Source of the DNA: Pseudonocardia broussonetiae | GTDB taxonomy: Bacteria; Actinomycetota; Actinomycetes; Mycobacteriales; Pseudonocardiaceae | Reading direction: 5' to 3' | Assembly (NCBI RefSeq): GCF_013155125.1 | Contig: NZ_CP053564.1 | Span: forward strand, 5,835,501-5,899,500 | Length of the DNA stretch: 64,000 nt | Part shown: piece after piece, positions 1 through 64,000 of the stretch | Layout of the letters: each line of letters starts with the position of its first letter | How positions within the stretch are numbered: position 1 is the stretch's first letter | Notes under the pieces: model-generated | The model's input: the letters and a program-made list of their open reading frames with translations, nothing else | Told to the model about the DNA's origin: nothing | Databases searched by the model: none | Program-made: the position numbers and the translations under genes

Positions 1-73
1 GGTCGGCCGGTGCGGACGGCGGTGCCGCACCGTCGGACGGGAGGTGCACGGTCACAGCGTAGGAGCGCTGCGG

Positions 74-193
74 TCAGCCGGTGAAGCTGCCGCCGTTCGC
101 GTCCACGACCGACCCGGTGATGCAGTCGGCACCCGGGGAGGCCAGGAATGCCGCGACCGAGGCGATCTCCTCGGCCCGACCGAACCGCTGGAG
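74..193 (-). pseudogene. 3' remnant of a short-chain dehydrogenase/reductase gene
   Basis: The last roughly 38 codons match the C-terminal end of SDR oxidoreductases: a 'RFGRAEEIASVAAFLAS' helix is followed by 'ITGSVVDANGG', the usual cofactor and tetramer-interface tail. The open frame continues upstream, but the residues there are Arg/Ala/Pro-rich and unlike the Rossmann fold, and no NAD-binding glycine motif or YxxxK site is found in any frame. It is therefore a truncated relic, not a working enzyme. Confidence 0.6.
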
Positions 194-358
194 ACCGAAC
201 CCACGCACACGACGCGACCGCCGCGCCGGCGCAGGTGTGGCAGCGCGGCCTGAACCCCCGACCCCCGTGGTGGGTAGGACGTCGTCGGTCCTCGATCGAG
301 TCCCGACCGCGCTGCGCGATGGTCGCGTCGGCACGATCGCGGAGGTGCTCGAGCCGAT

Positions 359-375
359 TCACCACGAGCGGGTGA
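359..375. promoter_or_regulatory. Inverted-repeat operator, island regulon
   Basis: TCACCA-CGAGC-GGGTGA, one mismatch in the left half-site. It ends 101 bp before the start of the carboxymuconolactone decarboxylase-like gene. Confidence 0.5.
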
Positions 376-476
376 GCCGCCGCAGGGCCGGGAGCCAGAG
401 GCTGTGGACGGTACCGAAGTCCGTCCACGACCCGCGGCACACCGGAGTGCCGCGGCCAGACCCGGAAGGAAGACAC

Positions 477-803
477 ATGGCTCTCGGAGAAGCACCCGTT
501 CTCGACACCCTGGTCGACATCAACGCCGCGGCCCTGCAGCGCACCGAGCTCGACGCGGTGACCCTGCTCATGGTGCGCATCGCCGCACTCGCGGCGGTCG
601 ACGCCTCCGCCACGTCGTACGTCATGCACATCGGACCGGCCGCCGAGGCGGGGCTGACCATCGAACAGGTCCAGGACGTGCTGGTGGCGGTCGCTCCGAT
701 CGTCGGTGCGCCTCGGGTCCTCAACGCCTCCCAGAACATCCTGGAGGCCTTCGGGCTCGCCGTCGCCGCGCTGCAGACGGTAGGGACGAACGCCGACGTC
801 TGA
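477..803 (+). CDS. Carboxymuconolactone decarboxylase (CMD/AhpD-fold) family protein
   Basis: A 108-residue all-helical protein, the normal size for a single CMD domain. The ATG is preceded by a good GGAAGGA ribosome binding site. The segment 'MHIGPAAEAGLTIEQVQDVL' is the family's core helix-turn. The CxxC pair that gives AhpD members peroxidase or disulfide-reductase activity is absent: the equivalent stretch reads 'DASATSYVMHI' with no cysteine. Thiol-based antioxidant activity is therefore unlikely and the function is unknown. It stands alone, transcribed toward a strong hairpin, with a regulon operator about 100 bp upstream. Confidence 0.8.
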   Translation: MALGEAPVLDTLVDINAAALQRTELDAVTLLMVRIAALAAVDASATSYVMHIGPAAEAGLTIEQVQDVLVAVAPIVGAPRVLNASQNILEAFGLAVAALQTVGTNADV

Positions 804-830
804 CCGACGCCCGGGTGCACGGTCGCCGCA

Positions 831-877
831 GCCGACCGGGCACCCCACCGGCTGCTCCGGTGGGGTGCCCGGTCGGC
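831..877. terminator. Strong bidirectional hairpin terminator
   Basis: Two perfectly complementary 21-nt arms (831-851 and 857-877) are separated by a 5-nt loop. The hairpin lies between the convergent stops of the CMD gene and the DUF7144 gene. There is no U tract, as is usual for GC-rich actinobacterial terminators. Confidence 0.8.
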
Positions 878-897
878 GTGTGCGGTGCGAGAACGCC

Positions 898-1332
898 TCA
901 GTGGCCGTCCGACCGGTCCATGACCAGCGCCGCGAGGACGGCGAGGTCGAGAGCGATCGTGACCACCGACCACAGCGGGTAGTAGGGCAGGAACAGGAAG
1001 TTCACGGACAGGCTGAGCACGACGACGGCGATCCCGGCCCACCGGGCCCACGCCGCGCCCCGCATGATCGCCAGCCCGACGAGGGCGACGACGGCGCCGA
1101 GCAGCAGGTGGACCCAGCCCCAGGCGGTCAGGTCGAAGGCGTAGAGGTGGCCGGCGTCGGTGACGTAGATCGTGTCGTTGAGCAGGGCGGGGATGCCGAT
1201 CAGCGCCTGGTAGCTGCCGATCACCAGCAGCATCGTCCCGGCGAAGGTGGTCCCACCGCTCCCCTGTCGCGCCGTTCGGCGGGGGGGCGAGGTGGCATCG
1301 GCTGTCGAGCCGGCAGGTACCTCGGTGGACAT
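898..1332 (-). CDS. DUF7144 family small membrane protein (copy 1)
   Basis: A 144-residue protein. A hydrophilic N-terminus of about 28 residues is followed by four predicted membrane helices. The loop 'FDLTAWGWVHLLLG' and the last-helix motif 'FLFLPYYPLWSVVTIALD' mark the actinobacterial DUF7144 family. The start has a GAGGAG ribosome binding site. Two paralogues lie at 33088-33507 and 34617-35042 with the same W-G-W and P-Y-P-x-W/V motifs. No enzymatic residues are visible and the role is unknown. Unlike its paralogues, this copy has no clear operator upstream. Confidence 0.85.
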   Translation of the reverse strand: MSTEVPAGSTADATSPPRRTARQGSGGTTFAGTMLLVIGSYQALIGIPALLNDTIYVTDAGHLYAFDLTAWGWVHLLLGAVVALVGLAIMRGAAWARWAGIAVVVLSLSVNFLFLPYYPLWSVVTIALDLAVLAALVMDRSDGH

Positions 1333-1475
1333 GTCTGACTCCTCGGCAGTGGGGGACGGCGGGCACGTGAACGGTCGCGGCGACGTGCCGACGGCGCCTC
1401 CCCCGGAACGTGTGAAAGCACGGTCTGCGCCGAGGAGCGCGAGCGGTGCCGGTGCCGTGCCGGCGCCGCCCGCGG

Positions 1476-1691
1476 TCAGGCCGCGATGACGAACAGCCCG
1501 TAGAGCACGATCAGCAGTGCGGCGAGCAGACAGCCCGACGCGACGACGACGCCCCCGGCCCGGCCCGCCGCCGTGGCGTCCGCCCGGGTGCCGGCCGACA
1601 GGCCGACGACCGCGCAGCCGACCAGCACCACGACGACCACCGTGGTGGCGGCGGACACCGCGGCGACGACGATCAGGGTCACCCAGTGCAC
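1476..1691 (-). CDS. Small two-helix membrane protein downstream of the phosphate permease
   Basis: A 71-residue hydrophobic protein with a GTG start. It consists of two membrane segments (about residues 4-30 and 47-69) joined by a short polar loop 'AGTRADATAAGRAGG'. It starts 16 bp after the phosphate permease stop on the same strand and is probably co-transcribed. I do not recognise a family. It could be a permease accessory subunit, but nothing beyond position suggests this. Confidence 0.6.
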   Translation of the reverse strand: MHWVTLIVVAAVSAATTVVVVVLVGCAVVGLSAGTRADATAAGRAGGVVVASGCLLAALLIVLYGLFVIAA

Positions 1692-1707
1692 CGTGGTCCC
1701 CTTCCGG

Positions 1708-2835
1708 TCAGGCCGCGAGCGAGGCGGGCGGCGAGGCGGGCATGTCGGTGACGTTGTCCGCGGTCACCGGGCTGCGCCGGGACGCCGCGTAGATGCCGCC
1801 GCCCAGCGCCAGTCCCGTGGCCGCGACGACGGCCACCCCGCCGGGGCCGTGCGCCGCCACCCAGGACGCCGTGGCGCCCACCGCCGCCGCGGCGGGCAGG
1901 GTCACGACCCAGGCCAGCACCAGCCGGCGGGCCAGGCTCCAGTGCACCGACGCCAGCCGTCGCCCGGCCGCCGCACCGAAGATCGAACCGGTGCACACCT
2001 GCGTGGTGGACAGGGGGATGCCCAGGTGGGTCGAGGTGAGGATGATCGCGGCGCTGGTCGTCTCCGCGGTGAAGCCCTGGGCGGACCGGATGTCGCCGAC
2101 CCGCTTCCCCAGGGTCCGGATGATCCGCCATCCACCCATGTAGGTGCCCAGCGCGATCGCCAGCGCGGCGCTGAGCACCACCCACAACGGCGGGGTCGAG
2201 CCCGGTCGGAGCAGACCCGCCGTGACCAGCGTCAGCGTGATCACCCCCATCGTCTTCTGCGCGTCGTTCGCGCCGTGGGCCAGGGCCACCATCGACGCCG
2301 AGAGGACCTGCCCGGCCCGGAAACCCCGGTCCGCGGTCCCGGGATCCGCCCTGGCGGTGAGCAGGTAGACGATCCCGGTCGCGACGAGTGCGATGAGACC
2401 GGCCAGCAGCGGCGAGACGATCGCCGGGACCACGACCTTGCCCAGCAGTCCCCCGACGTTCACCGCACCGGCGCCGCCCACCACGAGCGTGGCCCCGATG
2501 AGGCCGCCGAACAGGGCGTGCGACGAGCTCGACGGCAGCCCGAGCAGCCAGGTCAGCATGTTCCACAGGATGGCTCCCACCAGTGCGGCGAACACGACCG
2601 CCGGGGTGATCCGCGCCTCGTCCACCAGCCCGCCGGCGATCGTCATCGCGACCTGGACGGACAGGAAGGCCCCGGCCAGGTTCAGCAGCCCGGCGATCGT
2701 GACGGCGACCTTCGGCCGCAGTGCGCCGGTGGCGATGGAGGTGGCCATCGCGTTCGCCGTGTCGTGGAAGCCGTTCGTGAAGTCGAAGATCAACGCCGTC
2801 ACCACGACCAGTCCGACGACCAGTGCCACGTCCAT
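1708..2835 (-). CDS. pit: PiT-family inorganic phosphate transporter
   Basis: A 375-residue membrane protein of the low-affinity, cation-coupled phosphate transporter family. Both signature PiT repeats are present: 'DFTNGFHDTANAMATSI' near the N-terminus and 'ALAHGANDAQKTMGVITL' in the second half, which together form the inverted-repeat transport core. I chose the ATG at 2835 because helix 1 follows directly; an upstream start would add a 15-residue non-conserved leader. A regulon operator lies 114 bp upstream, suggesting phosphate uptake is tied to the stress island. No PhoU-like partner is adjacent. Confidence 0.93.
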   Translation of the reverse strand: MDVALVVGLVVVTALIFDFTNGFHDTANAMATSIATGALRPKVAVTIAGLLNLAGAFLSVQVAMTIAGGLVDEARITPAVVFAALVGAILWNMLTWLLGLPSSSSHALFGGLIGATLVVGGAGAVNVGGLLGKVVVPAIVSPLLAGLIALVATGIVYLLTARADPGTADRGFRAGQVLSASMVALAHGANDAQKTMGVITLTLVTAGLLRPGSTPPLWVVLSAALAIALGTYMGGWRIIRTLGKRVGDIRSAQGFTAETTSAAIILTSTHLGIPLSTTQVCTGSIFGAAAGRRLASVHWSLARRLVLAWVVTLPAAAAVGATASWVAAHGPGGVAVVAATGLALGGGIYAASRRSPVTADNVTDMPASPPASLAA

Positions 2836-2949
2836 GAGCACGCCTCCTACGGCTGTCCCCGCCTGCGTCCGGGCCGGCACCGCCGGCGCCGTGCGCCACA
2901 GCGCGCTCCGCCGGCTCGGCGAGAGTCGGACGGGCGCACCGGCGCGGCG

Positions 2950-2966
2950 TCATCCGCCCAGGGCGA
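2950..2966. promoter_or_regulatory. Inverted-repeat operator, island regulon
   Basis: TCATCC-GCCCA-GGGCGA. It lies 114 bp upstream of the phosphate permease start. Confidence 0.6.
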
Positions 2967-3099
2967 AACCGCCCGCGGTCACGCAGCAGGCCGACGACCG
3001 GGTCGGCCGCCGGCGTGACCGACGCAGCGCGCACCGCCCCGGGCGGACGGTGTGCGGCGATCGGCGGACGCGGGGCGTAGGACGCACCGACGCCCCCGG

Positions 3100-3116
3100 T
3101 CACCCCTCCTGGATGA
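3100..3116. promoter_or_regulatory. Inverted-repeat operator, island regulon
   Basis: TCACCC-CTCCT-GGATGA. It ends 76 bp before the lipid kinase start. Confidence 0.65.
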
Positions 3117-3192
3117 GACGCGCCCCCTCCTCTCCGGCGACCCTGCTCCCGGCCCGCACAGCAGGCGGGCCCCGACGGTGGTGGGAGGACTC

Positions 3193-4560
3193 ATGAGCGG
3201 TCCCGCGCAGTGGACGGTGAGCCGCGGCCAGCAGGCAGCGGCGGCCGTCGCGCTGATCGCCGCGGCGCTGACCCTCGGGGTCGGCGCGACCGTCGCCGTC
3301 ATCCGCTTCCCGAGCGGGCTCGGGGTGCTGGCCTGCGTGGTGGTCGCGGTGGCCGCGGCCTGGTTCGCCGTGGTCCGCACAGGCGTCGCCCGCATCGTCG
3401 GCGCGGTGCTCGCGGTACTCGCGCTGGCCGGCGCAGCCGGCCTGCTCCTCCGCGACGGCTGGTGGCTCTACCTGGCCGGGCTCGTGGTCGGCGTGGCGAT
3501 CTGGCACGCGGCCGCACGGGTCGCGTTCCGGGTGCACGTCACGCTGCCCCCGGCCGAGCCGCCCCGGAACCCGGTGCTGTTCGTCAACCCGTGGTCCGGC
3601 GGCGGGAAGGCGGCCGCGGTCGGGCTCGTCGAACGAGCGGCGGAGCGCGGGATCCGGAGCGTGCAGCTGCGACGGGGCGACGACCTCGACCAGCTCGTCC
3701 GGCAGGCCGTCGCCGAGGGGGCCGACGGCCTGGCAGCAGCCGGCGGCGACGGCACGCAGGCCGTGGTGGCGACCGCGGCCGCCGAGCACGGGCTGCCCTA
3801 CGCCTGCATCCCGGCCGGTACCCGCAACCACTTCGCGCTGGACCTCGGCGTGGACCGCGACGACGTCGTCGGGGCTCTCGACGCCTTCGTCGACGGCGGT
3901 GAGCACGTCGTCGACCTGGGTGAGGTCAACGGGAGGGTCTTCGTCAACAACGTCTCGATGGGCCTGTACGCCGAGGCCGTGCAGAGCGCGGACTACCGCG
4001 ACGCCAAGATCCGCACGCTGCTCGACACGGTGCCGGCGGTGCTGGGGCCGTCGGGTGACGCGCTCGACCTGAACTGGGTGGCCCCCGACGGGAGCCTCCA
4101 CGCGTCGGCGGCGACCATCCTGGTGTCCAACAACCCCTACCGGTTGGGGCACGCCCTCGGCTCCGGGACCCGCCCGCGGATCGACGCCGGCCGGCTCGGG
4201 GTCGCCGTCGTGCCGGCCCGGGGCGACAGGGGTGCGGGGCGCCGCGGCCGGGCGGTCCTGCAGCAGTGGTCGACCTCCGAGTTCGAGGTCGGCTCGGCAC
4301 GGCCCGTCCCCCTGGGGATCGACGGCGAGGCGGTCGTGCTGGTGCCCCCGGTCCGCTTCCGGATCCGGCCGCGCACGTTGCGCGTGCGCATCTCCCCCCG
4401 CCATCCGGGCGCGTCGCCGTCGACCCTGCAGCCGGACCGCGTGATGGACAGCCTGCGGGCGCTGGCGGCCATAGCCGCGGGTCGGGTTCCCCACCCGTCC
4501 GCACCCACCACCACGTCCGCACCACCCACCACCACGGCCGGAAGGCCGACCGATCCGTGA
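3193..4560 (+). CDS. Membrane-anchored diacylglycerol kinase-family lipid kinase
   Basis: A 455-residue protein. Residues 15-115 form about four membrane helices. The DAGK catalytic domain follows, with 'NPWSGGGKA' from residue 132, the nucleotide-binding GGDGT at 184-188 and 'PAGTRNHFALDLG' shortly after, all intact. Such enzymes phosphorylate diacylglycerol, sphingoid bases or related lipids with ATP, and the exact substrate cannot be read from sequence. The C-terminal tail is Pro/Thr-rich and probably disordered. The ATG is preceded by GGGAGGA. A small basic gene follows 17 bp downstream and an operator lies 76 bp upstream. Confidence 0.9.
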   Translation: MSGPAQWTVSRGQQAAAAVALIAAALTLGVGATVAVIRFPSGLGVLACVVVAVAAAWFAVVRTGVARIVGAVLAVLALAGAAGLLLRDGWWLYLAGLVVGVAIWHAAARVAFRVHVTLPPAEPPRNPVLFVNPWSGGGKAAAVGLVERAAERGIRSVQLRRGDDLDQLVRQAVAEGADGLAAAGGDGTQAVVATAAAEHGLPYACIPAGTRNHFALDLGVDRDDVVGALDAFVDGGEHVVDLGEVNGRVFVNNVSMGLYAEAVQSADYRDAKIRTLLDTVPAVLGPSGDALDLNWVAPDGSLHASAATILVSNNPYRLGHALGSGTRPRIDAGRLGVAVVPARGDRGAGRRGRAVLQQWSTSEFEVGSARPVPLGIDGEAVVLVPPVRFRIRPRTLRVRISPRHPGASPSTLQPDRVMDSLRALAAIAAGRVPHPSAPTTTSAPPTTTAGRPTDP

Positions 4561-4577
4561 TCGACGGAGGAGACGAG

Positions 4578-4712
4578 ATGGGCAAGCTCGGCAAGAAGCT
4601 GGCGAAGTTCGCGGACTCGCCGAAGGGACGCAAGCTGCGGAAGAAGGCGCGGAGCAAGGCCGAGGACCCGGCCACCAGGGCGAAGCTGCGGAAGAAGCTC
4701 GGCAGGCGGTAG
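4578..4712 (+). CDS. Very basic 44-residue protein
   Basis: It is rich in lysine and arginine ('GKLGKKLAKFADSPKGRKLR') with no hydrophobic segment. A strong GGAGGAGAC ribosome binding site precedes the ATG, so translation looks real. It follows the lipid kinase by 17 bp in a likely operon. The charge suggests nucleic-acid or anionic-lipid binding. I know of no named family. Confidence 0.6.
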   Translation: MGKLGKKLAKFADSPKGRKLRKKARSKAEDPATRAKLRKKLGRR

Positions 4713-4778
4713 TGGCGCGACGCGGTTCCGGTGCCGACGCAGGCCCGGTGACGTAGCCCCGCCGGGTGGGCGCACGGC

Positions 4779-7313
4779 TCAGCCCAGCAGCCGCCGCTGG
4801 ATCGCGCCGTCCACCGCCTCGCGCCGGCTGGAGACGCCGAGCTTGCTGTAGATGGAGCGGATGTGGCTCTTGACGGTGTTCACCGACACCGTGAGCTCGT
4901 CGGCGATCTCCGTGGCGCTCAGCAGGGACGGGAGCAGCGCCAGCACGTCGTGCTCGCGATCGCTCAGGCACGTCGACCCGCGCCTGCCCGCCGTCGACCG
5001 GGCCACGGCGATCCGGCGCAGGTACCCCGTGCCCACCGCGGGCGGCGCCACCGACCGCAGCAGGTCTGCGGGCGGGCCGGACATCGCGGCGAAGGGCCGC
5101 ACGACGTCCAGGTCCGCACCCAGCTGCAGCGCGGCCGCGAGTTCGGACCGTCCCCCGAGCGGGTCGCCGGTGTGCAGCGCGGCACCGGCCAGGAGCACGT
5201 GCGCCTCGACCTCGGTCTGCGCGGCCAGCGCCGGCACCGAACCCGACTTCAGCGGCTCGAGTGCGGCGATGGCGGCCTCGAACCGGCCGGCGAGCACATG
5301 GGCCCGGGCGTCCATCACCAGGATCTCGCCGACCTTGCCGATCCTGCGCTCGAGCCGGACGGCGGTGTCGGAGGCCACCGCGTCGCCACCCTGGGCGAGG
5401 ACGGCGAAGTGCTCCAGCGAGGCGAGCGCGGCCAGCAGGGGCGCGGGCGCGACGACTCCCGAGAAGTCGACCGGCACGAGCGGCTCCGGCCCGGACTCCC
5501 CCAGGTCGGCGTCCGCCGCGCGGCGCACCACGCGCAGGATGAGGTCCGCCACCTCGGGCAACGGCTGCCCGACCGCCAGCACGTCGTCGGCCCGGGACCG
5601 GGCCGCCACCGGTTCCCCGGCGAGCAGGTCGCGGTAGGCCAGCACCGCTGTGGCCTCCGCGGCCCACTCGGCGGAGGGGTAGCCGACAGCGGCGGACGTC
5701 CGGACCGCGGACGTGGCGGCGGCCGCCATCGCACGATGATCGCCGTACGCCGCCTCGAGCAGCGCGAGCCGGGAGAGCGCACGCACCTCGAGGCAGGCGA
5801 GGTCGTGGGCGTGGGCGCACGCGGCCGCACCGGCGAGGGACGCCCGCAGCTCGTCCTGGTCCTCCTCGTCCGCAGCGCGGGCCTCCGCCCGACCCAGCAC
5901 CCCCAGCACCTCCAGCTCCGGCGGCACCGGGCCGGGCGGGACCTCCTGCAGGGTCGGCCGACCGTCCACGAGGAGCCCCACCGCAGCATCGAGGGCGCCC
6001 AGCTCCGGTCCGGGATCCGCCGGGCGCACCCGCCGTGCCTGCTCCAGGGCCGCGACGGCATCGACCTCCGCTCCGCGCAGGTGGAGGACCAGCGCCGAGA
6101 GCAGCGCCATCCGCGCGTCGGCGGCCACCGCCGCACTCCCGGCCGAGACGAGCGCCCGCCGCACCGGGTCCTGCCGACCGGCCGCGACGAGCCGGACACC
6201 GCTGTCCCGGAGGGCCTCCGCCAGCAGCGCCGGATCGCCGGCGCGCTCCGCGTGCCGGAGCGCGTGCACCGGGTCGTCGGCGGCGAGCCACCACCGTGCC
6301 GCGATGGTGTGCGACGAGTGGTGCCGAGCGGGGTGGTGGCCCTCCAGGTCGGCCTCGAGGTAGGCGCGGAACAGCGGATGGATGTGGTAGCTCTCGAGAT
6401 CGGTGCGGTACACCAGCCCGGTGCCGCGCACCATGTCGTCCAGTACGCGTCGGGCGTCGGGGCGACCGAACAGCGCCTCGGCCAGCCCGACCTGCAGGCG
6501 TCCGCACACCGCGCCCATCCCCAGCTGCCTCCTGGTCGGTGCGGGCAGACCGGCCATCACCTCGTCGGTGAGGTAGTCGGCGATCGAGCGGTCGCTCCCC
6601 GAGAAGTGCGCGATGAAGCCGCCGGGATCGTCGGTGGACCGCAGCGCCAGCACGGCGAACCGCAGTCCGGCCACCCAGCCGTCGGTGCGCTCGTGCAGGA
6701 CCGCCACCTCCTCCGCACTCGCCACCACCTCGCACGCGCGCAGCAGGGCCTCGGTCTCGGCCAGGTCGAACCGCAGCGCGTCGGCCCGCAGCTCCCGCAG
6801 CTGGCCCTCGAGGCGCAGTCGGGGCAGCGGCAGCAGCGCGTCCCGCCGGCTGACCAGCACCAGCTGCAAGCCTGCCGGTCGACGGCGGACGAGGCGGGCG
6901 AGGTCCCGCAGTGCGGGTTCCGCCAGGTCGTGGACGTCGTCGAGGACCAACCGCACCGGCGACGCAGCGTCGAGCACCGCCCCCAGGTCGTCGACGAAGT
7001 CCGCGTCCGACCCGCGGGCGCCGACCCGCGCGATCCCGGGCGCCAACCCGGGGACGGCGGCGAGCGAGGCCAACAGGGTCGCGCGGAACCGCGCTGCGTC
7101 GTCCGCCGCGTCCACCGCCACCCACGCGACGGGCAGACCGCCGGGCCGGCTCGACCATTCGGCCACGAGCACGGTCTTGCCGTACCCGGCCGGTGCGACG
7201 ACCGAGACCAGCTGCCCCGGCTCCGCGCTGTCCAGCAGATCGAGCAGGTGGCCGCGGGACGCGAGACCAGGTGGCAGCTCGGGCATCGTGATCTTGCTCA
7301 TCGGAATGCGCAT
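4779..7313 (-). CDS. MalT-type (LAL) LuxR-family transcriptional regulator 1
   Basis: An 844-residue protein with the large ATP-binding LuxR architecture. An N-terminal STAND/AAA-like NTPase has Walker A 'APAGYGKTVL' at residues 40-49 and Walker B 'VRLVLDDVHDL'. A long helical TPR-like sensor region follows, and then a C-terminal LuxR helix-turn-helix ('LSDREHDVLALL', then 'ATEIADELTVSVNTVKSHI'). Such proteins oligomerise on binding an inducer and ATP, then activate transcription. The ATG at 7313 has an AGGAGG site; 7301 is an alternative. An operator 52 bp upstream suggests feedback control. It is the last of three same-strand regulators. Confidence 0.92.
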   Translation of the reverse strand: MRIPMSKITMPELPPGLASRGHLLDLLDSAEPGQLVSVVAPAGYGKTVLVAEWSSRPGGLPVAWVAVDAADDAARFRATLLASLAAVPGLAPGIARVGARGSDADFVDDLGAVLDAASPVRLVLDDVHDLAEPALRDLARLVRRRPAGLQLVLVSRRDALLPLPRLRLEGQLRELRADALRFDLAETEALLRACEVVASAEEVAVLHERTDGWVAGLRFAVLALRSTDDPGGFIAHFSGSDRSIADYLTDEVMAGLPAPTRRQLGMGAVCGRLQVGLAEALFGRPDARRVLDDMVRGTGLVYRTDLESYHIHPLFRAYLEADLEGHHPARHHSSHTIAARWWLAADDPVHALRHAERAGDPALLAEALRDSGVRLVAAGRQDPVRRALVSAGSAAVAADARMALLSALVLHLRGAEVDAVAALEQARRVRPADPGPELGALDAAVGLLVDGRPTLQEVPPGPVPPELEVLGVLGRAEARAADEEDQDELRASLAGAAACAHAHDLACLEVRALSRLALLEAAYGDHRAMAAAATSAVRTSAAVGYPSAEWAAEATAVLAYRDLLAGEPVAARSRADDVLAVGQPLPEVADLILRVVRRAADADLGESGPEPLVPVDFSGVVAPAPLLAALASLEHFAVLAQGGDAVASDTAVRLERRIGKVGEILVMDARAHVLAGRFEAAIAALEPLKSGSVPALAAQTEVEAHVLLAGAALHTGDPLGGRSELAAALQLGADLDVVRPFAAMSGPPADLLRSVAPPAVGTGYLRRIAVARSTAGRRGSTCLSDREHDVLALLPSLLSATEIADELTVSVNTVKSHIRSIYSKLGVSSRREAVDGAIQRRLLG

Positions 7314-7365
7314 GGCGGTTTCGCCCTCCTGACCGCCATCGTGGTCCGCGGAGGGTGAGACGACA

Positions 7366-7382
7366 CCATCCTCAGGGGGTGA
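7366..7382. promoter_or_regulatory. Inverted-repeat operator, island regulon
   Basis: CCATCC-TCAGG-GGGTGA. It lies 52 bp before the start of LuxR regulator 1, overlapping the spacer after regulator 2. Confidence 0.55.
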
Positions 7383-7390
7383 GCGTCCCC

Positions 7391-10048
7391 TCAGAGGAAT
7401 CCGAGCACCCGTCCCCGGGCCACCGCTCCCCGCCGGTTGGTCGCCCCGAGCTTGCGGTAGAGCGCCCGCTCGTGCGTCTTGATCGTGTTGACCGAGAGGC
7501 GGAGCTCCGCAGCGATCTCGGCGTTGGTCATCGTGCTGGCCAGGTACCGCAGGACCGTGCGTTCGCGGTCGGTCAGGTTGTCGGTCCGGCCGGTCCGGCC
7601 GGTGCGCCGGTCGCCGCGGCCGGGAACGCTGTCCATCCGCCGCAGGAGGTCGACCAGGAAGGCGGGCACGGCCGAACCCCGTTCGAGCCGCAGCTCGAGC
7701 AGCGGGCGCAGGACGGCCGCCTCCTCGAGGAGCGGTCCGCGCAGGGCGAACGTGGCTGCCCGGGTCAGCACCTGCTCGATCCGCTCCAGTGCCAGTTCCT
7801 CGTCGTGGTGCGCGAGGGCGAGGGCGGCGTCGAGGACGCCGGTGACGATGCGGGCCCGGGGATGGGCCGAGGGCCGTGCACCGCGCCGCGCCGCGACAGC
7901 GGCCGGGACGTCGCCCAGGACCAGCAGCAGGCGGGCGGAGGCCAGCGGCGTCTCCTCCGGGTCGTCCTCGGCCACGGCGCGAGCGGCCGCCCGGTCTCCG
8001 AGGCGGGCGAGCACGACGGCCTCGGCCGTGCGAAGACGTCGGCGCAGCGGCGACGGCAGATCCGGCACGTCGATCGCCGCAGCCGCGCCGCGCAGGACGG
8101 ACAGGGCCCGCTCGTGGTCTCCCGCCGCCCCGTGGCGCGCAGCCCGGACGAGAGCGGTGAGGACCACGACGTGCGGTTCACCGCTGCCCGCCTCGGCTCG
8201 CACCGCGCGGGTGAGCCAGTCGTCGGCCTCGCCGACGTCGGCCCGGTCGAGGGCGACCCGGGCCATCGTCAGATGGGCGGCGACGACCTGTGCCGGGGCC
8301 TCGAGCCCCGAGGCCGACGCCCGGGCGAGGGCCCGGCGGGCACGGGTCTGCGCCGCGTCCAGGTCACCGCGCTCGCACAGCGACAGGGCGAGGTAGGACG
8401 CCGCTTCGATGTGCGGCAGCGTCGGCGCCGGTGACTCGACGGCGAGCGCCGCCCGGAAGCGGTGCACCGCCGTGTCGAGGTCGTCGTCGAGGAGTGCGGC
8501 CAGACCCAGAGCGCTGTCGACGACGATCGGCACGAGCTCCGTGTCGTCCAGTTCCGATCGGGCGAGCTGCACCGGGTCACGCGGTAGGGCGCGGTACACC
8601 TCGCCCACGAGGTCCCACCGGCCGCGGAGCCGGGCGAACCCGCCCTCGACCAGGCCGATGAGCACCCCGGCACGGGCCGCCCGGACGTCGGAGAGCATCT
8701 CGGTCCCGGCCCGGGCCGCGCTCAGCAGGCCGGCCACGTCGTTGCGGTCACCCTGCACGATCCGCGCGGCGGCGAGACCCAGGGCCAGCTCGACGTGGGT
8801 GACCAGCACCGGGCGCGGGAGGGTGGCGAGCACTGCCTCCAGCTCAGCGGCCTGTCCGCGCAGGACGCGGCCGAGCGCGTGCCGGCCGACCACGACCGCG
8901 GCCAGGGACCAGAGCCGCCCCGCGGTCGCCGAGCGGATCGTCTCCAGGGGCAGGTCGGCGCGGCGGAACCACTCCGCCGCCCGGCGGTGCCGGTCGCGGC
9001 GCCCCTTCTCGGCCGCCGGCCGGGAGCGCACGACGTCGCCGAGCAGCCGGTGCATGCGGTACCAGCGTCCGGGCAGGTCCGCCGTCGGCACGACCAGGTG
9101 CTCGGCCGACAGTTCCGCGAGCAGCTGCTCGCCGTCGGCGACGCCGGTCAGGGCGGCGGCCAGGTCGGCGCAGACCCGGTCCGCCACGCTGATCCGCTCG
9201 AGATGCCGCACCAGCTCCGCGGGCTGCTGGGCCAGCACCTCGTCGATCAGGTAGCCGGCCACGGCGTGGTGATCGCCCGAGAAGGTGTCGAGCACCGTGC
9301 CGTCGTCGGCGCTCCCGGTCAGGTGCAGCGCCGCCAGCCGCAGCGCGGCGGGCCAGCCGTCGGTCCGCTCGACGAGCCGATCCACCCGGGTCCGGTCGAC
9401 CGCCAGGCCGAGCCGGGCGAAGAGGTCGACGGCCTCGTCGGTGCTGAACGCGAGTTCTGCGGCGGGCACCTGCCGGACCGCGCCGGCGATCTTCAACCGC
9501 GTCAGCGGCCACGGTGGGTCGCGGCGGGTCAGCACCAGGAGCGACAGCATCGGCGGCGCCCGCACGACGAGCCGGACCAGCCCCTCGTGCACCGCGGCGG
9601 AGGTGATGCGCTGGAGGTCGTCGAGCACCAGGACGACCGGCTGCTCGACCAGCAGGCTCGCTGCCAGGAACGCAGCGGCCGGGTCCGGGCCGGCCGACGA
9701 GCCCTGCGTGAGCGGGTGCAGCGCCTCGGCCGCGGCGCGTCCGACGACCGTGCGCAGCGCCTCGGCCAGCCGGGACCAGAACGGTACGACGTCGTCGTCG
9801 GGCGGGGAGAGCCCCGCCCAGGCGACGGGTCTGCCGCCAGCTCCGGCTCCGGCCCACGACGCGGCGAGCACGGTCTTGCCCCACCCGGCTGCGGCGGCCA
9901 CGACGGTCACCGGCACCGACCGGTCGGCGGCGAGGTGCGCGTAGAGCCGAGGACGCGGGACCGTCGGCGAGCCCGTCCTGCGTTCGATCCCCAGTGGAGG
10001 ACGGGGCACGGCTGCTCGGACCGTGCTCGGCTGCCGACCCGGCCTCAC
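7391..10048 (-). CDS. MalT-type (LAL) LuxR-family transcriptional regulator 2
   Basis: An 885-residue protein. Walker A is 'AAAGWGKTVLAASW' around residues 52-65, followed by a Walker B-like 'PVVLVLDDLQRI', a long helical repeat region and a C-terminal LuxR HTH ('LTDRERTVLRYLAS', 'NAEIAAELRLSVNTIKTHE'). The GTG start at 10048 is uncertain: an in-frame GTG near 10021 would remove an Arg/Pro-rich leader. It is transcribed in the same direction as its neighbours but diverges clearly from both in the sensor region. A weak operator copy lies 70 bp upstream. The inducer is unknown. Confidence 0.9.
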   Translation of the reverse strand: MRPGRQPSTVRAAVPRPPLGIERRTGSPTVPRPRLYAHLAADRSVPVTVVAAAAGWGKTVLAASWAGAGAGGRPVAWAGLSPPDDDVVPFWSRLAEALRTVVGRAAAEALHPLTQGSSAGPDPAAAFLAASLLVEQPVVLVLDDLQRITSAAVHEGLVRLVVRAPPMLSLLVLTRRDPPWPLTRLKIAGAVRQVPAAELAFSTDEAVDLFARLGLAVDRTRVDRLVERTDGWPAALRLAALHLTGSADDGTVLDTFSGDHHAVAGYLIDEVLAQQPAELVRHLERISVADRVCADLAAALTGVADGEQLLAELSAEHLVVPTADLPGRWYRMHRLLGDVVRSRPAAEKGRRDRHRRAAEWFRRADLPLETIRSATAGRLWSLAAVVVGRHALGRVLRGQAAELEAVLATLPRPVLVTHVELALGLAAARIVQGDRNDVAGLLSAARAGTEMLSDVRAARAGVLIGLVEGGFARLRGRWDLVGEVYRALPRDPVQLARSELDDTELVPIVVDSALGLAALLDDDLDTAVHRFRAALAVESPAPTLPHIEAASYLALSLCERGDLDAAQTRARRALARASASGLEAPAQVVAAHLTMARVALDRADVGEADDWLTRAVRAEAGSGEPHVVVLTALVRAARHGAAGDHERALSVLRGAAAAIDVPDLPSPLRRRLRTAEAVVLARLGDRAAARAVAEDDPEETPLASARLLLVLGDVPAAVAARRGARPSAHPRARIVTGVLDAALALAHHDEELALERIEQVLTRAATFALRGPLLEEAAVLRPLLELRLERGSAVPAFLVDLLRRMDSVPGRGDRRTGRTGRTDNLTDRERTVLRYLASTMTNAEIAAELRLSVNTIKTHERALYRKLGATNRRGAVARGRVLGFL

Positions 10049-10118
10049 CCCGGCTCCTCCGCGGACCGGACGCTGTGCCGGTGCACGCGATCGCCCGGCA
10101 CTGGACTCCGCCCACCGG

Positions 10119-10135
10119 TCTCCGCGACCGGGTGG
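10119..10135. promoter_or_regulatory. Weak inverted-repeat operator, island regulon
   Basis: TCTCCG-CGACC-GGGTGG. It is degenerate in both halves, but sits 70 bp before the LuxR regulator 2 start, close to the commonest spacing seen for the better copies. Confidence 0.35.
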
Positions 10136-10289
10136 TGCGGGGTCCTGGCCGGGTGGATCATCTGCTCAGCCCTCTCCGGTCCGGACGTGGGACCGATCGC
10201 ACGGCCCCCGGGCCCACCGGCGACGGCGAGGTGCGCGCACTCGCCAGGCAGGGGGTCGGCCGGGCACTGCCGGTGACAGGTGGGCGCTC

Positions 10290-12866
10290 TCACCGCAACA
10301 GGCCCAACTCGTGTGCGGTCAGCACTGCCCCGCGCCGGGTCGCCGCCCCCAGCTTGTCGTAGATCGACCGCACGTGGCTCTTGACCGTGTTGACCGAGAC
10401 CGAGAGCTCGTCGGCGATCTCGTCCAGGTTGAGCAACGAGGGCAGCCTGAGCAGGACGTCGTGCTCCCGCGCGGTCAGCGCCAGGCCGGGCGGGCGGGTC
10501 GAGCGTCTCGCCCCGGCCAGTGCGTGCGCCGCGAACCGGGCCCGTTGACCTCCGCCCACGAGCTCGTCGACCAGCAGGGCTCCCACAGGGGCGGAGGCGA
10601 GGACGAAGGGCCGGACCGCGTCCAGTGGCCGGGCCCGGTCCAGGGCGGACCGCAACGCCTCCCGGGCGGCGGGGCGATCGCCGTCCTCGATCGCGGCCTT
10701 CGCCGTCACCAGCCAGGCCTCGACCACGGTCGTCGGGCGGAGCGGACGTGCGCGCGGATCCAGCACCGGTGCGACGGTCGCCCGTGCCGCACGGAACGAT
10801 CCCGCGGCCACCTCCGCCCAGGACCGCATCAGCCGGTTCTCCCAGCGCGCCTCCGCCACCCCGGCCAGGGGCAGGACGGCCGCGGCCGCAGCCCGCGTGT
10901 GGCCCAGCCGCAGCGCGATGCGCTGTTCGAGGACCGCTGCAGCGGCCGCGACGACGGGCGGGAGGTCCGTTCCGCTCACCGCGGCCCGGGCCTGCTGCAG
11001 TTCCAGCAGGCCGGACGACTTCTCACCGGTGTCGTGGAGGGCGGCACCCCGGGCCACCCGCAGGGCGAAGCGGACCGCCGGGTGGACCCTGGCCGAGACG
11101 TTCCGCAGCCCGAGGTCCGCCCAGGCCAGGGCGGCGTCCGGCCGGCCCTGCTCCACGGCGACCAGCGCGGCGACGGCCCGGGCGGACGCCGCCAGACCGG
11201 TCGACTGCCATCCCCGGTCGGACACCTCCTCGCAGGCGGCCGTCGCGACGGCCGCCGCCTCGACCAGGTCGCCCTCGGTCCACGCGCCGACCGCGAGGGC
11301 GTACAGGCACTGGGCCTCGAGCAGCGGCAGCTCGAGCCGGCGGGCGCTCGCGAGGGACGCGGTGAGGTCGGCGCGGGCGGAGGCGAACGCCCCCGTCGCG
11401 ATCCCGGCCGAGCCGCGGCCGGCACGGGCCAGCGCGGCGAGCGAGGGGTTCTCGGGCACGGGCTCGACGGGCGGGACGGACGCGTCGAGCCCGGCCAACC
11501 GCTCGATCGCGGTCAGCAGCGCGGCGAGATCGGTCCCCGTCGCGGGTCGACCCGACAGCCGCGCGTGCCGCAGGTGCTCCGCGACCGCCGGGGTGTCGCC
11601 CTTCTCGAGGTCGACCTGGGCGGCGAGGACGCAGCGCCACACCTCGACAGCCGGCTCGTGCCCGGCGGTGTCCAGCACGGCGCGCAGCACGCCGTGCTCA
11701 CCGGCGGCGACCAGTTCGGCCCCGCGCTGCCCCAGCATCTCCGCGAGCAGCCCCGCGTCCCCGGTGGCACCGGCGTGCCGGACCGCCTCCGCGGGGTGCC
11801 CCCGACGATCCCACCAGAGCGCGGCCTTCCGGTGCAGCGCCGCGGTCGCGTCGTCGCCGCGGCGGCGCAGGTCGGCGACGAAGTGGGTGCGGAGGAGCTC
11901 CTGGACGTGGTAGTCGGCCCCCTCCGGCCCGGTGCGGGTGACCAGGCCGAGGTCGTGTTCCAGATCGTGCAGCAGGACGGCGGCGTCGTCGCGGCCGCAC
12001 AGCTCCACGGCGAGGGCGGCGGGGATCGGGTCGACGATGCTCGTGCGACGCAGCACGTCCCGGTGCTCCTCCGTGATCCCGGCCAGCACCTCCCCCATCA
12101 GGTAGTCCGCCACGGCCCTCTCGTCACCCGAGAAGGCCGCCAGGAACGCATCGGGATCGGGGTGCTCGCTCAGCGAGCGGGCTGCGAGCCGCACCCCGGC
12201 GACCCACCCGCCGGTGCGCTCGTGCAACAGCCCGCACTGCTCCGGTGTGAGGCGCAGGCCGCTGCGGCGCAGCAGGTCCGCCGATTCGGCCGCGGAGAAG
12301 CGGAGGTGCTCCGCCCGCAGTTCGACGAGCTCGTCCTCCAGGCGTAGCCGGGCCAGCGGGAACGGGGGGTCCAGCCGACCGGCCAGGACCAGCTGCACCT
12401 GCGGGAGGCGGGCCCGCACGACCATGCGCAGGTGGTCCACCACGGGCGCGCTGTGCAGGTGGTGGGCGTCGTCGAGTACCAGGCGCAGTGGCTGCGGCAG
12501 CGCGGCGAGGCCGAGCAGGAGGTCGTCGAGGAAGTCCATCTCCACGGTGGTCCGGGAGGCGACGAGCCGCCTCAGCCTGCTCGACGGCGGCACCGCCGCG
12601 CACGCGCACAGGGCCGCCAGCACCGCGGTCCACAGCCGGGACGGGTCGTCGTGCTCCTCGTCCAACGACACCCACGCCGCCGGCACGCCCGGGTCCCGGA
12701 CGATCCAGTCCGCGAGGAGCAGGGACTTGCCGTAGCCCGCCGGGGCGGTGACCAGCGTGAGTGCACTGGTGGCTGCGGAGTCGAGGACGGCCCGCAACGA
12801 CGGGCGGGTCACCAGGTCGCGTGGCAGCGCGGGCGGGGTCAGCGTGGACCGCGCGACGTCACGCAT
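10290..12866 (-). CDS. MalT-type (LAL) LuxR-family transcriptional regulator 3
   Basis: An 858-residue protein with Walker A 'APAGYGKSLLLADW' from residue 41, Walker B 'PLRLVLDDAHHL', a helical sensor region, and a C-terminal HTH ('LTAREHDVLLRL', 'LDEIADELSVSVNTVKSHV'). Its HTH recognition helix is nearly identical to that of regulator 1 (4779-7313), so the two probably read similar DNA sites; regulator 2 differs more. I chose the ATG at 12866 because the NTPase domain follows and the region further upstream has no conserved residues. No clear island operator was found before this gene. Confidence 0.9.
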   Translation of the reverse strand: MRDVARSTLTPPALPRDLVTRPSLRAVLDSAATSALTLVTAPAGYGKSLLLADWIVRDPGVPAAWVSLDEEHDDPSRLWTAVLAALCACAAVPPSSRLRRLVASRTTVEMDFLDDLLLGLAALPQPLRLVLDDAHHLHSAPVVDHLRMVVRARLPQVQLVLAGRLDPPFPLARLRLEDELVELRAEHLRFSAAESADLLRRSGLRLTPEQCGLLHERTGGWVAGVRLAARSLSEHPDPDAFLAAFSGDERAVADYLMGEVLAGITEEHRDVLRRTSIVDPIPAALAVELCGRDDAAVLLHDLEHDLGLVTRTGPEGADYHVQELLRTHFVADLRRRGDDATAALHRKAALWWDRRGHPAEAVRHAGATGDAGLLAEMLGQRGAELVAAGEHGVLRAVLDTAGHEPAVEVWRCVLAAQVDLEKGDTPAVAEHLRHARLSGRPATGTDLAALLTAIERLAGLDASVPPVEPVPENPSLAALARAGRGSAGIATGAFASARADLTASLASARRLELPLLEAQCLYALAVGAWTEGDLVEAAAVATAACEEVSDRGWQSTGLAASARAVAALVAVEQGRPDAALAWADLGLRNVSARVHPAVRFALRVARGAALHDTGEKSSGLLELQQARAAVSGTDLPPVVAAAAAVLEQRIALRLGHTRAAAAAVLPLAGVAEARWENRLMRSWAEVAAGSFRAARATVAPVLDPRARPLRPTTVVEAWLVTAKAAIEDGDRPAAREALRSALDRARPLDAVRPFVLASAPVGALLVDELVGGGQRARFAAHALAGARRSTRPPGLALTAREHDVLLRLPSLLNLDEIADELSVSVNTVKSHVRSIYDKLGAATRRGAVLTAHELGLLR

Positions 12867-13012
12867 CGCCACCTCCCGTTCCGCTCGGTCCTGCTCTCCA
12901 GGCTCGCACCGACCGCGGGGACCGCCTAGGGCCGTCCGGACGCTGATCGGTCCGTGAGAGGCCCGAACCGTCCCGGGCACGCACTGCGGGAACGGGGCCC
13001 GCAACGGCCGGA

Positions 13013-13315
13013 TCACGGCGCGCACGAGGGGGCCACTGCCTGGTCGAGGATGACGACCAACCGCGCCAGCAGCTGCTCGCCCTCTCCGACGCTGATCACC
13101 CCGTGCTGCTCGGCGGCACGGATCTCGACCCGGAGCATGCCGGCGAAGTCGTCGGCCCACCGGGCGGACAGCCGCGCCGTCGATGCCGCGGTGACCCGTG
13201 CGCCGCGAGGGTGGTACCGGTCCGGCTCGCCGAACCGCTGCGCGGCCGGCAGCCGGTGGGCCGGCAGCCGGTGGGCCGCCCGCCGGACGCTCAGGTCGTC
13301 CGTGTCGTCGATCAT
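13013..13315 (-). CDS. Hypothetical 100-residue soluble protein
   Basis: The ATG at 13315 opens a hydrophilic protein with an acidic N-terminus ('MIDDTDDLSVRRAA') and a C-terminal amphipathic helical half ('GEGEQLLARLVVILDQAV'). A 15-bp direct duplication at 13246-13275 repeats 'AHRLP' in frame. No family is recognised. It lies between LuxR regulator 3 and an AI-2E permease. Confidence 0.55.
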   Translation of the reverse strand: MIDDTDDLSVRRAAHRLPAHRLPAAQRFGEPDRYHPRGARVTAASTARLSARWADDFAGMLRVEIRAAEQHGVISVGEGEQLLARLVVILDQAVAPSCAP

Positions 13316-13360
13316 CCTCGCTCCTCCCCGCGAACGGTGGCTGCTCTCAGACCCTGTGGG

Positions 13361-14578
13361 TCACGACGGCACCGCCTCGTCACCCTGCCGGTGCCGTCGG
13401 TGCCAGGGGCGGTGCGGCGGCGTCGACCCGTCGCGGGCGGCGCCGAGCCCGGCCACGGCGTCCGGCGCCGGCTCGGCGGCGTCGTGCGCCGGCGGCGACT
13501 CGCACAGGAAGGCGTGCGCCCAGCGGGCCCGCGGGTCGATGTCGACCAGCAGGGACTTGGCCAACAGGGTCAGCGGGATCGCCAGCACCGCCCCCAGCGG
13601 TCCGAGCAACCACGCCCAGAACACGAGGGACAGGAAGGTGACCGTCATGGACAGCCCGACGGCGTCCCCGACGAACCGGGGCTGGATCAGCGATTGCACC
13701 ACGAAGTTGAGGACGCAGTAGACGAGGATGACGAGCAGCATCCGGTCCGGTCCGTGCACGAGCAGGGCGAGCAGCGCCGGCGGCACGACGCCGATGAGGA
13801 ACCCGATGTTGGGGATGTAGTTCGTGACGAACGCCAGCACTCCCCAGGTGACCGCGAGCGGCACGCCCATGAACAGCAGCGCGATGGTGTCCAGTACTCC
13901 GACGATGAGCCCGAAGACCGTGGAGACCACCAGGTACTGGCGGGTGTTGCGGGCGAAGCCGACGAGCGCCCCGGCCACCGAGGGCCGGTCGGCGGCGACG
14001 ATCGCGATCCGGTCGCGCGTGGACCCGGTCTCGACGCTGAGGAAGAGCAGCAGCGTCAGCAGGAAGATCAGGTTGCTGGCCAGTCCGGCGATACCGCTCA
14101 GCACGGCGACCGCCGCCTGCGTGACCTTGCCCAGGTCCAGCGATTCGACCACCCGTCGCAGCTCGGCGGGTTCGACCCCGAACCTCTCGAGCAGCGAGGT
14201 CGCCGATCCGACCGACTCGCGACCGGCGACCGCGTACTCGGGCAGCGCCGAGGCCAGGCGGGCGGCGGAGACGACCACGCACAGGGCCATCGCCAGGACC
14301 ACGGCGTAGACCGCCACCGCCAGCGCCGCGGTCGCGGCCCACGCGGGCCAGCCGTGGTCACGCAGCTTGCCGAGCACCGGGGCCAGGGCGATGACGATCA
14401 CCATGGCGAGGAACACCGGCCCGATGAACCAGGCGAGCGAGCGGATCCCGGCCGCGGCCACGACGGCGGCGGCGACACCGAGCAGGACGACGAGGCCGCG
14501 CGGTATGCCGATCCTGCCCAGGGGGGACCGCCCGTCGGCCGCGGCCGGACCGGGGGCTGCCGTTCCTGATGTCGTCAC
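13361..14578 (-). CDS. AI-2E family (PerM-like) permease 1
   Basis: A 405-residue polytopic membrane protein. It has the family's N-terminal helix pair, a large periplasmic-like loop, and the conserved C-terminal core with 'NYIPNIGFLIGVVPPALLAL', 'QSLIQPRFVG' and 'GPLGAVLAIPLTLLAKSLL'. Members have been linked to AI-2 export, Na+/H+ antiport and general stress efflux, so the substrate cannot be assigned. I chose the GTG at 14578 because the longer open frame would read through the operator at 14613-14629. A paralogue lies at 26101-27348. Confidence 0.88.
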   Translation of the reverse strand: MTTSGTAAPGPAAADGRSPLGRIGIPRGLVVLLGVAAAVVAAAGIRSLAWFIGPVFLAMVIVIALAPVLGKLRDHGWPAWAATAALAVAVYAVVLAMALCVVVSAARLASALPEYAVAGRESVGSATSLLERFGVEPAELRRVVESLDLGKVTQAAVAVLSGIAGLASNLIFLLTLLLFLSVETGSTRDRIAIVAADRPSVAGALVGFARNTRQYLVVSTVFGLIVGVLDTIALLFMGVPLAVTWGVLAFVTNYIPNIGFLIGVVPPALLALLVHGPDRMLLVILVYCVLNFVVQSLIQPRFVGDAVGLSMTVTFLSLVFWAWLLGPLGAVLAIPLTLLAKSLLVDIDPRARWAHAFLCESPPAHDAAEPAPDAVAGLGAARDGSTPPHRPWHRRHRQGDEAVPS

Positions 14579-14612
14579 GGGGTGAACCTGGCGCGGATCG
14601 CCCGGCTCCGCG

Positions 14613-14629
14613 TCACCCGCAGGGGGTGA
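14613..14629. promoter_or_regulatory. Perfect inverted-repeat operator, island regulon
   Basis: TCACCC-GCAGG-GGGTGA, flanked by G and C so that the arms reach 7 bp. It lies 34 bp before the AI-2E permease 1 start. Confidence 0.7.
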
Positions 14630-14649
14630 CACCACGGGGCCCCGCGCAC

Positions 14650-15054
14650 TCACGTCCGGTGGTCCGGTCGCTGTGCGGGCCGCCTCTTGTGGTGCTCCGC
14701 GCAGAGGACGTCACGCTTGAGCACCTCGTACTCCGGCGCGGTGATGGCGCCGCTGTCGAGCAGGCGCTTCGCCGCCGCGATCTGGTCCGCCGGTCCCGGG
14801 CGGGCGGCCTCCCGCGCGCGCCGCCGCTCGACCATCCCGCTGCCCTGCGTCGCCAGGTAGCTGAGCAGCCCGACGTAGGGGAAGAAGACCAGGAACACCG
14901 TCCAGCTCGCCTTCGCCGCGCCGGGGCTGTCCCGGCGGATCACGTCGCCGAGGACCAGGACGACCAACCAGCACCAGACCCCCACCACGACGAGGATCAG
15001 CGCCACCCAGACCAGCTCGAGCACCAGGGGCCCGTCGTCCACTGCGAACGCCAT
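14650..15054 (-). CDS. PLDc_N/SHOCT small membrane protein (copy 1)
   Basis: A 134-residue protein. Two N-terminal membrane helices match the PLDc_N (phospholipase D nuclease N-terminal) domain, with 'WTVFLVFFPYVGLLSYL' in the second. The C-terminal SHOCT motif reads 'AKRLLDSGAITAPEYEVLK'. SHOCT tails are thought to mediate oligomerisation; the family is common in stress loci and has no catalytic residues. A paralogue with the same architecture lies at 23580-24023. An operator is 72 bp upstream. Confidence 0.85.
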   Translation of the reverse strand: MAFAVDDGPLVLELVWVALILVVVGVWCWLVVLVLGDVIRRDSPGAAKASWTVFLVFFPYVGLLSYLATQGSGMVERRRAREAARPGPADQIAAAKRLLDSGAITAPEYEVLKRDVLCAEHHKRRPAQRPDHRT

Positions 15055-15126
15055 CGTCTTCCGGTCTCCTCTGCGGGTGGGTCGGCACGCGGGCCGCCAG
15101 GGTCACCGGCCGGGTGCGGCGTGCGC

Positions 15127-15143
15127 CCACCCGCACGGGGTGA
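15127..15143. promoter_or_regulatory. Inverted-repeat operator, island regulon
   Basis: CCACCC-GCACG-GGGTGA. It is 72 bp before the PLDc_N/SHOCT gene on the minus strand. Confidence 0.6.
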
Positions 15144-15200
15144 ACCTCCCCGGGTCGGGTCCCGTCGTCGGTCGGACGTGCTCCACCTCCGCGACTCCGC

Positions 15201-15217
15201 TCATCCCTGCTGGGCGA
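15201..15217. promoter_or_regulatory. Inverted-repeat operator, island regulon
   Basis: TCATCC-CTGCT-GGGCGA. It is 102 bp before the SulP transporter start; with the copy at 15127 it gives each divergent gene its own site. Confidence 0.6.
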
Positions 15218-15319
15218 TGCGACGCCGGCGGTGCGCCGACACTCTCGCCGCCGTGCCAGGAGCGGAGCGTCGGCGGGGAGAACACGCATGAGTGACGAGC
15301 GCGCGACCGCGGCCGCCCC

Positions 15320-17080
15320 GTGAGCACGCCGAGGACCGCCTCGACCCGGCGGGCACCGAAGCGGCTGGCCGCCGTCGCCCCGGGGCTGGCCGGGCTGGCG
15401 GACTACCAGGTGCGCTGGCTGCCCAAGGACCTGGTCGCCGGGCTGGTCCTGACCGCGCTGCTCGTGCCGCAGGGCATGGCGTACGCCGAGCTGGCCGGCC
15501 TGCCTGCGATCACCGGGCTGTACACGTCGATCCTGTGCCTGCTCGGCTACGCGGTGTTCGGGCCGTCCCGCATCCTGGTGCTCGGACCCGACTCCTCGCT
15601 CGGTCCGATGATCGCGGCGACGATCCTCCCGCTGGCCGGCGCGAACGGCGACCCGGCACGCGCGGTCGCGCTCGCCTCGGCACTCGCGCTGCTGACGGGC
15701 ACCATCAGCGTCCTGGCCGGCGTCGGTGGGCTCGGCTTCGTGGCCGACCTGATCTCCCGGCCCACGATGATCGGCTACCTCAACGGGCTCGCGCTCACCA
15801 TCTTCGTCAGCCAGCTGCCCAAGCTGTTCGGGTTCTCGGTCGACGCGTCGGGCTTCCTCGGTGAGGTCACCGGACTGGTGGCCGGCATCGCGCGCGGCGA
15901 GACCGTCCCCGCGGCGCTGGTTGTCGGCGCCGCCGGACTGGCCGCGATCCTGGCGCTGCAGCGGCTGCTGCCGAAGGTGCCGGCGATCCTCGTGGTGGTC
16001 GTCCTCTCGATCACCGCCACGGCGGTCCTCGGTCTCGACGAGCGCGGCGTCGACGTCGTCGGCATCCTGCCGGCGGGTTTCCCCCCGCTGACGATCCCGG
16101 ACGTCACCCTGTCCGACCTCACGCTGCTGCTGGCCGGGGCGCTGGGGATCGCGGTGGTGTCGGTGGCCGACACGATCTCCACGGCCTCGGCGTTCGCGGC
16201 CCGCGCCGGGCGCACCGTGCAGGGCGGCCGGGAGATGACCGCGATCGGCGCGTCGAACCTCGCTGCCGGGCTGTTCGGCGGCTTCCCGGTGAGCACCAGC
16301 AGCTCGCGCACCGCGGTGGCCGAGCAGGCCGGGGCCAAGAGCCAGCTCACGGGGATCGTCGGCGCCGTGGCGATCACGCTGATCCTGCTCTTCGCCCCGG
16401 GCCTGCTGCGGGACCTCCCGCAGCCGACGCTGGCCGCGGTCGTGATCGCCGCGTCACTGAGCCTCGCCGACTGGCGGGGGACCGTGCGGCTGCACCGGCA
16501 GCGGCGCACCGAGTTCACCCTGTCGATCGCGGCGTTCCTGGGCGTGGTCGCGCTCGGCGTGCTGCCCGGCATAGCCCTGGCCGTGGCGCTGTCCATCGGC
16601 AACGTCTTCCGGCGCGCCTGGTGGCCCTACCAGACCGTGCTCGGCCGGGTGCCGGACCTGCCCGGCTTCCACGACGTGCACAGCTACCCGCACGCCGAGC
16701 GGCTGCCCGGGTGCGTGATCGTCCGGTTCGACGCCCCGCTCTTCTTCGCCAACACCCGCACCTTCCGCGAGCGGGTGCAGGCGCTGGCCGCAGGAGACCC
16801 CGGGCTGCGCTGGGTGGTGGTGGCCGCCGAGCCGATCACCGACGTCGACACCACGGCGGCCGACATGCTCCACGACCTCGACGTCTGGCTCAACGAGCGG
16901 GAGGTGCACCTGGTCTTCGCCGAGATGAAGGACCCCGTCCGGGAGAAGATCGACCGCTACGAGCTGCTCGGCACCATCGATCCCTCGCACTTCTACCCCA
17001 CCGTCGACGCTGCGGTGACCGCGTACCGGGAGCTGACCGGAGCGGGTTGGCGCCCGGCCGCGGCGGGAGCGGGCGACTGA
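15320..17080 (+). CDS. SulP-family anion transporter with C-terminal STAS domain
   Basis: A 586-residue protein. The SulP membrane core carries the family signature 'LLVPQGMAYAELAGLPAITG' and continues through about ten to twelve helices. A cytoplasmic STAS domain starts near residue 455 ('VRFDAPLFFANTRTFRERV') and includes 'DVDTTAADML'. SulP proteins move sulfate, bicarbonate or dicarboxylates, and the sequence does not decide which. No carbonic anhydrase or cysteine-biosynthesis gene is adjacent. The GTG start at 15320 is the first in frame before the conserved N-terminus. Confidence 0.92.
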   Translation: MSTPRTASTRRAPKRLAAVAPGLAGLADYQVRWLPKDLVAGLVLTALLVPQGMAYAELAGLPAITGLYTSILCLLGYAVFGPSRILVLGPDSSLGPMIAATILPLAGANGDPARAVALASALALLTGTISVLAGVGGLGFVADLISRPTMIGYLNGLALTIFVSQLPKLFGFSVDASGFLGEVTGLVAGIARGETVPAALVVGAAGLAAILALQRLLPKVPAILVVVVLSITATAVLGLDERGVDVVGILPAGFPPLTIPDVTLSDLTLLLAGALGIAVVSVADTISTASAFAARAGRTVQGGREMTAIGASNLAAGLFGGFPVSTSSSRTAVAEQAGAKSQLTGIVGAVAITLILLFAPGLLRDLPQPTLAAVVIAASLSLADWRGTVRLHRQRRTEFTLSIAAFLGVVALGVLPGIALAVALSIGNVFRRAWWPYQTVLGRVPDLPGFHDVHSYPHAERLPGCVIVRFDAPLFFANTRTFRERVQALAAGDPGLRWVVVAAEPITDVDTTAADMLHDLDVWLNEREVHLVFAEMKDPVREKIDRYELLGTIDPSHFYPTVDAAVTAYRELTGAGWRPAAAGAGD

Positions 17081-17086
17081 CCGATG

Positions 17087-17103
17087 TCGTCCTGTTCGGG
17101 TGG
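17087..17103. promoter_or_regulatory. Inverted-repeat operator, island regulon
   Basis: TCGTCC-TGTTC-GGGTGG. It ends 69 bp before the DUF3040 gene. Confidence 0.5.
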
Positions 17104-17172
17104 TGACCGGCACCACGACCGCGGCTTGGCTGGGGCTGCGCGGGCCCGGAACCCGTGGGCGGGAGGGGTGCG

Positions 17173-17469
17173 ATGTTGAGCCACGAGGAAGAGCGCCGGC
17201 TGCAGGCGATCGAGCAGCAGATGCGCGACGAGGACCCGGACTTCGTCCGCCGGTTCGGGCGCCGCACCGACACCCTCGCGGCCGCGCTCCACCGCGCCCG
17301 CGCGATCGCCGTCAAGGTCGTCCTCGGGCTCCTCACCGCCCTCGGTGTGCTGATCGGCATCGCCGGGCTGCTCACCGCCTCGCTCGCGCTGTTCTTCACC
17401 GGCTCCGGGCTCGCCGGGGTCTCGGCCTACCAGCTCCGGCGGGTCCGGCGCCGGCGCTGTGGTCGGTGA
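17173..17469 (+). CDS. DUF3040 family membrane protein (copy 1)
   Basis: A 98-residue protein. The N-terminal motif 'LSHEEERRLQAIEQQMRDED' is diagnostic for actinobacterial DUF3040. Two membrane helices follow (about residues 48-85) and then a basic tail. The ATG at 17173 follows GGGAGGGG and directly precedes the conserved motif, so it is preferred over the upstream ATG at 17155. Its 3' end overlaps the 3' end of a convergent small gene. A second DUF3040 protein is at 35073-35375. The function is unknown. Confidence 0.82.
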   Translation: MLSHEEERRLQAIEQQMRDEDPDFVRRFGRRTDTLAAALHRARAIAVKVVLGLLTALGVLIGIAGLLTASLALFFTGSGLAGVSAYQLRRVRRRRCGR

Positions 17470-17620
17470 CGCGGTCGGGGACGCCGTCGGGGACGCCATC
17501 GGGGACGCCGTCGGTGACGAAGGTCGCGCCGGCGCACAGACCCAGCGCACTCTCCAGGCGCTCCATCGCGAGCAGGAACAGCATCACCAGGACCGGGACG
17601 ACGAGAACGGTCAGGACCAC
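17396..17620 (-). CDS. Possible small single-helix membrane protein with DGVP repeats
   Basis: The GTG at 17620 overlaps the stop of the GH15 gene in a coupled junction. The predicted 74-residue product starts with one strong hydrophobic helix, continues with 'AMERLESALG' (seen in small actinobacterial membrane proteins) and then a DGVP-type tandem repeat encoded by 12-bp units at 17462-17521. It overlaps the convergent DUF3040 gene by about 74 bp, which weakens the call. The hydrophobic helix and coupled start favour it. Confidence 0.4.
   Translation of the reverse strand: MVLTVLVVPVLVMLFLLAMERLESALGLCAGATFVTDGVPDGVPDGVPDRVTDHSAGAGPAGAGRPRPRRARSR
17462..17521. repeat. Five tandem 12-bp repeats
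   Basis: Units follow the pattern GTCGGGGACGCC with a few substitutions. The array lies at the overlap of two convergent reading frames and keeps frame in the minus-strand gene, where it encodes DGVP-like units. Confidence 0.8.
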
Positions 17621-19449
17621 GGCGGCCGGGCGCCGTCGAGCATCGCGTCGAGGGTGACCGCTGCGTCGATGAGCGCCAGATGGGTGAACGCCTGGGGGAA
17701 GTTCCCGATCTGCTCGCCGGTCGGCGCGATCTCCTCCGAGTAGAGGCCGAGGTGGTTGGCGTAGGTGAGCATCTTCTCGAAGGCCATCCGCGCCGCGTCC
17801 AGCCGCCCCGCCCGCGCCAGCGCGTCGACCCGGGCGAAGCTGCACAGCGAGAACGTGCCCTCGTCGCCGCGCAGGCCGTCCGGGGACGCCGCCGGGTCGT
17901 ACCGGTACACCAGGCTGTCGGTGACCAGCTCCGCGTCCATCGCGTCCAGGGTGGAGAGCCACATCGGGTCGGTCGGCGACACGAACCCGACCCGCGGCAT
18001 GCGCAGGAGCGCGGCGTCGAGCACCCGGGACCCGTAGTGCTGCACGAACGCTCCGCGCTCGGCGTCGAACCCCTGGTCCATCACCTGCTCGTAGATCCGG
18101 TCGCGCTCGGCCGTCCACCGCTCGAGGGGTGCGGGCCGGCCGTGGGCGGCGGCCAGCCGGATCCCGCGGTCGAGCGCCACCCAGCACATCAGCCGTCCGT
18201 AGGTGAACGAGTGGCGACCGCCGCGGGTCTCCCAGATGCCCTCCTCGGGCTGGTCCCAGTTCTCGGCCACCCAGTCGAGCACGCGGCGCACCGCCATCCA
18301 CCCGCGGTGCGGGAGGACGAGTCCGGCGCGGTCCGCGGCGTGGATGCTGTCGAGGGCCTCGCCGTAGATGTCGAGCTGCAGCTGGTCCGCTGCCCCGTTG
18401 CCGACGTGCACGGGCCGGGAGCCGCGGTGGCCCGACCAGTGCTCCACCACCTCCTCCTCGAGGTCGGAGGACCCGTCCACCCGGTACATGATGTTGAGCG
18501 GACCCCCGGCACCGCCGACCTGCTCACGGATCCGGTCGCCCAGCCAGCTGCCGAAGCGGGCCGCCTCGTCGACGAAGCCGAGCGCCAGCAGCGTGCCCAC
18601 GGAGAACGAGGCGTCGCGCACCCAGGTGTACCGGTAGTCCCAGTTGCGCTCGCCGCCGATCTGCTCGGGCAGGCTCGCCGTCGGTGCGGCCACGAGCCCG
18701 CCGCTGGGGGCGTAGGTCATCAGCTTGAGCGTCATGGCCGACCGGTGGACGATCTCGCGCCAGCGGCCCGTGTAGGTCGAGCGGCCCAGCCAGCGCTGCC
18801 AGAAGCCCACCGTGTCGTCGAACAGGGCGCGGATCTCCGACAGCGGGACCTCCCGTGGGGGCCCGTCACTCGCGGACTCCAGCACGAGACCGCGCAGGTC
18901 ACCCGCCTCCAGCGAGATCCGGGCGCTCAGGTCGCCCTCCTCGACCGCGACCGTCGCGAGCGGGCGGTCGCCGGGCTCGCGCACGATGTGCAGGGTCAGG
19001 GTCAGGGGGTCGGTGCGGAACACCGCGCCGTGCTCCGTCAGCTCGGTCCGGTGCTCGCTGCGCCCGTAGTCGAAGCGCGGTGCCACGTCCACGACGAAGG
19101 TCGTGCGGCCGCGCACGCAGCGCAGCATCCGCACGATCCGGTGCCGCGCGGACGCCGACCCGTCGAGCACGGGCATGAAGTCGACCACCTCCCCCACGCC
19201 GTCGGGCGTGGAGAACCGGGTCACCAGCACGGCCGAGTCCGGGTGGTACATCTGCTCGGCCGACCACGCGCCGCCGTCCGGTCGCACCCGGAAGTGCCCC
19301 CCACGGGCGTCGTCGAGCAGCGCGCCGAACACGCTCGGCGAGTCGAACCGCGGACAGCAGAACCAGTCGATCGAGCCGTCCGTGCTGACCAGCGCGGCCG
19401 TCTGCAGGTCCCCGATGATCCCGTGCTCGGCGATGGCGGCCTCGCTCAT
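17611..19449 (-). CDS. Glycoside hydrolase family 15 protein (glucoamylase/trehalase-like)
   Basis: A 612-residue protein covering the whole family. The N-terminal beta domain begins 'IAEHGIIGDLQTAALVSTDG' and 'GSIDWFCCPRFDSPSVFGALL'. The catalytic (alpha/alpha)6 barrel has 'NWDYRYTWVRDASFSVGTLL', 'HVGNGAADQLQLDIYGEALD' and the terminal 'YSEEIAPTGEQIGNFPQAFT' motif. Actinobacterial members of this form include trehalases as well as glucoamylases, so trehalose or a maltooligosaccharide is the likely substrate. There is no signal peptide, so it is cytoplasmic. An operator lies 60 bp upstream. Confidence 0.9.
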   Translation of the reverse strand: MSEAAIAEHGIIGDLQTAALVSTDGSIDWFCCPRFDSPSVFGALLDDARGGHFRVRPDGGAWSAEQMYHPDSAVLVTRFSTPDGVGEVVDFMPVLDGSASARHRIVRMLRCVRGRTTFVVDVAPRFDYGRSEHRTELTEHGAVFRTDPLTLTLHIVREPGDRPLATVAVEEGDLSARISLEAGDLRGLVLESASDGPPREVPLSEIRALFDDTVGFWQRWLGRSTYTGRWREIVHRSAMTLKLMTYAPSGGLVAAPTASLPEQIGGERNWDYRYTWVRDASFSVGTLLALGFVDEAARFGSWLGDRIREQVGGAGGPLNIMYRVDGSSDLEEEVVEHWSGHRGSRPVHVGNGAADQLQLDIYGEALDSIHAADRAGLVLPHRGWMAVRRVLDWVAENWDQPEEGIWETRGGRHSFTYGRLMCWVALDRGIRLAAAHGRPAPLERWTAERDRIYEQVMDQGFDAERGAFVQHYGSRVLDAALLRMPRVGFVSPTDPMWLSTLDAMDAELVTDSLVYRYDPAASPDGLRGDEGTFSLCSFARVDALARAGRLDAARMAFEKMLTYANHLGLYSEEIAPTGEQIGNFPQAFTHLALIDAAVTLDAMLDGARPPWS

Positions 19450-19509
19450 GCCTGCCCCTCCCGGATGTGGTCGTCGCGCCGACCGTGGCCGACCCGGGAT
19501 CGGCGGGCC

Positions 19510-19526
19510 TCACCCCGAACAGGTGG
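19510..19526. promoter_or_regulatory. Inverted-repeat operator, island regulon (weaker copy)
   Basis: TCACCC-CGAAC-AGGTGG, with two mismatches on the right. It lies between divergent genes, 60 bp from the GH15 start and 71 bp from the membrane protein at 19598. Confidence 0.5.
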
Positions 19527-19597
19527 TTGCAACGCGGGGCGCACCGCGGACCGTGCGTCAGGTGGTACCGGAACCGAGCGGGCGGGGCCCAGGGGCG

Positions 19598-20167
19598 GTG
19601 AGCGGCCGACAGGACGCCACCGGCCCGGGGGCACCTGCCGCGCGCCCGCCCCGGGGTCGTCGCGCCACCGCGCTGCTGCGCTGGCGACGCCGGGGGTGGG
19701 CCGACGACCGGGAGCTGGCGCACGCGATCCACGGGACGGTGGTCGGCGCCGCGGCCATGGGCGCGGCCAGCCTGCACGGCTCGCTGGGCCAGGTGGTGAC
19801 GACCGTGCTGGTGACGATCGTCGTGTACTGGGCCGCCGAGCGGTACGCGCGCCTGCTGGCTGCCGCGGTGCAGGAGCCCCGAGGCGGGGGACGCGTGCGG
19901 GCGGCGCTGGTCGTGCTGCGGCACGGCTGGCCGATGGTGGAGGCGGCCTACACCCCGCTCGTGGTGCTGGTCGTGGTCGTCGCCGCCACCCGGGACCTGC
20001 GGACGGGTGTGCTCACCGCGCTGGGGGTGGCCACGCTGGAGCTCGGAACGCTGGGGTACGTCGCGGCCCGCCGGGCCGGCACCGACCGTGCGGCAGCGCT
20101 GGGCTGGGCGGCGCTGAGCGCCGGCTTCGGCGGTGTGGTCATCGCGTTGAAGCTCGCCCTGCACTGA
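19598..20167 (+). CDS. Polytopic membrane protein of unknown function
   Basis: A 189-residue protein with a GTG start. A basic Arg/Pro-rich N-terminus of about 45 residues is followed by four to five membrane helices, with charged loops such as 'AAERYARLLAAAVQEPRGGG'. No catalytic motif is visible and no family name can be given with certainty. It diverges from the GH15 gene across one operator. Confidence 0.75.
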   Translation: MSGRQDATGPGAPAARPPRGRRATALLRWRRRGWADDRELAHAIHGTVVGAAAMGAASLHGSLGQVVTTVLVTIVVYWAAERYARLLAAAVQEPRGGGRVRAALVVLRHGWPMVEAAYTPLVVLVVVVAATRDLRTGVLTALGVATLELGTLGYVAARRAGTDRAAALGWAALSAGFGGVVIALKLALH

Positions 20168-20236
20168 CGCGCCGCCCCACCGACCGCAGCTGCAGGCACC
20201 GGCGCTCGCGGCGCACCGGAGTGGTCCCGGTCCCGT

Positions 20237-20253
20237 TCATCCGTCCCGGGTGA
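20237..20253. promoter_or_regulatory. Inverted-repeat operator, island regulon
   Basis: TCATCC-GTCCC-GGGTGA, extended by GT and AC on the flanks. It ends 78 bp before the HdeD-like gene. Confidence 0.65.
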
Positions 20254-20331
20254 ACCCGAGGCCGCCGCACCTCATGAGGATGACGGGGGCCCTGCGCCGG
20301 AGCGCTCGGGCCGAACCGCTCGGAGGATGCG

Positions 20332-21039
20332 ATGTCGGAGAACGGGATGCAGCGCCACGAGGTGCAGCACGACGAGGTGCAGCGCGACGTCGGGGACGTG
20401 GTCACCGACCTCGGTGGGTCCCGCTGGTGGTGGATCGCCTACGGCGCCCTGAGCATCGCGGCGGGTCTGGCGGCGCTCGTGTGGCCGGGCATCACCGTGG
20501 AGGTCCTCGCCATCGTCCTCGGGGTGCAGCTGCTCGTCCTCGGGGTCATGCGGATCGTCGGTTCCCTCACCACGTCGAGCGGCGTCGGCGCCACCGTCCT
20601 CGGCGTGCTCGTCGGCTTCCTCGCGTTCGTCGTCGGGCTGGTCTGCCTGCGCGCACCCGACAGGACGATCGTCGTGCTCACCCTCCTGCTCGGGGCGTTC
20701 TGGCTGTGCCACGGCCTGGCCGACCTCCTCCGGGCCGTCACGGGCCACGGCGGTTCCGGGCGCATCCTCACGGTCGTCAGCGGAGTGGTCGGGGTGGTCG
20801 GGGGCGTCGTCGTGCTGTCCTCGCCCGGCGCGACCGCCGTGGCCCTCGCCTGGATCCTCGGGGTGTTCCTCGTGGTCCAGGGGGCCGTCGTGGTCGTCGC
20901 GGCGTCGTCCTCCGACCGGGGCCCCGACTCCCCTGCTCCCCGGCAGCGGGCCGGTCGCCGTGATCCTGCGCCGACCGACGATCCTGCGCTCACCGACGAT
21001 CCTGCGCTGACCGACCCGGTCCGGCGTCCGGCCGGCTGA
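20332..21039 (+). CDS. HdeD-family (DUF308) membrane protein
   Basis: A 235-residue protein. After a charged N-terminus of about 30 residues, six hydrophobic helices come in pairs, with 'GALSIAAGLAALVWPGITV' as the typical first repeat of the acid-resistance HdeD/DUF308 family. The C-terminal tail is hydrophilic and contains three in-frame copies of a six-residue unit (DPALTD type) from 18-bp repeats at 20962-21015. HdeD proteins protect against acid in enterobacteria; in actinobacteria the role is untested. An operator is 78 bp upstream. Confidence 0.85.
   Translation: MSENGMQRHEVQHDEVQRDVGDVVTDLGGSRWWWIAYGALSIAAGLAALVWPGITVEVLAIVLGVQLLVLGVMRIVGSLTTSSGVGATVLGVLVGFLAFVVGLVCLRAPDRTIVVLTLLLGAFWLCHGLADLLRAVTGHGGSGRILTVVSGVVGVVGGVVVLSSPGATAVALAWILGVFLVVQGAVVVVAASSSDRGPDSPAPRQRAGRRDPAPTDDPALTDDPALTDPVRRPAG
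20962..21015. repeat. Three tandem 18-bp repeats in the hdeD-like gene
   Basis: The unit pattern is GATCCTGCGCTSACCGAC with one substitution-rich copy. It is in frame and encodes DPxxTD three times in the disordered tail. Confidence 0.85.
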
Positions 21040-21059
21040 CCCGGCTGCCGGACGCGTCC

Positions 21060-21299
21060 CTACGTCCCCCCTCCCTCGGGCAGCCGGCGGCCTCCCTCGG
21101 GCAGCCGGCGCAGGGACACGATCTCCAGCCCCATCGCGCTGCACAGCGCCAGCAGCTCGGGCAGATCGGCCATCTCGTCGATCTGCCCGAAGACGATGGT
21201 CTGCGGTGGGACCGTCACGACGCCGAGGTCGTGGAAGGCGCCCCGTCCGCGATCGGACAGGGTGCCGTTGACCCGGAGCTCGTACCACGTCGTGCTCAT
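21060..21299 (-). CDS. Small conserved protein, 'RVNG-L/F-PPQT' family (copy 1)
   Basis: A 79-residue soluble protein starting 'MSTTWYELRVNGTLSDRGRG'. It shares the pattern Y-E-L/F-R-V-N/D-G, a central 'PPQT' and a C-terminal 'G-L/I-E/T-I/V-V-S' with the protein at 24275-24478, so the two are paralogues. The predicted fold is a small alpha/beta domain. The C-terminus is extended by a 21-bp duplication (21070-21111) giving 'RRLPEGG' twice. It lies downstream of the DUF2252 gene, perhaps in the same transcript. The function is unknown. Confidence 0.7.
   Translation of the reverse strand: MSTTWYELRVNGTLSDRGRGAFHDLGVVTVPPQTIVFGQIDEMADLPELLALCSAMGLEIVSLRRLPEGGRRLPEGGGT
21070..21111. repeat. Two tandem 21-bp repeats
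   Basis: The pair is identical except at the last base. It is in frame and lies at the 3' end of the small conserved gene. Confidence 0.85.
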
Positions 21300-21343
21300 C
21301 GTCTCCGCCTCCTCCCGACGCCGGAGCCCTGACCCGCCCATCG

Positions 21344-22771
21344 CTAGAGACCCGACTCCGCCGTGACCCGACCGTCCGCGACGGCGGCGAGCAGGTCGAG
21401 ATGATCGTCCTCGTTCTGGTCGGCGTACGCCCGGGCGAACTTCCCGACGGCGTGGTCGAACGCCGGGCCGGAGCCGAGGTACGCCGCGATCGCGATGCGG
21501 TCGCCGGAGCGGGAGTGCGCCCTGGCCAGCGTCCAGCCGCACAGCTCGCCGTACATCCGCATACCGTCGGGCACCATCGTGCCGAGGTCGGCGGACCCCT
21601 TCCAGTCGCGAAGCTGGCGCAGGTAGAAGTCGCGCGTCCGGCCGTCGAAGCCCTGCACCCGCACCCAGCCGAGGAAGATGTCGCTCGCCGCCTGCATCAA
21701 CCGCTGACCGACGACGACCCTCTCGCCGGAGTTCTCGTGGCGACCCGGCCCCACGAACTCCTCGAGCACAGACGGCCCCGCCTCCTTGGCCTGGAGGAAG
21801 AGCGGGTCGCGCGGACCGTCCCCGAGCAGCAGCAGCATGTACGAGCGGGTTCCCACACTGCCCACGCCCACGACCTTGCGGGCGACGTCCACGAGCCGGT
21901 ACTGGTCGAGCAGCGCCCGCCGCTCCGGCGGCAGGCTCGTCCGGTAGGACTCCAGGACCTCGATCAACCCCTGCTCGAGGTCGGTGTCCTCCCCGACCAG
22001 GTCGCGCAGGGGCACGACCAACGGCGGCTCGGCCGCGATCCGCGGGCTGCCGTCGTGCACGGCGGCGAACCGGTCGAGCGCTCCGAGGTTGTCCTTGGTG
22101 TAGGCCTTGGAGATGGTGCGGGCGAGCGCCTTGCGGCGGTGACCCCCGAGCTGCGACGCGAGTCGCGTCTGCAGCGCCTCCGCCTCGGCGACGGCGTACC
22201 ACACCTGCAGGGCGGGTCGGTCGGCGAACTCGCGGACGGCGCGGCGGTAGGACGCCACCGCGGACACGACGATGTCCTGGCGCTCGGCAGCGGGGTAGCC
22301 GTTGTCGCGTCCGGCGATCTCCAGACTCGCCGCCAGCCGCTTGACGTCCCACTCCCAGGGACCGGGCTGGGTCTCGTCGAAGTCGTTGATGTCGAAGACC
22401 AGACGCCGCTCCGGGGACGCGAACAGGCCGAAGTTCGCCACGTGGGCGTCACCGCACGCCTGGACCACCAGGCCGGTGCTCGGCGTGTCCGCGAGGTCGG
22501 CCGCCATCGGCAGCGCGGCGCCGCGGAAGTAGGTGAACGGCGAGACGGCCATGCGGCCGTAGCGGATCGCCAGCAGCTCGGGGACGCGTGCGGCTTCCTG
22601 CCTCTGCAGCAGGCTCAGCGCGGTGGGCCGGCCGGGCATGCGCACGCACTCCGCATGAGCGGAACGAGGTACCACGCGGCGTGCCGCCCTCCCCCGCGCG
22701 GAGCGCTGCTCGCGGGTCTGGGGCGGAGGCGACTCGGCTGTGCGCGCCGGCCTGCTCTGGACATCGGTCAT
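21344..22771 (-). CDS. DUF2252 family protein
   Basis: A 475-residue, full-length DUF2252 protein. It has 'FTYFRGAALPM', 'ACGDAHVANFG', 'VFDINDFDETQPGPWEWDVK' and a later 'GVGSVGTRSYMLLLLGD'. These motifs resemble aminoglycoside-phosphotransferase/kinase-fold catalytic loops (GDxHxxN, then DxxD), so it may be an atypical kinase, but no substrate is established. The ATG start is 40 bp after the Nudix gene, implying an operon of Nudix, DUF2252 and perhaps the 79-residue protein. Confidence 0.9.
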   Translation of the reverse strand: MTDVQSRPARTAESPPPQTREQRSARGRAARRVVPRSAHAECVRMPGRPTALSLLQRQEAARVPELLAIRYGRMAVSPFTYFRGAALPMAADLADTPSTGLVVQACGDAHVANFGLFASPERRLVFDINDFDETQPGPWEWDVKRLAASLEIAGRDNGYPAAERQDIVVSAVASYRRAVREFADRPALQVWYAVAEAEALQTRLASQLGGHRRKALARTISKAYTKDNLGALDRFAAVHDGSPRIAAEPPLVVPLRDLVGEDTDLEQGLIEVLESYRTSLPPERRALLDQYRLVDVARKVVGVGSVGTRSYMLLLLGDGPRDPLFLQAKEAGPSVLEEFVGPGRHENSGERVVVGQRLMQAASDIFLGWVRVQGFDGRTRDFYLRQLRDWKGSADLGTMVPDGMRMYGELCGWTLARAHSRSGDRIAIAAYLGSGPAFDHAVGKFARAYADQNEDDHLDLLAAVADGRVTAESGL

Positions 22772-22811
22772 CGTCGGACTCCTCGCGCTCGGCACGGCAC
22801 AACGGACTCGT

Positions 22812-23342
22812 TCAGTCGAGATGGGTATCGCGTCCACCGGACAGGACCCACGGGATCCACAGACCTGCCCCGGGTTCGGTCCGGAGGGTCCCGACCACCG
22901 CGGGGTCGAACCAGGCCGCCTCGATCGTCTCGACCAGATCGGGGACGGGGACGCCGCGCACCGCCCGGGCTCGCAGGCACACGACGAACTGCTGGCGCAC
23001 CTCGGTCCCGGACGGGTCCACCACGACGTGCCCCGGGTCGGTGAACAGTCCGGCCACGCCGGTGATGCGGACGAGCACCCCGGACTCCTCCACGGTCTCG
23101 CGGACCCCCGCCTCCCGCATGCTCTCGCCGACGTCGACGCGGCCGCCCGGCAGCTCCCACGCACCGCTGTCGGCCCGGCGCACCAGGAGCAGCCGCCCCC
23201 GGTCGTCCCGGGCCGCGACGAAGACCGACGGCACGACCGCGGTCGCCTTCGGAGCCGCGACGTCGTGGATGTAGACCCGGCGCACCGGCCCAGCGCCCAC
23301 CGCGGTCCCGGGCCCCACCGTCGTCGCCTGTGTGTCGGTCAT
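22812..23342 (-). CDS. Nudix hydrolase (full length)
   Basis: A 176-residue protein with a perfect Nudix box, 'GGRVDVGESMREAGVRETVE' continuing into ESG, matching GX5EX7REUXEEXGU. The residues before it ('LLLVRRADSGAWELP') are typical of MutT-like enzymes hydrolysing nucleoside diphosphate derivatives. The N-terminus has an extra stretch of about 35 residues. It heads the leftward operon with DUF2252 and has an operator 34 bp upstream. A shortened relative is at 40116-40454. Confidence 0.88.
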   Translation of the reverse strand: MTDTQATTVGPGTAVGAGPVRRVYIHDVAAPKATAVVPSVFVAARDDRGRLLLVRRADSGAWELPGGRVDVGESMREAGVRETVEESGVLVRITGVAGLFTDPGHVVVDPSGTEVRQQFVVCLRARAVRGVPVPDLVETIEAAWFDPAVVGTLRTEPGAGLWIPWVLSGGRDTHLD

Positions 23343-23376
23343 GGCGCGATGGTCGTGACCCGACCGGTCGACGGCA

Positions 23377-23393
23377 TCCTCCGAGCGGGGTGA
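23377..23393. promoter_or_regulatory. Inverted-repeat operator, island regulon
   Basis: TCCTCC-GAGCG-GGGTGA. It lies 34 bp before the Nudix-DUF2252 operon. Confidence 0.5.
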
Positions 23394-23470
23394 ACAGTGG
23401 ACCCGACATCGCCCGGACCCGGGTACGCGGCCCCGTGCCGGCCGCGCGGACGGCGCGCCGGACGAGCGGC

Positions 23471-23487
23471 TCGCCCTCCGCGGGTGA
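23471..23487. promoter_or_regulatory. Inverted-repeat operator, island regulon
   Basis: TCGCCC-TCCGC-GGGTGA. It ends 92 bp before the second PLDc_N/SHOCT gene. Confidence 0.6.
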
Positions 23488-23579
23488 TGCCGGTCGCGTG
23501 CCGACGTACCAGCGTGTGACCCATCAGCGGCAGCCTCGCGGCCCTTGCGGTGCGACGGCTCGATGAAGGAGTAGTTCGC

Positions 23580-24023
23580 ATGTCGTTCTGGGACCTGGTT
23601 CTGACGATGTTCTGGTTCATGCTGCTGTTCGCGTGGATCGGCCTGCTCATCTCGATCTTCGGCGACATCATGCGGGACCACCGCATGTCGGGGTGGGCGA
23701 AGGCGGGATGGACCCTGTTCCTCCTCCTCATCCCGTGGCTCGGCGCGCTCGTCTACCTCATCGTCCGCGGACGCTCGATGAACGAGCGGGCGGCGGCCCG
23801 GGAGAGCCAGCAGCGTGAGGCGTTCGACCACTACGTCCGGGAGACGGCACGGACCCCTGCGCCGAGCACGGCCGAGGAGATCGGGAAGCTCGCCGACCTC
23901 CGCGACCGCGGCACCCTCACGACGGAGGAGTTCGCACAGGCCAAGGCCAAGGCGCTGGGAGCGGGCCCCGCACCGGCGCGGGCCAGCAGGCACGAGCAGC
24001 AGGCGGTCCCTGCCGGGACCTGA
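23580..24023 (+). CDS. PLDc_N/SHOCT membrane protein (copy 2)
   Basis: A 147-residue protein starting 'MSFWDLVLTMFWFMLLFAWI'. Two membrane helices and 'GWTLFLLLIPWLGALVYLIV' match PLDc_N, and the SHOCT motif 'LADLRDRGTLTTEEFAQAKA' follows. It has the same layout as 14650-15054 but only moderate identity, so the duplication is old. AAGGAG precedes the ATG. The role is unknown; SHOCT may assemble membrane-associated oligomers. Confidence 0.87.
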   Translation: MSFWDLVLTMFWFMLLFAWIGLLISIFGDIMRDHRMSGWAKAGWTLFLLLIPWLGALVYLIVRGRSMNERAAARESQQREAFDHYVRETARTPAPSTAEEIGKLADLRDRGTLTTEEFAQAKAKALGAGPAPARASRHEQQAVPAGT

Positions 24024-24274
24024 CCGGGTCGGGCAAGCAGCAGCCCGGCGGTCGGATGCGGTGGGCGGGTGGTCACGGACCTCCCGCCCGCCGCCGACGC
24101 GCGTGCGCCGTCGCAGGCGTGACCGCTCCCGCCCCGACCGGGCGGTCCCCGGTGGGTCGCGCAGCGTGGGCCGCCGCCTCCTCCCGGGTGCGCCGTGCGC
24201 GGCCGGCGCGCCGCGGGCCGGGCAACAAGCCACCGGCCCGCGGCGCCGGCCGCGCCAGGACGTCGACGCCTGGC

Positions 24275-24478
24275 TCAGGGGACCGGGAGCACGGACACCA
24301 CGGTGATGCCCAGCGCCCGGAACTGCGCGATGATGCCGTGGAGGTGCGACTCGTCCAGCACCTCGCCGTCGAGGACGGTCTGCGGCGGAGCCTCGGTGAC
24401 ACGCATGTCGACGAACGCCGCACGCGCCTCGTCCGTCAGGCGGCCGTCCACCCGGAACTCGTACCGCATGGTCACCAT
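24275..24478 (-). CDS. Small conserved protein, 'RVNG-L/F-PPQT' family (copy 2)
   Basis: A 67-residue paralogue of the protein at 21060-21299: 'MRYEFRVDGRLTDEARAAF' and 'APPQTVLDGEV' align with 'YELRVNGTLSDRGRGAF' and 'VPPQTIVFGQI'. It begins ATG with a second ATG three codons in. There is no membrane segment and no known activity. An operator lies 81 bp upstream. Confidence 0.7.
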   Translation of the reverse strand: MVTMRYEFRVDGRLTDEARAAFVDMRVTEAPPQTVLDGEVLDESHLHGIIAQFRALGITVVSVLPVP

Positions 24479-24786
24479 TCCGCCTCATCCCGGGTCAGCG
24501 CCCGAGTCCGGAGCCCCGGACCTCGACGACCACAGTGCGCCCGTGCGTGCCGTCGGGCATCGCCCGGGTCGGGTGAGCGTGACGTGCGGCAGCACCGTCG
24601 CGACCGGGTCGAGCGCGTCGTCGGCGAACCGGGCGCGCACCAGCTGGTCGGCCGGAGCGAGCGCGATGGTCGGATGGACGCCTGGATGAACGGCGCGAGG
24701 TCCAGGTACCCGGCCCCGCCCCGCACAGGTCCGCCGTCCGCGCCGCGCAGTGTCGAGACCGCTCCCGCCGCCCGTGGGCGCCGGCC
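24479..24786 (-). other. Gene-free 308 bp; possible frameshifted coding remnant
   Basis: No intact gene is supported. On the minus strand, one frame reads 'GAGYLDLAPFIQASI' and, after a shift near 24680, another reads 'TIALAPADQLVRARFADDA'. Together they look like the C-terminal end of a decayed protein of unknown family. The stretch also contains an operator copy at 24560-24576. Confidence 0.3.
24560..24576. promoter_or_regulatory. Inverted-repeat operator, island regulon
   Basis: TCGCCC-GGGTC-GGGTGA. It lies 81 bp before the small conserved gene at 24275-24478. Confidence 0.55.
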
Positions 24787-25266
24787 TCACCTGCTCCTGG
24801 TGAGACCGGTCGTCCCGGTGCGCGCACCGTGCCAGTCGTAGACGACCGCCGAGCGGACCACCGCGTCCTGGAGCGACCGGCGTTCCCGGCTGACCGCGGA
24901 CCACAGGAGCCCCAGCGGGAAGACCACGCACAGCACCGCGCGCACGAGCGCGCGCCCCCAGCCCAGCTGTCCGCGCGAGGACGACAGCACGCGCAGACCG
25001 AGCACGGCCGCCCCACCGGTCCGCCCCGTCGTCGCCCATCCGACCGTGAGGTACCCGACGGCGAGCAGCGCCCCGAGCAGGATCGACAGCTCCGGAGGCG
25101 GGGTGGGCCAGCGGAACGACAGCGGCGCCACCAGGAACCCCGCGGCGGCGACGCCGAGGAAGGCGGCGGTCAGCAGCAGCAGGACGGCCAGCAGGTCGAG
25201 CACCGCGGCCAGCAGCCGGGTCACCGCACCCGCCGCGCTCCCGTCGGGCGGTGCCGCCGCACTCAC
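24787..25266 (-). CDS. RDD family membrane protein
   Basis: A 159-residue protein with the RDD layout: an N-terminal helix containing 'RLLAAVLDLLAVLLL', a second helix pair, then 'TGGAAVLGLRVLSS' and a last hydrophobic helix before 'RERRSLQDAVVRSAVVYD'. The canonical R-D-D pattern is partly kept (R17, D24 and the late D). RDD proteins are often small transporters or antiporter-like. Its start overlaps the stop of the repeat protein by 4 bp, so the two are translationally coupled and probably interact. Confidence 0.75.
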   Translation of the reverse strand: MSAAAPPDGSAAGAVTRLLAAVLDLLAVLLLLTAAFLGVAAAGFLVAPLSFRWPTPPPELSILLGALLAVGYLTVGWATTGRTGGAAVLGLRVLSSSRGQLGWGRALVRAVLCVVFPLGLLWSAVSRERRSLQDAVVRSAVVYDWHGARTGTTGLTRSR

Positions 25267-26024
25267 GGCACGACCGGGTCGTTCCGGCGGCGGCGCAGCA
25301 GGCGGTCGACGACGCTCGCAGCCACCTCGTCGGCGCCCCTCGCGCCCGTCCGGATCGCCCGCACGGCATCGGTGGACAGCGCTCCCGTCGAGTCGCGCAC
25401 GATCTCAGGGAGGTCGATGGCGGCGATGACGTACCGGGCGATGCCGACCAGGTCGACCCGCTGGACCGCGGCGTCGAGGTCGACCGCAGCCACCAGGCGG
25501 TCCAGGTCGATGCTCGCCGCCGCCGCGTCGAGGTCGGCGCGGCGCACCACCGCGTCCACGTCCACCCGCCGCACCACGGCGTCCACGTCCACCCGCTTCA
25601 CCACGGCGTCCAGGTCCACCGTGCCGACGAGGCGGTCGAGGTCGATGCTCGCGGCCACCGCGTCGAGGTCGACGCGGCGCACGATGGCGTCGAGGTCGAC
25701 GCGCCGGAGGACCAGCTCCGTCAGGTCGAGCCCGTCGAGCACGAGCTCCACCACCCCCACCGCGACGCGCTGCACGAGCGCCGCCCCGACCTGCTCCAGC
25801 TCGGCGCGGGTCCTCCGGCCCCGCTCGAGCAGCTCCGCACCGGTCGCACCGGCGACCACACGGGCGAGCAGCCCCTCCCCCGCCCGGCGAACCGGCTCGG
25901 ACGCCCGTCGACCGACCCGCCACACGACCGCCCCGACACCGAGCACGACGTCGACGAGGTCCGCGGCGCCACCGCCCGCCCCGGTGCCGGCCGGCCCCGT
26001 CCCGTCCCCGCAGCCGGCGCTCAC
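25263..26024 (-). CDS. Nonapeptide-repeat protein coupled to RDD protein
   Basis: A 253-residue protein. An N-terminal region with Gly/Ala-rich and helical stretches is followed by ten contiguous nine-residue units of the type VDLDAVVRR (encoded by 25431-25700) and then a C-terminal helical region ending 'VVDRLLRRRRNDPVVP'. The strict V/I-D-L/V-D-x-hydrophobic pattern suggests a solenoid or a charged amphipathic rod. Similar repeat regions occur beside or fused to RDD domains in actinobacteria. It has a GTG start. The function is unknown. Confidence 0.75.
   Translation of the reverse strand: MSAGCGDGTGPAGTGAGGGAADLVDVVLGVGAVVWRVGRRASEPVRRAGEGLLARVVAGATGAELLERGRRTRAELEQVGAALVQRVAVGVVELVLDGLDLTELVLRRVDLDAIVRRVDLDAVAASIDLDRLVGTVDLDAVVKRVDVDAVVRRVDVDAVVRRADLDAAAASIDLDRLVAAVDLDAAVQRVDLVGIARYVIAAIDLPEIVRDSTGALSTDAVRAIRTGARGADEVAASVVDRLLRRRRNDPVVP
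25431..25700. repeat. Ten tandem 27-bp units encoding nonapeptide repeats
   Basis: The coding repeat has a period of 27 bp. Units are diverged at the DNA level but keep an acidic-hydrophobic-basic rhythm, so selection acts on the protein. Confidence 0.85.
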
Positions 26025-26100
26025 GACGCTCCTCCCCGCTCCCCGGTCCCGGCACGTCGTCCGCACTCCGGCCCCACGGGCGGGCGGCGGCGACGGGTCC

Positions 26101-27348
26101 TCACAGGCGCTCGTGCCCGGTTGCGCTGCCCCATCGGCCCGAGCCCCCCTCCTCCGCGGCGTGCGGGCCGACCGTCGCGGACCGCGCGGCCCGGTCCGCC
26201 CGCTCCTGCGCGATCTCGGCCCGCAGGAGTGCACGGGTCTCGGCCGTCGGTCCGAGGAGCGGCCGCCACCGCCGGGCCCGGGGGTCGCCGTCCACGAGGA
26301 CGGCCTTGACCAGCAGGGTCAGCGGTACCGCCAGGATGGCGCCGATCGGCCCGATGACGACGGCCCAGAACAGCACCGAGAACAGGGTCAGCGTCTGGCT
26401 CAGCGAGACGGCCTGCCCCACGACGCGCGGCTGGATGATCGACTGCACCAACCCGTTGATCACGGCGTAGACGACCAGCACCGCGATCGCCGTCGGCCAG
26501 CCACCGACGAGGAACCCGAAGAGCAGGGGCGGGACGAGCGCGACGAAGTAGCCGACGTTGGGGATGTAGCTGCAGAGGAAGGCGAGCAGACCCCACAGCA
26601 GCGCCGCCGGGACGCCCAGGACGGCCAGGGCGATGGTGTTGAGCGTGCCCTGCACGATGCCGAGCGCCGTGGTCACCACCATGTAGCGCCGCACGTTCGA
26701 CGTGTACGTCTCCATGGCCCCGACCAGGTCCGGGTCGACCGCCGCGAGCTGACCGAAGATCACGCGCGTGTACGACGAGTCCGACGCCATCAGGATCATC
26801 ATCGTGAGGACGATCACCAGCGCCCCGGTGAGGTCCAGGACCCCGCCCAGCGCACCGGCCACCGTGCCGACGACGTTGCGCGGATCCGCTCCGGCCACGG
26901 CCGCCTGGATCTGCTCCTGACCGATACCGAGACCCTCCAGCCAGCGGGCGACGAGCGAACCGATCCGGGCGAACTGCTCGGAGTAGGTCGGCAGCATCGC
27001 GATGAACTCGATCAGCGCGATCATCAGCGCGTAGACGAACGCCGCCAGCACCGCGAACACGACGAGAGCGACCGCGGTCGTGGCGATCCCCCTGGGGACG
27101 CCCCGCGCCCGCAACCGGACGCGGACGGGCGCCGCGCAGATCGTGAGGACGAGGGTGAGCAGTGTCGGGGCCAGGATGCCGCGCAGGACGCTCATGCCGA
27201 CCGCGATCACGACCGCGGCAGCCAGGCCCAGGAGGATGCTCGAGGCGCGCGGGTACCTGCCGGAGGATCCGCCGGAGACCGCACCGGCCGTGTCGTCGCC
27301 GGGGCTCGCGGCGCCGGCCTGGACCGGCACCGGCTGGGGAACGACCAT
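26101..27348 (-). CDS. AI-2E family (PerM-like) permease 2
   Basis: A 415-residue polytopic protein with the conserved core 'SYIPNVGYFVALVPPLLFGF', 'QSIIQPRVVGQAVSLSQTL' and 'GPIGAILAVPLTLLVKAVLV'. It aligns along its length with 13361-14578 and, like it, ends in a long hydrophilic tail. The substrate is unknown. It is separated from the nonapeptide-repeat gene by only 76 bp. An operator lies 65 bp upstream in a divergent promoter region. Confidence 0.88.
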   Translation of the reverse strand: MVVPQPVPVQAGAASPGDDTAGAVSGGSSGRYPRASSILLGLAAAVVIAVGMSVLRGILAPTLLTLVLTICAAPVRVRLRARGVPRGIATTAVALVVFAVLAAFVYALMIALIEFIAMLPTYSEQFARIGSLVARWLEGLGIGQEQIQAAVAGADPRNVVGTVAGALGGVLDLTGALVIVLTMMILMASDSSYTRVIFGQLAAVDPDLVGAMETYTSNVRRYMVVTTALGIVQGTLNTIALAVLGVPAALLWGLLAFLCSYIPNVGYFVALVPPLLFGFLVGGWPTAIAVLVVYAVINGLVQSIIQPRVVGQAVSLSQTLTLFSVLFWAVVIGPIGAILAVPLTLLVKAVLVDGDPRARRWRPLLGPTAETRALLRAEIAQERADRAARSATVGPHAAEEGGSGRWGSATGHERL

Positions 27349-27413
27349 CAGGGGCCTCCTGGCTGCGCTCGTCCGACTCCCGGCGATCGTGGCGTCCCGT
27401 CCCGCGGGGCCCC

Positions 27414-27430
27414 TCATCCCCGGCGGGTGA
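27414..27430. promoter_or_regulatory. Inverted-repeat operator, island regulon
   Basis: TCATCC-CCGGC-GGGTGA. It lies 65 bp before AI-2E permease 2. Confidence 0.65.
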
Positions 27431-27459
27431 AACGAGCACGGCCGACCAGTGCGGCCCCG

Positions 27460-27476
27460 TCATCCCCGGCGGGTGG
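27460..27476. promoter_or_regulatory. Inverted-repeat operator, island regulon
   Basis: TCATCC-CCGGC-GGGTGG. It has the same spacer as the copy 46 bp to its left, as if that segment was duplicated, and lies 132 bp before the GAP-family gene. Confidence 0.55.
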
Positions 27477-27608
27477 TGCCCGGCGACCCGGTACGTCGGA
27501 CGCTCAACCGGTGCCCCGGTGAGGGGCAGCGCCGATGTCGCAGCGCAGGGAGGGTGGCGCTGTGCCGCCCCGGCGCCGCGGCGGGCCGGAGGGGGGCGGG
27601 CTCGCGTC

Positions 27609-28271
27609 GTGAGCATCGAGGTCGTCCTGCTGGCGCTGACGGCGGTGGTCCGCCCGACGAGCGCGGCCGTGGTCGTCGCGATCCTGTCGACCGGGCGGCC
27701 GCGGCGCCTGCTGACGGCGTACGTGCTCTCCGGTCTCGCCTTCAGTCTCGCCGTCGGCGCCCTGGTCCTCCTCATCGTCCAGCACGTCGGTCCGGCGCGG
27801 GCGGCGACCGCCCGGCCGGTCGTCGACGTCGTCCTCGGTCTCCTCCTGCTCGGCTGCGCCGGAGCCGACCGGATCGGGTACGTGCCGAGTCACGACCCCG
27901 GGCCCGCCGGGAGTCCGCGGTGGCTGCAGCGACGACTGGACCGCCTGTCGCCCTCCGGCGCCGCGACCCTCGGCGTGTTCCTGCACCTGCCGGGCGTGGT
28001 CTACCTCGCCGCGCTCAACGCGATCGCCGGCTACGCGCCCGGCACGGTGTCCGACGTGGTGCAGCTGTCGATCTACAACGCGTTCCGCCTCGGCGTGCCC
28101 CTCGTGGCACTGGTCCTGTCGACCTACCGCCTCACCGCGACCAGGGACTCCCTGGCGCGCGCCACCTCGTGGTCGATGCGTCACCGGAGGGGTCTCGTCG
28201 TGGCCTTCTGCGGCACGCTGGGGGCCTACCTGCTCCTGACCGGTGCTGTCGATCTCGCCCGGGGCCGGTGA
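27609..28271 (+). CDS. GAP/Sap-family (LysE-like) membrane protein
   Basis: A 220-residue protein with about six membrane helices. The first helix 'EVVLLALTAVVRPTSAAVVV' resembles the GAP (Sap, sulfolipid-addressing) family, and 'FLHLPGVVYLAALNAIAG' matches its central motif. In mycobacteria such proteins help export surface lipids; here the cargo is unknown. The GTG start is placed at the first in-frame codon before helix 1. Two operator copies lie upstream. Confidence 0.75.
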   Translation: MSIEVVLLALTAVVRPTSAAVVVAILSTGRPRRLLTAYVLSGLAFSLAVGALVLLIVQHVGPARAATARPVVDVVLGLLLLGCAGADRIGYVPSHDPGPAGSPRWLQRRLDRLSPSGAATLGVFLHLPGVVYLAALNAIAGYAPGTVSDVVQLSIYNAFRLGVPLVALVLSTYRLTATRDSLARATSWSMRHRRGLVVAFCGTLGAYLLLTGAVDLARGR

Positions 28272-28300
28272 CGTCGGCCGCGACGCCGCACCGGGGCGGC

Positions 28301-28317
28301 TCACCCCGACCGGGTGA
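28301..28317. promoter_or_regulatory. Perfect inverted-repeat operator, island regulon
   Basis: TCACCC-CGACC-GGGTGA, extended to 7-bp arms by flanking C and G. It ends 127 bp before the M48 peptidase gene. Confidence 0.7.
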
Positions 28318-28444
28318 GGCTCCGGCTCCTCCGCGGTGGTGCGGTGGCCCGGGTCGCACCGTCCCCTCGGCCCGGGACGCGGCGGACGTCCGCCGGCGGG
28401 TCGCCGGACAGGGGCCCCGGGACACGCAGGGAACGGAGCAGACG

Positions 28445-29413
28445 ATGTCGAGCACGCATGACCAGCCGGTCGGCCGGGAGGACCTGGGCCACCCGAACGG
28501 CCGCCCGGAGGGCACCCTGGAGGTGCCGGCACGGTCCCGGCGCGACGCTGCGACGGAGCCGCCGCAGGCACGGGTCGCGGCAGCCGCTCCCCCGCCCGGC
28601 CGTCTGCGGCACCCCGCCGAGGTCCCGTTCTTCCTCTTCATGGTCGTCCTGAACGTGGTCATCGTCGTCGCGATCCTGCAGGCCGCCATCTTCCTGCCGT
28701 TCCTCCCCGAGTCGCTCAGGGAGTCCGGGTGGGCGCTCGCCGTCCGCAGCGCCCTGATCGGGCTGCTGCTGCTGGTCCCGGTCCTCGTCGTGGTGCGGGA
28801 GACGCAGCGCGCTTCCGTGCGGGGGAACGCCGTGGCACTGTCCCCGAGCCAGTTCCCCGACCTCTACGAGACCGCCGAGGGCTTCGCGGCCGCGCTCGGG
28901 CTGAAGCGCCGACCGGACATCTTCCTGATGAACGGCAACGGCGCGCTGAACGCCTTCGCCGCGCAGGCGACGGGCCACGACTACGTGGTGCTGTCCAACG
29001 AGCTGTTCGCCAACCTCTGGAACGACAACCGCGACGGGCTGCGGTTCATCCTCGGGCACGAGATGGGCCACGTCCGCCTGCACCACGTCGCGCTCTGGTA
29101 CCAGATCGCCGTCGCCTACTCCGAGCGGATCCCGCTGCTCGGGCCGGCCCTGTCCCGACTGCGCGAGTACTCCTGCGACCGGCACGGGGCGTACCTGTCG
29201 CCCGGCGGGGCGACGGGGCTGGTGCTGCTCGCCTCCGGCCGGTACACGGAGAACGACGTGCACCTGGACGAGCTCGTCGAGCAGGGACGGCGGCTCCACG
29301 GCTTCTGGGTCGGTCTCGCGCAGCTGCCGATGACGCACCCGTACACGGTGCGGCGACTCGAGCGCCTGTACGGCGTCGGCCTGTTCGGTGCCGACGCGAA
29401 GCGCCCCGCCTGA
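28445..29413 (+). CDS. M48-family zinc metalloprotease, membrane-anchored
   Basis: A 322-residue protein. A hydrophilic N-terminus of about 60 residues, two membrane helices and then a cytoplasmic peptidase domain with the zinc motif HEMGH at residues 205-209 and a downstream 'LREYSCDRHGA' that supplies the third ligand. This is the HtpX/Ste24-like arrangement used for membrane-protein quality control. A BrkB-like gene follows 51 bp downstream. The GGAACGGAGC before the ATG is a modest ribosome binding site. Confidence 0.88.
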   Translation: MSSTHDQPVGREDLGHPNGRPEGTLEVPARSRRDAATEPPQARVAAAAPPPGRLRHPAEVPFFLFMVVLNVVIVVAILQAAIFLPFLPESLRESGWALAVRSALIGLLLLVPVLVVVRETQRASVRGNAVALSPSQFPDLYETAEGFAAALGLKRRPDIFLMNGNGALNAFAAQATGHDYVVLSNELFANLWNDNRDGLRFILGHEMGHVRLHHVALWYQIAVAYSERIPLLGPALSRLREYSCDRHGAYLSPGGATGLVLLASGRYTENDVHLDELVEQGRRLHGFWVGLAQLPMTHPYTVRRLERLYGVGLFGADAKRPA

Positions 29414-29464
29414 CACGGGGACGTCGCCGAGCCGCCGGGCGGCGGCCACGAGGAGGGGTGTCGC

Positions 29465-30502
29465 GTGACGGCCACGACGAACGGCAGGCCCGGCGGGCGA
29501 CCGGATGGCGACACCACCGTGGTGCAGCGGCTCCGGACGCGCTACCGGTCACTGGACCACCTGCTGCGGGCGGGCGTCCGGTACACGCAGCACCACGGCG
29601 ACCACTACGCCGCCGCGGTCACGTTCTTCAGCGTGCTGTCGCTCGTCCCGCTCCTGATGATCGGCGTCGCGATCGCCGGTTACGTGCTGCACCTCGATCC
29701 CGCGCTGCTCGGGGAGGTGCGGAGGGCCATCACCTCGGCCGCACCACCCGGGCTCGCCGGACCGATCAACGAGATCATCGACCAGGCGGTCGCGCAGCGG
29801 AACGTCGTGGCGGGGGTCGGTCTCCTGGCGGCGCTGTACTCCGGCATCGGATGGACGTCGAACCTGCGGGACGCGCTGTCGGAGCAGTGGGCACAACCGC
29901 CGGATCCACCGGCGCTGCCCCGACGGCTCCTCGTCGACCTGGCGGCCCTGCTCGGGCTCGGCGCCGCTCTGCTCGTCACCTTCGTCGTCACCGGCCTCGC
30001 GTCCGACGCTCTCGCGTTCCTCGGCGTCGGCGGATGGGGCATGGTCCTGCCGCGGGTGCTCGGGGTGCTGCTCGCGCTCGCGACCGACTTCCTGGTGTTC
30101 CTCTGGGTGATCACCCGGCTGCCCCGGCGACACGTCGCGCTCCGGGGGGCCGTGCGGGCCGCGCTGCTCGGCGCCGTCGGCTTCGAGGTCCTCAAGCAGG
30201 TCATGACGGTCTACCTCGGCCTCGTGACGGGGTCGCCCAGCGGCGCGGTGTTCGGGTCGACGCTCGGCCTGCTCATCTTCATCTTCTTCGCGTCCCGCTG
30301 GGTGCTGTTCGTCACCGCGTGGGCGGCCACCGGTCGGCAGGAGGAGCAGGAACCCGTCGTCCCCGTGCCGGCACCGGCCGTCATCAGGTCGGAGGTCGTG
30401 GTGCGGTCGGGGCCCGACGGCCGCACGACGGCCGGGCTGCTCGGCGCAGGGGCTGTGGCCGGCGTGCTGGGGATGCGCGCGCTGCACCGCGACCGGACCT
30501 GA
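29465..30502 (+). CDS. YihY/BrkB-family membrane protein
   Basis: A 345-residue protein with six predicted membrane helices. Family features include 'DHYAAAVTFFSVLSLVPLLM' near the N-terminus and 'PRRHVALRGAVRAALLGAVG' with 'VFGSTLGLLIFIFFASRWVL' in the C-terminal half. It is no longer called RNase BN, and the function is unsettled (envelope integrity or transport). It has a GTG start with GAGGAGGGG upstream. It probably shares a transcript with the M48 gene. Confidence 0.88.
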   Translation: MTATTNGRPGGRPDGDTTVVQRLRTRYRSLDHLLRAGVRYTQHHGDHYAAAVTFFSVLSLVPLLMIGVAIAGYVLHLDPALLGEVRRAITSAAPPGLAGPINEIIDQAVAQRNVVAGVGLLAALYSGIGWTSNLRDALSEQWAQPPDPPALPRRLLVDLAALLGLGAALLVTFVVTGLASDALAFLGVGGWGMVLPRVLGVLLALATDFLVFLWVITRLPRRHVALRGAVRAALLGAVGFEVLKQVMTVYLGLVTGSPSGAVFGSTLGLLIFIFFASRWVLFVTAWAATGRQEEQEPVVPVPAPAVIRSEVVVRSGPDGRTTAGLLGAGAVAGVLGMRALHRDRT

Positions 30503-30534
30503 CCCGCGCCCGCGGAGGGCGTGGTGCCGACCGC

Positions 30535-30551
30535 TCACCCGGGCCGGGTGA
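30535..30551. promoter_or_regulatory. Perfect inverted-repeat operator, island regulon
   Basis: TCACCC-GGGCC-GGGTGA. It ends 63 bp before the DUF1269 gene. Confidence 0.7.
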
Positions 30552-30614
30552 TGCCGCCCGGACGACGCGGAACCACAGTCGTCGGGACCATCGCTCCGAG
30601 GGAAGGCAAGGCAC

Positions 30615-31118
30615 ATGGCGACGTTGACGGTGTGGAAGTTCGACACGGCGGAAGGAGCGGGCAACGCTCTCACGACGCTGCAGGGCCTGCAGAAGGAGGA
30701 ACTGGTCCGGATCGTCGATGCGGCCGTCCTGACGTGGCCCGCCGACCGCAAGAAGCCCAAGACCGAGCAGCTCCGCAACCTGACGGGCGCCGGCGCACTG
30801 GGCGGCGCCTTCTGGGGGATGCTGTTCGGGCTGATCTTCTTCGTGCCGTTCCTCGGCATGGCGGTCGGCGCGGCGATGGGGGCCCTGACCGGCGCGATGG
30901 CCGACGTGGGCATCGACGACGGCTTCATCCGGAGCGTCCGCGAGAAGGTCACACCGGGTACGTCGGCCCTGTTCGTGATGACGTCCGACACGGTGACCGA
31001 CCGGGTGATCGAGAGCTTCCGCGACTCGGACCCCGAGCTGATCTCGACGAACCTGTCGGCCGATCAGGAGGCGAAGCTCCGGGAGGCCTTCGAGGAGGAG
31101 GAATCCGAGCGGGTGTGA
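30615..31118 (+). CDS. DUF1269 family membrane protein
   Basis: A 167-residue protein starting 'MATLTVWKFDTAEGAGNAL'. It contains the family's central glycine-rich helix pair ('GALGGAFWGMLFGLIFFVPF', 'GAAMGALTGAMADVGIDD') and a C-terminal alpha/beta segment with 'VTPGTSALFVMT'. The family is abundant in stress-related loci and its activity is unknown. The gene runs into a 23-bp perfect hairpin. Confidence 0.88.
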   Translation: MATLTVWKFDTAEGAGNALTTLQGLQKEELVRIVDAAVLTWPADRKKPKTEQLRNLTGAGALGGAFWGMLFGLIFFVPFLGMAVGAAMGALTGAMADVGIDDGFIRSVREKVTPGTSALFVMTSDTVTDRVIESFRDSDPELISTNLSADQEAKLREAFEEEESERV

Positions 31119-31130
31119 CGCCGGGCCGGT

Positions 31131-31178
31131 GAGACGAGAGGAGGGGGGCGCGATGTCGCGCCCCCCTCCTCTCGTCTC
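31131..31178. terminator. Strong bidirectional hairpin terminator
   Basis: Perfect 23-nt arms (31131-31153 and 31156-31178) flank a 2-nt loop. It lies between the convergent DUF1269 and MFS genes; its right edge overlaps the MFS stop codon. Confidence 0.85.
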
Positions 31179-32772
31179 ATCCTGCGACGGGGCCGTCCGG
31201 TCCGGCGGGCCGGGGGTCCGGAAGGCGGGTCATCCGGAAGGAGTTGACCAGACCGACGAGCCCCGCGAGGAGCGGCACGGCCAGCGACACCTGGAGCGCG
31301 AACGGCCTGGTCTCGGTGTTGATGCGGAGGATCTCCTGACGGATCTCCTCGGGTTGCTCCGCCAGCAGTCCGCTGAGCTTGGTGTTGCTCATCAGCTCGG
31401 CGTCCTCGGCCAGCACCTGCGCCACGCGCTGCTGATCGTCGGGCGGGAGCACCGTGCTCGACTCCGCCTCCGCCGTGAAGGTCGCAGCGAGCGTCGCCAG
31501 CATGATGGCCCCGGAGAACGCCAGGCCGAACGAGAGCCCGAAGGAGCCCGCCGCCGAGTTGACGCCGGCGGCCTCGCTCACGCGTTCGTCCGCGATCGGC
31601 GACAGCGTGTAGTTGTTCAGCTGGGACACCAGCAGCCCCAGTCCCGATCCCGCGACCACCAGCGGCAGGGACAGGCTCCAGCCCGAGCCCGACTGAGGGA
31701 CGATCACGATGAGGGCGACGACCCCGACCGCGAAGAGCGCGAACCCGAGCTGCACGATCCTGCTCGGGCGCCGCTTCCCCGCACTCCTGCCCGCCAGCAC
31801 CGCGACGCCGAACATGGTCAGCGAGAGCGGCGACAGGGCCAGACCGGCCTCCATCGCGTCGTACTCGAGGACCATCTGCAGGTAGATCGGCAGGACGATC
31901 ATCGTGCCGCCGAGGGCGATCTGCTGGAACAGCTGCTGGGACACGCCGATCCTGAAGTGCCTCGACACGAACAGCGCCGGGTCGAGGAGGGTCGTCCTGC
32001 CCCGGTCCGCCTGCCGCCGCAGCCAGAGCACCAGGCCGACCAGGCCCGCGACACCGATCAGCATGATGAGGCCGACCGCGCCACCTCCCTCCTGCCAGAC
32101 CAGGATGCTCAGCACGACGCCCCCCATGCCCAGGACGGACAGCGCCGCACCCACGAGGTCGATCTGCCGGGCACCGGTGTAGGGCACGTCGTGGACGAGC
32201 CTGATGCCCGTCAGCACGACGGCGATGACGACGCCCTCGAACACGAACCCGACCCGCCAGGACAGGTACGTCGTGATGAAGCCCCCGAGCAGGGGACCCA
32301 CGGCGGCGGCGATCGCCGCCGCAGCCCCGACCAGGGCGTACACCTTCTTGCGGGCCGCCCCCTCGAAGTTGCCGTGGATGAGTGACTGCATCGCGGGCAG
32401 CAGGAGCGACGCGCCCAGGCCGCCGACGACGGCCCAGAAGATCACGACCGCGGTCAGGGTCTGGGCGAACGCCATCGCCGTCGCGCCCACGGCGTAGCCC
32501 ACCAGCCCCAGCACGTACGCCCGCTTGCGCCCCACCAGGTCGCCGACCTTGCCCCCGATGAGGATGAAGGCGGCGGAGACCAGCGCCTCGAGCGCGATCG
32601 CCGACTGGACGCCGCTCACGGTCGTGCCGAGGTCCTGCACCACCGCCGAGATGGACACGTTCATGAGCGAGGTGTCCACGACCAGCACGAACATCGCCAT
32701 CGCGAGGAGCAGGCCGAGCGCCCGACTGCCCGTCGCCCCCTCGGGAACGCTCGGCGCTCCTGTCCCGGTCAT
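31177..32772 (-). CDS. MFS transporter, DHA2 (EmrB/QacA-type) drug exporter family
   Basis: A 531-residue protein with about 14 membrane helices. Early motifs are 'MFVLVVDTSLMNVSISAV' (helix 1, motif D1 of DHA2), 'GGKVGDLVGRKRAYVLGLVG' (motif A) and 'GPLLGGFITTYLSWRVGF' (motif C of antiporters). Between the last helices is a long extracytoplasmic insert ('EAESSTVLPPDDQQRVAQVL'), normal for the 14-helix group. It predicts proton-driven efflux of lipophilic compounds. No TetR regulator is adjacent. Confidence 0.9.
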   Translation of the reverse strand: MTGTGAPSVPEGATGSRALGLLLAMAMFVLVVDTSLMNVSISAVVQDLGTTVSGVQSAIALEALVSAAFILIGGKVGDLVGRKRAYVLGLVGYAVGATAMAFAQTLTAVVIFWAVVGGLGASLLLPAMQSLIHGNFEGAARKKVYALVGAAAAIAAAVGPLLGGFITTYLSWRVGFVFEGVVIAVVLTGIRLVHDVPYTGARQIDLVGAALSVLGMGGVVLSILVWQEGGGAVGLIMLIGVAGLVGLVLWLRRQADRGRTTLLDPALFVSRHFRIGVSQQLFQQIALGGTMIVLPIYLQMVLEYDAMEAGLALSPLSLTMFGVAVLAGRSAGKRRPSRIVQLGFALFAVGVVALIVIVPQSGSGWSLSLPLVVAGSGLGLLVSQLNNYTLSPIADERVSEAAGVNSAAGSFGLSFGLAFSGAIMLATLAATFTAEAESSTVLPPDDQQRVAQVLAEDAELMSNTKLSGLLAEQPEEIRQEILRINTETRPFALQVSLAVPLLAGLVGLVNSFRMTRLPDPRPAGPDGPVAG

Positions 32773-32935
32773 GTCGATCCACCGTCCTCTCGACGACTGC
32801 AGCTCCGGCACCCACGGCAGCGGTGCACTCGTCCGCCCAGAGCTGATGACGGCGGACTCGACCTCGTCCGGAGCGGCGCGCTCGTCGGCGCTCCGCCGGA
32901 CGCGGCGAGTCTGACCGCCACCGGCGCGTCTCCCC

Positions 32936-32952
32936 TCACCCGGTGCGGATGA
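32936..32952. promoter_or_regulatory. Inverted-repeat operator, island regulon
   Basis: TCACCC-GGTGC-GGATGA. It lies between divergent genes, 163 bp from the MFS start and 135 bp from the DUF7144 start. Confidence 0.6.
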
Positions 32953-33005
32953 TCGCCGGCGCCGGCCGGACCGGGCCGGGCGGAGGTGCCGCGGCGACCG
33001 GGGGT

Positions 33006-33022
33006 TCACCCGTCGGGGGCGA
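33006..33022. promoter_or_regulatory. Inverted-repeat operator, island regulon
   Basis: TCACCC-GTCGG-GGGCGA. It ends 65 bp before DUF7144 copy 2 and is the second site in this spacer. Confidence 0.65.
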
Positions 33023-33087
33023 GGCCCGGCGCCGCGACCGGCTCCACCATCGGTCCTCGTCCGGTCCCGTGGTGGAGGAGTTGCGTG

Positions 33088-33507
33088 ATGAGTACTGGAA
33101 ACCCGGCGTGGTCGGCCCCCGAGCAGCGGGAGTCGCCGTGGGCCGCCGGACTGACGACGTCTGCGGCGCTGCTGATGGGGATCGGCGGCGTGTGGCACGC
33201 CCTGGCGGGGATCGCCGCCGTGATGAACGACGAGGTGTACGTCAGGATGCCGGGATACGTCTACGTGGTCGACCTGTCCGCGTGGGGGTGGATGCAGCTG
33301 CTGCTGGGGATCCTGGTCGTCGTCGCGGGGTTCGCGGTGCTCAAGGGGCAGCCGTGGGCGCGCGTGCTCGGGATCGTCCTCGCGTGCCTCAGCCTGATCG
33401 CGAACTTCGTGCTCCTGCCGAGCTACCCCTTCTGGTCGCTGCTGATCATCGCGCTCGACGTGGCCATCATCTGGGCCCTCTCCACCTACCGCCGCGCAGT
33501 GCTGTGA
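33088..33507 (+). CDS. DUF7144 family small membrane protein (copy 2)
   Basis: A 139-residue protein with four membrane helices. 'VDLSAWGWMQLLLGILV' and 'NFVLLPSYPFWSLLIIALDV' match copy 1 at 898-1332 almost motif for motif. GGAGGAG precedes the ATG. Two operators lie upstream and a small coupled gene follows. Confidence 0.88.
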   Translation: MSTGNPAWSAPEQRESPWAAGLTTSAALLMGIGGVWHALAGIAAVMNDEVYVRMPGYVYVVDLSAWGWMQLLLGILVVVAGFAVLKGQPWARVLGIVLACLSLIANFVLLPSYPFWSLLIIALDVAIIWALSTYRRAVL

Positions 33508-33809
33508 GCCGCATGGTCCTGAGCAGCGCGTGGAGGGCTGCGCTGCTCGATGCACTGGCCAACAACGGGATCGTGTCGCCTGCGCACACGCGGGCGATGT
33601 GCGGCGCTCTGGAGCAGGCGGGGCTGGCGGTCGGCGGTGGCGAGGACTGGCCGCTCGTCGGGCACGTGGCGGTCTGGCGCCTCACCCCGTACGGCCGCTC
33701 GATCGCCCGGAAGCTGCGGCGGGGCTCCCCGGCCGAGCCCCGACCGGAGCCGCGGGTCCTCGCGACGGCTCACGCCGGGGGCAGGCGCCCCCGCCCGGCG
33801 CAGCGCTAG
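33504..33809 (+). CDS. Hypothetical 101-residue basic protein, coupled to DUF7144
   Basis: A GTG at 33504 overlaps the DUF7144 stop (GTGA), with an alternative ATG at 33513. The product begins 'MVLSSAWRAALLDALANNGI', a compact helical domain of about 75 residues, and ends in an Arg/Pro-rich tail. No family is recognised. Its stop codon shares the CTAG with the stop of the convergent channel gene. Confidence 0.55.
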   Translation: MSRMVLSSAWRAALLDALANNGIVSPAHTRAMCGALEQAGLAVGGGEDWPLVGHVAVWRLTPYGRSIARKLRRGSPAEPRPEPRVLATAHAGGRRPRPAQR

Positions 33810-34384
33810 TCCGGCCGCTGCTCGTCCTGGGCGGTCAGCCGGTCGGCGCGCGCCGCGTTGCGGCGGACGGCCTCCTCGACCGCGCCGAGCAGCAGCTTCG
33901 CGGCGAGGCCGACGGCGAGGAGCCCCACGACCATCTGCGTCATGGTGACGATCCGCGTGGTCTGCGCGGTGGGTGCGATGTCCCCGAAGCCCACCGTCGC
34001 GAAGACCGTCATCGTGTAGTAGAGGGCGTCCGTGCGGTCGAGCACCTCGGTGAAGCTCGTGGGCTCGCCGTGCGAGAGGACCGCGTACGCCGACGCGTAG
34101 AGCAGGAGCAGGGCCGGCAGCCCCACCGCAGCCGTCTCGACGGCCTGCAGCCGGGGCATGTCCGACGCGGCGATCGCCCGCGCCTGCCAGGCCACCGCCA
34201 CGCTCAGGCCGGCGATCCCGACGGCGAGCCAGAGCGCCACGCGGACGTCCGCGGGCCGGTCCAGCGGCGCCCGGTAGTAGACGACCAGCAGGAGCACGGT
34301 CGTCAGAGCCGACCGGCACACCGACGCCAGTACCCGCCGCCTGCGCCCCGGCGTCCGACTGCTGCGCACCGTCGTCATCCGCAC
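33806..34384 (-). CDS. Two-helix potassium-channel-like protein (Ion_trans_2)
   Basis: A 192-residue protein. A predicted N-terminal helix pair is followed by a third helix and a pore region with the selectivity filter 'TVFATVGFGDIAPT', and then an inner helix ('VGLLAVGLAAKLLLGAVEE'). T-V-G-F-G-D is a functional K+-type filter. There is no RCK domain, so gating may be by voltage or a partner. The GTG at 34384 or ATG at 34378 is the start. It converges on the small gene at 33504 with overlapping stop codons. Confidence 0.85.
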   Translation of the reverse strand: MRMTTVRSSRTPGRRRRVLASVCRSALTTVLLLVVYYRAPLDRPADVRVALWLAVGIAGLSVAVAWQARAIAASDMPRLQAVETAAVGLPALLLLYASAYAVLSHGEPTSFTEVLDRTDALYYTMTVFATVGFGDIAPTAQTTRIVTMTQMVVGLLAVGLAAKLLLGAVEEAVRRNAARADRLTAQDEQRPD

Positions 34385-34524
34385 TCCTGCTGACGTCCTC
34401 GGGAACGACGAGCATCACGTGCGCGCGGTGGCGGCGGGCCACCTCTTCCAGGTGAACGGGCCGCGCAGCCCGTCACGGGCCGGCGCGCGCCTGCACCCAG
34501 GGCCTCCGGGCCGCTCGCCGGGTA

Positions 34525-34541
34525 CCACCCCGACAGGGCGA
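34525..34541. promoter_or_regulatory. Inverted-repeat operator, island regulon
   Basis: CCACCC-CGACA-GGGCGA. It ends 75 bp before DUF7144 copy 3. Confidence 0.55.
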
Positions 34542-34616
34542 GGCAGGCCGGCCCGGCGGCCGCGACACTGCACGACCGCGGCACTGCTCCGCGGACCCTC
34601 TCGATCGGAGCAGCAG

Positions 34617-35042
34617 ATGAGCACCGTGAACCCGTCCCCGCACGGAGCGGGCCGCAGGATGCACGAGCGCCCGTGGGTGAACGGGTTCTCCCTGTTCGCC
34701 GTTGCGGCCCTGCTGGTCCTCGGTCTGTGGCAGGTCCTCGCCGGCGCGGCCGTGGTGGCCCGGGGCGCCGACCCCACGGCCCTGCCCGCGTACTTCGGCT
34801 CGACCGATCCCGCCTCGTGGGGGTGGGCGCTGATCCTCGTGGGGATCGCGACGGCCGGGGCGGGCGTCGCCGTCCTGACGGAGCGGGCGTGGGGCACGAC
34901 GGCCGCGACCGTGCTCGTGGTGCTCAGCACGATCCTCAACTTCGCGCTCCTCCCCCTCCACCCGGTCTACGCGGTGGTGATCATCGCGCTCGACGTCGCG
35001 GCCGCCCGGGCGTTGACGGCGTACGACCGGGACATCGCGTGA
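34617..35042 (+). CDS. DUF7144 family small membrane protein (copy 3)
   Basis: A 141-residue protein with four helices. 'DPASWGWALILVGIATAG' and 'NFALLPLHPVYAVVIIALDV' align with copies 1 and 2, though the first loop has diverged (no tyrosine-rich 'IYVTDAG' segment). The ATG at 34617 follows GGAGCAGCAG. It is transcribed alone. Confidence 0.86.
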   Translation: MSTVNPSPHGAGRRMHERPWVNGFSLFAVAALLVLGLWQVLAGAAVVARGADPTALPAYFGSTDPASWGWALILVGIATAGAGVAVLTERAWGTTAATVLVVLSTILNFALLPLHPVYAVVIIALDVAAARALTAYDRDIA

Positions 35043-35072
35043 CCGCTCCGGCGCTCCCCGGACCGCGGCGGG

Positions 35073-35375
35073 TCAGCCGGGTGGGTCCGAGATCTCCGCG
35101 GCCGCGGCGGCGACGAACGGGATCATCAGCAGCATCAGCGTGCCCCAGCCACGGACCGCCGTGTCACCGCCGACCGTCCCGATGGTGAACACGACCAGTG
35201 CGACGCACGTGTAGCTGCAGACGATGATCGCCCACCACCGTCGCGGTCTCTCGCGCTCGGTCGATGCCCCGAGCAACCGGGACAGCACCGGGTCCTCCTC
35301 GGAGAGCGAGTCGGCGATCAGCCGGAGAGCGCGCCGCTCGGCGGGGGTCAGGCGCACGGGCTGCGGCTCACGCAT
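35073..35375 (-). CDS. DUF3040 family membrane protein (copy 2)
   Basis: A 100-residue protein with N-terminal 'RLTPAERRALRLIADSLSEE' and 'DPVLSRLL', which matches the DUF3040 pattern, then two membrane helices. It is shorter on the C-terminal side than the copy at 17173-17469 and lacks its basic tail. The function is unknown. Confidence 0.75.
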   Translation of the reverse strand: MREPQPVRLTPAERRALRLIADSLSEEDPVLSRLLGASTERERPRRWWAIIVCSYTCVALVVFTIGTVGGDTAVRGWGTLMLLMIPFVAAAAAEISDPPG

Positions 35376-35723
35376 GTCAGGCGTTCCTCCCTGCTCGGCG
35401 CCGTGAGGCGGCGCCGGACGCGGCCGCCTCCGGTGGGTGTCCGGTGGCCGGCGCGGCCCTCGGCTGCGGGGCCACCCTCGTCGACGGGACTGCGCGCGTC
35501 GTCACCCGCGACGCATGATGCGCACGGACGCGATCGAGCAGCGTGCTCCGCGAGCGTGCCGCGCTCGGCTCGTCACGACCCCGCAGCGCCACCCCGTCGG
35601 CCGCTCGGTGTGCCGCCCACGGCCGCTCCGCCGGCCGAGCCGCGCAGTCGCCCCGAGCGGGTGAGGCGTGGGCGTCCGCTCCCGGTCAGTCTCGGCACGA
35701 GCGCGAGGACCGGAGGCCCAGAG
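35376..35723. other. 348-bp intergenic region
   Basis: No coding sequence is supported. It holds the operator at 35648-35664 and a weaker copy, TCACCC-GCGAC-GCATGA, at 35502-35518. Nothing else was recognised. Confidence 0.5.
35648..35664. promoter_or_regulatory. Inverted-repeat operator, island regulon
   Basis: TCGCCC-CGAGC-GGGTGA. It ends 59 bp before the STAS/HATPase gene. Confidence 0.6.
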
Positions 35724-36632
35724 ATGCGCACGGAACGAGCAGGGGGTCTGGCGGTCGAGCTCCTGCACCGGGATGCCGGGAGCTGCGTGCTCGGTCTGAC
35801 GGGCGAGCTGTCACGGCGCTCGGGCGGTTCGGCGTGCGCCGCCGTGTTCACGGCACTGGTCGGTGCGGACCGGGTGCTGGTGGACGTGTCCGGGCTGCGG
35901 CTGGCGTCCTCCGCCGCCGCTCAGGTGCTCCCGTCCGCACTCCTGGCAGCGGGCGGCTGGCCGTGGGCGCGGCTCGCCCTCTTCGGCGCCGACCGGACGC
36001 TGGCCGCTGCGTTGTGGGCGGCGCGGGTGCCGTCCGCCGTCCCGCTCGCTCCGGACGAGGCCACGGCGCGACGGCTCCTGGACGTGCGCCCGCCGTTCGT
36101 CGCCCGCCGGCTCGACCTCCCGGAGGCACCGTCGTCCGCCCACCGGGCCCGCCTCTTCGTCGGGTCGGCGTGCGACGACTGGGACCCCGCCCACGACCAC
36201 CCGTCGGCGGCGCAGCTCCACGACGACGCCGTCATGGTGGTCAACGAGCTGGTGACGAACGCCGTGACACACGCTCGTACCGGCTGCCGGGTGGCCGTCC
36301 AGCTCGCCGGATCCAGGCTGGAGATCGCCGTACGGGACTACCGCCGGAACTGGACGACGTCCGGCCACCCGGCCACGGCTCCTCGTGGCGAGTGGCGCGG
36401 ACTGTCCCTGGTGGCCGCTCTGAGCCGGGAGTGGGGAGTCAGCCCGGCCGACGGGGGCAAGGTCGTCTGGGCGGTCCTGCCGCCCGCGCCGGCGGCGGTC
36501 CGGGGTACCGGCCACGGGGGCGCGTCGAGGTCGGGTCGCTCCGAGGGGGGACCGACCCGGCCCCGCCGCCTCGTCCCCGTGGCCGGCACCGGACGACCCT
36601 CCCAGCGGGGTACCGCGCCCGGGAAGGCCTGA
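35724..36632 (+). CDS. STAS-HATPase protein, anti-sigma antagonist/kinase-like
   Basis: A 302-residue protein. Residues 1-105 form an STAS-like domain with 'RVLVDVSGLRLASSAAAQVL', where the phosphorylatable serine region of SpoIIAA-type antagonists would be. Residues about 130-255 are an RsbW/SpoIIAB-type HATPase with the N-box 'MVVNELVTNAVTHA' and a later 'RGEWRGLSLVAAL' in place of the G-box. The C-terminal 45 residues are basic and disordered. Combining antagonist and kinase modules in one chain suggests a self-contained partner-switch controlling a stress sigma factor, none of which is in the window. Confidence 0.8.
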   Translation: MRTERAGGLAVELLHRDAGSCVLGLTGELSRRSGGSACAAVFTALVGADRVLVDVSGLRLASSAAAQVLPSALLAAGGWPWARLALFGADRTLAAALWAARVPSAVPLAPDEATARRLLDVRPPFVARRLDLPEAPSSAHRARLFVGSACDDWDPAHDHPSAAQLHDDAVMVVNELVTNAVTHARTGCRVAVQLAGSRLEIAVRDYRRNWTTSGHPATAPRGEWRGLSLVAALSREWGVSPADGGKVVWAVLPPAPAAVRGTGHGGASRSGRSEGGPTRPRRLVPVAGTGRPSQRGTAPGKA

Positions 36633-36679
36633 TCACCGGGGCGGAGTGCTCCCTGCAGGACGCGGTGCGTGCGGCGTCC

Positions 36680-36696
36680 TCACCCACGACGGACGA
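36680..36696. promoter_or_regulatory. Inverted-repeat operator, island regulon
   Basis: TCACCC-ACGAC-GGACGA. It ends 69 bp before the App1-phospholipase D fusion gene and is the rightmost copy seen. Confidence 0.55.
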
Positions 36697-36765
36697 GGGC
36701 GCACGACCGGCCGCCCTGCATGCTCGGGACGACCGCACGGGACCGGACCGGACCAGAGGTGGACG

Positions 36766-39030
36766 ATGGAACAGCCGCGGCTCGCACCACCGGAGGACGC
36801 CCGGTCGTCGTCACCCTCCTCCTCCGTGGAGCCCGAGCCCGTGGACGACGGTGCTCGCGCGGTGGTCTTCGACGTCGACGGCGTGCTCCGGTGGGGATCC
36901 CTGCGCCGCCTGGTGGGGCGACTGCGCGCCCTCGGCACGAGCAGCCCCCGGGATCGTCGGTCGATGCTGGCCATGCCCCGCGTCGTGCGCGCGCTCTCGG
37001 TCGACCTCGGTGAGGCGCCGGTGCACTACGTGACCGGTTTCCCCGCCCTGCTGGCCCGGCCGATCACCGATCTGCTCCGCCGCGACGGCTATCCGTCGGG
37101 CACCGTGCTCACCACCGGACGCGGTCCGGCGCTGGGACCGGCCGGGAGGGCGGCGCGCAAGCTCCGGGCCGTCGAGAGCATCGCCGATCGGATGCCGGGG
37201 GTGCGGTGGGTGCTCCTCGGCGATGACGGGGGCACCGGTCCGCAGGTGTTCGCCGGCTTCGCGCAGCGCCGCCCGGACCGCGTCGCGCTCATCGCGCTGC
37301 GCCGGGTGTTCGACGACGACCACCCGGCCACGAGGCGGCTCCTCCGGGCTGCGGCAGCTGCCGAGGTGCCCGTCGTCGGCGCGCCGAACGGGGAGGAGCT
37401 CCTGCCGCTGGCGCGAGCGGCTCTCGGGATCGGGCAGCCCCGGCGGGGTTCGGTGGGCGACTGGTTCCTCTCCGGTCCGGAGCGCCGCAACTCCGCCACC
37501 CGCCTGCAGCCGTGGACCGAGGGGAACTCCGTCCGCGCGCTCGTGCACGGGCGGTCCTACTACGCCGCCCTGGCCAGGTCGCTCGCCGTGGCGGGCGGCG
37601 GTGACTCGGTCCAGTTCGTGGGGTGGCGAGCGGACGCCGACCAGCTCCTGGACGACGGTGGACCGACCGTCGGCGAGGCGCTCTCCGCCGCGGCGCGCCG
37701 GGGCGCGGCGGTGCGCGGGCTCCTGTGGCACGCCCACAGCGGCCTGGTGGGACTGCACCTCGGCGCGAACCGCGTGCTCGCCCGTGCGGTGGGCGCTGCG
37801 GGCGGCGAGGTGCTGCTGGACCAGCGGGTGCTCGCGTTCGGCTGCCACCACCAGAAGATGGTCGTCGTCCGCTACCGCGGCCGCCGGGGCGACGACGTCG
37901 CCTACATCGGGGGCATCGACCTCGACCACGGCAGCCGTGACGACGCCGACCACCGCGGCGACCGGCAGAGCGTCGGCGCCGACCCCGTCTACGGCCCCAA
38001 TCCCGCCTACCACGACGTGCAGCTGATGCTGCACGGGCCGGTGGTGGGCGAGGCGGAGGAGACCTTCCGCGAGCGGTGGACGAACCCGGCCGCACTGTCG
38101 CGGCTACCGTGGCAGGTCGTGCCCGACTGGTTCCACCGCACCGACCGCACCGCCTCGCCGCTCGCGCCGGCCGCACCTGCCCCACCGCCGGACGGGACCT
38201 GCGCGGTCCAGCTCCTCAGGACCTACCCCCGCCGCCGCCCCCGCTACCCGTACGCCCCCCGGGGTGAGCGCAGCATCGCCCTGGCGTACACGAAAGCGCT
38301 CGGCCGGGCCGAGCGACTGATCTACGTCGAGGACCAGTACCTGTGGTCGTTCGACGTCGCGCGCATCTTCGCCGCCGCCCTCCAGCGCTCGTCGCGACTG
38401 CACCTCATCGCCGTGGTGCCGCGGCGGCCGGACAACGAGAACCCGTTCTACACCGACGCCGCGCTGCTGGGACACGCCGAGGCACTGGCGATGGTGCGGG
38501 AGGCCGGCGGGGACCGGGTCCAGGTGCTCGACGTCGAGAACGTCGAGGGCCGTCCCGTCTACGTCCACTCGAAGCTGTGCGTCGTCGACGACGTCTGGGC
38601 GGCGGTCGGCAGCGACAACTTCAACACCCGGTCCTGGACGCACGACTCCGAGCTGACGGCCGCCGTCGTGGACGCCGAACGCGACGACCGCGCGCCCACC
38701 GACCCGGGCGGGCTCGGCGACGGGGCCCGCCGGTTCGCCCGCGGACTGCGCCTCACCCTCCTGCGCGAACACCTCGGCGTCGACGAGGACGACGCACTGC
38801 TCGACGCGGCGCGGGCCGCCGACGCCGTCCGGAGGAGCGCCGCCGAGGTCGACCTCTGGCACGCCGGCGGCTGCCGCGGACCGAGACCGGCCGGGCGGCT
38901 GCGGAGCCACTCGGTCGGGGCCGATGCCGGGCTGCCGGCCCACCACCGCTGGTTCACCGCCCCGGTCTACCGGTCCCTGCTCGATCCCGACGGTCGTCCC
39001 CTCGACATGCGGCTCCGGCGGACGTACTGA
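36766..39030 (+). CDS. App1-like phosphatase/phospholipase D fusion
   Basis: A 754-residue protein. Residues about 30-220 resemble the App1/DUF2183 phosphatidate phosphatase: 'VVFDVDGVLRWGSL' (DxD), 'HYVTGFPALLARPITDLL' and 'GVRWVLLGDDGGTGPQVFAG'. The rest is a phospholipase D-superfamily enzyme with two HKD sites, 'CHHQKMVVVRY' followed by 'GGIDL', and 'HSKLCVVDDVWAAVGSDNFN'. The catalytic H, K and D are intact in both. PLD makes phosphatidate and App1 dephosphorylates it, so the fusion could turn a phospholipid straight into diacylglycerol. There is no signal peptide. Confidence 0.85.
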   Translation: MEQPRLAPPEDARSSSPSSSVEPEPVDDGARAVVFDVDGVLRWGSLRRLVGRLRALGTSSPRDRRSMLAMPRVVRALSVDLGEAPVHYVTGFPALLARPITDLLRRDGYPSGTVLTTGRGPALGPAGRAARKLRAVESIADRMPGVRWVLLGDDGGTGPQVFAGFAQRRPDRVALIALRRVFDDDHPATRRLLRAAAAAEVPVVGAPNGEELLPLARAALGIGQPRRGSVGDWFLSGPERRNSATRLQPWTEGNSVRALVHGRSYYAALARSLAVAGGGDSVQFVGWRADADQLLDDGGPTVGEALSAAARRGAAVRGLLWHAHSGLVGLHLGANRVLARAVGAAGGEVLLDQRVLAFGCHHQKMVVVRYRGRRGDDVAYIGGIDLDHGSRDDADHRGDRQSVGADPVYGPNPAYHDVQLMLHGPVVGEAEETFRERWTNPAALSRLPWQVVPDWFHRTDRTASPLAPAAPAPPPDGTCAVQLLRTYPRRRPRYPYAPRGERSIALAYTKALGRAERLIYVEDQYLWSFDVARIFAAALQRSSRLHLIAVVPRRPDNENPFYTDAALLGHAEALAMVREAGGDRVQVLDVENVEGRPVYVHSKLCVVDDVWAAVGSDNFNTRSWTHDSELTAAVVDAERDDRAPTDPGGLGDGARRFARGLRLTLLREHLGVDEDDALLDAARAADAVRRSAAEVDLWHAGGCRGPRPAGRLRSHSVGADAGLPAHHRWFTAPVYRSLLDPDGRPLDMRLRRTY

Positions 39031-39138
39031 CCCGCACGGGCGGTGCCGTCGGGCCGGACCGCGGGCCGGAGAGGGATGCGCCGTTCCGCACCCCGTCGTA
39101 CCGAAGGGCTGAGCTCCGACCGGCGGTCACCGTCTGCT

Positions 39139-40068
39139 CTAGTCCTGGATGGAGTCCCGGCCGCGCTGCACGACCAGGGGGTCCGGAGGCCCGACGACCG
39201 CGGGGTCCTTGCCCTCGTAGTCGAACTGGTTCAGGAAGAACCGCATCGCGTTGATCCGGCCGCGCTTCTTGTCATTGCTCTTGATCGAGGTCCACGGGGC
39301 GTGGTCGGTGTCGGTGCGCTCGATCATCGCCTCCTTCGCCGTGGTGTAGTCGTCCCAGCGGTCCAGCGACTCGATGTCCATCGGTGAGAGCTTCCACCGC
39401 CGCACCGGGTCGATCTGCCGGATGGCGAACCGGGTCCGCTGCTCGGACTGCGTGACCGAGAACCACAGCTTGGTCAGGGAGAACCCGCTCTCGATCAGCA
39501 TCTCCTCGAACAGCGGCGCCTGGCGCAGGAACACCCGGTACTCGTCGTCGCTGCAGAACCCCATGACCCGCTCGACCCCGGCGCGGTTGTACCAGGACCG
39601 GTCGAACAGCACGATCTCCCCCGCGGTCGGGAGCTGGGCGATGTAGCGGTGGAAGTACCACTGGCCGCGCTCGGTCTCGGACGGCTTGTTCAACGCCACC
39701 ACCCGGGCCGCGCGCGGGTTGAGGTGCTCCATGAACCGCTTGATCGTCCCGCCCTTGCCGGCCGCGTCGCGCCCCTCGAACAGGACCACGTGCTTGGTGC
39801 CGGTGTCCTGCGCCCAGTACTGGAACTTCAGCAGCTCGATCTGCAGCTGGTACTTCTGCTCCTCGTAGACGTCGCGGTCGAGCCGCTCGTCGTAGGGGTA
39901 GTCCTCACGCCAGGTCTCGACGGGATCCCCACCGGGGTCGATCAGGTCAGGGTCCGAGAGGTGCTCGTCGTGGCGCACGCTGTAGCCCTCGCGCAGCAGC
40001 TGCTCCAGGTACTCCCGGAAGTTCTCACGTACCACCACGGGGTCTCCCAACCGGTTCGAACAGGCCAT
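39139..40068 (-). CDS. ppk2: Polyphosphate kinase 2 family protein
   Basis: About 309 residues. Walker A is 'FEGRDAAGKGGTIKRFMEHL', Walker B 'VLFDRSWYNRAGVERVMGF', and the lid-type segment is 'QSEQRTRFAIRQIDPVRRWK'. This is a complete single-domain PPK2 that transfers phosphate between polyphosphate and nucleotides, usually making GTP or ATP from the diphosphate. The start is uncertain: ATG 40068 lacks a clear ribosome binding site and GTG codons near 40038 are alternatives. It has no island operator, so it marks the end of the stress regulon. Confidence 0.92.
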   Translation of the reverse strand: MACSNRLGDPVVVRENFREYLEQLLREGYSVRHDEHLSDPDLIDPGGDPVETWREDYPYDERLDRDVYEEQKYQLQIELLKFQYWAQDTGTKHVVLFEGRDAAGKGGTIKRFMEHLNPRAARVVALNKPSETERGQWYFHRYIAQLPTAGEIVLFDRSWYNRAGVERVMGFCSDDEYRVFLRQAPLFEEMLIESGFSLTKLWFSVTQSEQRTRFAIRQIDPVRRWKLSPMDIESLDRWDDYTTAKEAMIERTDTDHAPWTSIKSNDKKRGRINAMRFFLNQFDYEGKDPAVVGPPDPLVVQRGRDSIQD

Positions 40069-40115
40069 CGCTGGATGCGGCCACCGGCACCGGCAGGCGC
40101 CGACCGGCCACACTC

Positions 40116-40454
40116 TTACCGCACATGGGGCACATTCGGCTCGCCGAGGGCGTCGATGACGCGTCGGCGCATCGTCGGGTGCATCACCAGCGCGTCGAGC
40201 CGGTCGACGGGCACCCAGGCCGCCTCACCGGTCACCTTCACCGTCACCCCGCTCTCCTCGGCCACCTCCCGCTCCGCGGCCGTCGGCGCGGACTCGCCGA
40301 GGTCGACCCGCCCACCCGGCAGCTCCCAGTGCCCGTTGTCGGCCCGGCGCACCAGCAGGACCCGGCCGGCGTCGTCGCGCACGACCGCGAACGCGCTGGG
40401 CGCCAACGAGTTCGACGTCGGCGCATCCGGGTCGTGGTAGTACTCCTCTCGCAT
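40116..40454 (-). pseudogene. Nudix hydrolase gene with internal in-frame deletion
   Basis: A 112-residue product. The Nudix box '[20 protein letters not shown]' is intact, but the sequence jumps from '[10 protein letters not shown]' straight to '[17 protein letters not shown]'. In the related protein at 22812-23342 about 38 residues of beta-sheet lie between these points. The deletion keeps the frame. The remaining fold would lack core strands, so activity is doubtful even though the catalytic residues survive. Confidence 0.65.
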
Positions 40455-40738
40455 CCCACCAGTCTGACGCGCGCCTGCCGGGTCGGCAGCGTCCACCGGA
40501 CGTCGCGCCGGGTGCCGATGTGACGAGCGATCTCGGGTGTTCGAGGGGTTGCTGCGGTGGTGCCGCAGCCCCGGAGCGCGTTCTGGCGACCGAGACGCGG
40601 TCGCCCCGCTCCACCCCGCCGCCGTCGCAGGTTCCGCGTGGCACCATCGCCAGGCCGAGCACCCTCGAGCAGGCCACCCTCGACCGCAGACCTCCGGCGG
40701 TCCGGCCCTCGCCTTGCGTCGGCCGCCACCATGGACGC

Positions 40739-40885
40739 ATGGCGAAGTACACGGTCAACGACGCCGCCCTCGCTCACGCCCACGCGCTGATCGGCGCCCG
40801 CCGGTACGTGCTGCGCAGCAACTGGGGCGAGGTGCAGCCCCGCGCCGCTGAACGGTTGGTCGGTCCAGGGCTCCGGGCCGGGTGA
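40739..40885 (+). pseudogene. Truncated conserved actinobacterial hypothetical gene
   Basis: It begins '[20 protein letters not shown]' and continues 'RRYVLRSNWGEVQPRA', the N-terminal third of a small protein family common in actinobacteria (normally about 110-120 residues, from memory). After about codon 36 the homology stops and the frame runs into unrelated residues and a stop. The downstream part was lost, probably with the event that brought in the MFS gene. Confidence 0.5.
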
Positions 40886-40972
40886 TGGCGATCCAGGAGC
40901 GCTGTACGTAGGGACGCGCGATGCCATCCTTCGCAGCAACGGCGGCGCCGGAGTCTGGCGGGGGGTGCGCGG

Positions 40973-42232
40973 GTGGACCCGTCATCCGACTGCGGCTCGG
41001 GGGGAAGCGGCCCACGCTCCACTGTCCTGCGTTCGAACATCGGATTCCGCCGGTTGTGGACCTCGCGGGCGGTGTCGGTGTTCGGCGACTCGCTGAGTCT
41101 GGTCGCCTTGCTGCTCCACCTCGCCGAGGACACCGGGCAGGCCTTCGCCGTTGCCGCGCTACTGCTGGTCGGTGACTTCGCCCCGGCCCTGCTGGCTCCG
41201 CTCACCGGAGTGATCAGCGACCGGTTCGACCTGCGTCGGGTCATGATCGCGTGCGAGCTCGCCCAGGCCGTCACGGTGCTGCTCATCCTGCTGACCCTGC
41301 CGCCGCTACCCCTGCTGCTGGCTCTGGTGGCGTCACGGGCGGTGGCCGCGCAGATCTTCCAGCCCGCGTCGAGGTCGGCCGTGCCGGCACTGGTCCCGGA
41401 CCGACAGCTGGAAGCGGCCAACTCCACCCTGGGCTTCGGGTCCAACGGTGTGGAAGCAGTCGGACCGCTGGCCGCTGCCGTCCTGCTGCCGCTGATCGGT
41501 GTCCGCGGTGTGCTGCTGGTCGACGTCGCGACGTTCCTGATCTCCGCCGGGCTGCTGGTCCTCCTCCCCGGGCTGCCTCCGATCACCCGCAACGGTGCGC
41601 GAACGACGGTGCTCGCCGATGCCCGCGCCGGGCTGCGCTACGTCGCAACCGCGCCGCTGGTCCGGGCCGTCGTCCTGGGGTTCACCGCAGTCGTGGCGTT
41701 CAACGGTGTCGACGACGTCGCGCTGGTCTTCCTGGCCCGCGACACCCTGCAGGGCGACGGGTCCGCGGTGGCGGTGCTCTACGGCGCGGTCGGTATCGGC
41801 CTGCTCGTCGGCTACGCGCTGCTCACCCGCCGATCAGTGCCTTCTTCTCCGGTCGTCCTGCTCATCGCCGGCTTCGCGGTGAGCAGCCTCGGGAACCTGC
41901 TCACCGGACTCGCCTCGGCAGTCGCGGCGGCGTTCGCTCTGCAACTCCTGCGGGGGATCGGACTCAGCGCGATCGACGTCGGCGTGAACACCTTCCTGCA
42001 ACGCCAGGTCGCCCCGGACATGCTCGGCCGCGTGTTCGGCAACCTCTACGGCGGCATCGGCGTGGCCGCGGCGGGGTCCTACCTCCTCGGCGCACTGCTA
42101 CTGGAGCTCACCGACCCGCGCACCACCTTCATCACGGCCGGCAGTGGCGGCCTGGTGGTCACTTTCGCCACCATCGCGGCAACAGCTCGAGCCCGACGAC
42201 GTGGGGACCACGAGCACCGGGACGGCCAGTGA
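40973..42232 (+). CDS. MFS transporter (macrolide-efflux-like, MFS_3 type)
   Basis: A 419-residue protein with about 12 membrane helices. 'GFRRLWTSRAVSVFGDSLSL' and 'LTGVISDRFDLRRVMIACEL' (motif A region) resemble the MefA/Cmr group of exporters, as does 'NTFLQRQVAPDMLGRVFGNL' late in the chain. The start is uncertain because the GTG at 40973 has no obvious ribosome binding site. It lies directly after a truncated gene, suggesting insertion or rearrangement. The substrate is unknown. Confidence 0.82.
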   Translation: MDPSSDCGSGGSGPRSTVLRSNIGFRRLWTSRAVSVFGDSLSLVALLLHLAEDTGQAFAVAALLLVGDFAPALLAPLTGVISDRFDLRRVMIACELAQAVTVLLILLTLPPLPLLLALVASRAVAAQIFQPASRSAVPALVPDRQLEAANSTLGFGSNGVEAVGPLAAAVLLPLIGVRGVLLVDVATFLISAGLLVLLPGLPPITRNGARTTVLADARAGLRYVATAPLVRAVVLGFTAVVAFNGVDDVALVFLARDTLQGDGSAVAVLYGAVGIGLLVGYALLTRRSVPSSPVVLLIAGFAVSSLGNLLTGLASAVAAAFALQLLRGIGLSAIDVGVNTFLQRQVAPDMLGRVFGNLYGGIGVAAAGSYLLGALLLELTDPRTTFITAGSGGLVVTFATIAATARARRRGDHEHRDGQ

Positions 42233-42439
42233 GCAGGCGGAAGCCATCGCGGGCGGGGGTGAACGTGCAGGTCACTCGTCGGGGTGGGTGGCGAAGGCGT
42301 GCAGGATCCAGGCGATGCCGTGAACACCACCTGGACGCTCGGCGGAACTGCGGAGATCTCGGACGCTGCGTCCATGGTGGTCCGTCGCTATGGCGGATCA
42401 GGATCCATTCTCTGGAAGGACAAGCCACGCGACCACTCG

Positions 42440-42456
42440 TTGTCCGAACGGGATAA
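42440..42456. promoter_or_regulatory. Microcompartment-locus operator, copy 1
   Basis: TTGTCC-GAACG-GGATAA, an inverted repeat with one mismatch. It ends 62 bp before the lone shell gene at 42519. Confidence 0.55.
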
Positions 42457-42518
42457 CCGTCCTGGCCCGTTCCGGGCCTAGCGTTGGTCGGGTATCACCT
42501 GCCCACCGAGGAGACGTG

Positions 42519-42812
42519 ATGGCGGTTTCGAGCGGAGCACTCGGCATGGTCGAGACCAAGGGGCTCGTCGGGGCGCTGGAAGCGGCTGACGCGATGGTGA
42601 AGTCCGCGAACGTCGTGGTCGAGGGCTATCGCACGCTGCGCAACGGGCAGGTCTCGATACTGGTGCGGGGCGACGTCGGTGCCGTGCAGGCCGCCGTCGA
42701 CGCCGGCTCGGCCGCCGCGGCCGCGGTCGGGGACCTCTACGTCGCCCGGGTCATCCCCCGGCCGCACGGAGAGACCGAGACGGTGATCGGCGCCGCCATC
42801 ACACCGACCTGA
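42519..42812 (+). CDS. Bacterial microcompartment hexameric shell protein (BMC-H), copy 1
   Basis: A 97-residue single BMC domain: '[20 protein letters not shown]' at the start, then '[19 protein letters not shown]' and a C-terminal '[11 protein letters not shown]'. It is the PduA/PduJ/EutM type that forms flat hexamers. GAGGAGACG precedes the ATG. It is transcribed alone, convergent with the PucR regulator, and the two genes overlap by 14 bp at their 3' ends. It is closely related to the second hexamer at 50120-50449. Confidence 0.95.
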
Positions 42813-44910
42813 CCGACCGCCCCAGCAGGTCGGCGGCGTCGCCGTCGGCGTCCGGCTCGTTAACACCGCTCACCTGCAGCAGCCGCAGCGCGAAGTCGGC
42901 GCGCATCCGGTCCTCGTGCCGGCTGAGGTCGAGCCCGGTCAGCTGCTTGATCTGCTCCAGCCGGTAGCGCAGCGTCTTGTGGTGGACGAACAGCCGCTCG
43001 GCGGCCACCCGCTGGGAGCAGTCGGCGTCGAAGAAGGCGCGCAGCGTGCGGATCAGCGACCCGTCGTTGTCGCGGTCGTAGGCGAGCAGCGGCCCGGTGG
43101 CCTCCTCGATGAAGGTCTGCAGGTCCGGGTCGTCGCCGGAGCCGAGCAGCAGGCGCACGATGCCCAGCTCCTCGTAGAGGAACACGTTCTCCCCGCCGAG
43201 GCGGTGTGCGGCCGACAGGGCCGTGCGCGCCTCGTTCAGCGCGCTCGGCAGCTCCACGACGTCCTCGTGCGGCCGGCTGATCCCCCACGTCAGGCGGAGC
43301 CCGCCACTGCCGTCCCGGACGACGGCGCTCATCCGCGCCACCAGGTCCTTCACACCCGTCCGGTCGAGATCGGACACGACGACGACCACGAAGTCGCCGC
43401 GCAGGCTGGCCAGCGACAGCGCCTGCCCCTCGTCGGCGGAGCGGACCGCGCGCACCGCGTCCCGCCGGACGCGGTCGGTCTGCGAGGTGTCCCAGCCGTG
43501 CTCCGCGGCGAGCTCCTCGACGTTCTCCAGCCGTCCGTAGAGGACGCGTAGCGCCCCGCCGAGCGGGACGTTGAGGTGCTGCGCCCGGGTGCGCGCGGCG
43601 ATGCGGTGCTCGACCGGCCCCTGCAGCAGGTCCCACAGCACCTGCTCCAGTGCCTCGGACCGGGCCCGGCTCGCCGCGCGCTGCCGCAGCAGGGCCAGCG
43701 AGCAGGCCATGGCCACCTGGCCGGCGACGGCGTCCATCATCTCCGTGGAGTCGCCGTCCGGGCGCAGCAGCACCCAGCCGATCCGGTCGCCGTCGGCGTG
43801 CACCGGCTGGGTCCACACCGCCCGCCCGGCGATGGTGGTGCGCCCGGCTCGGGTGCCCGACGGCACGGTGCCGGGCAGCTCGACGGTGAGGCTGCGGCCC
43901 CCGTGCGAGGCGACGAGGACGCCCTGGGTGTCGTAGATCCCGACCTGGCAGTGCAGCTCCCCGCCCACGGTCCGCGCGATCGCCGGCAGGCCACCGCCGT
44001 CGCGCACCGTCAAGAGCAGCGTCTGCTGGAGGCGGGACGAGCGGTCCAGCACCGCCACCTGGCGGCGCAGCTCCTCGCCCACCTGCTCCATCTCCCGGAC
44101 GGCCGCGGCCTGCTCGTCGTGCAGCCGGGCGTTGTCGATCGCGACGGACGCGACGTCGGCGAAGGTCACCATCCGGCGGACGTCGCGCTCGGTGAACAGC
44201 GACGGGCGGCGGCGCCACACCTCGAGCACCCCGACCAGCTCGCCGTGCAGCCGCAGCGGCACGGCCAGTGCGGACTGGGTCTCCTCCGCCACCGCGAGGA
44301 ACACGAAGTCCTGGCTGATGGTGTGGTCATCCAGGTAGTTGTCGACCTTCGCCGGCTCCCCGGTGAGGAACACCAGCCCGGCCACGCCCTGGCCGCGCTG
44401 CATCCGCAGCCGGGAGGTGTCGATCACGCGGTGGCCGACGCAGGAGCGCATGCGCACCTCGTCGCCCTCGCGCAGGAACACTCCGCAGATGTCGGCGTCG
44501 AGCAGCTGGGACGTGCGGTCGGCGATGGACAGCAGCACCTGGTCGAGGTCGTGCACCGTCAGCAGCCGCTCGACGATGTCGCGCACGACCGCCGTCTCCG
44601 CGGCCTCGGCGACGGCGCCGTGCCGCGCCGTGTCGCGGGCGGTGGCGAGGGTGAGCCATGCGGCGGCGCGACGCAGCAGGGAGCAAACGCCTGCGGGCAC
44701 CGCCCGGGACGGATCCCACTGCAGTTCCAGCTCGTCGCCGATCGGACGTGCGATGACCTCCGCACCGACGAGCCGACCGGCCAGCTCCGTGAGCTCGGCC
44801 TGCGCGGCCGCGGCATCGGGCGGCACCCGCTCCAGCAGACGCTCCAGCTCCGCGGCGGGGTCGTCGACGAGGCGCAGCGCCGCGTAGCTCTCGCGTTCGG
44901 CTGGCGTCAT
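42799..44910 (-). CDS. GAF-PucR family transcriptional regulator
   Basis: A 703-residue protein. A GAF domain lies at about residues 125-275 ('[19 protein letters not shown]'), followed by a coiled segment, a CdaR/GGDEF-like middle region, and a C-terminal PucR helix-turn-helix ('[20 protein letters not shown]', then '[20 protein letters not shown]'). Its position directly beyond the shell/enzyme operon suggests it senses the pathway substrate or an intermediate through GAF and activates the locus. The ATG at 44910 is preferred; the open frame further upstream encodes no domain. Confidence 0.88.
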
Positions 44911-44975
44911 CGCCCGTCCTCCGCCTGTGCTCGTCCCTACCCACCCCGGGCCTCCTGCGTCGGCCCGTCCATCCC

Positions 44976-46013
44976 TCACTGGATCGCGATCAGCGTTTTG
45001 AGCGTACGGCGCCCGGCCATGCGTGCATATGCCTCCGGAACGGCGTCGAGCGGCACGGTCTCCGACGCCACGACCGTCGGGTCGACCGCGCCGGAGCGCA
45101 CCAGCGCCAGCAGCGGGCCGGCGTCGCGGGCGAGGTCGCCGATGGCGAAGGTCAGGGTCAGCTCGTCGGCGAAGGCGCGCGCCACCGGCAGTTCCCAGCC
45201 CGGGTCGGTGTGCACGCCGACGGAGACGACGGTGCCGCGGCGGCGCACGAGTGCGAACCCGGTCTGCAGGCCGCGGGGCCCGCCGATCGCGTCGATCACG
45301 GCGTCGGCACCGCGGCGGTCGGTGAGCCGGTCGACGAGCGCGCGGGCGTCGTCGGGGGTGGCCACCACGGCGCCCTGGGCGGCCGCGAGCTCGCGACGGG
45401 CGTCGACGGGCTCCACGAGCACGACGATCCCGGCCCCGCAGGCCTGCGCGGCGAGGCTGGTGAGCTGCCCGACCGGTCCTCCGCCGATGACGGCGACGGT
45501 GTCGCCGGGCCGGATCGCCGCCCGCTGCACCGCCGCGTACCCGGTGGCGAGCGTGTCGCCCAGGAACACCGCGGCGTCGACGTCCACGCCGTCGGGGACC
45601 GCCTGCAGGACCGTGTCGGCGTGAGGTACGCGGACCAGTTCGGCCTGCGCACCCGGCAACGCGGGGCCGAACGCCGAGCCGGTGCCGAAGAACTGTCGCT
45701 CGGCGCACTCCCAGTGATCGCCGCGGCGGCACCACCAGCACCGGCCGCACGACGTGAAGTCCGCTCCGACCACGAGGCCACCGCGGCGATGACCGTGCAC
45801 GCCGGCGCCCAGGTCCACCACCTCGCCCACGAACTCGTGGCCGAGGACGAAGCCCTCGGGCAGCCCGGTCGGATGGGCGACGACGTGCAGGTCGGTGCCG
45901 CACACGGCCGCACGGCGCACCCGCACGACGACGTCGGTGGGCTCCTCGACACCCGGGTCGGGCACGGTGTCCACCTCGACCCGCCCCTCCCCCGTGTACA
46001 CGACGGCTCTCAC
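44976..46013 (-). CDS. Zinc-dependent medium-chain alcohol dehydrogenase
   Basis: A 345-residue MDR enzyme. Catalytic zinc motifs are 'CGTDLHVV' and 'GHEFVGEVV', the structural zinc site 'CGRCWWCRRGDHWEC' is complete, and the NAD site is 'VIGGGPVGQLTSLAAQACG'. It probably reduces the pathway aldehyde or oxidises the alcohol, regenerating cofactor inside or beside the shell, the role iron-type PduQ/EutG plays elsewhere. Its GTG overlaps the stop of the malate dehydrogenase fusion (GTGA). It is the last enzyme gene of the operon. Confidence 0.9.
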   Translation of the reverse strand: MRAVVYTGEGRVEVDTVPDPGVEEPTDVVVRVRRAAVCGTDLHVVAHPTGLPEGFVLGHEFVGEVVDLGAGVHGHRRGGLVVGADFTSCGRCWWCRRGDHWECAERQFFGTGSAFGPALPGAQAELVRVPHADTVLQAVPDGVDVDAAVFLGDTLATGYAAVQRAAIRPGDTVAVIGGGPVGQLTSLAAQACGAGIVVLVEPVDARRELAAAQGAVVATPDDARALVDRLTDRRGADAVIDAIGGPRGLQTGFALVRRRGTVVSVGVHTDPGWELPVARAFADELTLTFAIGDLARDAGPLLALVRSGAVDPTVVASETVPLDAVPEAYARMAGRRTLKTLIAIQ

Positions 46014-47296
46014 CGTGTCAGCGCTCCCACGCGCTCGCGGATCCGGTCGGCGGCCGCGCGCAGCGCGGTGAGCTCGTCGGGCGCGAGGTCGACCTCGACG
46101 ATCTCCCGCACCCCACCCCGGCCCAGCCGGACGGGCAGCCCGACGTAGACGTCGCGGATGCCGTAGGTGCCGTCGGCCAGCACCGCGGCGGGCAGCACCT
46201 CGCCGGTGTCGCGGACCATCGCGAGCACCATCGACGCGGCCGCCGTGCCGGGCGCCAGGAACGCGCTGCCGTTGCGCAGCAGGCCGACCACCTCGGCGCC
46301 GGATCCTCGGGCCCGGTCGACGGCCGCGTCGACCCCGTCGGCCACCTCGGCGAGCGGGCGGCCACCGACCGTTGCCTGCGAGAGCGGGATGACCATCTCC
46401 TCGCCGTGGCCACCCAGCGCGAGCGCGCGCACCCGGTCGGGGCGATCCCCTGCCGCCGGTGCCACCAGCGCCCGGAAGCGCGCGGTGTCGAGCACCCCGG
46501 CCATCCCGACGACCCGCTCGGCGGGCAACCCCGACGCCTGCCAGGCGTGCTGGGTCATCTCGTCGAGGGGGTTGGTGACGACGACGAGCACCGCGTCCGG
46601 GGAGGTCCGCGCGGCTCGCGCGGCCACGTCGCCGACGATCGCGGCGTTCGAGCCGACCAGGTCGGCGCGGCTCATCCCGGGCTGCCGGGCCCGTCCCGCG
46701 GTGATCACGACGTAGTCGGCGGCTCCCGCCTCCTCGACCGTCCCGCACCCCCGGACCCGCGTGGCGAACCCACCGAGAGCCGCGGAGTGCGCGAGGTCGA
46801 GCGCCACCCCGCGGGCCCGGCCCTCGTCGACGTCGACCAGGACGATCTCGCCGAACACGTCGGCGTCGGCGAGGCGCATCGCGGTGACCGTGCCGACGTT
46901 CCCCGCCCCGACCACGATCACCCGCCGGACCGCGCCGGGACGGACGGCGGACGGCAGCGGGGCGCCCCGCCGGAACAGCGCGCCCGACGGCGGCCGGACC
47001 GGGCGGGGGGCGGTCGAGCTGCGACCGGTGACGGTCGGCGGGCGGGCACCTGCCGGCGAGGGGCGCGGGGCGGCGGGTGCCGGTCGCGGCGGCGGCACCG
47101 ACGAGGTCCCGGACCCGGTACGGCGGTCCCCGGTGACCGCGGCCGTCGTGCCCGGCGTGGCGACGACGATCTCGACGCCCCGCTCCCTGGCCCGTTCGCG
47201 CGCCAGCGGGGTGACCACGTCGCGCGGGCCGACGGCCAGGATCCCGGCCTGCGCCGCCGCGTCGACGTCGTCGGCCCCGACCACGCGGGAGCTCAT
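46010..47296 (-). CDS. EutQ-like N-terminal segment fused to a malate dehydrogenase-type enzyme
   Basis: A 428-residue protein. Residues 1-46 ('AGILAVGPRDVVTPLARERA' and flanks) resemble the N-terminal motif of EutQ and other microcompartment proteins. Residues 50-120 are a Pro/Ser/Ala-rich linker. Residues 124-428 are an LDH/MDH enzyme: Rossmann 'VVGAGNVGTVTAMRLAD', 'DLVGSNAAIV', 'NPLDEMTQHAWQASGLP' and the catalytic-His motif 'GGHGEEMVIPL'. The Arg in 'AGRARQPGMSR' is the residue that favours malate over lactate. The N-terminal part probably recruits the enzyme to the shell to recycle NADH. Its ATG overlaps the BMC-T stop. Confidence 0.88.
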   Translation of the reverse strand: MSSRVVGADDVDAAAQAGILAVGPRDVVTPLARERARERGVEIVVATPGTTAAVTGDRRTGSGTSSVPPPRPAPAAPRPSPAGARPPTVTGRSSTAPRPVRPPSGALFRRGAPLPSAVRPGAVRRVIVVGAGNVGTVTAMRLADADVFGEIVLVDVDEGRARGVALDLAHSAALGGFATRVRGCGTVEEAGAADYVVITAGRARQPGMSRADLVGSNAAIVGDVAARAARTSPDAVLVVVTNPLDEMTQHAWQASGLPAERVVGMAGVLDTARFRALVAPAAGDRPDRVRALALGGHGEEMVIPLSQATVGGRPLAEVADGVDAAVDRARGSGAEVVGLLRNGSAFLAPGTAAASMVLAMVRDTGEVLPAAVLADGTYGIRDVYVGLPVRLGRGGVREIVEVDLAPDELTALRAAADRIRERVGALTR

Positions 47297-47919
47297 CGCC
47301 CGTCCTCCCGCCCGTGCATCCCCTCCAGCGCGGCCACCGCCGCGTCCCGGGCCGTCACCACGTCGCTCTCGCTGCCGGACAGGAACATGCGCCCGAACCG
47401 GCCGACCGCCCGCAGCTCGATCACGGTGATGTCGGCGGCCTTCTCGGCCTCGTTGGCCGCGACGGCGATGTATGCCGCCGGGGCCACCTCCATGACCAGC
47501 AGGCTCTGCCCGGGCATCATCATCGAGCCCTTGCGCCACTTGTTGAGCAGCTGCGCCTGGTAGGGGTGCACGTTGGTGATGAACTGGGTCGACGCGATCG
47601 TCGGCCGGATGCGGTCCGCCTCGGTCAGGCCGAGCTCGTCGAGCACCGCCTGCCCGGAGGCCAGCACCTCCGCCTGCTGCTCGGAGTGGATCTCCAGCAG
47701 CCCGAACTCGCGCTCGATGATCTGCAGGGCCGGGCGGACGCCGGAGGCCTTGAGCGCGATGTCGGCGGCCCGGAACACCTCGTTGCCCGGCGCCATCTCG
47801 ATGTAGAGCTCCGCCATCCCGGCCAGCGGGACGTCACCGGGGCTGGTGGCCGCGATGTGCGCCGCGCACTGCGGCTGCATCCGGTCCACGAACGCGTAGG
47901 TGCGCAAGGTGGGAGTCAC
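47293..47919 (-). CDS. Tandem-domain trimeric shell protein (BMC-T)
   Basis: A 208-residue protein with two BMC domains in tandem. The first includes 'TYAFVDRMQPQCAAHIAAT' and 'MAELYIEMAPGNEVFRAADI'; the second includes 'GQSLLVMEVAPAAYIAVAAN' and 'RFGRMFLSGSESDVVTARDA'. By recall it is closest to the mycobacterial RMM-type BMC-T, which forms stackable, gated pseudohexamers. The GTG start overlaps the upstream EutJ-like stop (GTGA). Confidence 0.9.
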   Translation of the reverse strand: MTPTLRTYAFVDRMQPQCAAHIAATSPGDVPLAGMAELYIEMAPGNEVFRAADIALKASGVRPALQIIEREFGLLEIHSEQQAEVLASGQAVLDELGLTEADRIRPTIASTQFITNVHPYQAQLLNKWRKGSMMMPGQSLLVMEVAPAAYIAVAANEAEKAADITVIELRAVGRFGRMFLSGSESDVVTARDAAVAALEGMHGREDGR

Positions 47920-48728
47920 GGCGCCGACCTCGCGATCCCGAGCGGCGTGATCAACAGGGCGTGCGGGTAGGTCACGACGGGGCGCTCCAGCCATTCGGCC
48001 AGCACGGAGTCCGCGCCGGGGATCATCAGGGCACCCCCGGCGAGGTGCACGGGAAGGTGCTCCACGCCGCGGGTCATGGAACGGACCGACTCGGCGATCC
48101 TCTGCAGGCCGGGCACGAGGATCGGGAAGGCCCCGGCCGGATCCTCGCGCTTGCGCGCCTCGGCCTGCTCCACCGGGATCCGCAGCGCGCCGGCCAGCAC
48201 CAGGTCGAGGTGGTGCCCGCCGCCGGCCCGGTCGTCGAGGGCCTCGAGCACGCCGTCCCGGAAGACACCGACGCCTGTCGAGCCGCCCCCGACGTCGACC
48301 ACCACCCCGTCCCGGACGTCGAGCGTGCGCTGCGCGGCGGTGACCTCGTCGACCAGGACGACGTCGGCGAACCCGGCCGTCTCGCAGACGTAGGTGCACG
48401 CCCGAGCGTCGCGGACCGGGATGCACGGAGGGTAGGCCGTGGCGGTGGCCGTCAGCGGTGCGCCGAGCGCCTCCTCGGCCCGCGTCCGCAGGTGCCGCAC
48501 GGCGGCCACCGCGGCAGCGAAGTCGACCACCACCCCGTCGCGCAGCGCGCCCGACGGGTGGGCGTCGACCCACACCGGGGCGCCCGAGGCGTCGAGCACC
48601 ACCAGCACGCAGGTGGCCGTGCCGAGGTCGACGCCCACCCGCAGCGGCCCGGTCACGGTCTCCGGGACGGTGCCGGCGCAGGCCGCGGCGGCGTCCAGCA
48701 GCGCGCGTGGGTCGGTGGTCACGATCAC
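47916..48728 (-). CDS. eutJ: EutJ-like Hsp70-fold chaperone/ATPase
   Basis: A 270-residue actin/Hsp70-fold protein with phosphate-1 loop 'GVDLGTATCVLVVLD', phosphate-2 'VVDVGGGSTGVGVF' and an adenosine-type 'LAGGALMIPGADSVLAEWL'. EutJ is found in ethanolamine and RMM microcompartment loci; its job, perhaps shell or cargo assembly or enzyme reactivation, is not settled. The GTG at 48728 overlaps the aldehyde dehydrogenase stop, with a second GTG at 48722. It is part of a tightly coupled operon. Confidence 0.88.
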   Translation of the reverse strand: MIVTTDPRALLDAAAACAGTVPETVTGPLRVGVDLGTATCVLVVLDASGAPVWVDAHPSGALRDGVVVDFAAAVAAVRHLRTRAEEALGAPLTATATAYPPCIPVRDARACTYVCETAGFADVVLVDEVTAAQRTLDVRDGVVVDVGGGSTGVGVFRDGVLEALDDRAGGGHHLDLVLAGALRIPVEQAEARKREDPAGAFPILVPGLQRIAESVRSMTRGVEHLPVHLAGGALMIPGADSVLAEWLERPVVTYPHALLITPLGIARSAP

Positions 48729-50113
48729 AGTTCCACCGGGTCGTACACGGTCCGCCACGGCCGCACCTCGTGCGCGATCCGCTTGATGTTGATCAGGTGC
48801 AGCGGGGTGACGTTGTCCGAGCAGATCGAGCCGCTCCACGTGCCGGTGCCGAGCTGGAAGGACGGGTCGACCTCACAGGAGTAGCCCATGCCGCCGAACA
48901 GCGCCGGGGTGTTGATCACGATCCGGCCGGCCGGGAGCGTGCCGAACGGGGCGATCTCCTCGGGGTCGGCAGCGTGCACCGCGCACGTGTGGCCCTCGCC
49001 GTCGAGCGCGAGCACCTCGCGGCAGCGCGCCCAGCCGGCCGCGGCGTCCGGCTCCCGGTACACCGACAGCACGGGACCGAGGATCTCGCGGGAGAGCGGC
49101 GTGTCGAGCCCGACCCGGTCGAGCCTCGCGGCCAGCACGCGCGTGCGGGTGGGCACGGCGAACCCGGACAGCTCCGCCAGTCCCACCGCGCTCTGCCCGA
49201 CCGCGGCCGGGCGCAGGGCCCCCCGCTCGTCGAACAGCGTGCGGACGAGCGCGGCCTGCTGGGCCTCGTTCATCCAGTGGGCACCCCGCTGCTCGAACGC
49301 GGCGAGGAAGGCGTCGGCCACGGCCTCCACGACGACCACCGACTGCTCGGCGACGCACGCCGTGCCGTTGTCGAACGACTTCGACGTGATGATCATCTCG
49401 GCGGCCTCGGCCGGGTCGGCGACCGACGCCCCGACATAGGCGGGCACGTTCCCCGCCCCGACGGCTATGGTCGGCTTCCCGCTGGAGTACGCGGCGCGGA
49501 CCATCCCCGGCCCACCGGTGGCGAGCACGAGCGCGATCTCCTCGCGGCGCATCAACTCCTGGGTCGAGGACAGCGTCGGCGACTCCAGGCAGGAGATCAG
49601 CCCCTCCGGGGCACCGGCGCCCACTGCCGCCTCGGCCATGATCTCGGCGGCCCGCAGCGTGCACCGGGCGGCTCGGGGATGCGGGGCGAGCACGATCGCG
49701 TTGCCCGACTTCACCGCCGCCAGGCACTTGAACAGCGCCGTCGACGTCGGGTTGGTCACCGGGATGATCCCCGCGATGACGCCCATCGGGCTGCCGACGG
49801 CGGTGACGCGGGCGTCCTCGTCGACCCACAGCACGCCCACCGCCCGGCGTTCCAGCATCCAGCGGGCGACGAAACCGGTGTTGTAGCGGTTCTTGTGGAT
49901 CTTGTGCTCGTAGACGCCGTAGCCTGTCTCGTCCACGGCGAGCCTGGCCAGCTCCTCGGCGCCCTTCGTGCCGGCGAGGGCCATGGCCCGTACGAAGCGG
50001 TCGAGGGTCTCCTGGTCGCAGCCGGCGAGCCGGTCGAAGGCCTCCCGCGCCGCCCGGGCCTTGCTCCGGACGTCCGCGAGGCCCGCCAGGTCGGCGTCCC
50101 ATGCAGCCGTCAC
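48725..50113 (-). CDS. CoA-acylating aldehyde dehydrogenase (PduP/EutE type)
   Basis: A 462-residue enzyme. The catalytic cysteine is in 'KSFDNGTACVAEQSVVVV', 'GVIAGIIPVTNPTSTALFKC' is the coenzyme-binding stretch, and the C-terminal signature 'SDNVTPLHLINIKRIAHEV' is typical of acylating members. It converts an aldehyde plus CoA and NAD+ into acyl-CoA and NADH, the hallmark metabolosome core reaction. No N-terminal amphipathic encapsulation peptide is visible, unlike PduP, so targeting may use another route. It follows BMC-H by 6 bp. Confidence 0.93.
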   Translation of the reverse strand: MTAAWDADLAGLADVRSKARAAREAFDRLAGCDQETLDRFVRAMALAGTKGAEELARLAVDETGYGVYEHKIHKNRYNTGFVARWMLERRAVGVLWVDEDARVTAVGSPMGVIAGIIPVTNPTSTALFKCLAAVKSGNAIVLAPHPRAARCTLRAAEIMAEAAVGAGAPEGLISCLESPTLSSTQELMRREEIALVLATGGPGMVRAAYSSGKPTIAVGAGNVPAYVGASVADPAEAAEMIITSKSFDNGTACVAEQSVVVVEAVADAFLAAFEQRGAHWMNEAQQAALVRTLFDERGALRPAAVGQSAVGLAELSGFAVPTRTRVLAARLDRVGLDTPLSREILGPVLSVYREPDAAAGWARCREVLALDGEGHTCAVHAADPEEIAPFGTLPAGRIVINTPALFGGMGYSCEVDPSFQLGTGTWSGSICSDNVTPLHLINIKRIAHEVRPWRTVYDPVEL

Positions 50114-50119
50114 CGGGGA

Positions 50120-50449
50120 TCAGCCCTTCGGGCGGGTGAGGATCGCGAGAATGCCCTCGGTCTCGTCGTGCGGGCGCGGGATGACGTGGACCGAGACGAC
50201 CTCGCCCGCCTTGCCCGCGGCGACGGCACCGGCGTCGGTGGCGGCCTTCACCGCGCCGACGTCACCACGCACCATGATCGTCACCAGGCCGCCGCCGATC
50301 TCGCGGTGCCCGACGATCTGCACGTTGGCGGCCTTCACCATCGCGTCGGCGGCCTCGATCGCCCCGACCAGGCCCTTCGTCTCGATCAGGCCCAGCGCAC
50401 CGCGCGGCCCGGTCGGCGTGCCGGCTGCGCCGGTCGAGGGGGTTGCCAT
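50120..50449 (-). CDS. Bacterial microcompartment hexameric shell protein (BMC-H), copy 2
   Basis: A 109-residue protein: a 17-residue Pro/Gly/Thr-rich N-terminal tail followed by one BMC domain ('[20 protein letters not shown]', '[19 protein letters not shown]', '[11 protein letters not shown]'). The ATG at 50449 is clear. Copy 1 at 42519 lacks the tail, so the two may differ in packing or cargo contacts. It is the second gene of the main operon. Confidence 0.95.
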
Positions 50450-50480
50450 GGGTCCTCCAGTAGGTGTTTCAAGGCGCGTC

Positions 50481-50774
50481 TCAGAACTTGCTGTAGGTGA
50501 CGGTGCCGTTGCGGACGACCGTGTCGGCGATCGCGACGACCGCCCGGTCGGTGGGGGCGTCGGCCCCCGCGGCGATCCGCGCGGCCCCGCCGGCCGCCAC
50601 CAGGACGATCTCGCCGACACCGGCCCCCACCAGGTCGACGGCCACGTAGGCCGCGCCGGTGGACCGCTCGGGATCGGCGCCGGTGGCGTCCTGCAGCAGG
50701 AGCAGGGTGAACCGCTCCAGGCCCGGCTCCTTGACCGTCGCGACCACCTGCCCCAGCACCTTGGCGAGCAGCAC
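50481..50774 (-). CDS. Pentameric vertex shell protein (BMC-P, EutN/CcmL family)
   Basis: A 97-residue beta-barrel protein: '[20 protein letters not shown]' at the N-terminus, '[20 protein letters not shown]' in the middle and '[12 protein letters not shown]' near the end, all EutN/CcmL landmarks. Pentamers cap shell vertices. The GTG start is supported by GGAGGTGAC seven bases upstream. It is the first gene of the leftward operon, so shell and enzymes come from one promoter. Confidence 0.94.
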
Positions 50775-50863
50775 GTCGTCACCTCCACGGCCGGTCCCGG
50801 GCCGGCTGTGAGCCGTGCCACTCGATGGAAGGCGACAGTAGGTCGACTCCTCCGGGCCAGGCG

Positions 50864-50880
50864 CTATCCGGAGGGGACAA
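50864..50880. promoter_or_regulatory. Microcompartment-locus operator, copy 2
   Basis: CTATCC-GGAGG-GGACAA, the reverse complement pattern of copy 1 with one extra mismatch. It lies 89 bp before BMC-P and 92 bp before the divergent CrtC-like gene. Confidence 0.55.
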
Positions 50881-50903
50881 CGTCCGGCGGCGTCGTTGTC
50901 CCC
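50873..50903. promoter_or_regulatory. 10-bp perfect inverted repeat in the divergent shell promoter
   Basis: Arms at 50873-50882 and 50894-50903 (GGGGACAACG and its complement) flank an 11-bp spacer. The left arm shares the GGACAA half-site of operator copy 2, so two or three regulator half-sites may be arrayed here. Confidence 0.6.
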
Positions 50904-50972
50904 GGACGCTCTGGCCGGACCTCCTCGCCGCAGGCAGGGTGAGCGGTGACGCAGGACACAGGAGGTGCACCG

Positions 50973-51959
50973 GTGATCCGTCCCGAGGACGCTCAGTTCC
51001 ACCCGCCGACCAGCGACGACCCGCTGTGGGCGGAGACCAACTACTTCGGCCTCTACGCCGCTCAGGACACCGAGGCGCCGATCAACATCGGGGTCTACGG
51101 CCTGTTCCGCGAGCCGCTCGGTGTCGTCGGCTCGACGGTGTCGGTGAACCGCAGACGCGTGACGATGCCGTGGGCCGCGGACTACTGGGACGCGTGGGAG
51201 CACCTCGTCGTACCCCAGCCGTCGAACCTGCTGGACTACGAGCTGGCCAACGGTCTCAAGGTCGTGTGCTCCGAGCCGAACGCGGTGTGGGACGTCTCCT
51301 ACACCGACGCCGCCGCCGGGCTCGACCTGCGCTTCCGGTACACGGCGCTGATGGAGGCCTACGACATCAACGACCCGGCCCAGGACCCGATGGCCGCCGG
51401 CAAGGACATGGCCAAGACCTGGGGCCACGCCTACGCCGGCCACTTCGACCAGACCGGGCACTTCGAGGGCGATCTGTCGCTGCGCGGCGAGACGTTCCCG
51501 ATCGACTGCGTGTCCACGATGGACCACAGCTGGGGCGTGCGCGCCGAGCGGCAGGCATCGCGCCTGTCGTGGATGCACGCCCACTTCGACCGCGACCTCG
51601 CGATCCACGTGATCTCCGACTTCTCCACCGACGCCGGTCCCGATGCGCCCTCCCCGCTGACGATGACCCACGGCTACGTGCTGGAGGGCGGCAAGGTCCA
51701 CGGCCTCAAGGCCGGAAGCGGCACGTCGTGGAGGACGGGGTTCTACGGCGAGGCGGTGCAGCTGTCGGTCACCGACTCGGCCGACCGCACGTGGGAGCTG
51801 GAAGGTACCGGGCTCACGACGTTCCCGTGGCAGGCGTGGCCGGGCACCGTCGGGCACAACGTGCTGCACCGCTGGACGCTGAACGGCCGCACCGGGTACG
51901 GGGAGTGCATGGACTTCATCGGCCTCGGCGAGCTCGGCGCCGTCTACAACCGGGCCTGA
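50973..51959 (+). CDS. CrtC/AttH-like lipocalin-fold protein (DUF7064-like)
   Basis: A 328-residue protein with no signal peptide. The motif 'STMDHSWGVRAERQASRLSW' is typical of the hydroxyneurosporene synthase (CrtC)/AttH group, whose two lipocalin-like domains bind hydrophobic ligands; some members hydrate double bonds. The reaction here is unknown. The GTG at 50973 is preferred because GGAGGTG lies five bases before it; GTG 50946 is possible. It diverges from the shell operon and heads a three-gene unit with two phosphatase-like genes. Confidence 0.7.
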   Translation: MIRPEDAQFHPPTSDDPLWAETNYFGLYAAQDTEAPINIGVYGLFREPLGVVGSTVSVNRRRVTMPWAADYWDAWEHLVVPQPSNLLDYELANGLKVVCSEPNAVWDVSYTDAAAGLDLRFRYTALMEAYDINDPAQDPMAAGKDMAKTWGHAYAGHFDQTGHFEGDLSLRGETFPIDCVSTMDHSWGVRAERQASRLSWMHAHFDRDLAIHVISDFSTDAGPDAPSPLTMTHGYVLEGGKVHGLKAGSGTSWRTGFYGEAVQLSVTDSADRTWELEGTGLTTFPWQAWPGTVGHNVLHRWTLNGRTGYGECMDFIGLGELGAVYNRA

Positions 51960-51960
51960 C

Positions 51961-52998
51961 ATGGCCGGGCCTACCCACACCGGGCCTCCTTCGTCGTCCC
52001 TTCCGTCCCCCGCGCCGCCGGTGCGGGCCGTCGTCTTCGACCTCGACGGCACGCTGGTGCAGACGCGCGTCGCGTCATGGGAGGTGTTCTCCCGGATCAA
52101 CGACCGGTTCTCGCTCGGCGTCGACAGCCCGGAGCGCTACTTCGACCTGTTCCGCAACAACGTGTTCGCCTCGATCCGTACGCTGTGCCGCGACGAGGCG
52201 CACGCCGACGAGGTGAAGGCGGCGTTCCTCGCCCTGCTGCGCACCGACTACACGCCGGCGATGATCCCCGGGATGAGCGACGTGGTCAGGAGGCTCGCCG
52301 GGGACTGCACGCTCGCGGTCATGTCGTCCAACGCGATGCAGGTGCTGCGCCGCGTGCTCGTCGCAGGCGACCTGGCCTTCTGCTTCGCCCATGTGTTCGG
52401 CGGCGACGTGGCCCCGGACAAGCGGGCCGCGATCCGCGCGTTCCTCGCCGACTCCGGCAGCGGGTTCGGCCGGCGCTGCGCCGCCGACTACGACGAGGCC
52501 GGGCAGCACCCGGCGCCCGACCCGGCCGGCACGGTGCTGGTCACCGACACGGCGGGCGACGTGCGCGACGCCCGGGAGACCGGCATCCGCGTCGTCGGCG
52601 TGGCGTGGGGGATGCACTCGGTCGACGAGCTCCTCGACGCCGGGGCGGAGTTCGTGGCGCTGTGGCCGCAGGAGATCACCGCCTACCTGCTGGGCGACGC
52701 GGCGGTGGAGCCGCCGGGCGGGGCGTGTGCCGTGCCGGCCCGCCCCGTGGAGAAGGACTGCGGGTGCGGATGCTCAGGCACCGACGGGCAGGACGACCCG
52801 GTCCGGGAGGCCGCTGCGGCCCGCCGACGGCGCCGCACCGCGGCGAGGTCGCACGTGCTCGCCGCGCTGCCCACCGCCCCCGCCCCGGATTGCAGTAAGG
52901 CCACCTTGCCGCAACCAGACGGCAGCAAGGTGGCCTTACTGCAATGCGTGCCGGCCGAGCTGCTCGCCGCCGTGCGGGCCGTGTGCGCCGATGGCTGA
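51961..52998 (+). CDS. HAD-family phosphatase with unusual C-terminal extension
   Basis: A 345-residue protein. The HAD core (residues about 20-235) has motif I 'VFDLDGTLVQTR', motif II 'VMSSNAMQVL', motif III lysine in 'APDKRAAIRAFL' and motif IV 'VTDTAGDVRDA', so it should hydrolyse a small phosphate ester, like phosphoglycolate phosphatase. The last 100 residues are not HAD-like: a Cys-rich patch 'CGCGCSG', an Arg-rich stretch and a segment encoded by a 21-bp inverted repeat. The ATG starts one base after the CrtC-like stop. Confidence 0.85.
   Translation: MAGPTHTGPPSSSLPSPAPPVRAVVFDLDGTLVQTRVASWEVFSRINDRFSLGVDSPERYFDLFRNNVFASIRTLCRDEAHADEVKAAFLALLRTDYTPAMIPGMSDVVRRLAGDCTLAVMSSNAMQVLRRVLVAGDLAFCFAHVFGGDVAPDKRAAIRAFLADSGSGFGRRCAADYDEAGQHPAPDPAGTVLVTDTAGDVRDARETGIRVVGVAWGMHSVDELLDAGAEFVALWPQEITAYLLGDAAVEPPGGACAVPARPVEKDCGCGCSGTDGQDDPVREAAAARRRRRTAARSHVLAALPTAPAPDCSKATLPQPDGSKVALLQCVPAELLAAVRAVCADG
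52889..52945. repeat. Perfect 21-bp inverted repeat within the HAD gene
   Basis: Arms at 52889-52909 and 52925-52945 are exact reverse complements with a 15-bp loop. Each arm is itself close to palindromic around AAGGCCACCTT. The element is translated in frame near the C-terminus. It resembles a dispersed repeat or hairpin inserted into the gene's 3' end. Confidence 0.85.
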
Positions 52999-53737
52999 CC
53001 CCGGCGGTCGGCACGTCTCGCCGCTGGCCGGGGCGTTCAACTTCCGCGACCTCGGCGGGCTGCGGGCGGGTCCGCTGCGCCGCGTGCGCGACGGCGTCCT
53101 GTTCCGCAGCGACACCCTCCAGGCACTCACCGACGACGACGTCACGCGGCTGGTCGACCGGCTCGGCGTCGAGCTGCTGGTGGACCTGCGGCTCGGCGCC
53201 GAGACGGTGACGCAGGGGCGCGGACCGATGGCCGCCGCGGGGATCTGCTACCTCAACGCGCCGCTGCCCACGGCGCCGGTGACCGACGTGCCCCCGGCCG
53301 AGCAGACCCTGCACTTCTACCGCTCGACCCTGAACTCACCCGGTCCGGTGCTGCCGACGGTGGTACGGGTCCTCGCGGCGACCGCGGGCCGCCCGACCGT
53401 CCTGCACTGCGCCGCAGGCAAGGACCGCACCGGGCTGGTGACGGCACTGACGCTGAGCCTCGTCGGTGTCGACGAGTCCGACATCGTCGACGACTACCTG
53501 GCGAGCGCCCACAACATGCCGCGCATGGTCGAACGGTTCCGCGGCTGGCCGTTCTACCGCGACCACATGGCGGCGGTGGCGCCCGAGCTCTACCAGACGC
53601 ACGAGGGGACCATCCGCGGCTTCCTCGACGTGCTCGACCGGGACTGGGGCGGGGCCGCGGGCTGGGCCGCCGCCCGCGGGATCCCCGCCGCGGTGCTCGC
53701 CGAGCTCACCGACGGGCTGCTGGAGCCGGTCCCCTGA
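52991..53737 (+). CDS. Tyrosine-phosphatase-fold protein (Y_phosphatase3 type)
   Basis: A 248-residue protein. 'FNFRDLGGLRAGPLRRVRDG' at the N-terminus and the P-loop 'HCAAGKDRTGLV' (CX5R complete) match the LipA/IphP-like atypical phosphatases that act on phosphotyrosine or phosphoinositides; small phosphate monoesters are also possible. Its ATG overlaps the HAD stop by 8 bp. It converges with the dikinase-like gene 4 bp away. Two phosphatases beside a phosphotransfer operon suggest phosphorylated intermediates. Confidence 0.85.
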   Translation: MADPGGRHVSPLAGAFNFRDLGGLRAGPLRRVRDGVLFRSDTLQALTDDDVTRLVDRLGVELLVDLRLGAETVTQGRGPMAAAGICYLNAPLPTAPVTDVPPAEQTLHFYRSTLNSPGPVLPTVVRVLAATAGRPTVLHCAAGKDRTGLVTALTLSLVGVDESDIVDDYLASAHNMPRMVERFRGWPFYRDHMAAVAPELYQTHEGTIRGFLDVLDRDWGGAAGWAAARGIPAAVLAELTDGLLEPVP

Positions 53738-53741
53738 CGGG

Positions 53742-56219
53742 TCACCCGGCGAGCGCGGCCTTGCCGAGGGCGAGCACGAGCGGGCGGGTCTGCGCGGCGT
53801 CGACGGCGAAGCGACGGAAGCCCGAGGCGTACAGCTGGGCCGCGACCGTGTCGGACACCTCGCCGGACAGCCGCATCCCGATCCGTCGACCGGAGTCGTC
53901 GGTCGCCCTCGCGACCTCCGTGAGCAGAACCTGCACCGAGGGATCGAGCGTGGTCCGCGGATCGCAGCTCAGCAGCCCGCGCCGCAGGTACCCGTCCAAC
54001 GGCTCCGCGGTGAGCAGCTGGCGGGCGGGGATCCCGAACATCGCCGCCTGCAAGGTGCGCACCTCGAGCCAGACGACCGCGCTGGCCGCCGCGATGTCCA
54101 CCGCTCCGTAGGCGGCCCTCGGGCTGGTCAGGTAGGTGCCGACGGTGACATCCGGCCCGGTCTCCTCCGCCAGCGCCGTGAGCGCGCGGGCCTCCATCGG
54201 GTCGCTGATGTGCCGTACCGCGAGGTGGACGCGGGCGCGCGATCCGGACGCCAGCACCGCACGCCCCAGGCCTTCCAGTTGCGCCCGGACCAGCTCCGGG
54301 CGGCCCAGCGGTACCGACAGCTCCGGGTGCCGCGTCGTGACGGCCGTCTGCTGGAGCAGCTCGCGGGCCTCGTCGGCGACCAGGTCGATCGCGCGGACGC
54401 CGACCTCCACGTCGCCCGCGGCCGCCAGCAGCGGGGTGAACTCGGCCTCCACCAGTGCCGCGATCGCGCCGAAGCCGTCCCGGCCGGCACCGTGGCCGAG
54501 CAGCCCCTCCACGAGACCGTCCAGGTGACCGGTGGCCGCCAGCACGTCGTCGACGGCCGTGACCAGGCCGTGTGCTCCCGCCTCGCGCGCGCCGGCCACA
54601 TCGCCGGGCAGCGTCACCCGGCAGAGCACCTCGCAGCGGGCGGCATCGGCAGCGACCGCGAGCAACGCCGACATCGACCCGGTCGCCGACGCCGGGGTCG
54701 ACGTGGCGAAGGACCCGGTGAACAGTTCGCCGGTGGCGCCGTCGAGGGAGACGGGCTCGCCCTCGGCGATGCTCCGCCCGTCCACCGCGAGGACGCGGGC
54801 CTCCGGGTCGACCGTCATCGCCGACGCACCGACGACGCAGGCCGTGCCCAGGGCGCGGGCGACGACGGCGGCGTGGCTGGTGGAGCCACCGGTGGCCGTG
54901 ACGATGCCCTGCGCCGCGATCATGCCGTGCAGGTCGGCCGGGCTGGTGACGGCCCGGGCGAGGATCACCGCGGTGCCGGCGTCGGCCGCCTCCTTCGCCC
55001 GGTCGGGATCCAGGACGAGCTCGCCGCTGACCTGGCCGGGGCAGGCCCCGATGCCCGTGGTCAGGAGCCGCCCGTCCTCCCGGGCCGCCTCGACGTCCCC
55101 GTCGGCGAAACCGGGCCGCTGCACCTGGCGGACCTGCTCGGAGGAGACCGCCCGCAGCGCGGCACCCGGCGTCAGGGCACCCTCGGTGAGGAGGTCCGAG
55201 GCGATCCGCACCGCCGCCTCCGGGGTGCGCTTGGCGCTGCGCACCTGCAGCAGCCACAGCGTGGAGCGTTCGACGGTGAACTCGATGTCGAGCACGTCGC
55301 CCTGGCGCCGCTCCAGCTCGGCGCAGGTCGTCCGCAGCTCGTCGAGCACCTCCGGGGCGAGCGCGGTGGCGACCGGGTCGGGGGTGCGGGTGCCGGCCAC
55401 CACGTCCTCACCCTGGCTGTGCGCGAGGTACTCGCCGAACAGCCCCGGCTCGCCGGTGACCGGGTTGCGTGTGAAGACCACGCCCGAGCCGGAGTCGGAG
55501 GACAGGTTGCCGAACACCATCGCCTGCACCACGACGGCGGTGCCGAGGTCGTGCGGGATCTTGTGGTGGTCACGGTAGGTCCGGGCCCGGCGGGTGTTCC
55601 AGGAGCGGAAGACGGCCTCCACCGCGCCGACGAGCTGGGCGCGCGGGTCGTCCGGCACGCTCTCGCCGCAGTCGTCGTCCAGTGCCTTCTCGCACGCCGC
55701 CCACACGCGGTCGTGGACCGCGCCCGGGTCGTCGTCCGCAGAGACGGCGGCGACGAGGTCGGCGATGCCGTCGCCCGGGTCGAGAGCACCCAGCACCGTC
55801 TCGGCGTACATGGCGTGGAAGCGGGCCACGAGATCGGCGGTGAACCGGACGTCGTGGGTAGCCGTCGCCATCGCGATCGCGGCCTCGCGGCCGAGCCCGA
55901 GGTTGAGGACGGTGTCCATCATCCCGGGCATCGAGATCGGCGCCCCGGAGCGCACGGACAGCAGCAGCGGCAGCGGACCCGTCCCGAACGTCTTGCCCGA
56001 CGCCGTCTCCAGGGCCGCGAGCCGGTCGAACACCTCGTCGACCAGCCCGTCCGGCATCGCGCCCGCGGCGAGGTAGTGGCGGCAGGCGTCGGTGGAGACG
56101 ATGTACCCGGGCGGCACGCGCAGCCCGTCCTGCGTCATGCGGGCCAGACCGGCCCCCTTGCCGCCGAGCCGGTCGACGTCGGCGGGATCGGCGTCGGTGA
56201 ACGTGAGCGTGAAGGTCAT
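53742..56219 (-). CDS. Pyruvate phosphate dikinase-like phosphotransferase with degenerate C-terminal barrel
   Basis: An 825-residue protein. The N-terminal ATP-grasp half is intact ('GGKGAGLARM', 'VVFTRNPVTGEPGLFGEYLA', 'DIEFTVERSTLWLLQVRSAK'), as is the phosphohistidine domain, with His449 in 'GGSTSHAAVVARALG'. The C-terminal TIM barrel keeps its length but lacks the PPDK catalytic signatures: where 'GLCRTE' is expected it reads 'GLVTAV', 'GTNDLTQM' is replaced by 'LEVRTLQA', and the Cys of 'CGEHGGD' is missing ('RLSGEVSD'). It can probably phosphorylate its histidine from ATP but not act on pyruvate/PEP, so the acceptor must sit elsewhere, perhaps on the partner proteins. Its ATG overlaps the upstream stop. 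Confidence 0.85.
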   Translation of the reverse strand: MTFTLTFTDADPADVDRLGGKGAGLARMTQDGLRVPPGYIVSTDACRHYLAAGAMPDGLVDEVFDRLAALETASGKTFGTGPLPLLLSVRSGAPISMPGMMDTVLNLGLGREAAIAMATATHDVRFTADLVARFHAMYAETVLGALDPGDGIADLVAAVSADDDPGAVHDRVWAACEKALDDDCGESVPDDPRAQLVGAVEAVFRSWNTRRARTYRDHHKIPHDLGTAVVVQAMVFGNLSSDSGSGVVFTRNPVTGEPGLFGEYLAHSQGEDVVAGTRTPDPVATALAPEVLDELRTTCAELERRQGDVLDIEFTVERSTLWLLQVRSAKRTPEAAVRIASDLLTEGALTPGAALRAVSSEQVRQVQRPGFADGDVEAAREDGRLLTTGIGACPGQVSGELVLDPDRAKEAADAGTAVILARAVTSPADLHGMIAAQGIVTATGGSTSHAAVVARALGTACVVGASAMTVDPEARVLAVDGRSIAEGEPVSLDGATGELFTGSFATSTPASATGSMSALLAVAADAARCEVLCRVTLPGDVAGAREAGAHGLVTAVDDVLAATGHLDGLVEGLLGHGAGRDGFGAIAALVEAEFTPLLAAAGDVEVGVRAIDLVADEARELLQQTAVTTRHPELSVPLGRPELVRAQLEGLGRAVLASGSRARVHLAVRHISDPMEARALTALAEETGPDVTVGTYLTSPRAAYGAVDIAAASAVVWLEVRTLQAAMFGIPARQLLTAEPLDGYLRRGLLSCDPRTTLDPSVQVLLTEVARATDDSGRRIGMRLSGEVSDTVAAQLYASGFRRFAVDAAQTRPLVLALGKAALAG

Positions 56220-56836
56220 TCGACGCGTTCCCGGCCCAGGGTGCGCAGCAGGTCCTCGTGGAACTCGAACCAGACGTTGTGCACCGAGTCGAGTGTGGGC
56301 GAGGAGACCAGCTCGTGGCGCCCGGCGTCGATGCCCTCCATCGCGACGGAGAAGCGACGCGGGTAGGCGTCGAAGCGCGGGTCGCGCCGAGCCAGCGCGT
56401 CGAGGAGCGGGCCGAGACGCTGGACGAGCTTGTCCAGCCGCGCGATGACCTTGTCGTCGTACTCGGCGTCGGAGTGGTCGTTGGTGACCTTCCGGCCGCC
56501 CACCTCGATCTGCTGCCAGGACGACATCGTGGTCAGGAACTGGGCGTTCACAGTCTCGAACCGATCGACCAGCGGCACGAGGTCCGGGTCCTCGCGCATC
56601 GCCGCGTAGTGGTGCGCCGCGGCCGCGACCAGTGCGGGCTCGGCCTCGTCGGCCGGGAACACGGCACCCGCCGCGTCCACGACCAGTCCCTGCCCGGCGA
56701 GCCGCTCCAAGGCCGATCCCACGTCGGACGCGGCCATCCCGGTGTCGCCGGCGATCACGTCGGCGGCGACCATCTTCTTGAGTGCGACGACGTTCAGCAC
56801 GTCGTAGTCGGTCTTGTCCAGGACCGGGGCGGTCAT
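56216..56836 (-). CDS. Winged-helix/helical-bundle protein, dikinase partner
   Basis: A 206-residue protein. Residues 1-65 look like a winged helix ('MAASDVGSALERLAGQGLVV'). Residues 75-206 are mainly helical with many conserved-looking acidic and aromatic residues ('AEYDDKVIARLDKLVQRLGP', 'VHNVWFEFHEDLLRTLGRER'). No family is recognised. Its stop overlaps the dikinase-like start (ATGA), indicating coupled synthesis and probably a complex. It might be a subunit or specificity factor rather than a DNA-binding regulator. Confidence 0.7.
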   Translation of the reverse strand: MTAPVLDKTDYDVLNVVALKKMVAADVIAGDTGMAASDVGSALERLAGQGLVVDAAGAVFPADEAEPALVAAAAHHYAAMREDPDLVPLVDRFETVNAQFLTTMSSWQQIEVGGRKVTNDHSDAEYDDKVIARLDKLVQRLGPLLDALARRDPRFDAYPRRFSVAMEGIDAGRHELVSSPTLDSVHNVWFEFHEDLLRTLGRERVE

Positions 56837-56917
56837 AGAGGTTCCTTCCCGTGCAACGGACACCGGGCGGCGCGCGCACGGCGCGCCGCCCGGTGGGACG
56901 ACAGGGGACGAGCCGCC

Positions 56918-58348
56918 CTAGAGCCAGCGACCCTTCGAGTTGCGGCGGTCGGCGTCCTCGGAGAAGGGCAGGTAGCCCGCGCCCGAGAAGATCTTGCTGG
57001 GCACCGTCGCCTGGGCGAAGCCGCGCTTGGTGATGTCGTAGTAGTAGTTCGCGACGCGCTGGTCGATCTCCCAGAGGTCGTAGTCCTGGCACGCCTTCTC
57101 GTAGGTCCCGGCCAGCCGCAGGTGCGGAAGGATCATGTCCACGTAGTAGACGTACTGGCCGTTCCAGATCAGGTCGCGCCGGTTCATCCGGGCGGTCTTG
57201 CTGTAGAGCTTCAGCGTGGCGCTCTGGACGCGGCCGAGGTGGTCGGCCAGATCGTCGATCTTGATCGGGTACACCTCGCCCATCGGGGTGTCCCACTTCT
57301 CCCGGGCGAACACCGCACCGCCCGTGATGGCCTCGATGTAGTTCTTCGGCCGGGTGAACGTGGTGGAGATGTCGTTGACCCGGATCTCGGCCAGCGACAT
57401 CTTCTCCGGGTCGATGGTCAGCGCGAGCGTGTAGCAGTGCGGGAGACCCTCGTCGTCGCAGACGTCGCTCCAGTGGAACGCCTCCTCGTTGACGAACAGG
57501 TCGCGCAGGATCAGCAGCTGCCCGTCCGGCAGCTCGTACGGACCGGTGTCGCCCAGGCCCAGCCGGCAGTCGTAGTGGTCGAGGAACGACAACAGCTCCG
57601 CAGCCGCGTTGAACTGGGTGAACGCGCTGTGCTTGGGGCTGCCGTTCTCGATCGGCTCGATCTGCGAGGTGATCTGCGAGAGGAAGTCCGGCTCGTGGAT
57701 CTGGCAGCGGTAGTTGTCCTGGGAGTTGAGGATGAAGCCGTCCTGCCGCTTGCCCCACAGGACGCGCTGCATGAACTTGAGGATCTCGTTGCTCTCGCCG
57801 ATGTAGTCGTCCGGGCCGATGACCTCCAGCGCCAGCAGGCCACAGCGCCCCATGCCGAACCCGACGGCGCCGATGCACCAGTCGTGCACCGCGTTGACCT
57901 TGGTGCCGATCTCGCGGCGCGCACTGGCGCCGATGTCCATGATCCCCTGCGCACCCACCTCCTTGGTGGTCATGCGCAGGATCTCCGGCCACCGGTAGAA
58001 CTCGTGCATGAAGGCCAGGATCTCGTACTCCTGGCGCGGGATCATACCGCTGACGCCCTCGGTGGCGCGCATGACGAGCACGTCCCAGATGTTCCAGGCG
58101 AGGTAGTTGTTGAGGTCGTTGAGCTCGGGGATGGTGAACTCGTCACGGAGGACGTCCTCCTTCGACACCCTCTCCAGCACACCGCTCTTCGCGCGCTCCT
58201 TCATCATCCGGTCGCCCTTGATCCCGTCGACGACGGGCTCCATGCCGACGAAGTTGCCGGTGTAGGTCAGGTCCTGGAAACGCAGGCCGTCGTCACCGGG
58301 CTCGTACCGCTTCTTGTAGGTGGCGCGCTTGCCCTCAGTCGTGGTCAC
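56918..58348 (-). CDS. Unrecognised 476-residue protein, core of the phosphotransfer operon
   Basis: No family could be assigned. The protein is soluble and, unlike most genes here, rich in aromatic, Asn and Asp residues with few Ala/Arg runs, the composition of an ancient conserved enzyme. Notable stretches are 'HDWCIGAVGFGMGRCGLLAL', 'QDNYRCQIHEPDFLSQITSQ', 'LGLGDTGPYELPDGQLLILR' and 'RVANYYYDITKRGFAQATVP'. It lies between the swivel-domain gene (33 bp upstream) and the winged-helix/dikinase pair. I infer it is the substrate-binding or catalytic component that accepts the phosphoryl group. The GTG start follows AGGAGT. Confidence 0.75.
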   Translation of the reverse strand: MTTTEGKRATYKKRYEPGDDGLRFQDLTYTGNFVGMEPVVDGIKGDRMMKERAKSGVLERVSKEDVLRDEFTIPELNDLNNYLAWNIWDVLVMRATEGVSGMIPRQEYEILAFMHEFYRWPEILRMTTKEVGAQGIMDIGASARREIGTKVNAVHDWCIGAVGFGMGRCGLLALEVIGPDDYIGESNEILKFMQRVLWGKRQDGFILNSQDNYRCQIHEPDFLSQITSQIEPIENGSPKHSAFTQFNAAAELLSFLDHYDCRLGLGDTGPYELPDGQLLILRDLFVNEEAFHWSDVCDDEGLPHCYTLALTIDPEKMSLAEIRVNDISTTFTRPKNYIEAITGGAVFAREKWDTPMGEVYPIKIDDLADHLGRVQSATLKLYSKTARMNRRDLIWNGQYVYYVDMILPHLRLAGTYEKACQDYDLWEIDQRVANYYYDITKRGFAQATVPSKIFSGAGYLPFSEDADRRNSKGRWL

Positions 58349-58381
58349 TGTGTACTCCTGTCCGTGTCGGGGTGCGGGCGC

Positions 58382-58801
58382 TCAGTCGTCGGCCACGACG
58401 CGGCCGACCTCGTGGTCGGTGCACTCGAGCCGGACCTTGCGGCCGTCGAGGGCCTTCGCGATCTCCACGAAGTGCTCGTCGCCGGTCTCGCCGACGACGT
58501 AGCGGGACTCGCTGGTGGTGAGGGAGGCGGTCATCACACAGGGGGTCTGGAACTCCCGCGTGAGGATCCCGAGGTGCGACTCGGGCGAACCCGACATGGT
58601 GATCACGCCGATGGCGCCCATGCTCAGGGCCGGCGCGAGGAAGGTGGTCGTACCCCCGCGGACCAGCAGGATGTGATCCTTGAGCTTGCCCGACTTGATC
58701 AGACCGATCACGTCCGCAGGCTTCTCCAGGTACTTGATCGTCCCGCTGGGTGACTTGGCGGTGTCGAAGACGTTGTAGCCCTCGGCCAGGACCTCGGCCA
58801 T
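58382..58801 (-). CDS. Free-standing PEP-utilizer phosphohistidine (swivel) domain protein
   Basis: A 139-residue protein equal to one mobile phosphohistidine domain of PEP synthase/PPDK enzymes. 'HILLVRGGTTTFLAPALSMG' is followed by the active-site segment 'SGSPESHLGILTREFQTPCV' with His76, which aligns with the usual '(T/C)-S/C-H-A-A-I-V-A-R-E-L' motif. With no ATP-grasp of its own it would need another protein to be phosphorylated; the dikinase-like protein in the same operon is the obvious donor. The ATG has a perfect AAGGAGG site. First gene of the four-gene operon. Confidence 0.82.
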   Translation of the reverse strand: MAEVLAEGYNVFDTAKSPSGTIKYLEKPADVIGLIKSGKLKDHILLVRGGTTTFLAPALSMGAIGVITMSGSPESHLGILTREFQTPCVMTASLTTSESRYVVGETGDEHFVEIAKALDGRKVRLECTDHEVGRVVADD

Positions 58802-58897
58802 GCGTTCCTCCTTGAACCTGCTCCGGATGACTCGCCCGGGCTGCTCCGAGCGGGCCCCGGGTAGCGGCGTCGCTGGCCTCACTGTGCCGTCCGTCAC

Positions 58898-58925
58898 TTG
58901 TCCCACCGATGGTCTGTTCGGATAG
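58898..58925. promoter_or_regulatory. Possible microcompartment-locus operator with extended spacer
   Basis: TTGTCC and GGATAG half-sites are separated by 16 bp, that is 5 plus about one helical turn. It lies 96 bp before the swivel-domain gene. Confidence 0.35.
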
Positions 58926-59385
58926 AACTGGTCGGGCCGCTTGTCTCGACCGGACAACGCCAACGGCCGGCTGCCCTCCCCCAGCACCGTGGTCACCTCG
59001 GCGTCCAGGTCCGTGCCGCTGACCGTCAGTTGGCACAGCTCCGACACCCGCACATCGGTGTCCAGCAGCACCCGGACCAGCGCGTGGTCACGCCGTTCGA
59101 GGAACGACCGGCCCACGCACCACGCGAGGATCGCCTTGAGCTGGTGGTCACCGAGCACCTCCGGCGGCAGGTCGACGCCGGGTCGCTGGTCAGGTACTCC
59201 TCCTCGACCAGCCACCGGCCGACGCTGCGCACACCGGCGATCTTCGTGTTCGTGGTCGAGGCCTCCCACCGGTCGGCGTCGTCGAACACCCAGCCCTCGA
59301 GGTTCTCGCGCGTCACGTCGGCCAGGTCCGCCCGACCCGTCGAGGCCCGCAGCCGGTCGCAGAACCGGGTGATCGAGGCGAGTCA
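58925..59385 (-). pseudogene. Frameshifted tyrosine recombinase/integrase remnant
   Basis: One minus-strand frame gives a core-binding domain ('TTNTKIAGVRSVGRWLVEEE', 'YLTSDPAS'). After a frameshift near 59180 another frame gives the start of the catalytic domain ('RRDHALVRVLLDTDVRVSEL', containing the first catalytic Arg, then 'TGLTV'-like 'CQLTVSGTDLDAEV'). The H-x-x-R and tyrosine boxes are missing. It is a decayed XerC/D-like integrase at the edge of the microcompartment locus. An operator copy lies inside it. Confidence 0.7.
58941..58957. promoter_or_regulatory. Microcompartment-locus operator, copy 3
   Basis: TTGTCT-CGACC-GGACAA, an inverted repeat with one mismatch. It lies 139 bp before the swivel-domain gene that starts the four-gene phosphotransfer operon. 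Confidence 0.55.
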
Positions 59386-59404
59386 GCGCTGTCGAGGAGC
59401 TCCG

Positions 59405-60325
59405 TCAGACCGCAGGCGCTTCCACGCGCAGCACCCGCTGCAGGAACGCCACCTGCGCCGAGGCGGACCGCTCGAACATCTCGCCGGAGTAGATGTCGAA
59501 GTGACCGGACGGCAGCTCGAGGATCTCCGAACCGGCGCCGGCCTTCGCGGCCACCGCGCGGACGGCGGCGGGCGGGGCGATGTTGTCGTCGGCCGCCACC
59601 ACCAGGAAGATCGGCGCCCGCAGCTTCGCGGCCGCGGTGACGGGCCGGTTGAGCGGGATGAACAGGGCTCCGCGGGCCAGCATCTCGTTGCGGAACGTCG
59701 GGCCCATGATCGAGCGGTAGCCGTCCTCCGCGCCCTCGGCCGTGATCGCCGCGAGCGAGCCGGGCGGGCCCACGACCGGGATGAGGTGCGGGCCGCGGCC
59801 CAGCGCGGAGCCGACGAGGTCGCGCAGGCCGTGCCCGGTGAGCCGCAGCAGCTGCCCGATCCCGGCGTAGCGGCCGATCTCCAGCAGCGCCGCGAGCCCG
59901 TCCATGGCCGCGCCCTGGGAGATCACGGCGGCGACCTGCCCGTCGCGCGCCGCCACCGGCACGACGTGCCCGCCGGAGTAGGAGCTGCCCCAGAGCACGA
60001 TCCGGTCGGGGTCAACGCCGGGCAGGCCGCGGGCGTGGGCCAGCGCGGCGTGGTAGTCCTGCCGGTGCGCGACGTGGAAGACGTTCTGGCGCGGGCTGCC
60101 CTCGGAGGTGCCGTAGCCGCGGTAGTCGAACACGAGCACGGCGGCGCCGGCCGCGGCGAACCGCTCCGCGAACGGCAGCAGCCCCGCGTCCTTCGTGGCC
60201 CCGAACCCGTGCCCCATCACCACGCACGGGCGGCCGCGGGGACCGGTGAGCGCGTCGGTGCCGGCCTCCAGGTACCACGCGGAGCACCGCGTGCCGTGGC
60301 TGTCGAACCCGGTCTCGCTCACCAT
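59405..60325 (-). CDS. Alpha/beta hydrolase
   Basis: A 306-residue protein with 'VVMGHGFGATKDAGLLPFAE' (oxyanion region), 'FDYRGYGTSEGSPRQN', a nucleophile elbow 'GSSYSGGHVV' (GxSxxG), an acid in 'VVAADDNIAPPAA' and a catalytic His in 'LPSGHFDIY'. The triad is complete. It belongs to the dienelactone hydrolase/peptidase S15-like group; the natural ester or amide substrate is unknown. The ATG at 60325 is followed directly by the conserved domain. It is transcribed alone, divergent from the ABM-domain gene. Confidence 0.87.
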   Translation of the reverse strand: MVSETGFDSHGTRCSAWYLEAGTDALTGPRGRPCVVMGHGFGATKDAGLLPFAERFAAAGAAVLVFDYRGYGTSEGSPRQNVFHVAHRQDYHAALAHARGLPGVDPDRIVLWGSSYSGGHVVPVAARDGQVAAVISQGAAMDGLAALLEIGRYAGIGQLLRLTGHGLRDLVGSALGRGPHLIPVVGPPGSLAAITAEGAEDGYRSIMGPTFRNEMLARGALFIPLNRPVTAAAKLRAPIFLVVAADDNIAPPAAVRAVAAKAGAGSEILELPSGHFDIYSGEMFERSASAQVAFLQRVLRVEAPAV

Positions 60326-60437
60326 CGACTGCTCCTCGTTCCCGTGTGGCCCCGCACACACCTTCGCCGGGCGGACGTTACCGGTTCGCGGTCTACGGTG
60401 ATCTCCGTTCACCGCCGAACCACCCCGAGGAGCGCCC

Positions 60438-60755
60438 GTGACCCTGCCCACCGACGAGAACCGCGACCTGCTCACCGTCGTCGCCACCATGCGCGCGAAG
60501 CCCGGCAAGGAGCAGGAGCTGCAGGACGTGCTCGAGGCCCTCATCGCGCCCACGCGCGCCGAGGCCGACAACGTCACCTACGCGCTGCACCGGGGCGCGC
60601 AGGACCCGGCGGTGTTCATCTTCGTCGAGCACTGGACCAACCAGGCCGCGCTCGACGCCCACCTCGGCACCCCGCACCTGCAGGCCGCGCTGCCGAAGAT
60701 CCCCGAGCTGCTCGACGGCGACCTCGTCATCACCCCGCTGCACCGCGTCGCCTGA
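60438..60755 (+). CDS. Antibiotic biosynthesis monooxygenase (ABM) domain protein
   Basis: A 105-residue ferredoxin-like fold protein: 'LTVVATMRAKPGKEQELQDV' followed by 'PAVFIFVEHWTNQAALDAHL' and a terminal 'ITPLHRVA'. ABM proteins act as cofactor-free monooxygenases on quinols or as small binding proteins. The GTG start has GAGGAGCG upstream. The neighbouring hydrolase starts 112 bp away in the opposite direction, so the two may share a promoter region. Confidence 0.85.
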   Translation: MTLPTDENRDLLTVVATMRAKPGKEQELQDVLEALIAPTRAEADNVTYALHRGAQDPAVFIFVEHWTNQAALDAHLGTPHLQAALPKIPELLDGDLVITPLHRVA

Positions 60756-60769
60756 GCGACCGGCGGCGG

Positions 60770-61288
60770 TCAGCTCCCGGTGAGGAAGCTGGCCGTCGTC
60801 GGGGTGCCGGCCTCGAGGCCGCGCAGCCAGTCGAGGTCGCCGTCACCGAACACGGCCACCGCGCCCGTCAGCAGCCACACCAGCGACGGCAGGAACTCCG
60901 ACATCAGCACCTGGCGCTTCGCGGGCACGTCGGCCGTGTCCGCCTCGCTCTCCAGCACCCCGGTGACGTACCGCGCCCGCGCCGAGTACCGCTTGCCCAT
61001 CCGCTCGGTGATCCACCCGAGGGCCTCCTCGACGCGGTCCGGGCGGTCGGCCACGGCCTCGCGGACCAGGCTGAGCAGCCGCACGAGCGTCAGCGTGGCC
61101 ATCAGCTGCGCCGGGCCGCCGTCGCCGTCGGGCACCGCGCGGGCGTCCAGCTCGACGAACTGCGCCGTGGCCTGGCGGCCGGGGTCGGGCGAGGGCTCCT
61201 CCAGCGTGGCCTCCACCGCGCGGTAGAGCAGGTCGCCGATCGCCTCGGCGGCCTTCGCGATCTCCCGGGCCCCACGGTCTTCCTTCAT
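60770..61288 (-). CDS. Hypothetical 172-residue helical protein
   Basis: A soluble, mainly alpha-helical protein starting 'MKEDRGAREIAKAAEAIGDL' with 'LMATLTLVRLLSLVREAVAD' in the middle. There are no catalytic motifs, and only one short hydrophobic stretch near the C-terminus ('FLPSLVWLLTGAVAVFGDGD') that could be a buried helix. No family is assigned. It converges with the ABM gene, 14 bp between stops. Confidence 0.65.
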   Translation of the reverse strand: MKEDRGAREIAKAAEAIGDLLYRAVEATLEEPSPDPGRQATAQFVELDARAVPDGDGGPAQLMATLTLVRLLSLVREAVADRPDRVEEALGWITERMGKRYSARARYVTGVLESEADTADVPAKRQVLMSEFLPSLVWLLTGAVAVFGDGDLDWLRGLEAGTPTTASFLTGS

Positions 61289-61420
61289 GTCGGCCAGCCT
61301 AGGCAGGGTTCGCGTGGTTCGTGATCGTGGGCCTCGGCGTGCGGTCGGTTCCGGTCCCGTCCGGGTGCGATCGTCGCTCAGCGGTGGTCCCGTGGGGCAG
61401 ACGAACGGTTACCGGGTCGG

Positions 61421-62286
61421 TTGCCGTCGTGGTCGGCCTGCCTCCGGGCCTGCGCGCAGCAGCACCTCGCTGCCGCGTCGGACGAGCTCACCACCGCCTC
61501 CGAGACCGAGCTGCTGTCATGCTCACGCTGTGCGAGAACCTCGCCCGGCGGGTCGAGGCCCTCTCCACCGCCGCCATCGCCACTCCCGACGACCAGGGCG
61601 CCTTCCTGACGCGCGGCTACCGGTCCACCGCGCGGGCACTGGCCGATCTGCTGTCCGTCGATCACCTCGACGCCCGGCGCCGCACGGCCGTCGCCGGTGA
61701 CGTACACGCCCGCACCACGCTCGACGGGACGCCGCTCCCCGCCCGGCTGCCTGCCACCGCCGCTGCGTTCGCCGACGGCGACATCGCGCTGCGCCACGTC
61801 GAGGTCATCGGACGCGTCCTCGCGACCGACGCCGCGTCCCGCCTGACCCCCGAGCAGTGGGCCTCGGTGGAGGCCCAGCTCGCCGCCGACGCCACCCGCC
61901 TCACCCCCACCGAGCTCCAGACCCTCGGTACCGCGCTGGTCGCGTTGCTGGACCAGGGCGGCGCCGAACCCGACGACCACACCCCGGCCCCGGTCAACGA
62001 ACTGCGCCTCCGGTGCGCCGTCACCGCCCGAGACCGCGGCTGCGCCCACCCCGGCTGCGACCGACCACCCTCCTGGTCCGAGGTCCACCACATCCACCAC
62101 TGGGAACACGGCGGACCCACCGCCCTGAACAACCTGGTGATGCTCTGCAAGGCCCACCACCGCCAGATCCACCACACCGACTGGCAGGTGAGGACCCGCG
62201 ACGGGCTACCCGAGTTCGTCCCACCCCGCTGGATCGACCCCGCGCAGAGACCCCGCCGCACGGCCCTCGCCCACCTGGCCGCGTAG
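61421..62286 (+). pseudogene. DUF222/13E12-type HNH endonuclease gene, frameshifted and internally deleted
   Basis: An N-terminal piece in one frame ('AASDELTTASETELLS') continues one frame over as 'MLTLCENLARRVEAL', indicating a single-base loss near 61517. The DUF222 region then runs normally to 'EPDDHTPAPVNEL' and jumps into 'CAVTARDRGCAHPGCDRP' and the HNH site 'EVHHIHHWEHGGPTALNNLV'. By recall, full-length members have roughly 150 more residues at that point. The HNH core itself is complete. An open frame from 61519 could still give a short protein. Confidence 0.65.
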
Positions 62287-62304
62287 TCGGCGCGCGCCGA
62301 CTAC
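62283..62304. terminator. 22-bp perfect palindrome at convergent stops
   Basis: The palindrome spans the stop codons of both the HNH remnant (TAG at 62284-62286) and ilvD (TAG complement at 62301-62303). It can form a compact hairpin on either transcript, so it probably acts as a shared terminator. Confidence 0.55.
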
Positions 62305-63974
62305 CCGCAGACCGCCCCCTGCGCCGCCGACCCCACGAGCTTCGAGTACTTCCCCAGCACCCCGCGCCGCAGCTCCGGGGTGGGGGCGGGCGGCGACCAC
62401 GCCTCCCGCCGGCGCGCGAGCTCCGCCTCGTCGACGACCAGCTCCAGCGTCCGCGACGCCATGTCCAGCACGATCCGGTCGCCGTCACGCACGAACGCGA
62501 TCGGCCCGCCGTCGACGGCCTCGGGCGCCACGTGCCCCACGCACAGGCCGGTGGTCGCCCCGGAGAAGCGGCCGTCGGTGAGCAGCAGGACGTCCTTGCC
62601 CAGCCCGGCGCCCTTGATCGCCCCGGTGACGGCCAGCATCTCCCGCATCCCCGGCCCGCCGCGCGGCCCCTCGTACCGGATGACGACGACGTCGCCGGGC
62701 TGCAGGTCCGGCACGGCGTCCATCGCGCCCTGCTCGCCGTCGAAGACGCGGGCGGTGCCCTCGAAGCGCGAGGAGTCGAACCCGGCGCTCTTGACGACGG
62801 CCCCCTCGGGCGCCAGCGAGCCGTGCAGGATCGTGATGCCGCCGGTGGGGTGGATCGGGTTCGACAGGGCGCGCAGGATCTCGCCGTCGAGGTCCGGCGG
62901 GTCGATCGCGGCGAGGTTCTCGGCGACGGTGGAGCCGGTGCAGGTGAGCACGTCGCCGTGCAGCAGCCCGGCGTCGAGCAGCGCCTTCATGACGACGGGC
63001 ACGCCGCCCACGCGGTCGACGGTGGACATCACGTGCGCCCCGAACGGCTTGACGTCGGCCAGGTGCGGCACGCGGTCGCCGACGCGGGTGAAGTCGGCGA
63101 GCTCCAGCGGCACGCCCGCCTCCCACGCGATGGCGAGCAGGTGCAGCACCGCGTTGGTGGACCCGCCGAACGCCATGACGACCGCGATCGCGTTCTCGAA
63201 CGCCTCGCGCGTGAGGATCTGCCGGGCCGTGATGCCCTTCTCGATCATCCCGATGACGGCCTCGCCGGACGCGCGGGCGATGCCGTCGCGGCGGCGGTCG
63301 ACCGCGGGCGGGCTGGCCGAGCCGGGCAGCGCCATCCCGAGCGCCTCGGCGGCGCTCGCCATCGTGTTGGCCGTGTACATGCCGCCGCAGGCGCCCTCGC
63401 CGGGGCAGATCGCGCGCTCGATCGCGTCGACCTCCTCGCGGGTGATCAGGCCCCGCTGGCACGCCCCGACGGCCTCGAACGCGTCGGCGATCGTCACCTC
63501 CCGCTCCCCCACGTACCCGGGCATGATCGACCCGGCGTAGAGGAAGACCGCGGCGAGGTCCAGGCGCGCCGCGGCCATCAGCATCCCGGGCAGGCTCTTG
63601 TCGCAGCCCGCGAGGAGCACGGTGCCGTCGAGGCGCTCGGCCTGCACGACGGTCTCGACGGAGTCGGCGATCACCTCGCGGCTGACCAGCGACCAGTGCA
63701 TCCCGACGTGCCCCATCGAGATGCCGTCCGACACCGAGATCGTGCCGAACTCCATCGGGAACCCGCCCGCCCGGTGCACGCCCTCCTTGGCCGCGAGGCC
63801 CAGGCGCTGCAGCGACAGGTTGCACGGGGTGATCTCGTTCCAGCTCGACGCGATGCCGATCTGGGGCTTGCCGAAGTCCTCGTCGCGCATCCCGACGGCG
63901 CGCAGCATGCCGCGCGCGGCGGTGCGCTCCAGGCCGTCGGTGACCTCGCGGGAGCGGGGCTTGATGTCCGTCAT
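62301..63974 (-). CDS. ilvD: Dihydroxy-acid dehydratase
   Basis: A 557-residue, full-length enzyme of valine, leucine and isoleucine synthesis that dehydrates 2,3-dihydroxy-acids. Iron-sulfur cluster cysteines are in '[16 protein letters not shown]', '[16 protein letters not shown]' and '[16 protein letters not shown]'; the C-terminal signature is '[19 protein letters not shown]'. The ATG at 63974 begins '[20 protein letters not shown]', the usual actinobacterial start. It is a housekeeping gene that marks the right border of the accessory region. Confidence 0.96.
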
Positions 63975-64000
63975 GGGCGGGCTCCTGCCGTGGTGGGGGC

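Follow-up and report, generated by a model that had tools for sequence, protein, structure and literature searches.

The locus studied here raises the question of what is phosphorylated by a four-gene unit lying beside microcompartment shell genes, and whether this unit is, as a sequence-only reading had proposed, the missing signature enzyme of that microcompartment. The window, i.e. the whole stretch of Pseudonocardia broussonetiae DNA analysed, is 64,000 nucleotides long. The unit is very probably a kinase of a small-molecule hydroxyl, and its acceptor is probably a tertiary alcohol. On balance we lean towards a four-protein dikinase that would act on a tertiary alcohol, probably a C5 isoprenoid and most likely 2-methyl-3-buten-2-ol (MBO), and feed the steps to 3-methylcrotonyl-CoA proposed below.

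Organization and conservation of the operon

Four genes, encoding the swivel, X476, WH and PP proteins, follow one another in this order on the minus strand (Table 1), in the tight arrangement first read from the sequence. Gaps of 33 b (swivel/X476) and 54 b (X476/WH) separate the first three, the latter gap containing a GC-rich inverted repeat, and the WH stop and PP start codons overlap as ATGA. The true start of WH is probably the ATG at 56836. The arrangement is not due to chance, because the same gene order recurs across phyla. A single scan with two peptide patterns yielded 70 X476 loci, a count that lies apart from distant members such as that of Methylibium petroleiphilum PM1. The swivel gene adjoins X476 in 66 of the 68 loci with room for it; downstream of X476, WH is found in 62 of 65 and PP in 56 of 60. 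Homologues are thus seldom met without their partner genes, though the shell is sometimes absent. Strains carrying a locus of this kind include Pseudonocardia dioxanivorans CB1190, Xanthobacter oligotrophicus 29k, Methylocella silvestris TVC and Pseudomonas sp. NFACC02.

The four genes are real, but the unit is wider than the four-gene operon originally described, as it crosses the intergenic gap to the divergent DUF7064 and HAD genes (50946-52998). Each locus reaches at most 10 kb either way, and genes missing from the 49 long loci may be cut off or truly absent: DUF7064 and HAD are each present in 43 and missing from 6, Mdh is present in 26 and Zn-ADH in 21. Y_phosphatase3 occurs in 14 of the 49 long loci. 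Automatic clustering of the unmatched neighbouring ORFs gave no further widely shared gene, the best occurring in 8 of the 70 loci.

Table 1. Features of the dikinase operon and the neighbouring genes in the window
Feature	Position	Strand	Evidence
Free-standing swivel (phosphohistidine) protein, phospho-acceptor His76	58382..58801	-	139 aa, ATG start; PF00391 32.7 bits
X476, proposed acceptor-binding subunit	56918..58348	-	476 aa, GTG start; no match to a known family or fold
WH, small helical protein, proposed docking/coupling subunit	56216..56863	-	215 aa as longest ORF
PP, PPDK-like phosphoryl donor	53742..56219	-	825 aa; ATP-grasp, swivel with His449, degenerate barrel
Y_phosphatase3 protein, possible second small-molecule phosphatase	52991..53737	+	PF13350
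HAD-family hydrolase, proposed phosphatase	51961..52998	+	Profile match; 43/49 long loci
DUF7064/DUF7065 protein, proposed tertiary-phosphate lyase/isomerase	50946..51959	+	Pfam; model matches 25-phosphosteroid lyase
EutN/CcmL vertex shell protein	50481..50774	-	PF03319 80.8 bits
BMC-H shell protein	50120..50449	-	PF00936
Acylating-type aldehyde dehydrogenase	48725..50113	-	PF00171; nearest are acetylating acetaldehyde dehydrogenases
EutJ/MreB-like protein	47916..48722	-	PRK15080 279 bits, over cut-off
BMC-T-like shell protein, 208 aa	47293..47919	-	PF00936
Malate/lactate dehydrogenase-like protein, N-terminal extension	46010..47296	-	Profile matches
Zn alcohol dehydrogenase	44976..46013	-	Profile matches

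Domain structure of the four proteins

PP matches PPDK_N (151 bits) and PEP-utilizers (67 bits) of Pfam, with PEP-utilizers_C reaching 14.1 bits only, under the cut-off of 22.8. Among the NCBIfam models, residues 4-554 reach 555 bits with the PPDK model TIGR01828, short of the 843 it requires, and 510 bits with the short PPDK model NF004531, which requires 456. These residues align with PPDK through the ATP-grasp and swivel domains, but PP is without the catalytic residues of the PEP/pyruvate barrel. Aligned with the full-length PPDK encoded in the same genome, PP has RLSGEVS in place of GICGEHG (Cys to Ser), EVRT in place of GTND and AVD in place of RTE, which upholds the earlier statement that the catalytic Cys, GTND and RTE are lost while ATP-grasp and His449 are kept. 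Across the alignment rows, conserved positions crowd the ATP-grasp/swivel half and thin out in the barrel. By its ATP-grasp domain with conserved residues PP has the features of a small-molecule dikinase donor, and by its barrel it does not belong to PPDK proper.

The second phosphohistidine domain is a separate polypeptide, as had been noted. Both histidines are invariant, as in the swivels of small-molecule dikinases: His76 is His in all 68 swivel rows and His449 in all 61 PP rows, the window counted in. Domains, histidines and alignment all support the proposed phosphohistidine relay with a dead barrel, along which the phosphoryl group itself would take the route set out below.

X476 has no match in Pfam, NCBIfam or the PDB, so no known family with an unrelated role was found for it. 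Its single-chain AlphaFold2 model (pLDDT 84.6) gave no usable match in Foldseek and VIA; RPH was missing from the lists, a point that does not argue for a different fold. Identity among the relatives listed is 68-98%. X476 is likely the acceptor subunit, and where its substrate was first proposed to be perhaps an alcohol or ketone, a narrower choice is now possible: a tertiary alcohol, probably a C5 isoprenoid. WH shows nothing over cut-off in Pfam and no match in NCBIfam. Distant X476-like genes are found near biotin carboxylase genes in R. pyridinivorans.

Comparison with aromatic dikinases

Phenylphosphate synthase PpsAB, the 4-cresol kinase CreHI and the hydroxyphenylethanone kinase HpeHI are described in PMC12167813 and PMC9618137 as two-component aromatic dikinases. 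They share with the present unit an ATP-grasp subunit, a phosphohistidine swivel, an acceptor domain for a substrate other than pyruvate (proposed here) and a place in catabolic clusters. They differ from it in that their swivel is fused to the acceptor domain in a two-polypeptide enzyme, whereas the window encodes four polypeptides, with the swivel a separate protein, a PPDK-type donor with a dead barrel and a swivel of its own, and WH as a fourth subunit. No relation between X476 and the acceptor domains of PpsA and CreH could be detected: BLASTP gave no match, and the hhalign probabilities were 0.1 and 0.2 percent, respectively. The sequences compared came from a PpsA locus of Azoarcus KH32C, which has phenylphosphate carboxylase genes alongside, and from one CreH-type locus. 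A phenol or ketone kinase of the PpsA/CreH/HpeH family was rejected on these grounds. The likeness once drawn to the phenylphosphate synthase of Thauera thus holds for the relay logic and not for membership. The unit suggests that the phosphohistidine swivel also serves an acceptor protein of yet another kind, apparently unrelated to the others.

Relationship to the microcompartment

The shell loci resemble, in gene content, the MIC1 type, a metabolosome with an incomplete core for which the MIC1 passage of PMC4207490 describes no signature enzyme. The shell genes here are accompanied by AldDH, Mdh/Ldh-like, Zn alcohol dehydrogenase, MreB-like and hydrolase/phosphatase genes, all with counterparts in that passage, which in contrast makes no mention of dikinase genes. 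The shell-operon genes that were scanned include no phosphotransacylase. Of 298 genomes, the same 4 have X476 and a relative of the BMC-T-like protein (at least 81%). The proposed link with the microcompartment stands, the same kind of shell genes being present in 41 of the 49 long loci, but the dikinase is not strictly the enzyme of the microcompartment, because 9 of the 10 shell-free loci are in genomes without an EutN match and because a kinase itself makes no aldehyde.

Other dehydrogenase and ligase genes are present where the shell is absent, a feature, like the linkage, of the sequences themselves. Seven of the nine EutN-less loci have alcohol dehydrogenase/aldehyde dehydrogenase/CoA ligase genes, two of these seven also having methylcrotonyl-CoA carboxylase genes; the other two, together with one shell-bearing locus, have an MdpJ-like oxygenase. 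Leucine-pathway genes are found in loci L076 and L056. The carboxyltransferase of L076 is nearest to a methylcrotonyl-type structure and its hydratase to a C10-named model; a geranyl-CoA (C10) product was considered and is disfavoured by the carboxyltransferase. An ORF of L065 resembles HMG-CoA lyase by eye in its first residues, had no NCBIfam match at 1e-30 and was not counted. No acyl-CoA dehydrogenase was found in 11 stretches beside L076, L056, L052, L062 and L065, a weak result, because in the control one of the three reference enzymes used did not pick up the other two.

Proposed pathway and alternatives

We infer the phosphoryl route, the substrate, the rearrangement and the order of enzymes as follows. 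The ATP-grasp domain of PP would phosphorylate a swivel histidine, splitting ATP to AMP, and the phosphoryl group would move on, WH acting as the coupling subunit, to His76 on the free swivel and from there to the alcohol bound by X476, at its hydroxyl. The DUF7064 protein may ionise the resulting tertiary (allylic) phosphate, re-addition at the primary carbon giving dimethylallyl phosphate, from which the HAD (or Y_phosphatase3) protein would release prenol. Alcohol dehydrogenase would then form prenal, and acylating aldehyde dehydrogenase 3-methylcrotonyl-CoA inside the shell; in shell-less genomes, a soluble aldehyde dehydrogenase and CoA ligase could lead to the same product. MBO to prenol in particular has about an even chance of being the conversion. 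The MBO-to-prenol step in the breakdown of this plant volatile is called uncharacterised in a section of PMC4791888, and these genes would supply candidate enzymes for it, as well as a new way to activate tertiary alcohols that bears on fuel ethers such as MTBE and TAME. More tentatively, and somewhat short of an even chance, MIC1-type microcompartments may be hemiterpene organelles, in which a PPDK-derived four-protein tertiary-alcohol dikinase (with an acceptor of unseen fold), a lyase-fold phospho-isomerase and a phosphatase move the MBO oxygen from the tertiary to the primary carbon via phosphate esters, the shell containing the resulting prenal. A microcompartment type known without a signature enzyme would thereby gain a function open to test.

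The role of DUF7064 rests on its predicted structure, whose best PDB match is 25-phosphosteroid lyase and which shares the fold of that lyase; no homology between the two is detectable by sequence. That lyase acts on a tertiary-alcohol phosphate and is paired with 25-hydroxysteroid kinase in anaerobic cholesterol degradation (PMC8449060), where, as proposed here, phosphorylation of a tertiary alcohol is followed by a C-O lyase. Unlike the four-protein PPDK-type unit, the steroid kinase consists of one phosphotransferase-family protein (40 kDa band); its reaction with ADP/ATP is freely reversible, and on small tertiary alcohols it has less than 0.1% activity (PMC8449060). Both the fold match, to the lyase itself, and the precedent of the kinase-lyase pair (PMC8449060) would also suit an ATP-dependent dehydration, in which DUF7064 eliminates phosphate from the phosphorylated tertiary alcohol and another enzyme oxidises the alkene. 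We regard this as rather unlikely, since the conserved HAD hydrolase would be left without a clear role and the ADH, ALDH and CoA ligase genes suggest an alcohol product.

A different isoprenoid alcohol, for example isoprenol (3-methyl-3-buten-1-ol), would also end in 3-methylcrotonyl-CoA if its phosphate were isomerised to dimethylallyl phosphate and prenol then released by dephosphorylation. However, a primary alcohol needs no dikinase energy for its phosphorylation, and a tertiary alcohol is favoured by the MdpJ-like oxygenases as well as by the match in fold to a tertiary-phosphate lyase, making this reading improbable. Equally doubtful as acceptor is a tertiary C4 compound from the tert-butyl alcohol/2-hydroxyisobutyrate route: 2-hydroxyisobutyryl-CoA mutase genes neighbour the PM1 and L022 loci, and MdpJ is listed as the PM1 tert-butyl alcohol hydroxylase in the route table excerpted from PMC4517660, but that table lists no kinase and the leucine-pathway genes of L076 and L056 do not fit. 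Least probable are a phosphorelay in regulation or transport, with a protein as acceptor, and a kinase of phenols or ketones resembling CreHI/HpeHI; these would share the phosphohistidine domains and suit the R. pyridinivorans neighbourhood, but X476 is highly conserved, travels with dehydrogenases and has no profile relation to CreH or PpsA.

More distant relatives

The MTBE/tert-butyl alcohol island of PM1 likewise contains DUF7064, X476-like, swivel, WH and PP genes around mdpJ, although its X476-like protein is only 33% identical, and no shell gene is among the annotated genes of its two stretches. A 37% relative of the Y_phosphatase3 protein is found in the island, about 18 kb from the X476-like gene. 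In R. opacus B4, swivel-like, X476-like and WH-like parts form a single fusion, WH being similar to its C-terminus. Assignment of this cluster to the cre type was rejected for its swivel-first domain order and the lack of similarity between X476 and CreH. The fusion gene is followed by a gene annotated as tyrosine-protein phosphatase.

The four-gene module

The window lies at 5.84-5.90 Mb of the 7.29-Mb host genome and contains, as the sequence-only reading had claimed, four minus-strand genes. These encode a free phosphohistidine protein (swivel, 139 aa), a 476-aa protein proposed to bind the acceptor (X476), a small helical protein proposed as coupling subunit (WH, 215 aa), and a PPDK-like proposed phosphoryl donor (PP, 825 aa), the last two joined by an ATGA overlap. 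Swivel and ATP-grasp domains were found with Pfam, the barrel match falling below threshold, and residues 4-554 of PP match PPDK models of NCBIfam. Alignment to the full-length PPDK encoded in this genome bore out the loss of barrel residues noticed earlier: the catalytic Cys is replaced by Ser and neither the GTND nor the RTE motif survives, whereas those of the ATP-grasp and swivel domains do. His76 is conserved in 68/68 swivels and His449 in 61/61 PP proteins, and the barrel is entirely absent from some distant PP relatives, consistent with a donor-only role. These gene facts are firm, and the module is very probably a kinase of a small hydroxyl compound.

X476 has no Pfam match, and neither BLASTP nor profile-profile comparison related it to PpsA of Azoarcus KH32C, encoded beside phenylphosphate carboxylase genes, or to a CreH-type protein. 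Its AlphaFold2 model (pLDDT 84.6, pTM 0.87) gave no significant PDB match. Residues invariant in relatives down to 22% identity include Arg94, Tyr108, Gly167-Arg168, Arg262, Gly269-Pro270-Tyr271, Arg282, Trp293 and Tyr401, and are such as might be expected of a phosphate- and alcohol-binding site. In Rhodococcus opacus B4 a single polypeptide (793 aa as annotated) combines a swivel (41%), an X476-like region (38%) and a WH-like C-terminus (43% over 54 residues), and the window's own genome, like R. pyridinivorans, also encodes a swivel-X476-like fusion. These fusions argue that swivel, X476 and WH work together as one acceptor-side unit, with PP as the donor.

Linkage and distribution

At E<=0.001, 445 homologues of X476 were counted, and the top 120 were listed. 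One genome scan using two peptide patterns gave 70 loci, spread over Actinobacteria, Proteobacteria and a few other groups. The proposed co-occurrence with partner genes is upheld: a swivel lies on the same strand within 250 b upstream in 66 of the 68 loci with room for it, and the two loci where room is short have it there too. Two loci depart from this: in L074 the swivel stands beside the first part of a split X476, and in L080 a 96-residue X476 remnant is joined to PP and has no swivel. WH lies within 400 b downstream in 62/65 loci (absent there in L051, L069 and L080), and PP downstream in 56/60, being absent in L051, L053 and L069 and at another spacing in L080; PP relatives are found elsewhere in the genomes of the first three, full-length for L051 and barrel-less for L053 and L069.

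Gene content was counted in the 49 loci with 8 kb on either side of X476. DUF7064 (a proposed lyase/isomerase) and HAD (a proposed phosphatase) genes each occur in 43, shell genes in 41, and AldDH, EutJ, Mdh and Zn-ADH matches number 41, 37, 26 and 21; shell loci and AldDH loci (at least 60% identity) coincide in 40. The usual order in Proteobacteria is ADH-Mdh-BMCT-EutJ-AldDH-BMCH-EutN, divergent from DUF7064-HAD-swivel-X476-WH-PP, the latter often followed by a second BMC-H. Within the window's order 298 genomes were covered: four have X476 (E<=1e-60), and the same four a BMC-T with at least 81% identity; the remaining 10 genomes with a BMC-T match (E<=1e-20) reach at most 55%. Without the window the coincidence is 3/3 among 297, p ~2e-7 if genomes are taken as independent, which they are not fully. 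The whole set (module, shell operon and ADH/ALDH/CoA ligase) is present on pRB98 of Rhodococcus oxybenzonivorans, a 984-kb plasmid classed as mobilizable.

The module of L063 stands on a contig titled Klebsiella pneumoniae MAG, possibly a mis-binned metagenome contig. PP of L057 is in pieces; the broken genes of L057, L074 and L080 are ascribed to decay or sequencing error.

The microcompartment operon

Downstream of the module lies a same-strand operon of EutN, BMC-H, acylating-type AldDH, EutJ, BMC-T-like, Mdh-like and Zn-ADH genes, separated from it by plus-strand DUF7064/7065, HAD and Y_phosphatase3 genes. By gene content, compared with the published description, it resembles MIC1, a metabolosome with incomplete core, described with AldDH, Ldh/Mdh-type and zinc dehydrogenases, hydrolase, phosphatase and MreB-like protein, and said to be without phosphotransacylase and signature enzyme (PMC4207490). 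Many types with AldDH and no obvious signature enzyme are described in a later catalogue (PMC8217296).

An open-access search, with subscription papers and preprints outside it, found no work linking phenylphosphate synthase to microcompartments. Among the matches listed, none joined a microcompartment to 2-methyl-3-buten-2-ol (MBO), prenol, prenal or a tertiary alcohol, or to a small-molecule dikinase, phenylphosphate synthase or rifampin phosphotransferase; phosphohistidine and microcompartment appear together in some papers on unrelated work, and PPDK or Pseudonocardia with microcompartment brought up the BMC catalogue, the ARO paper and studies whose titles point to unrelated subjects. We rate the module as belonging with phosphohistidine small-molecule dikinases, its novelty lying in the acceptor protein and the cellular setting.

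The likely acceptor

The acceptor is probably a tertiary alcohol. A Rieske oxygenase gene directly follows WH or X476 in L053 and L069; in L051 such a gene is separated from X476 by 1.4 kb that include a BMC-H gene. These three oxygenases (3/70 loci) share 57-62% identity over more than 450 residues with a protein of Methylibium petroleiphilum PM1, the best other match to which is 44% (72,556 plasmid records, E<=1e-60). From gene order, the PM1 protein would be Mpe_B0555, which PMC4517660 tabulates as a tert-butyl alcohol hydroxylase. A cited paper, by its title, presents MdpJ as a tertiary-alcohol desaturase, with tert-amyl alcohol breakdown via MBO. Within 30 kb the PM1 plasmid encodes DUF7064 (50%), X476-like (33%), swivel (36%), WH (36%) and full-length PP (42%) proteins, and PM1 was the sole match of the DUF7064 profile among 10 stretches with other kinase clusters.

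EutN matches are absent genome-wide for nine of ten shell-free loci, two shell-bearing controls being positive; the tenth, L057, has a split EutN elsewhere. Alcohol dehydrogenase, acyl-CoA ligase and aldehyde dehydrogenase genes adjoin the module in seven of the nine (L047, L052, L056, L062, L065, L067, L076); L053 and L069, the remaining two, are Rieske loci. A soluble alcohol-to-acyl-CoA route therefore seems to substitute for the shell operon. Shell loci L034 and L035 carry these genes as well.

Downstream of the module in Pseudomonas sp. NFACC02 (L076) stand, in this order, genes for a carboxylase beta subunit, a hydratase, a carboxylase alpha subunit and HMG-CoA lyase. Compared with methylcrotonyl-CoA carboxylase (3u9r) the beta subunit gives 1065 bits; the scores are 806 with another methylcrotonyl enzyme, 851 with a chain labelled propionyl-CoA carboxylase and 480 with geranyl-CoA carboxylase. 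The hydratase, however, has as its nearest model one labelled gamma-carboxygeranoyl-CoA hydratase (526 bits), which points away from the methylcrotonyl reading. Endobacter (L056) carries on one strand ADH-ligase-ALDH-carboxylase beta-biotin synthase-carboxylase alpha-CoA lyase-like-3-oxoacid CoA-transferase A-DUF7064-HAD-swivel-X476-WH-PP, and Xanthobacter (L052) an HMG-CoA-lyase-like gene and an alcohol dehydrogenase similar to benzyl alcohol dehydrogenase. Formation of 3-methylcrotonyl-CoA from a tertiary alcohol would point to a route that starts from MBO and reaches 3-methylcrotonate through prenol and prenal. For PM1, A. tertiaricarbonis L108 and P. putida MB-1, isomerisation of MBO to prenol has been proposed as the first step, its enzymes being described as uncharacterised (PMC4791888). 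For MBO in particular the chances are even. On the opposing side stand product genes beside few loci, none actinobacterial, an AldDH closest to acetaldehyde-type enzymes, and C4-route mutase genes adjoining the PM1 and L022 modules.

Neighbouring features

HTH or PucR-type frames stand beside many of the relatives. The window also holds MFS, GH15, AI-2E-type and IlvD genes, apparently unconnected to the module, as is its PPK2 gene.

Coordinates of additional features in the window and at related loci
Location	Coordinates	Feature	Remark
Window	39139-40113	PPK2 polyphosphate kinase	
Window	42799-45903	GAF/PucR-type helix-turn-helix frame beside shell operon	Likely regulator
Window	46010-47296	Mdh-like protein with ~120 extra N-terminal residues and Pro-rich linker	Extension a candidate encapsulation region
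Window	56864-56917	Strong GC-rich inverted repeat separating X476 from WH (CACCGGGCGGCGCGC...GCGCGCCGCCCGGTG, by eye); no T run	May stabilise RNA or act as attenuator
Window	58802-59269	Open frame upstream of swivel resembling tyrosine recombinase fragment (by eye)	May mark past operon mobility
Same genome, distant cluster (L094)	G000:C1:5537734-5550438	Three X476-like genes (26-28%), swivels, barrel-less PP-like protein, biotin-carboxylase gene (last by eye)	Resembles plasmid cluster of Rhodococcus pyridinivorans (L008)
PM1 (L007)	12261-21095	2-hydroxyisobutyryl-CoA mutase-type genes adjoining X476 module	
L022	1541-6822	2-hydroxyisobutyryl-CoA mutase-type genes adjoining X476 module	Mutase operon holds second WH-like gene
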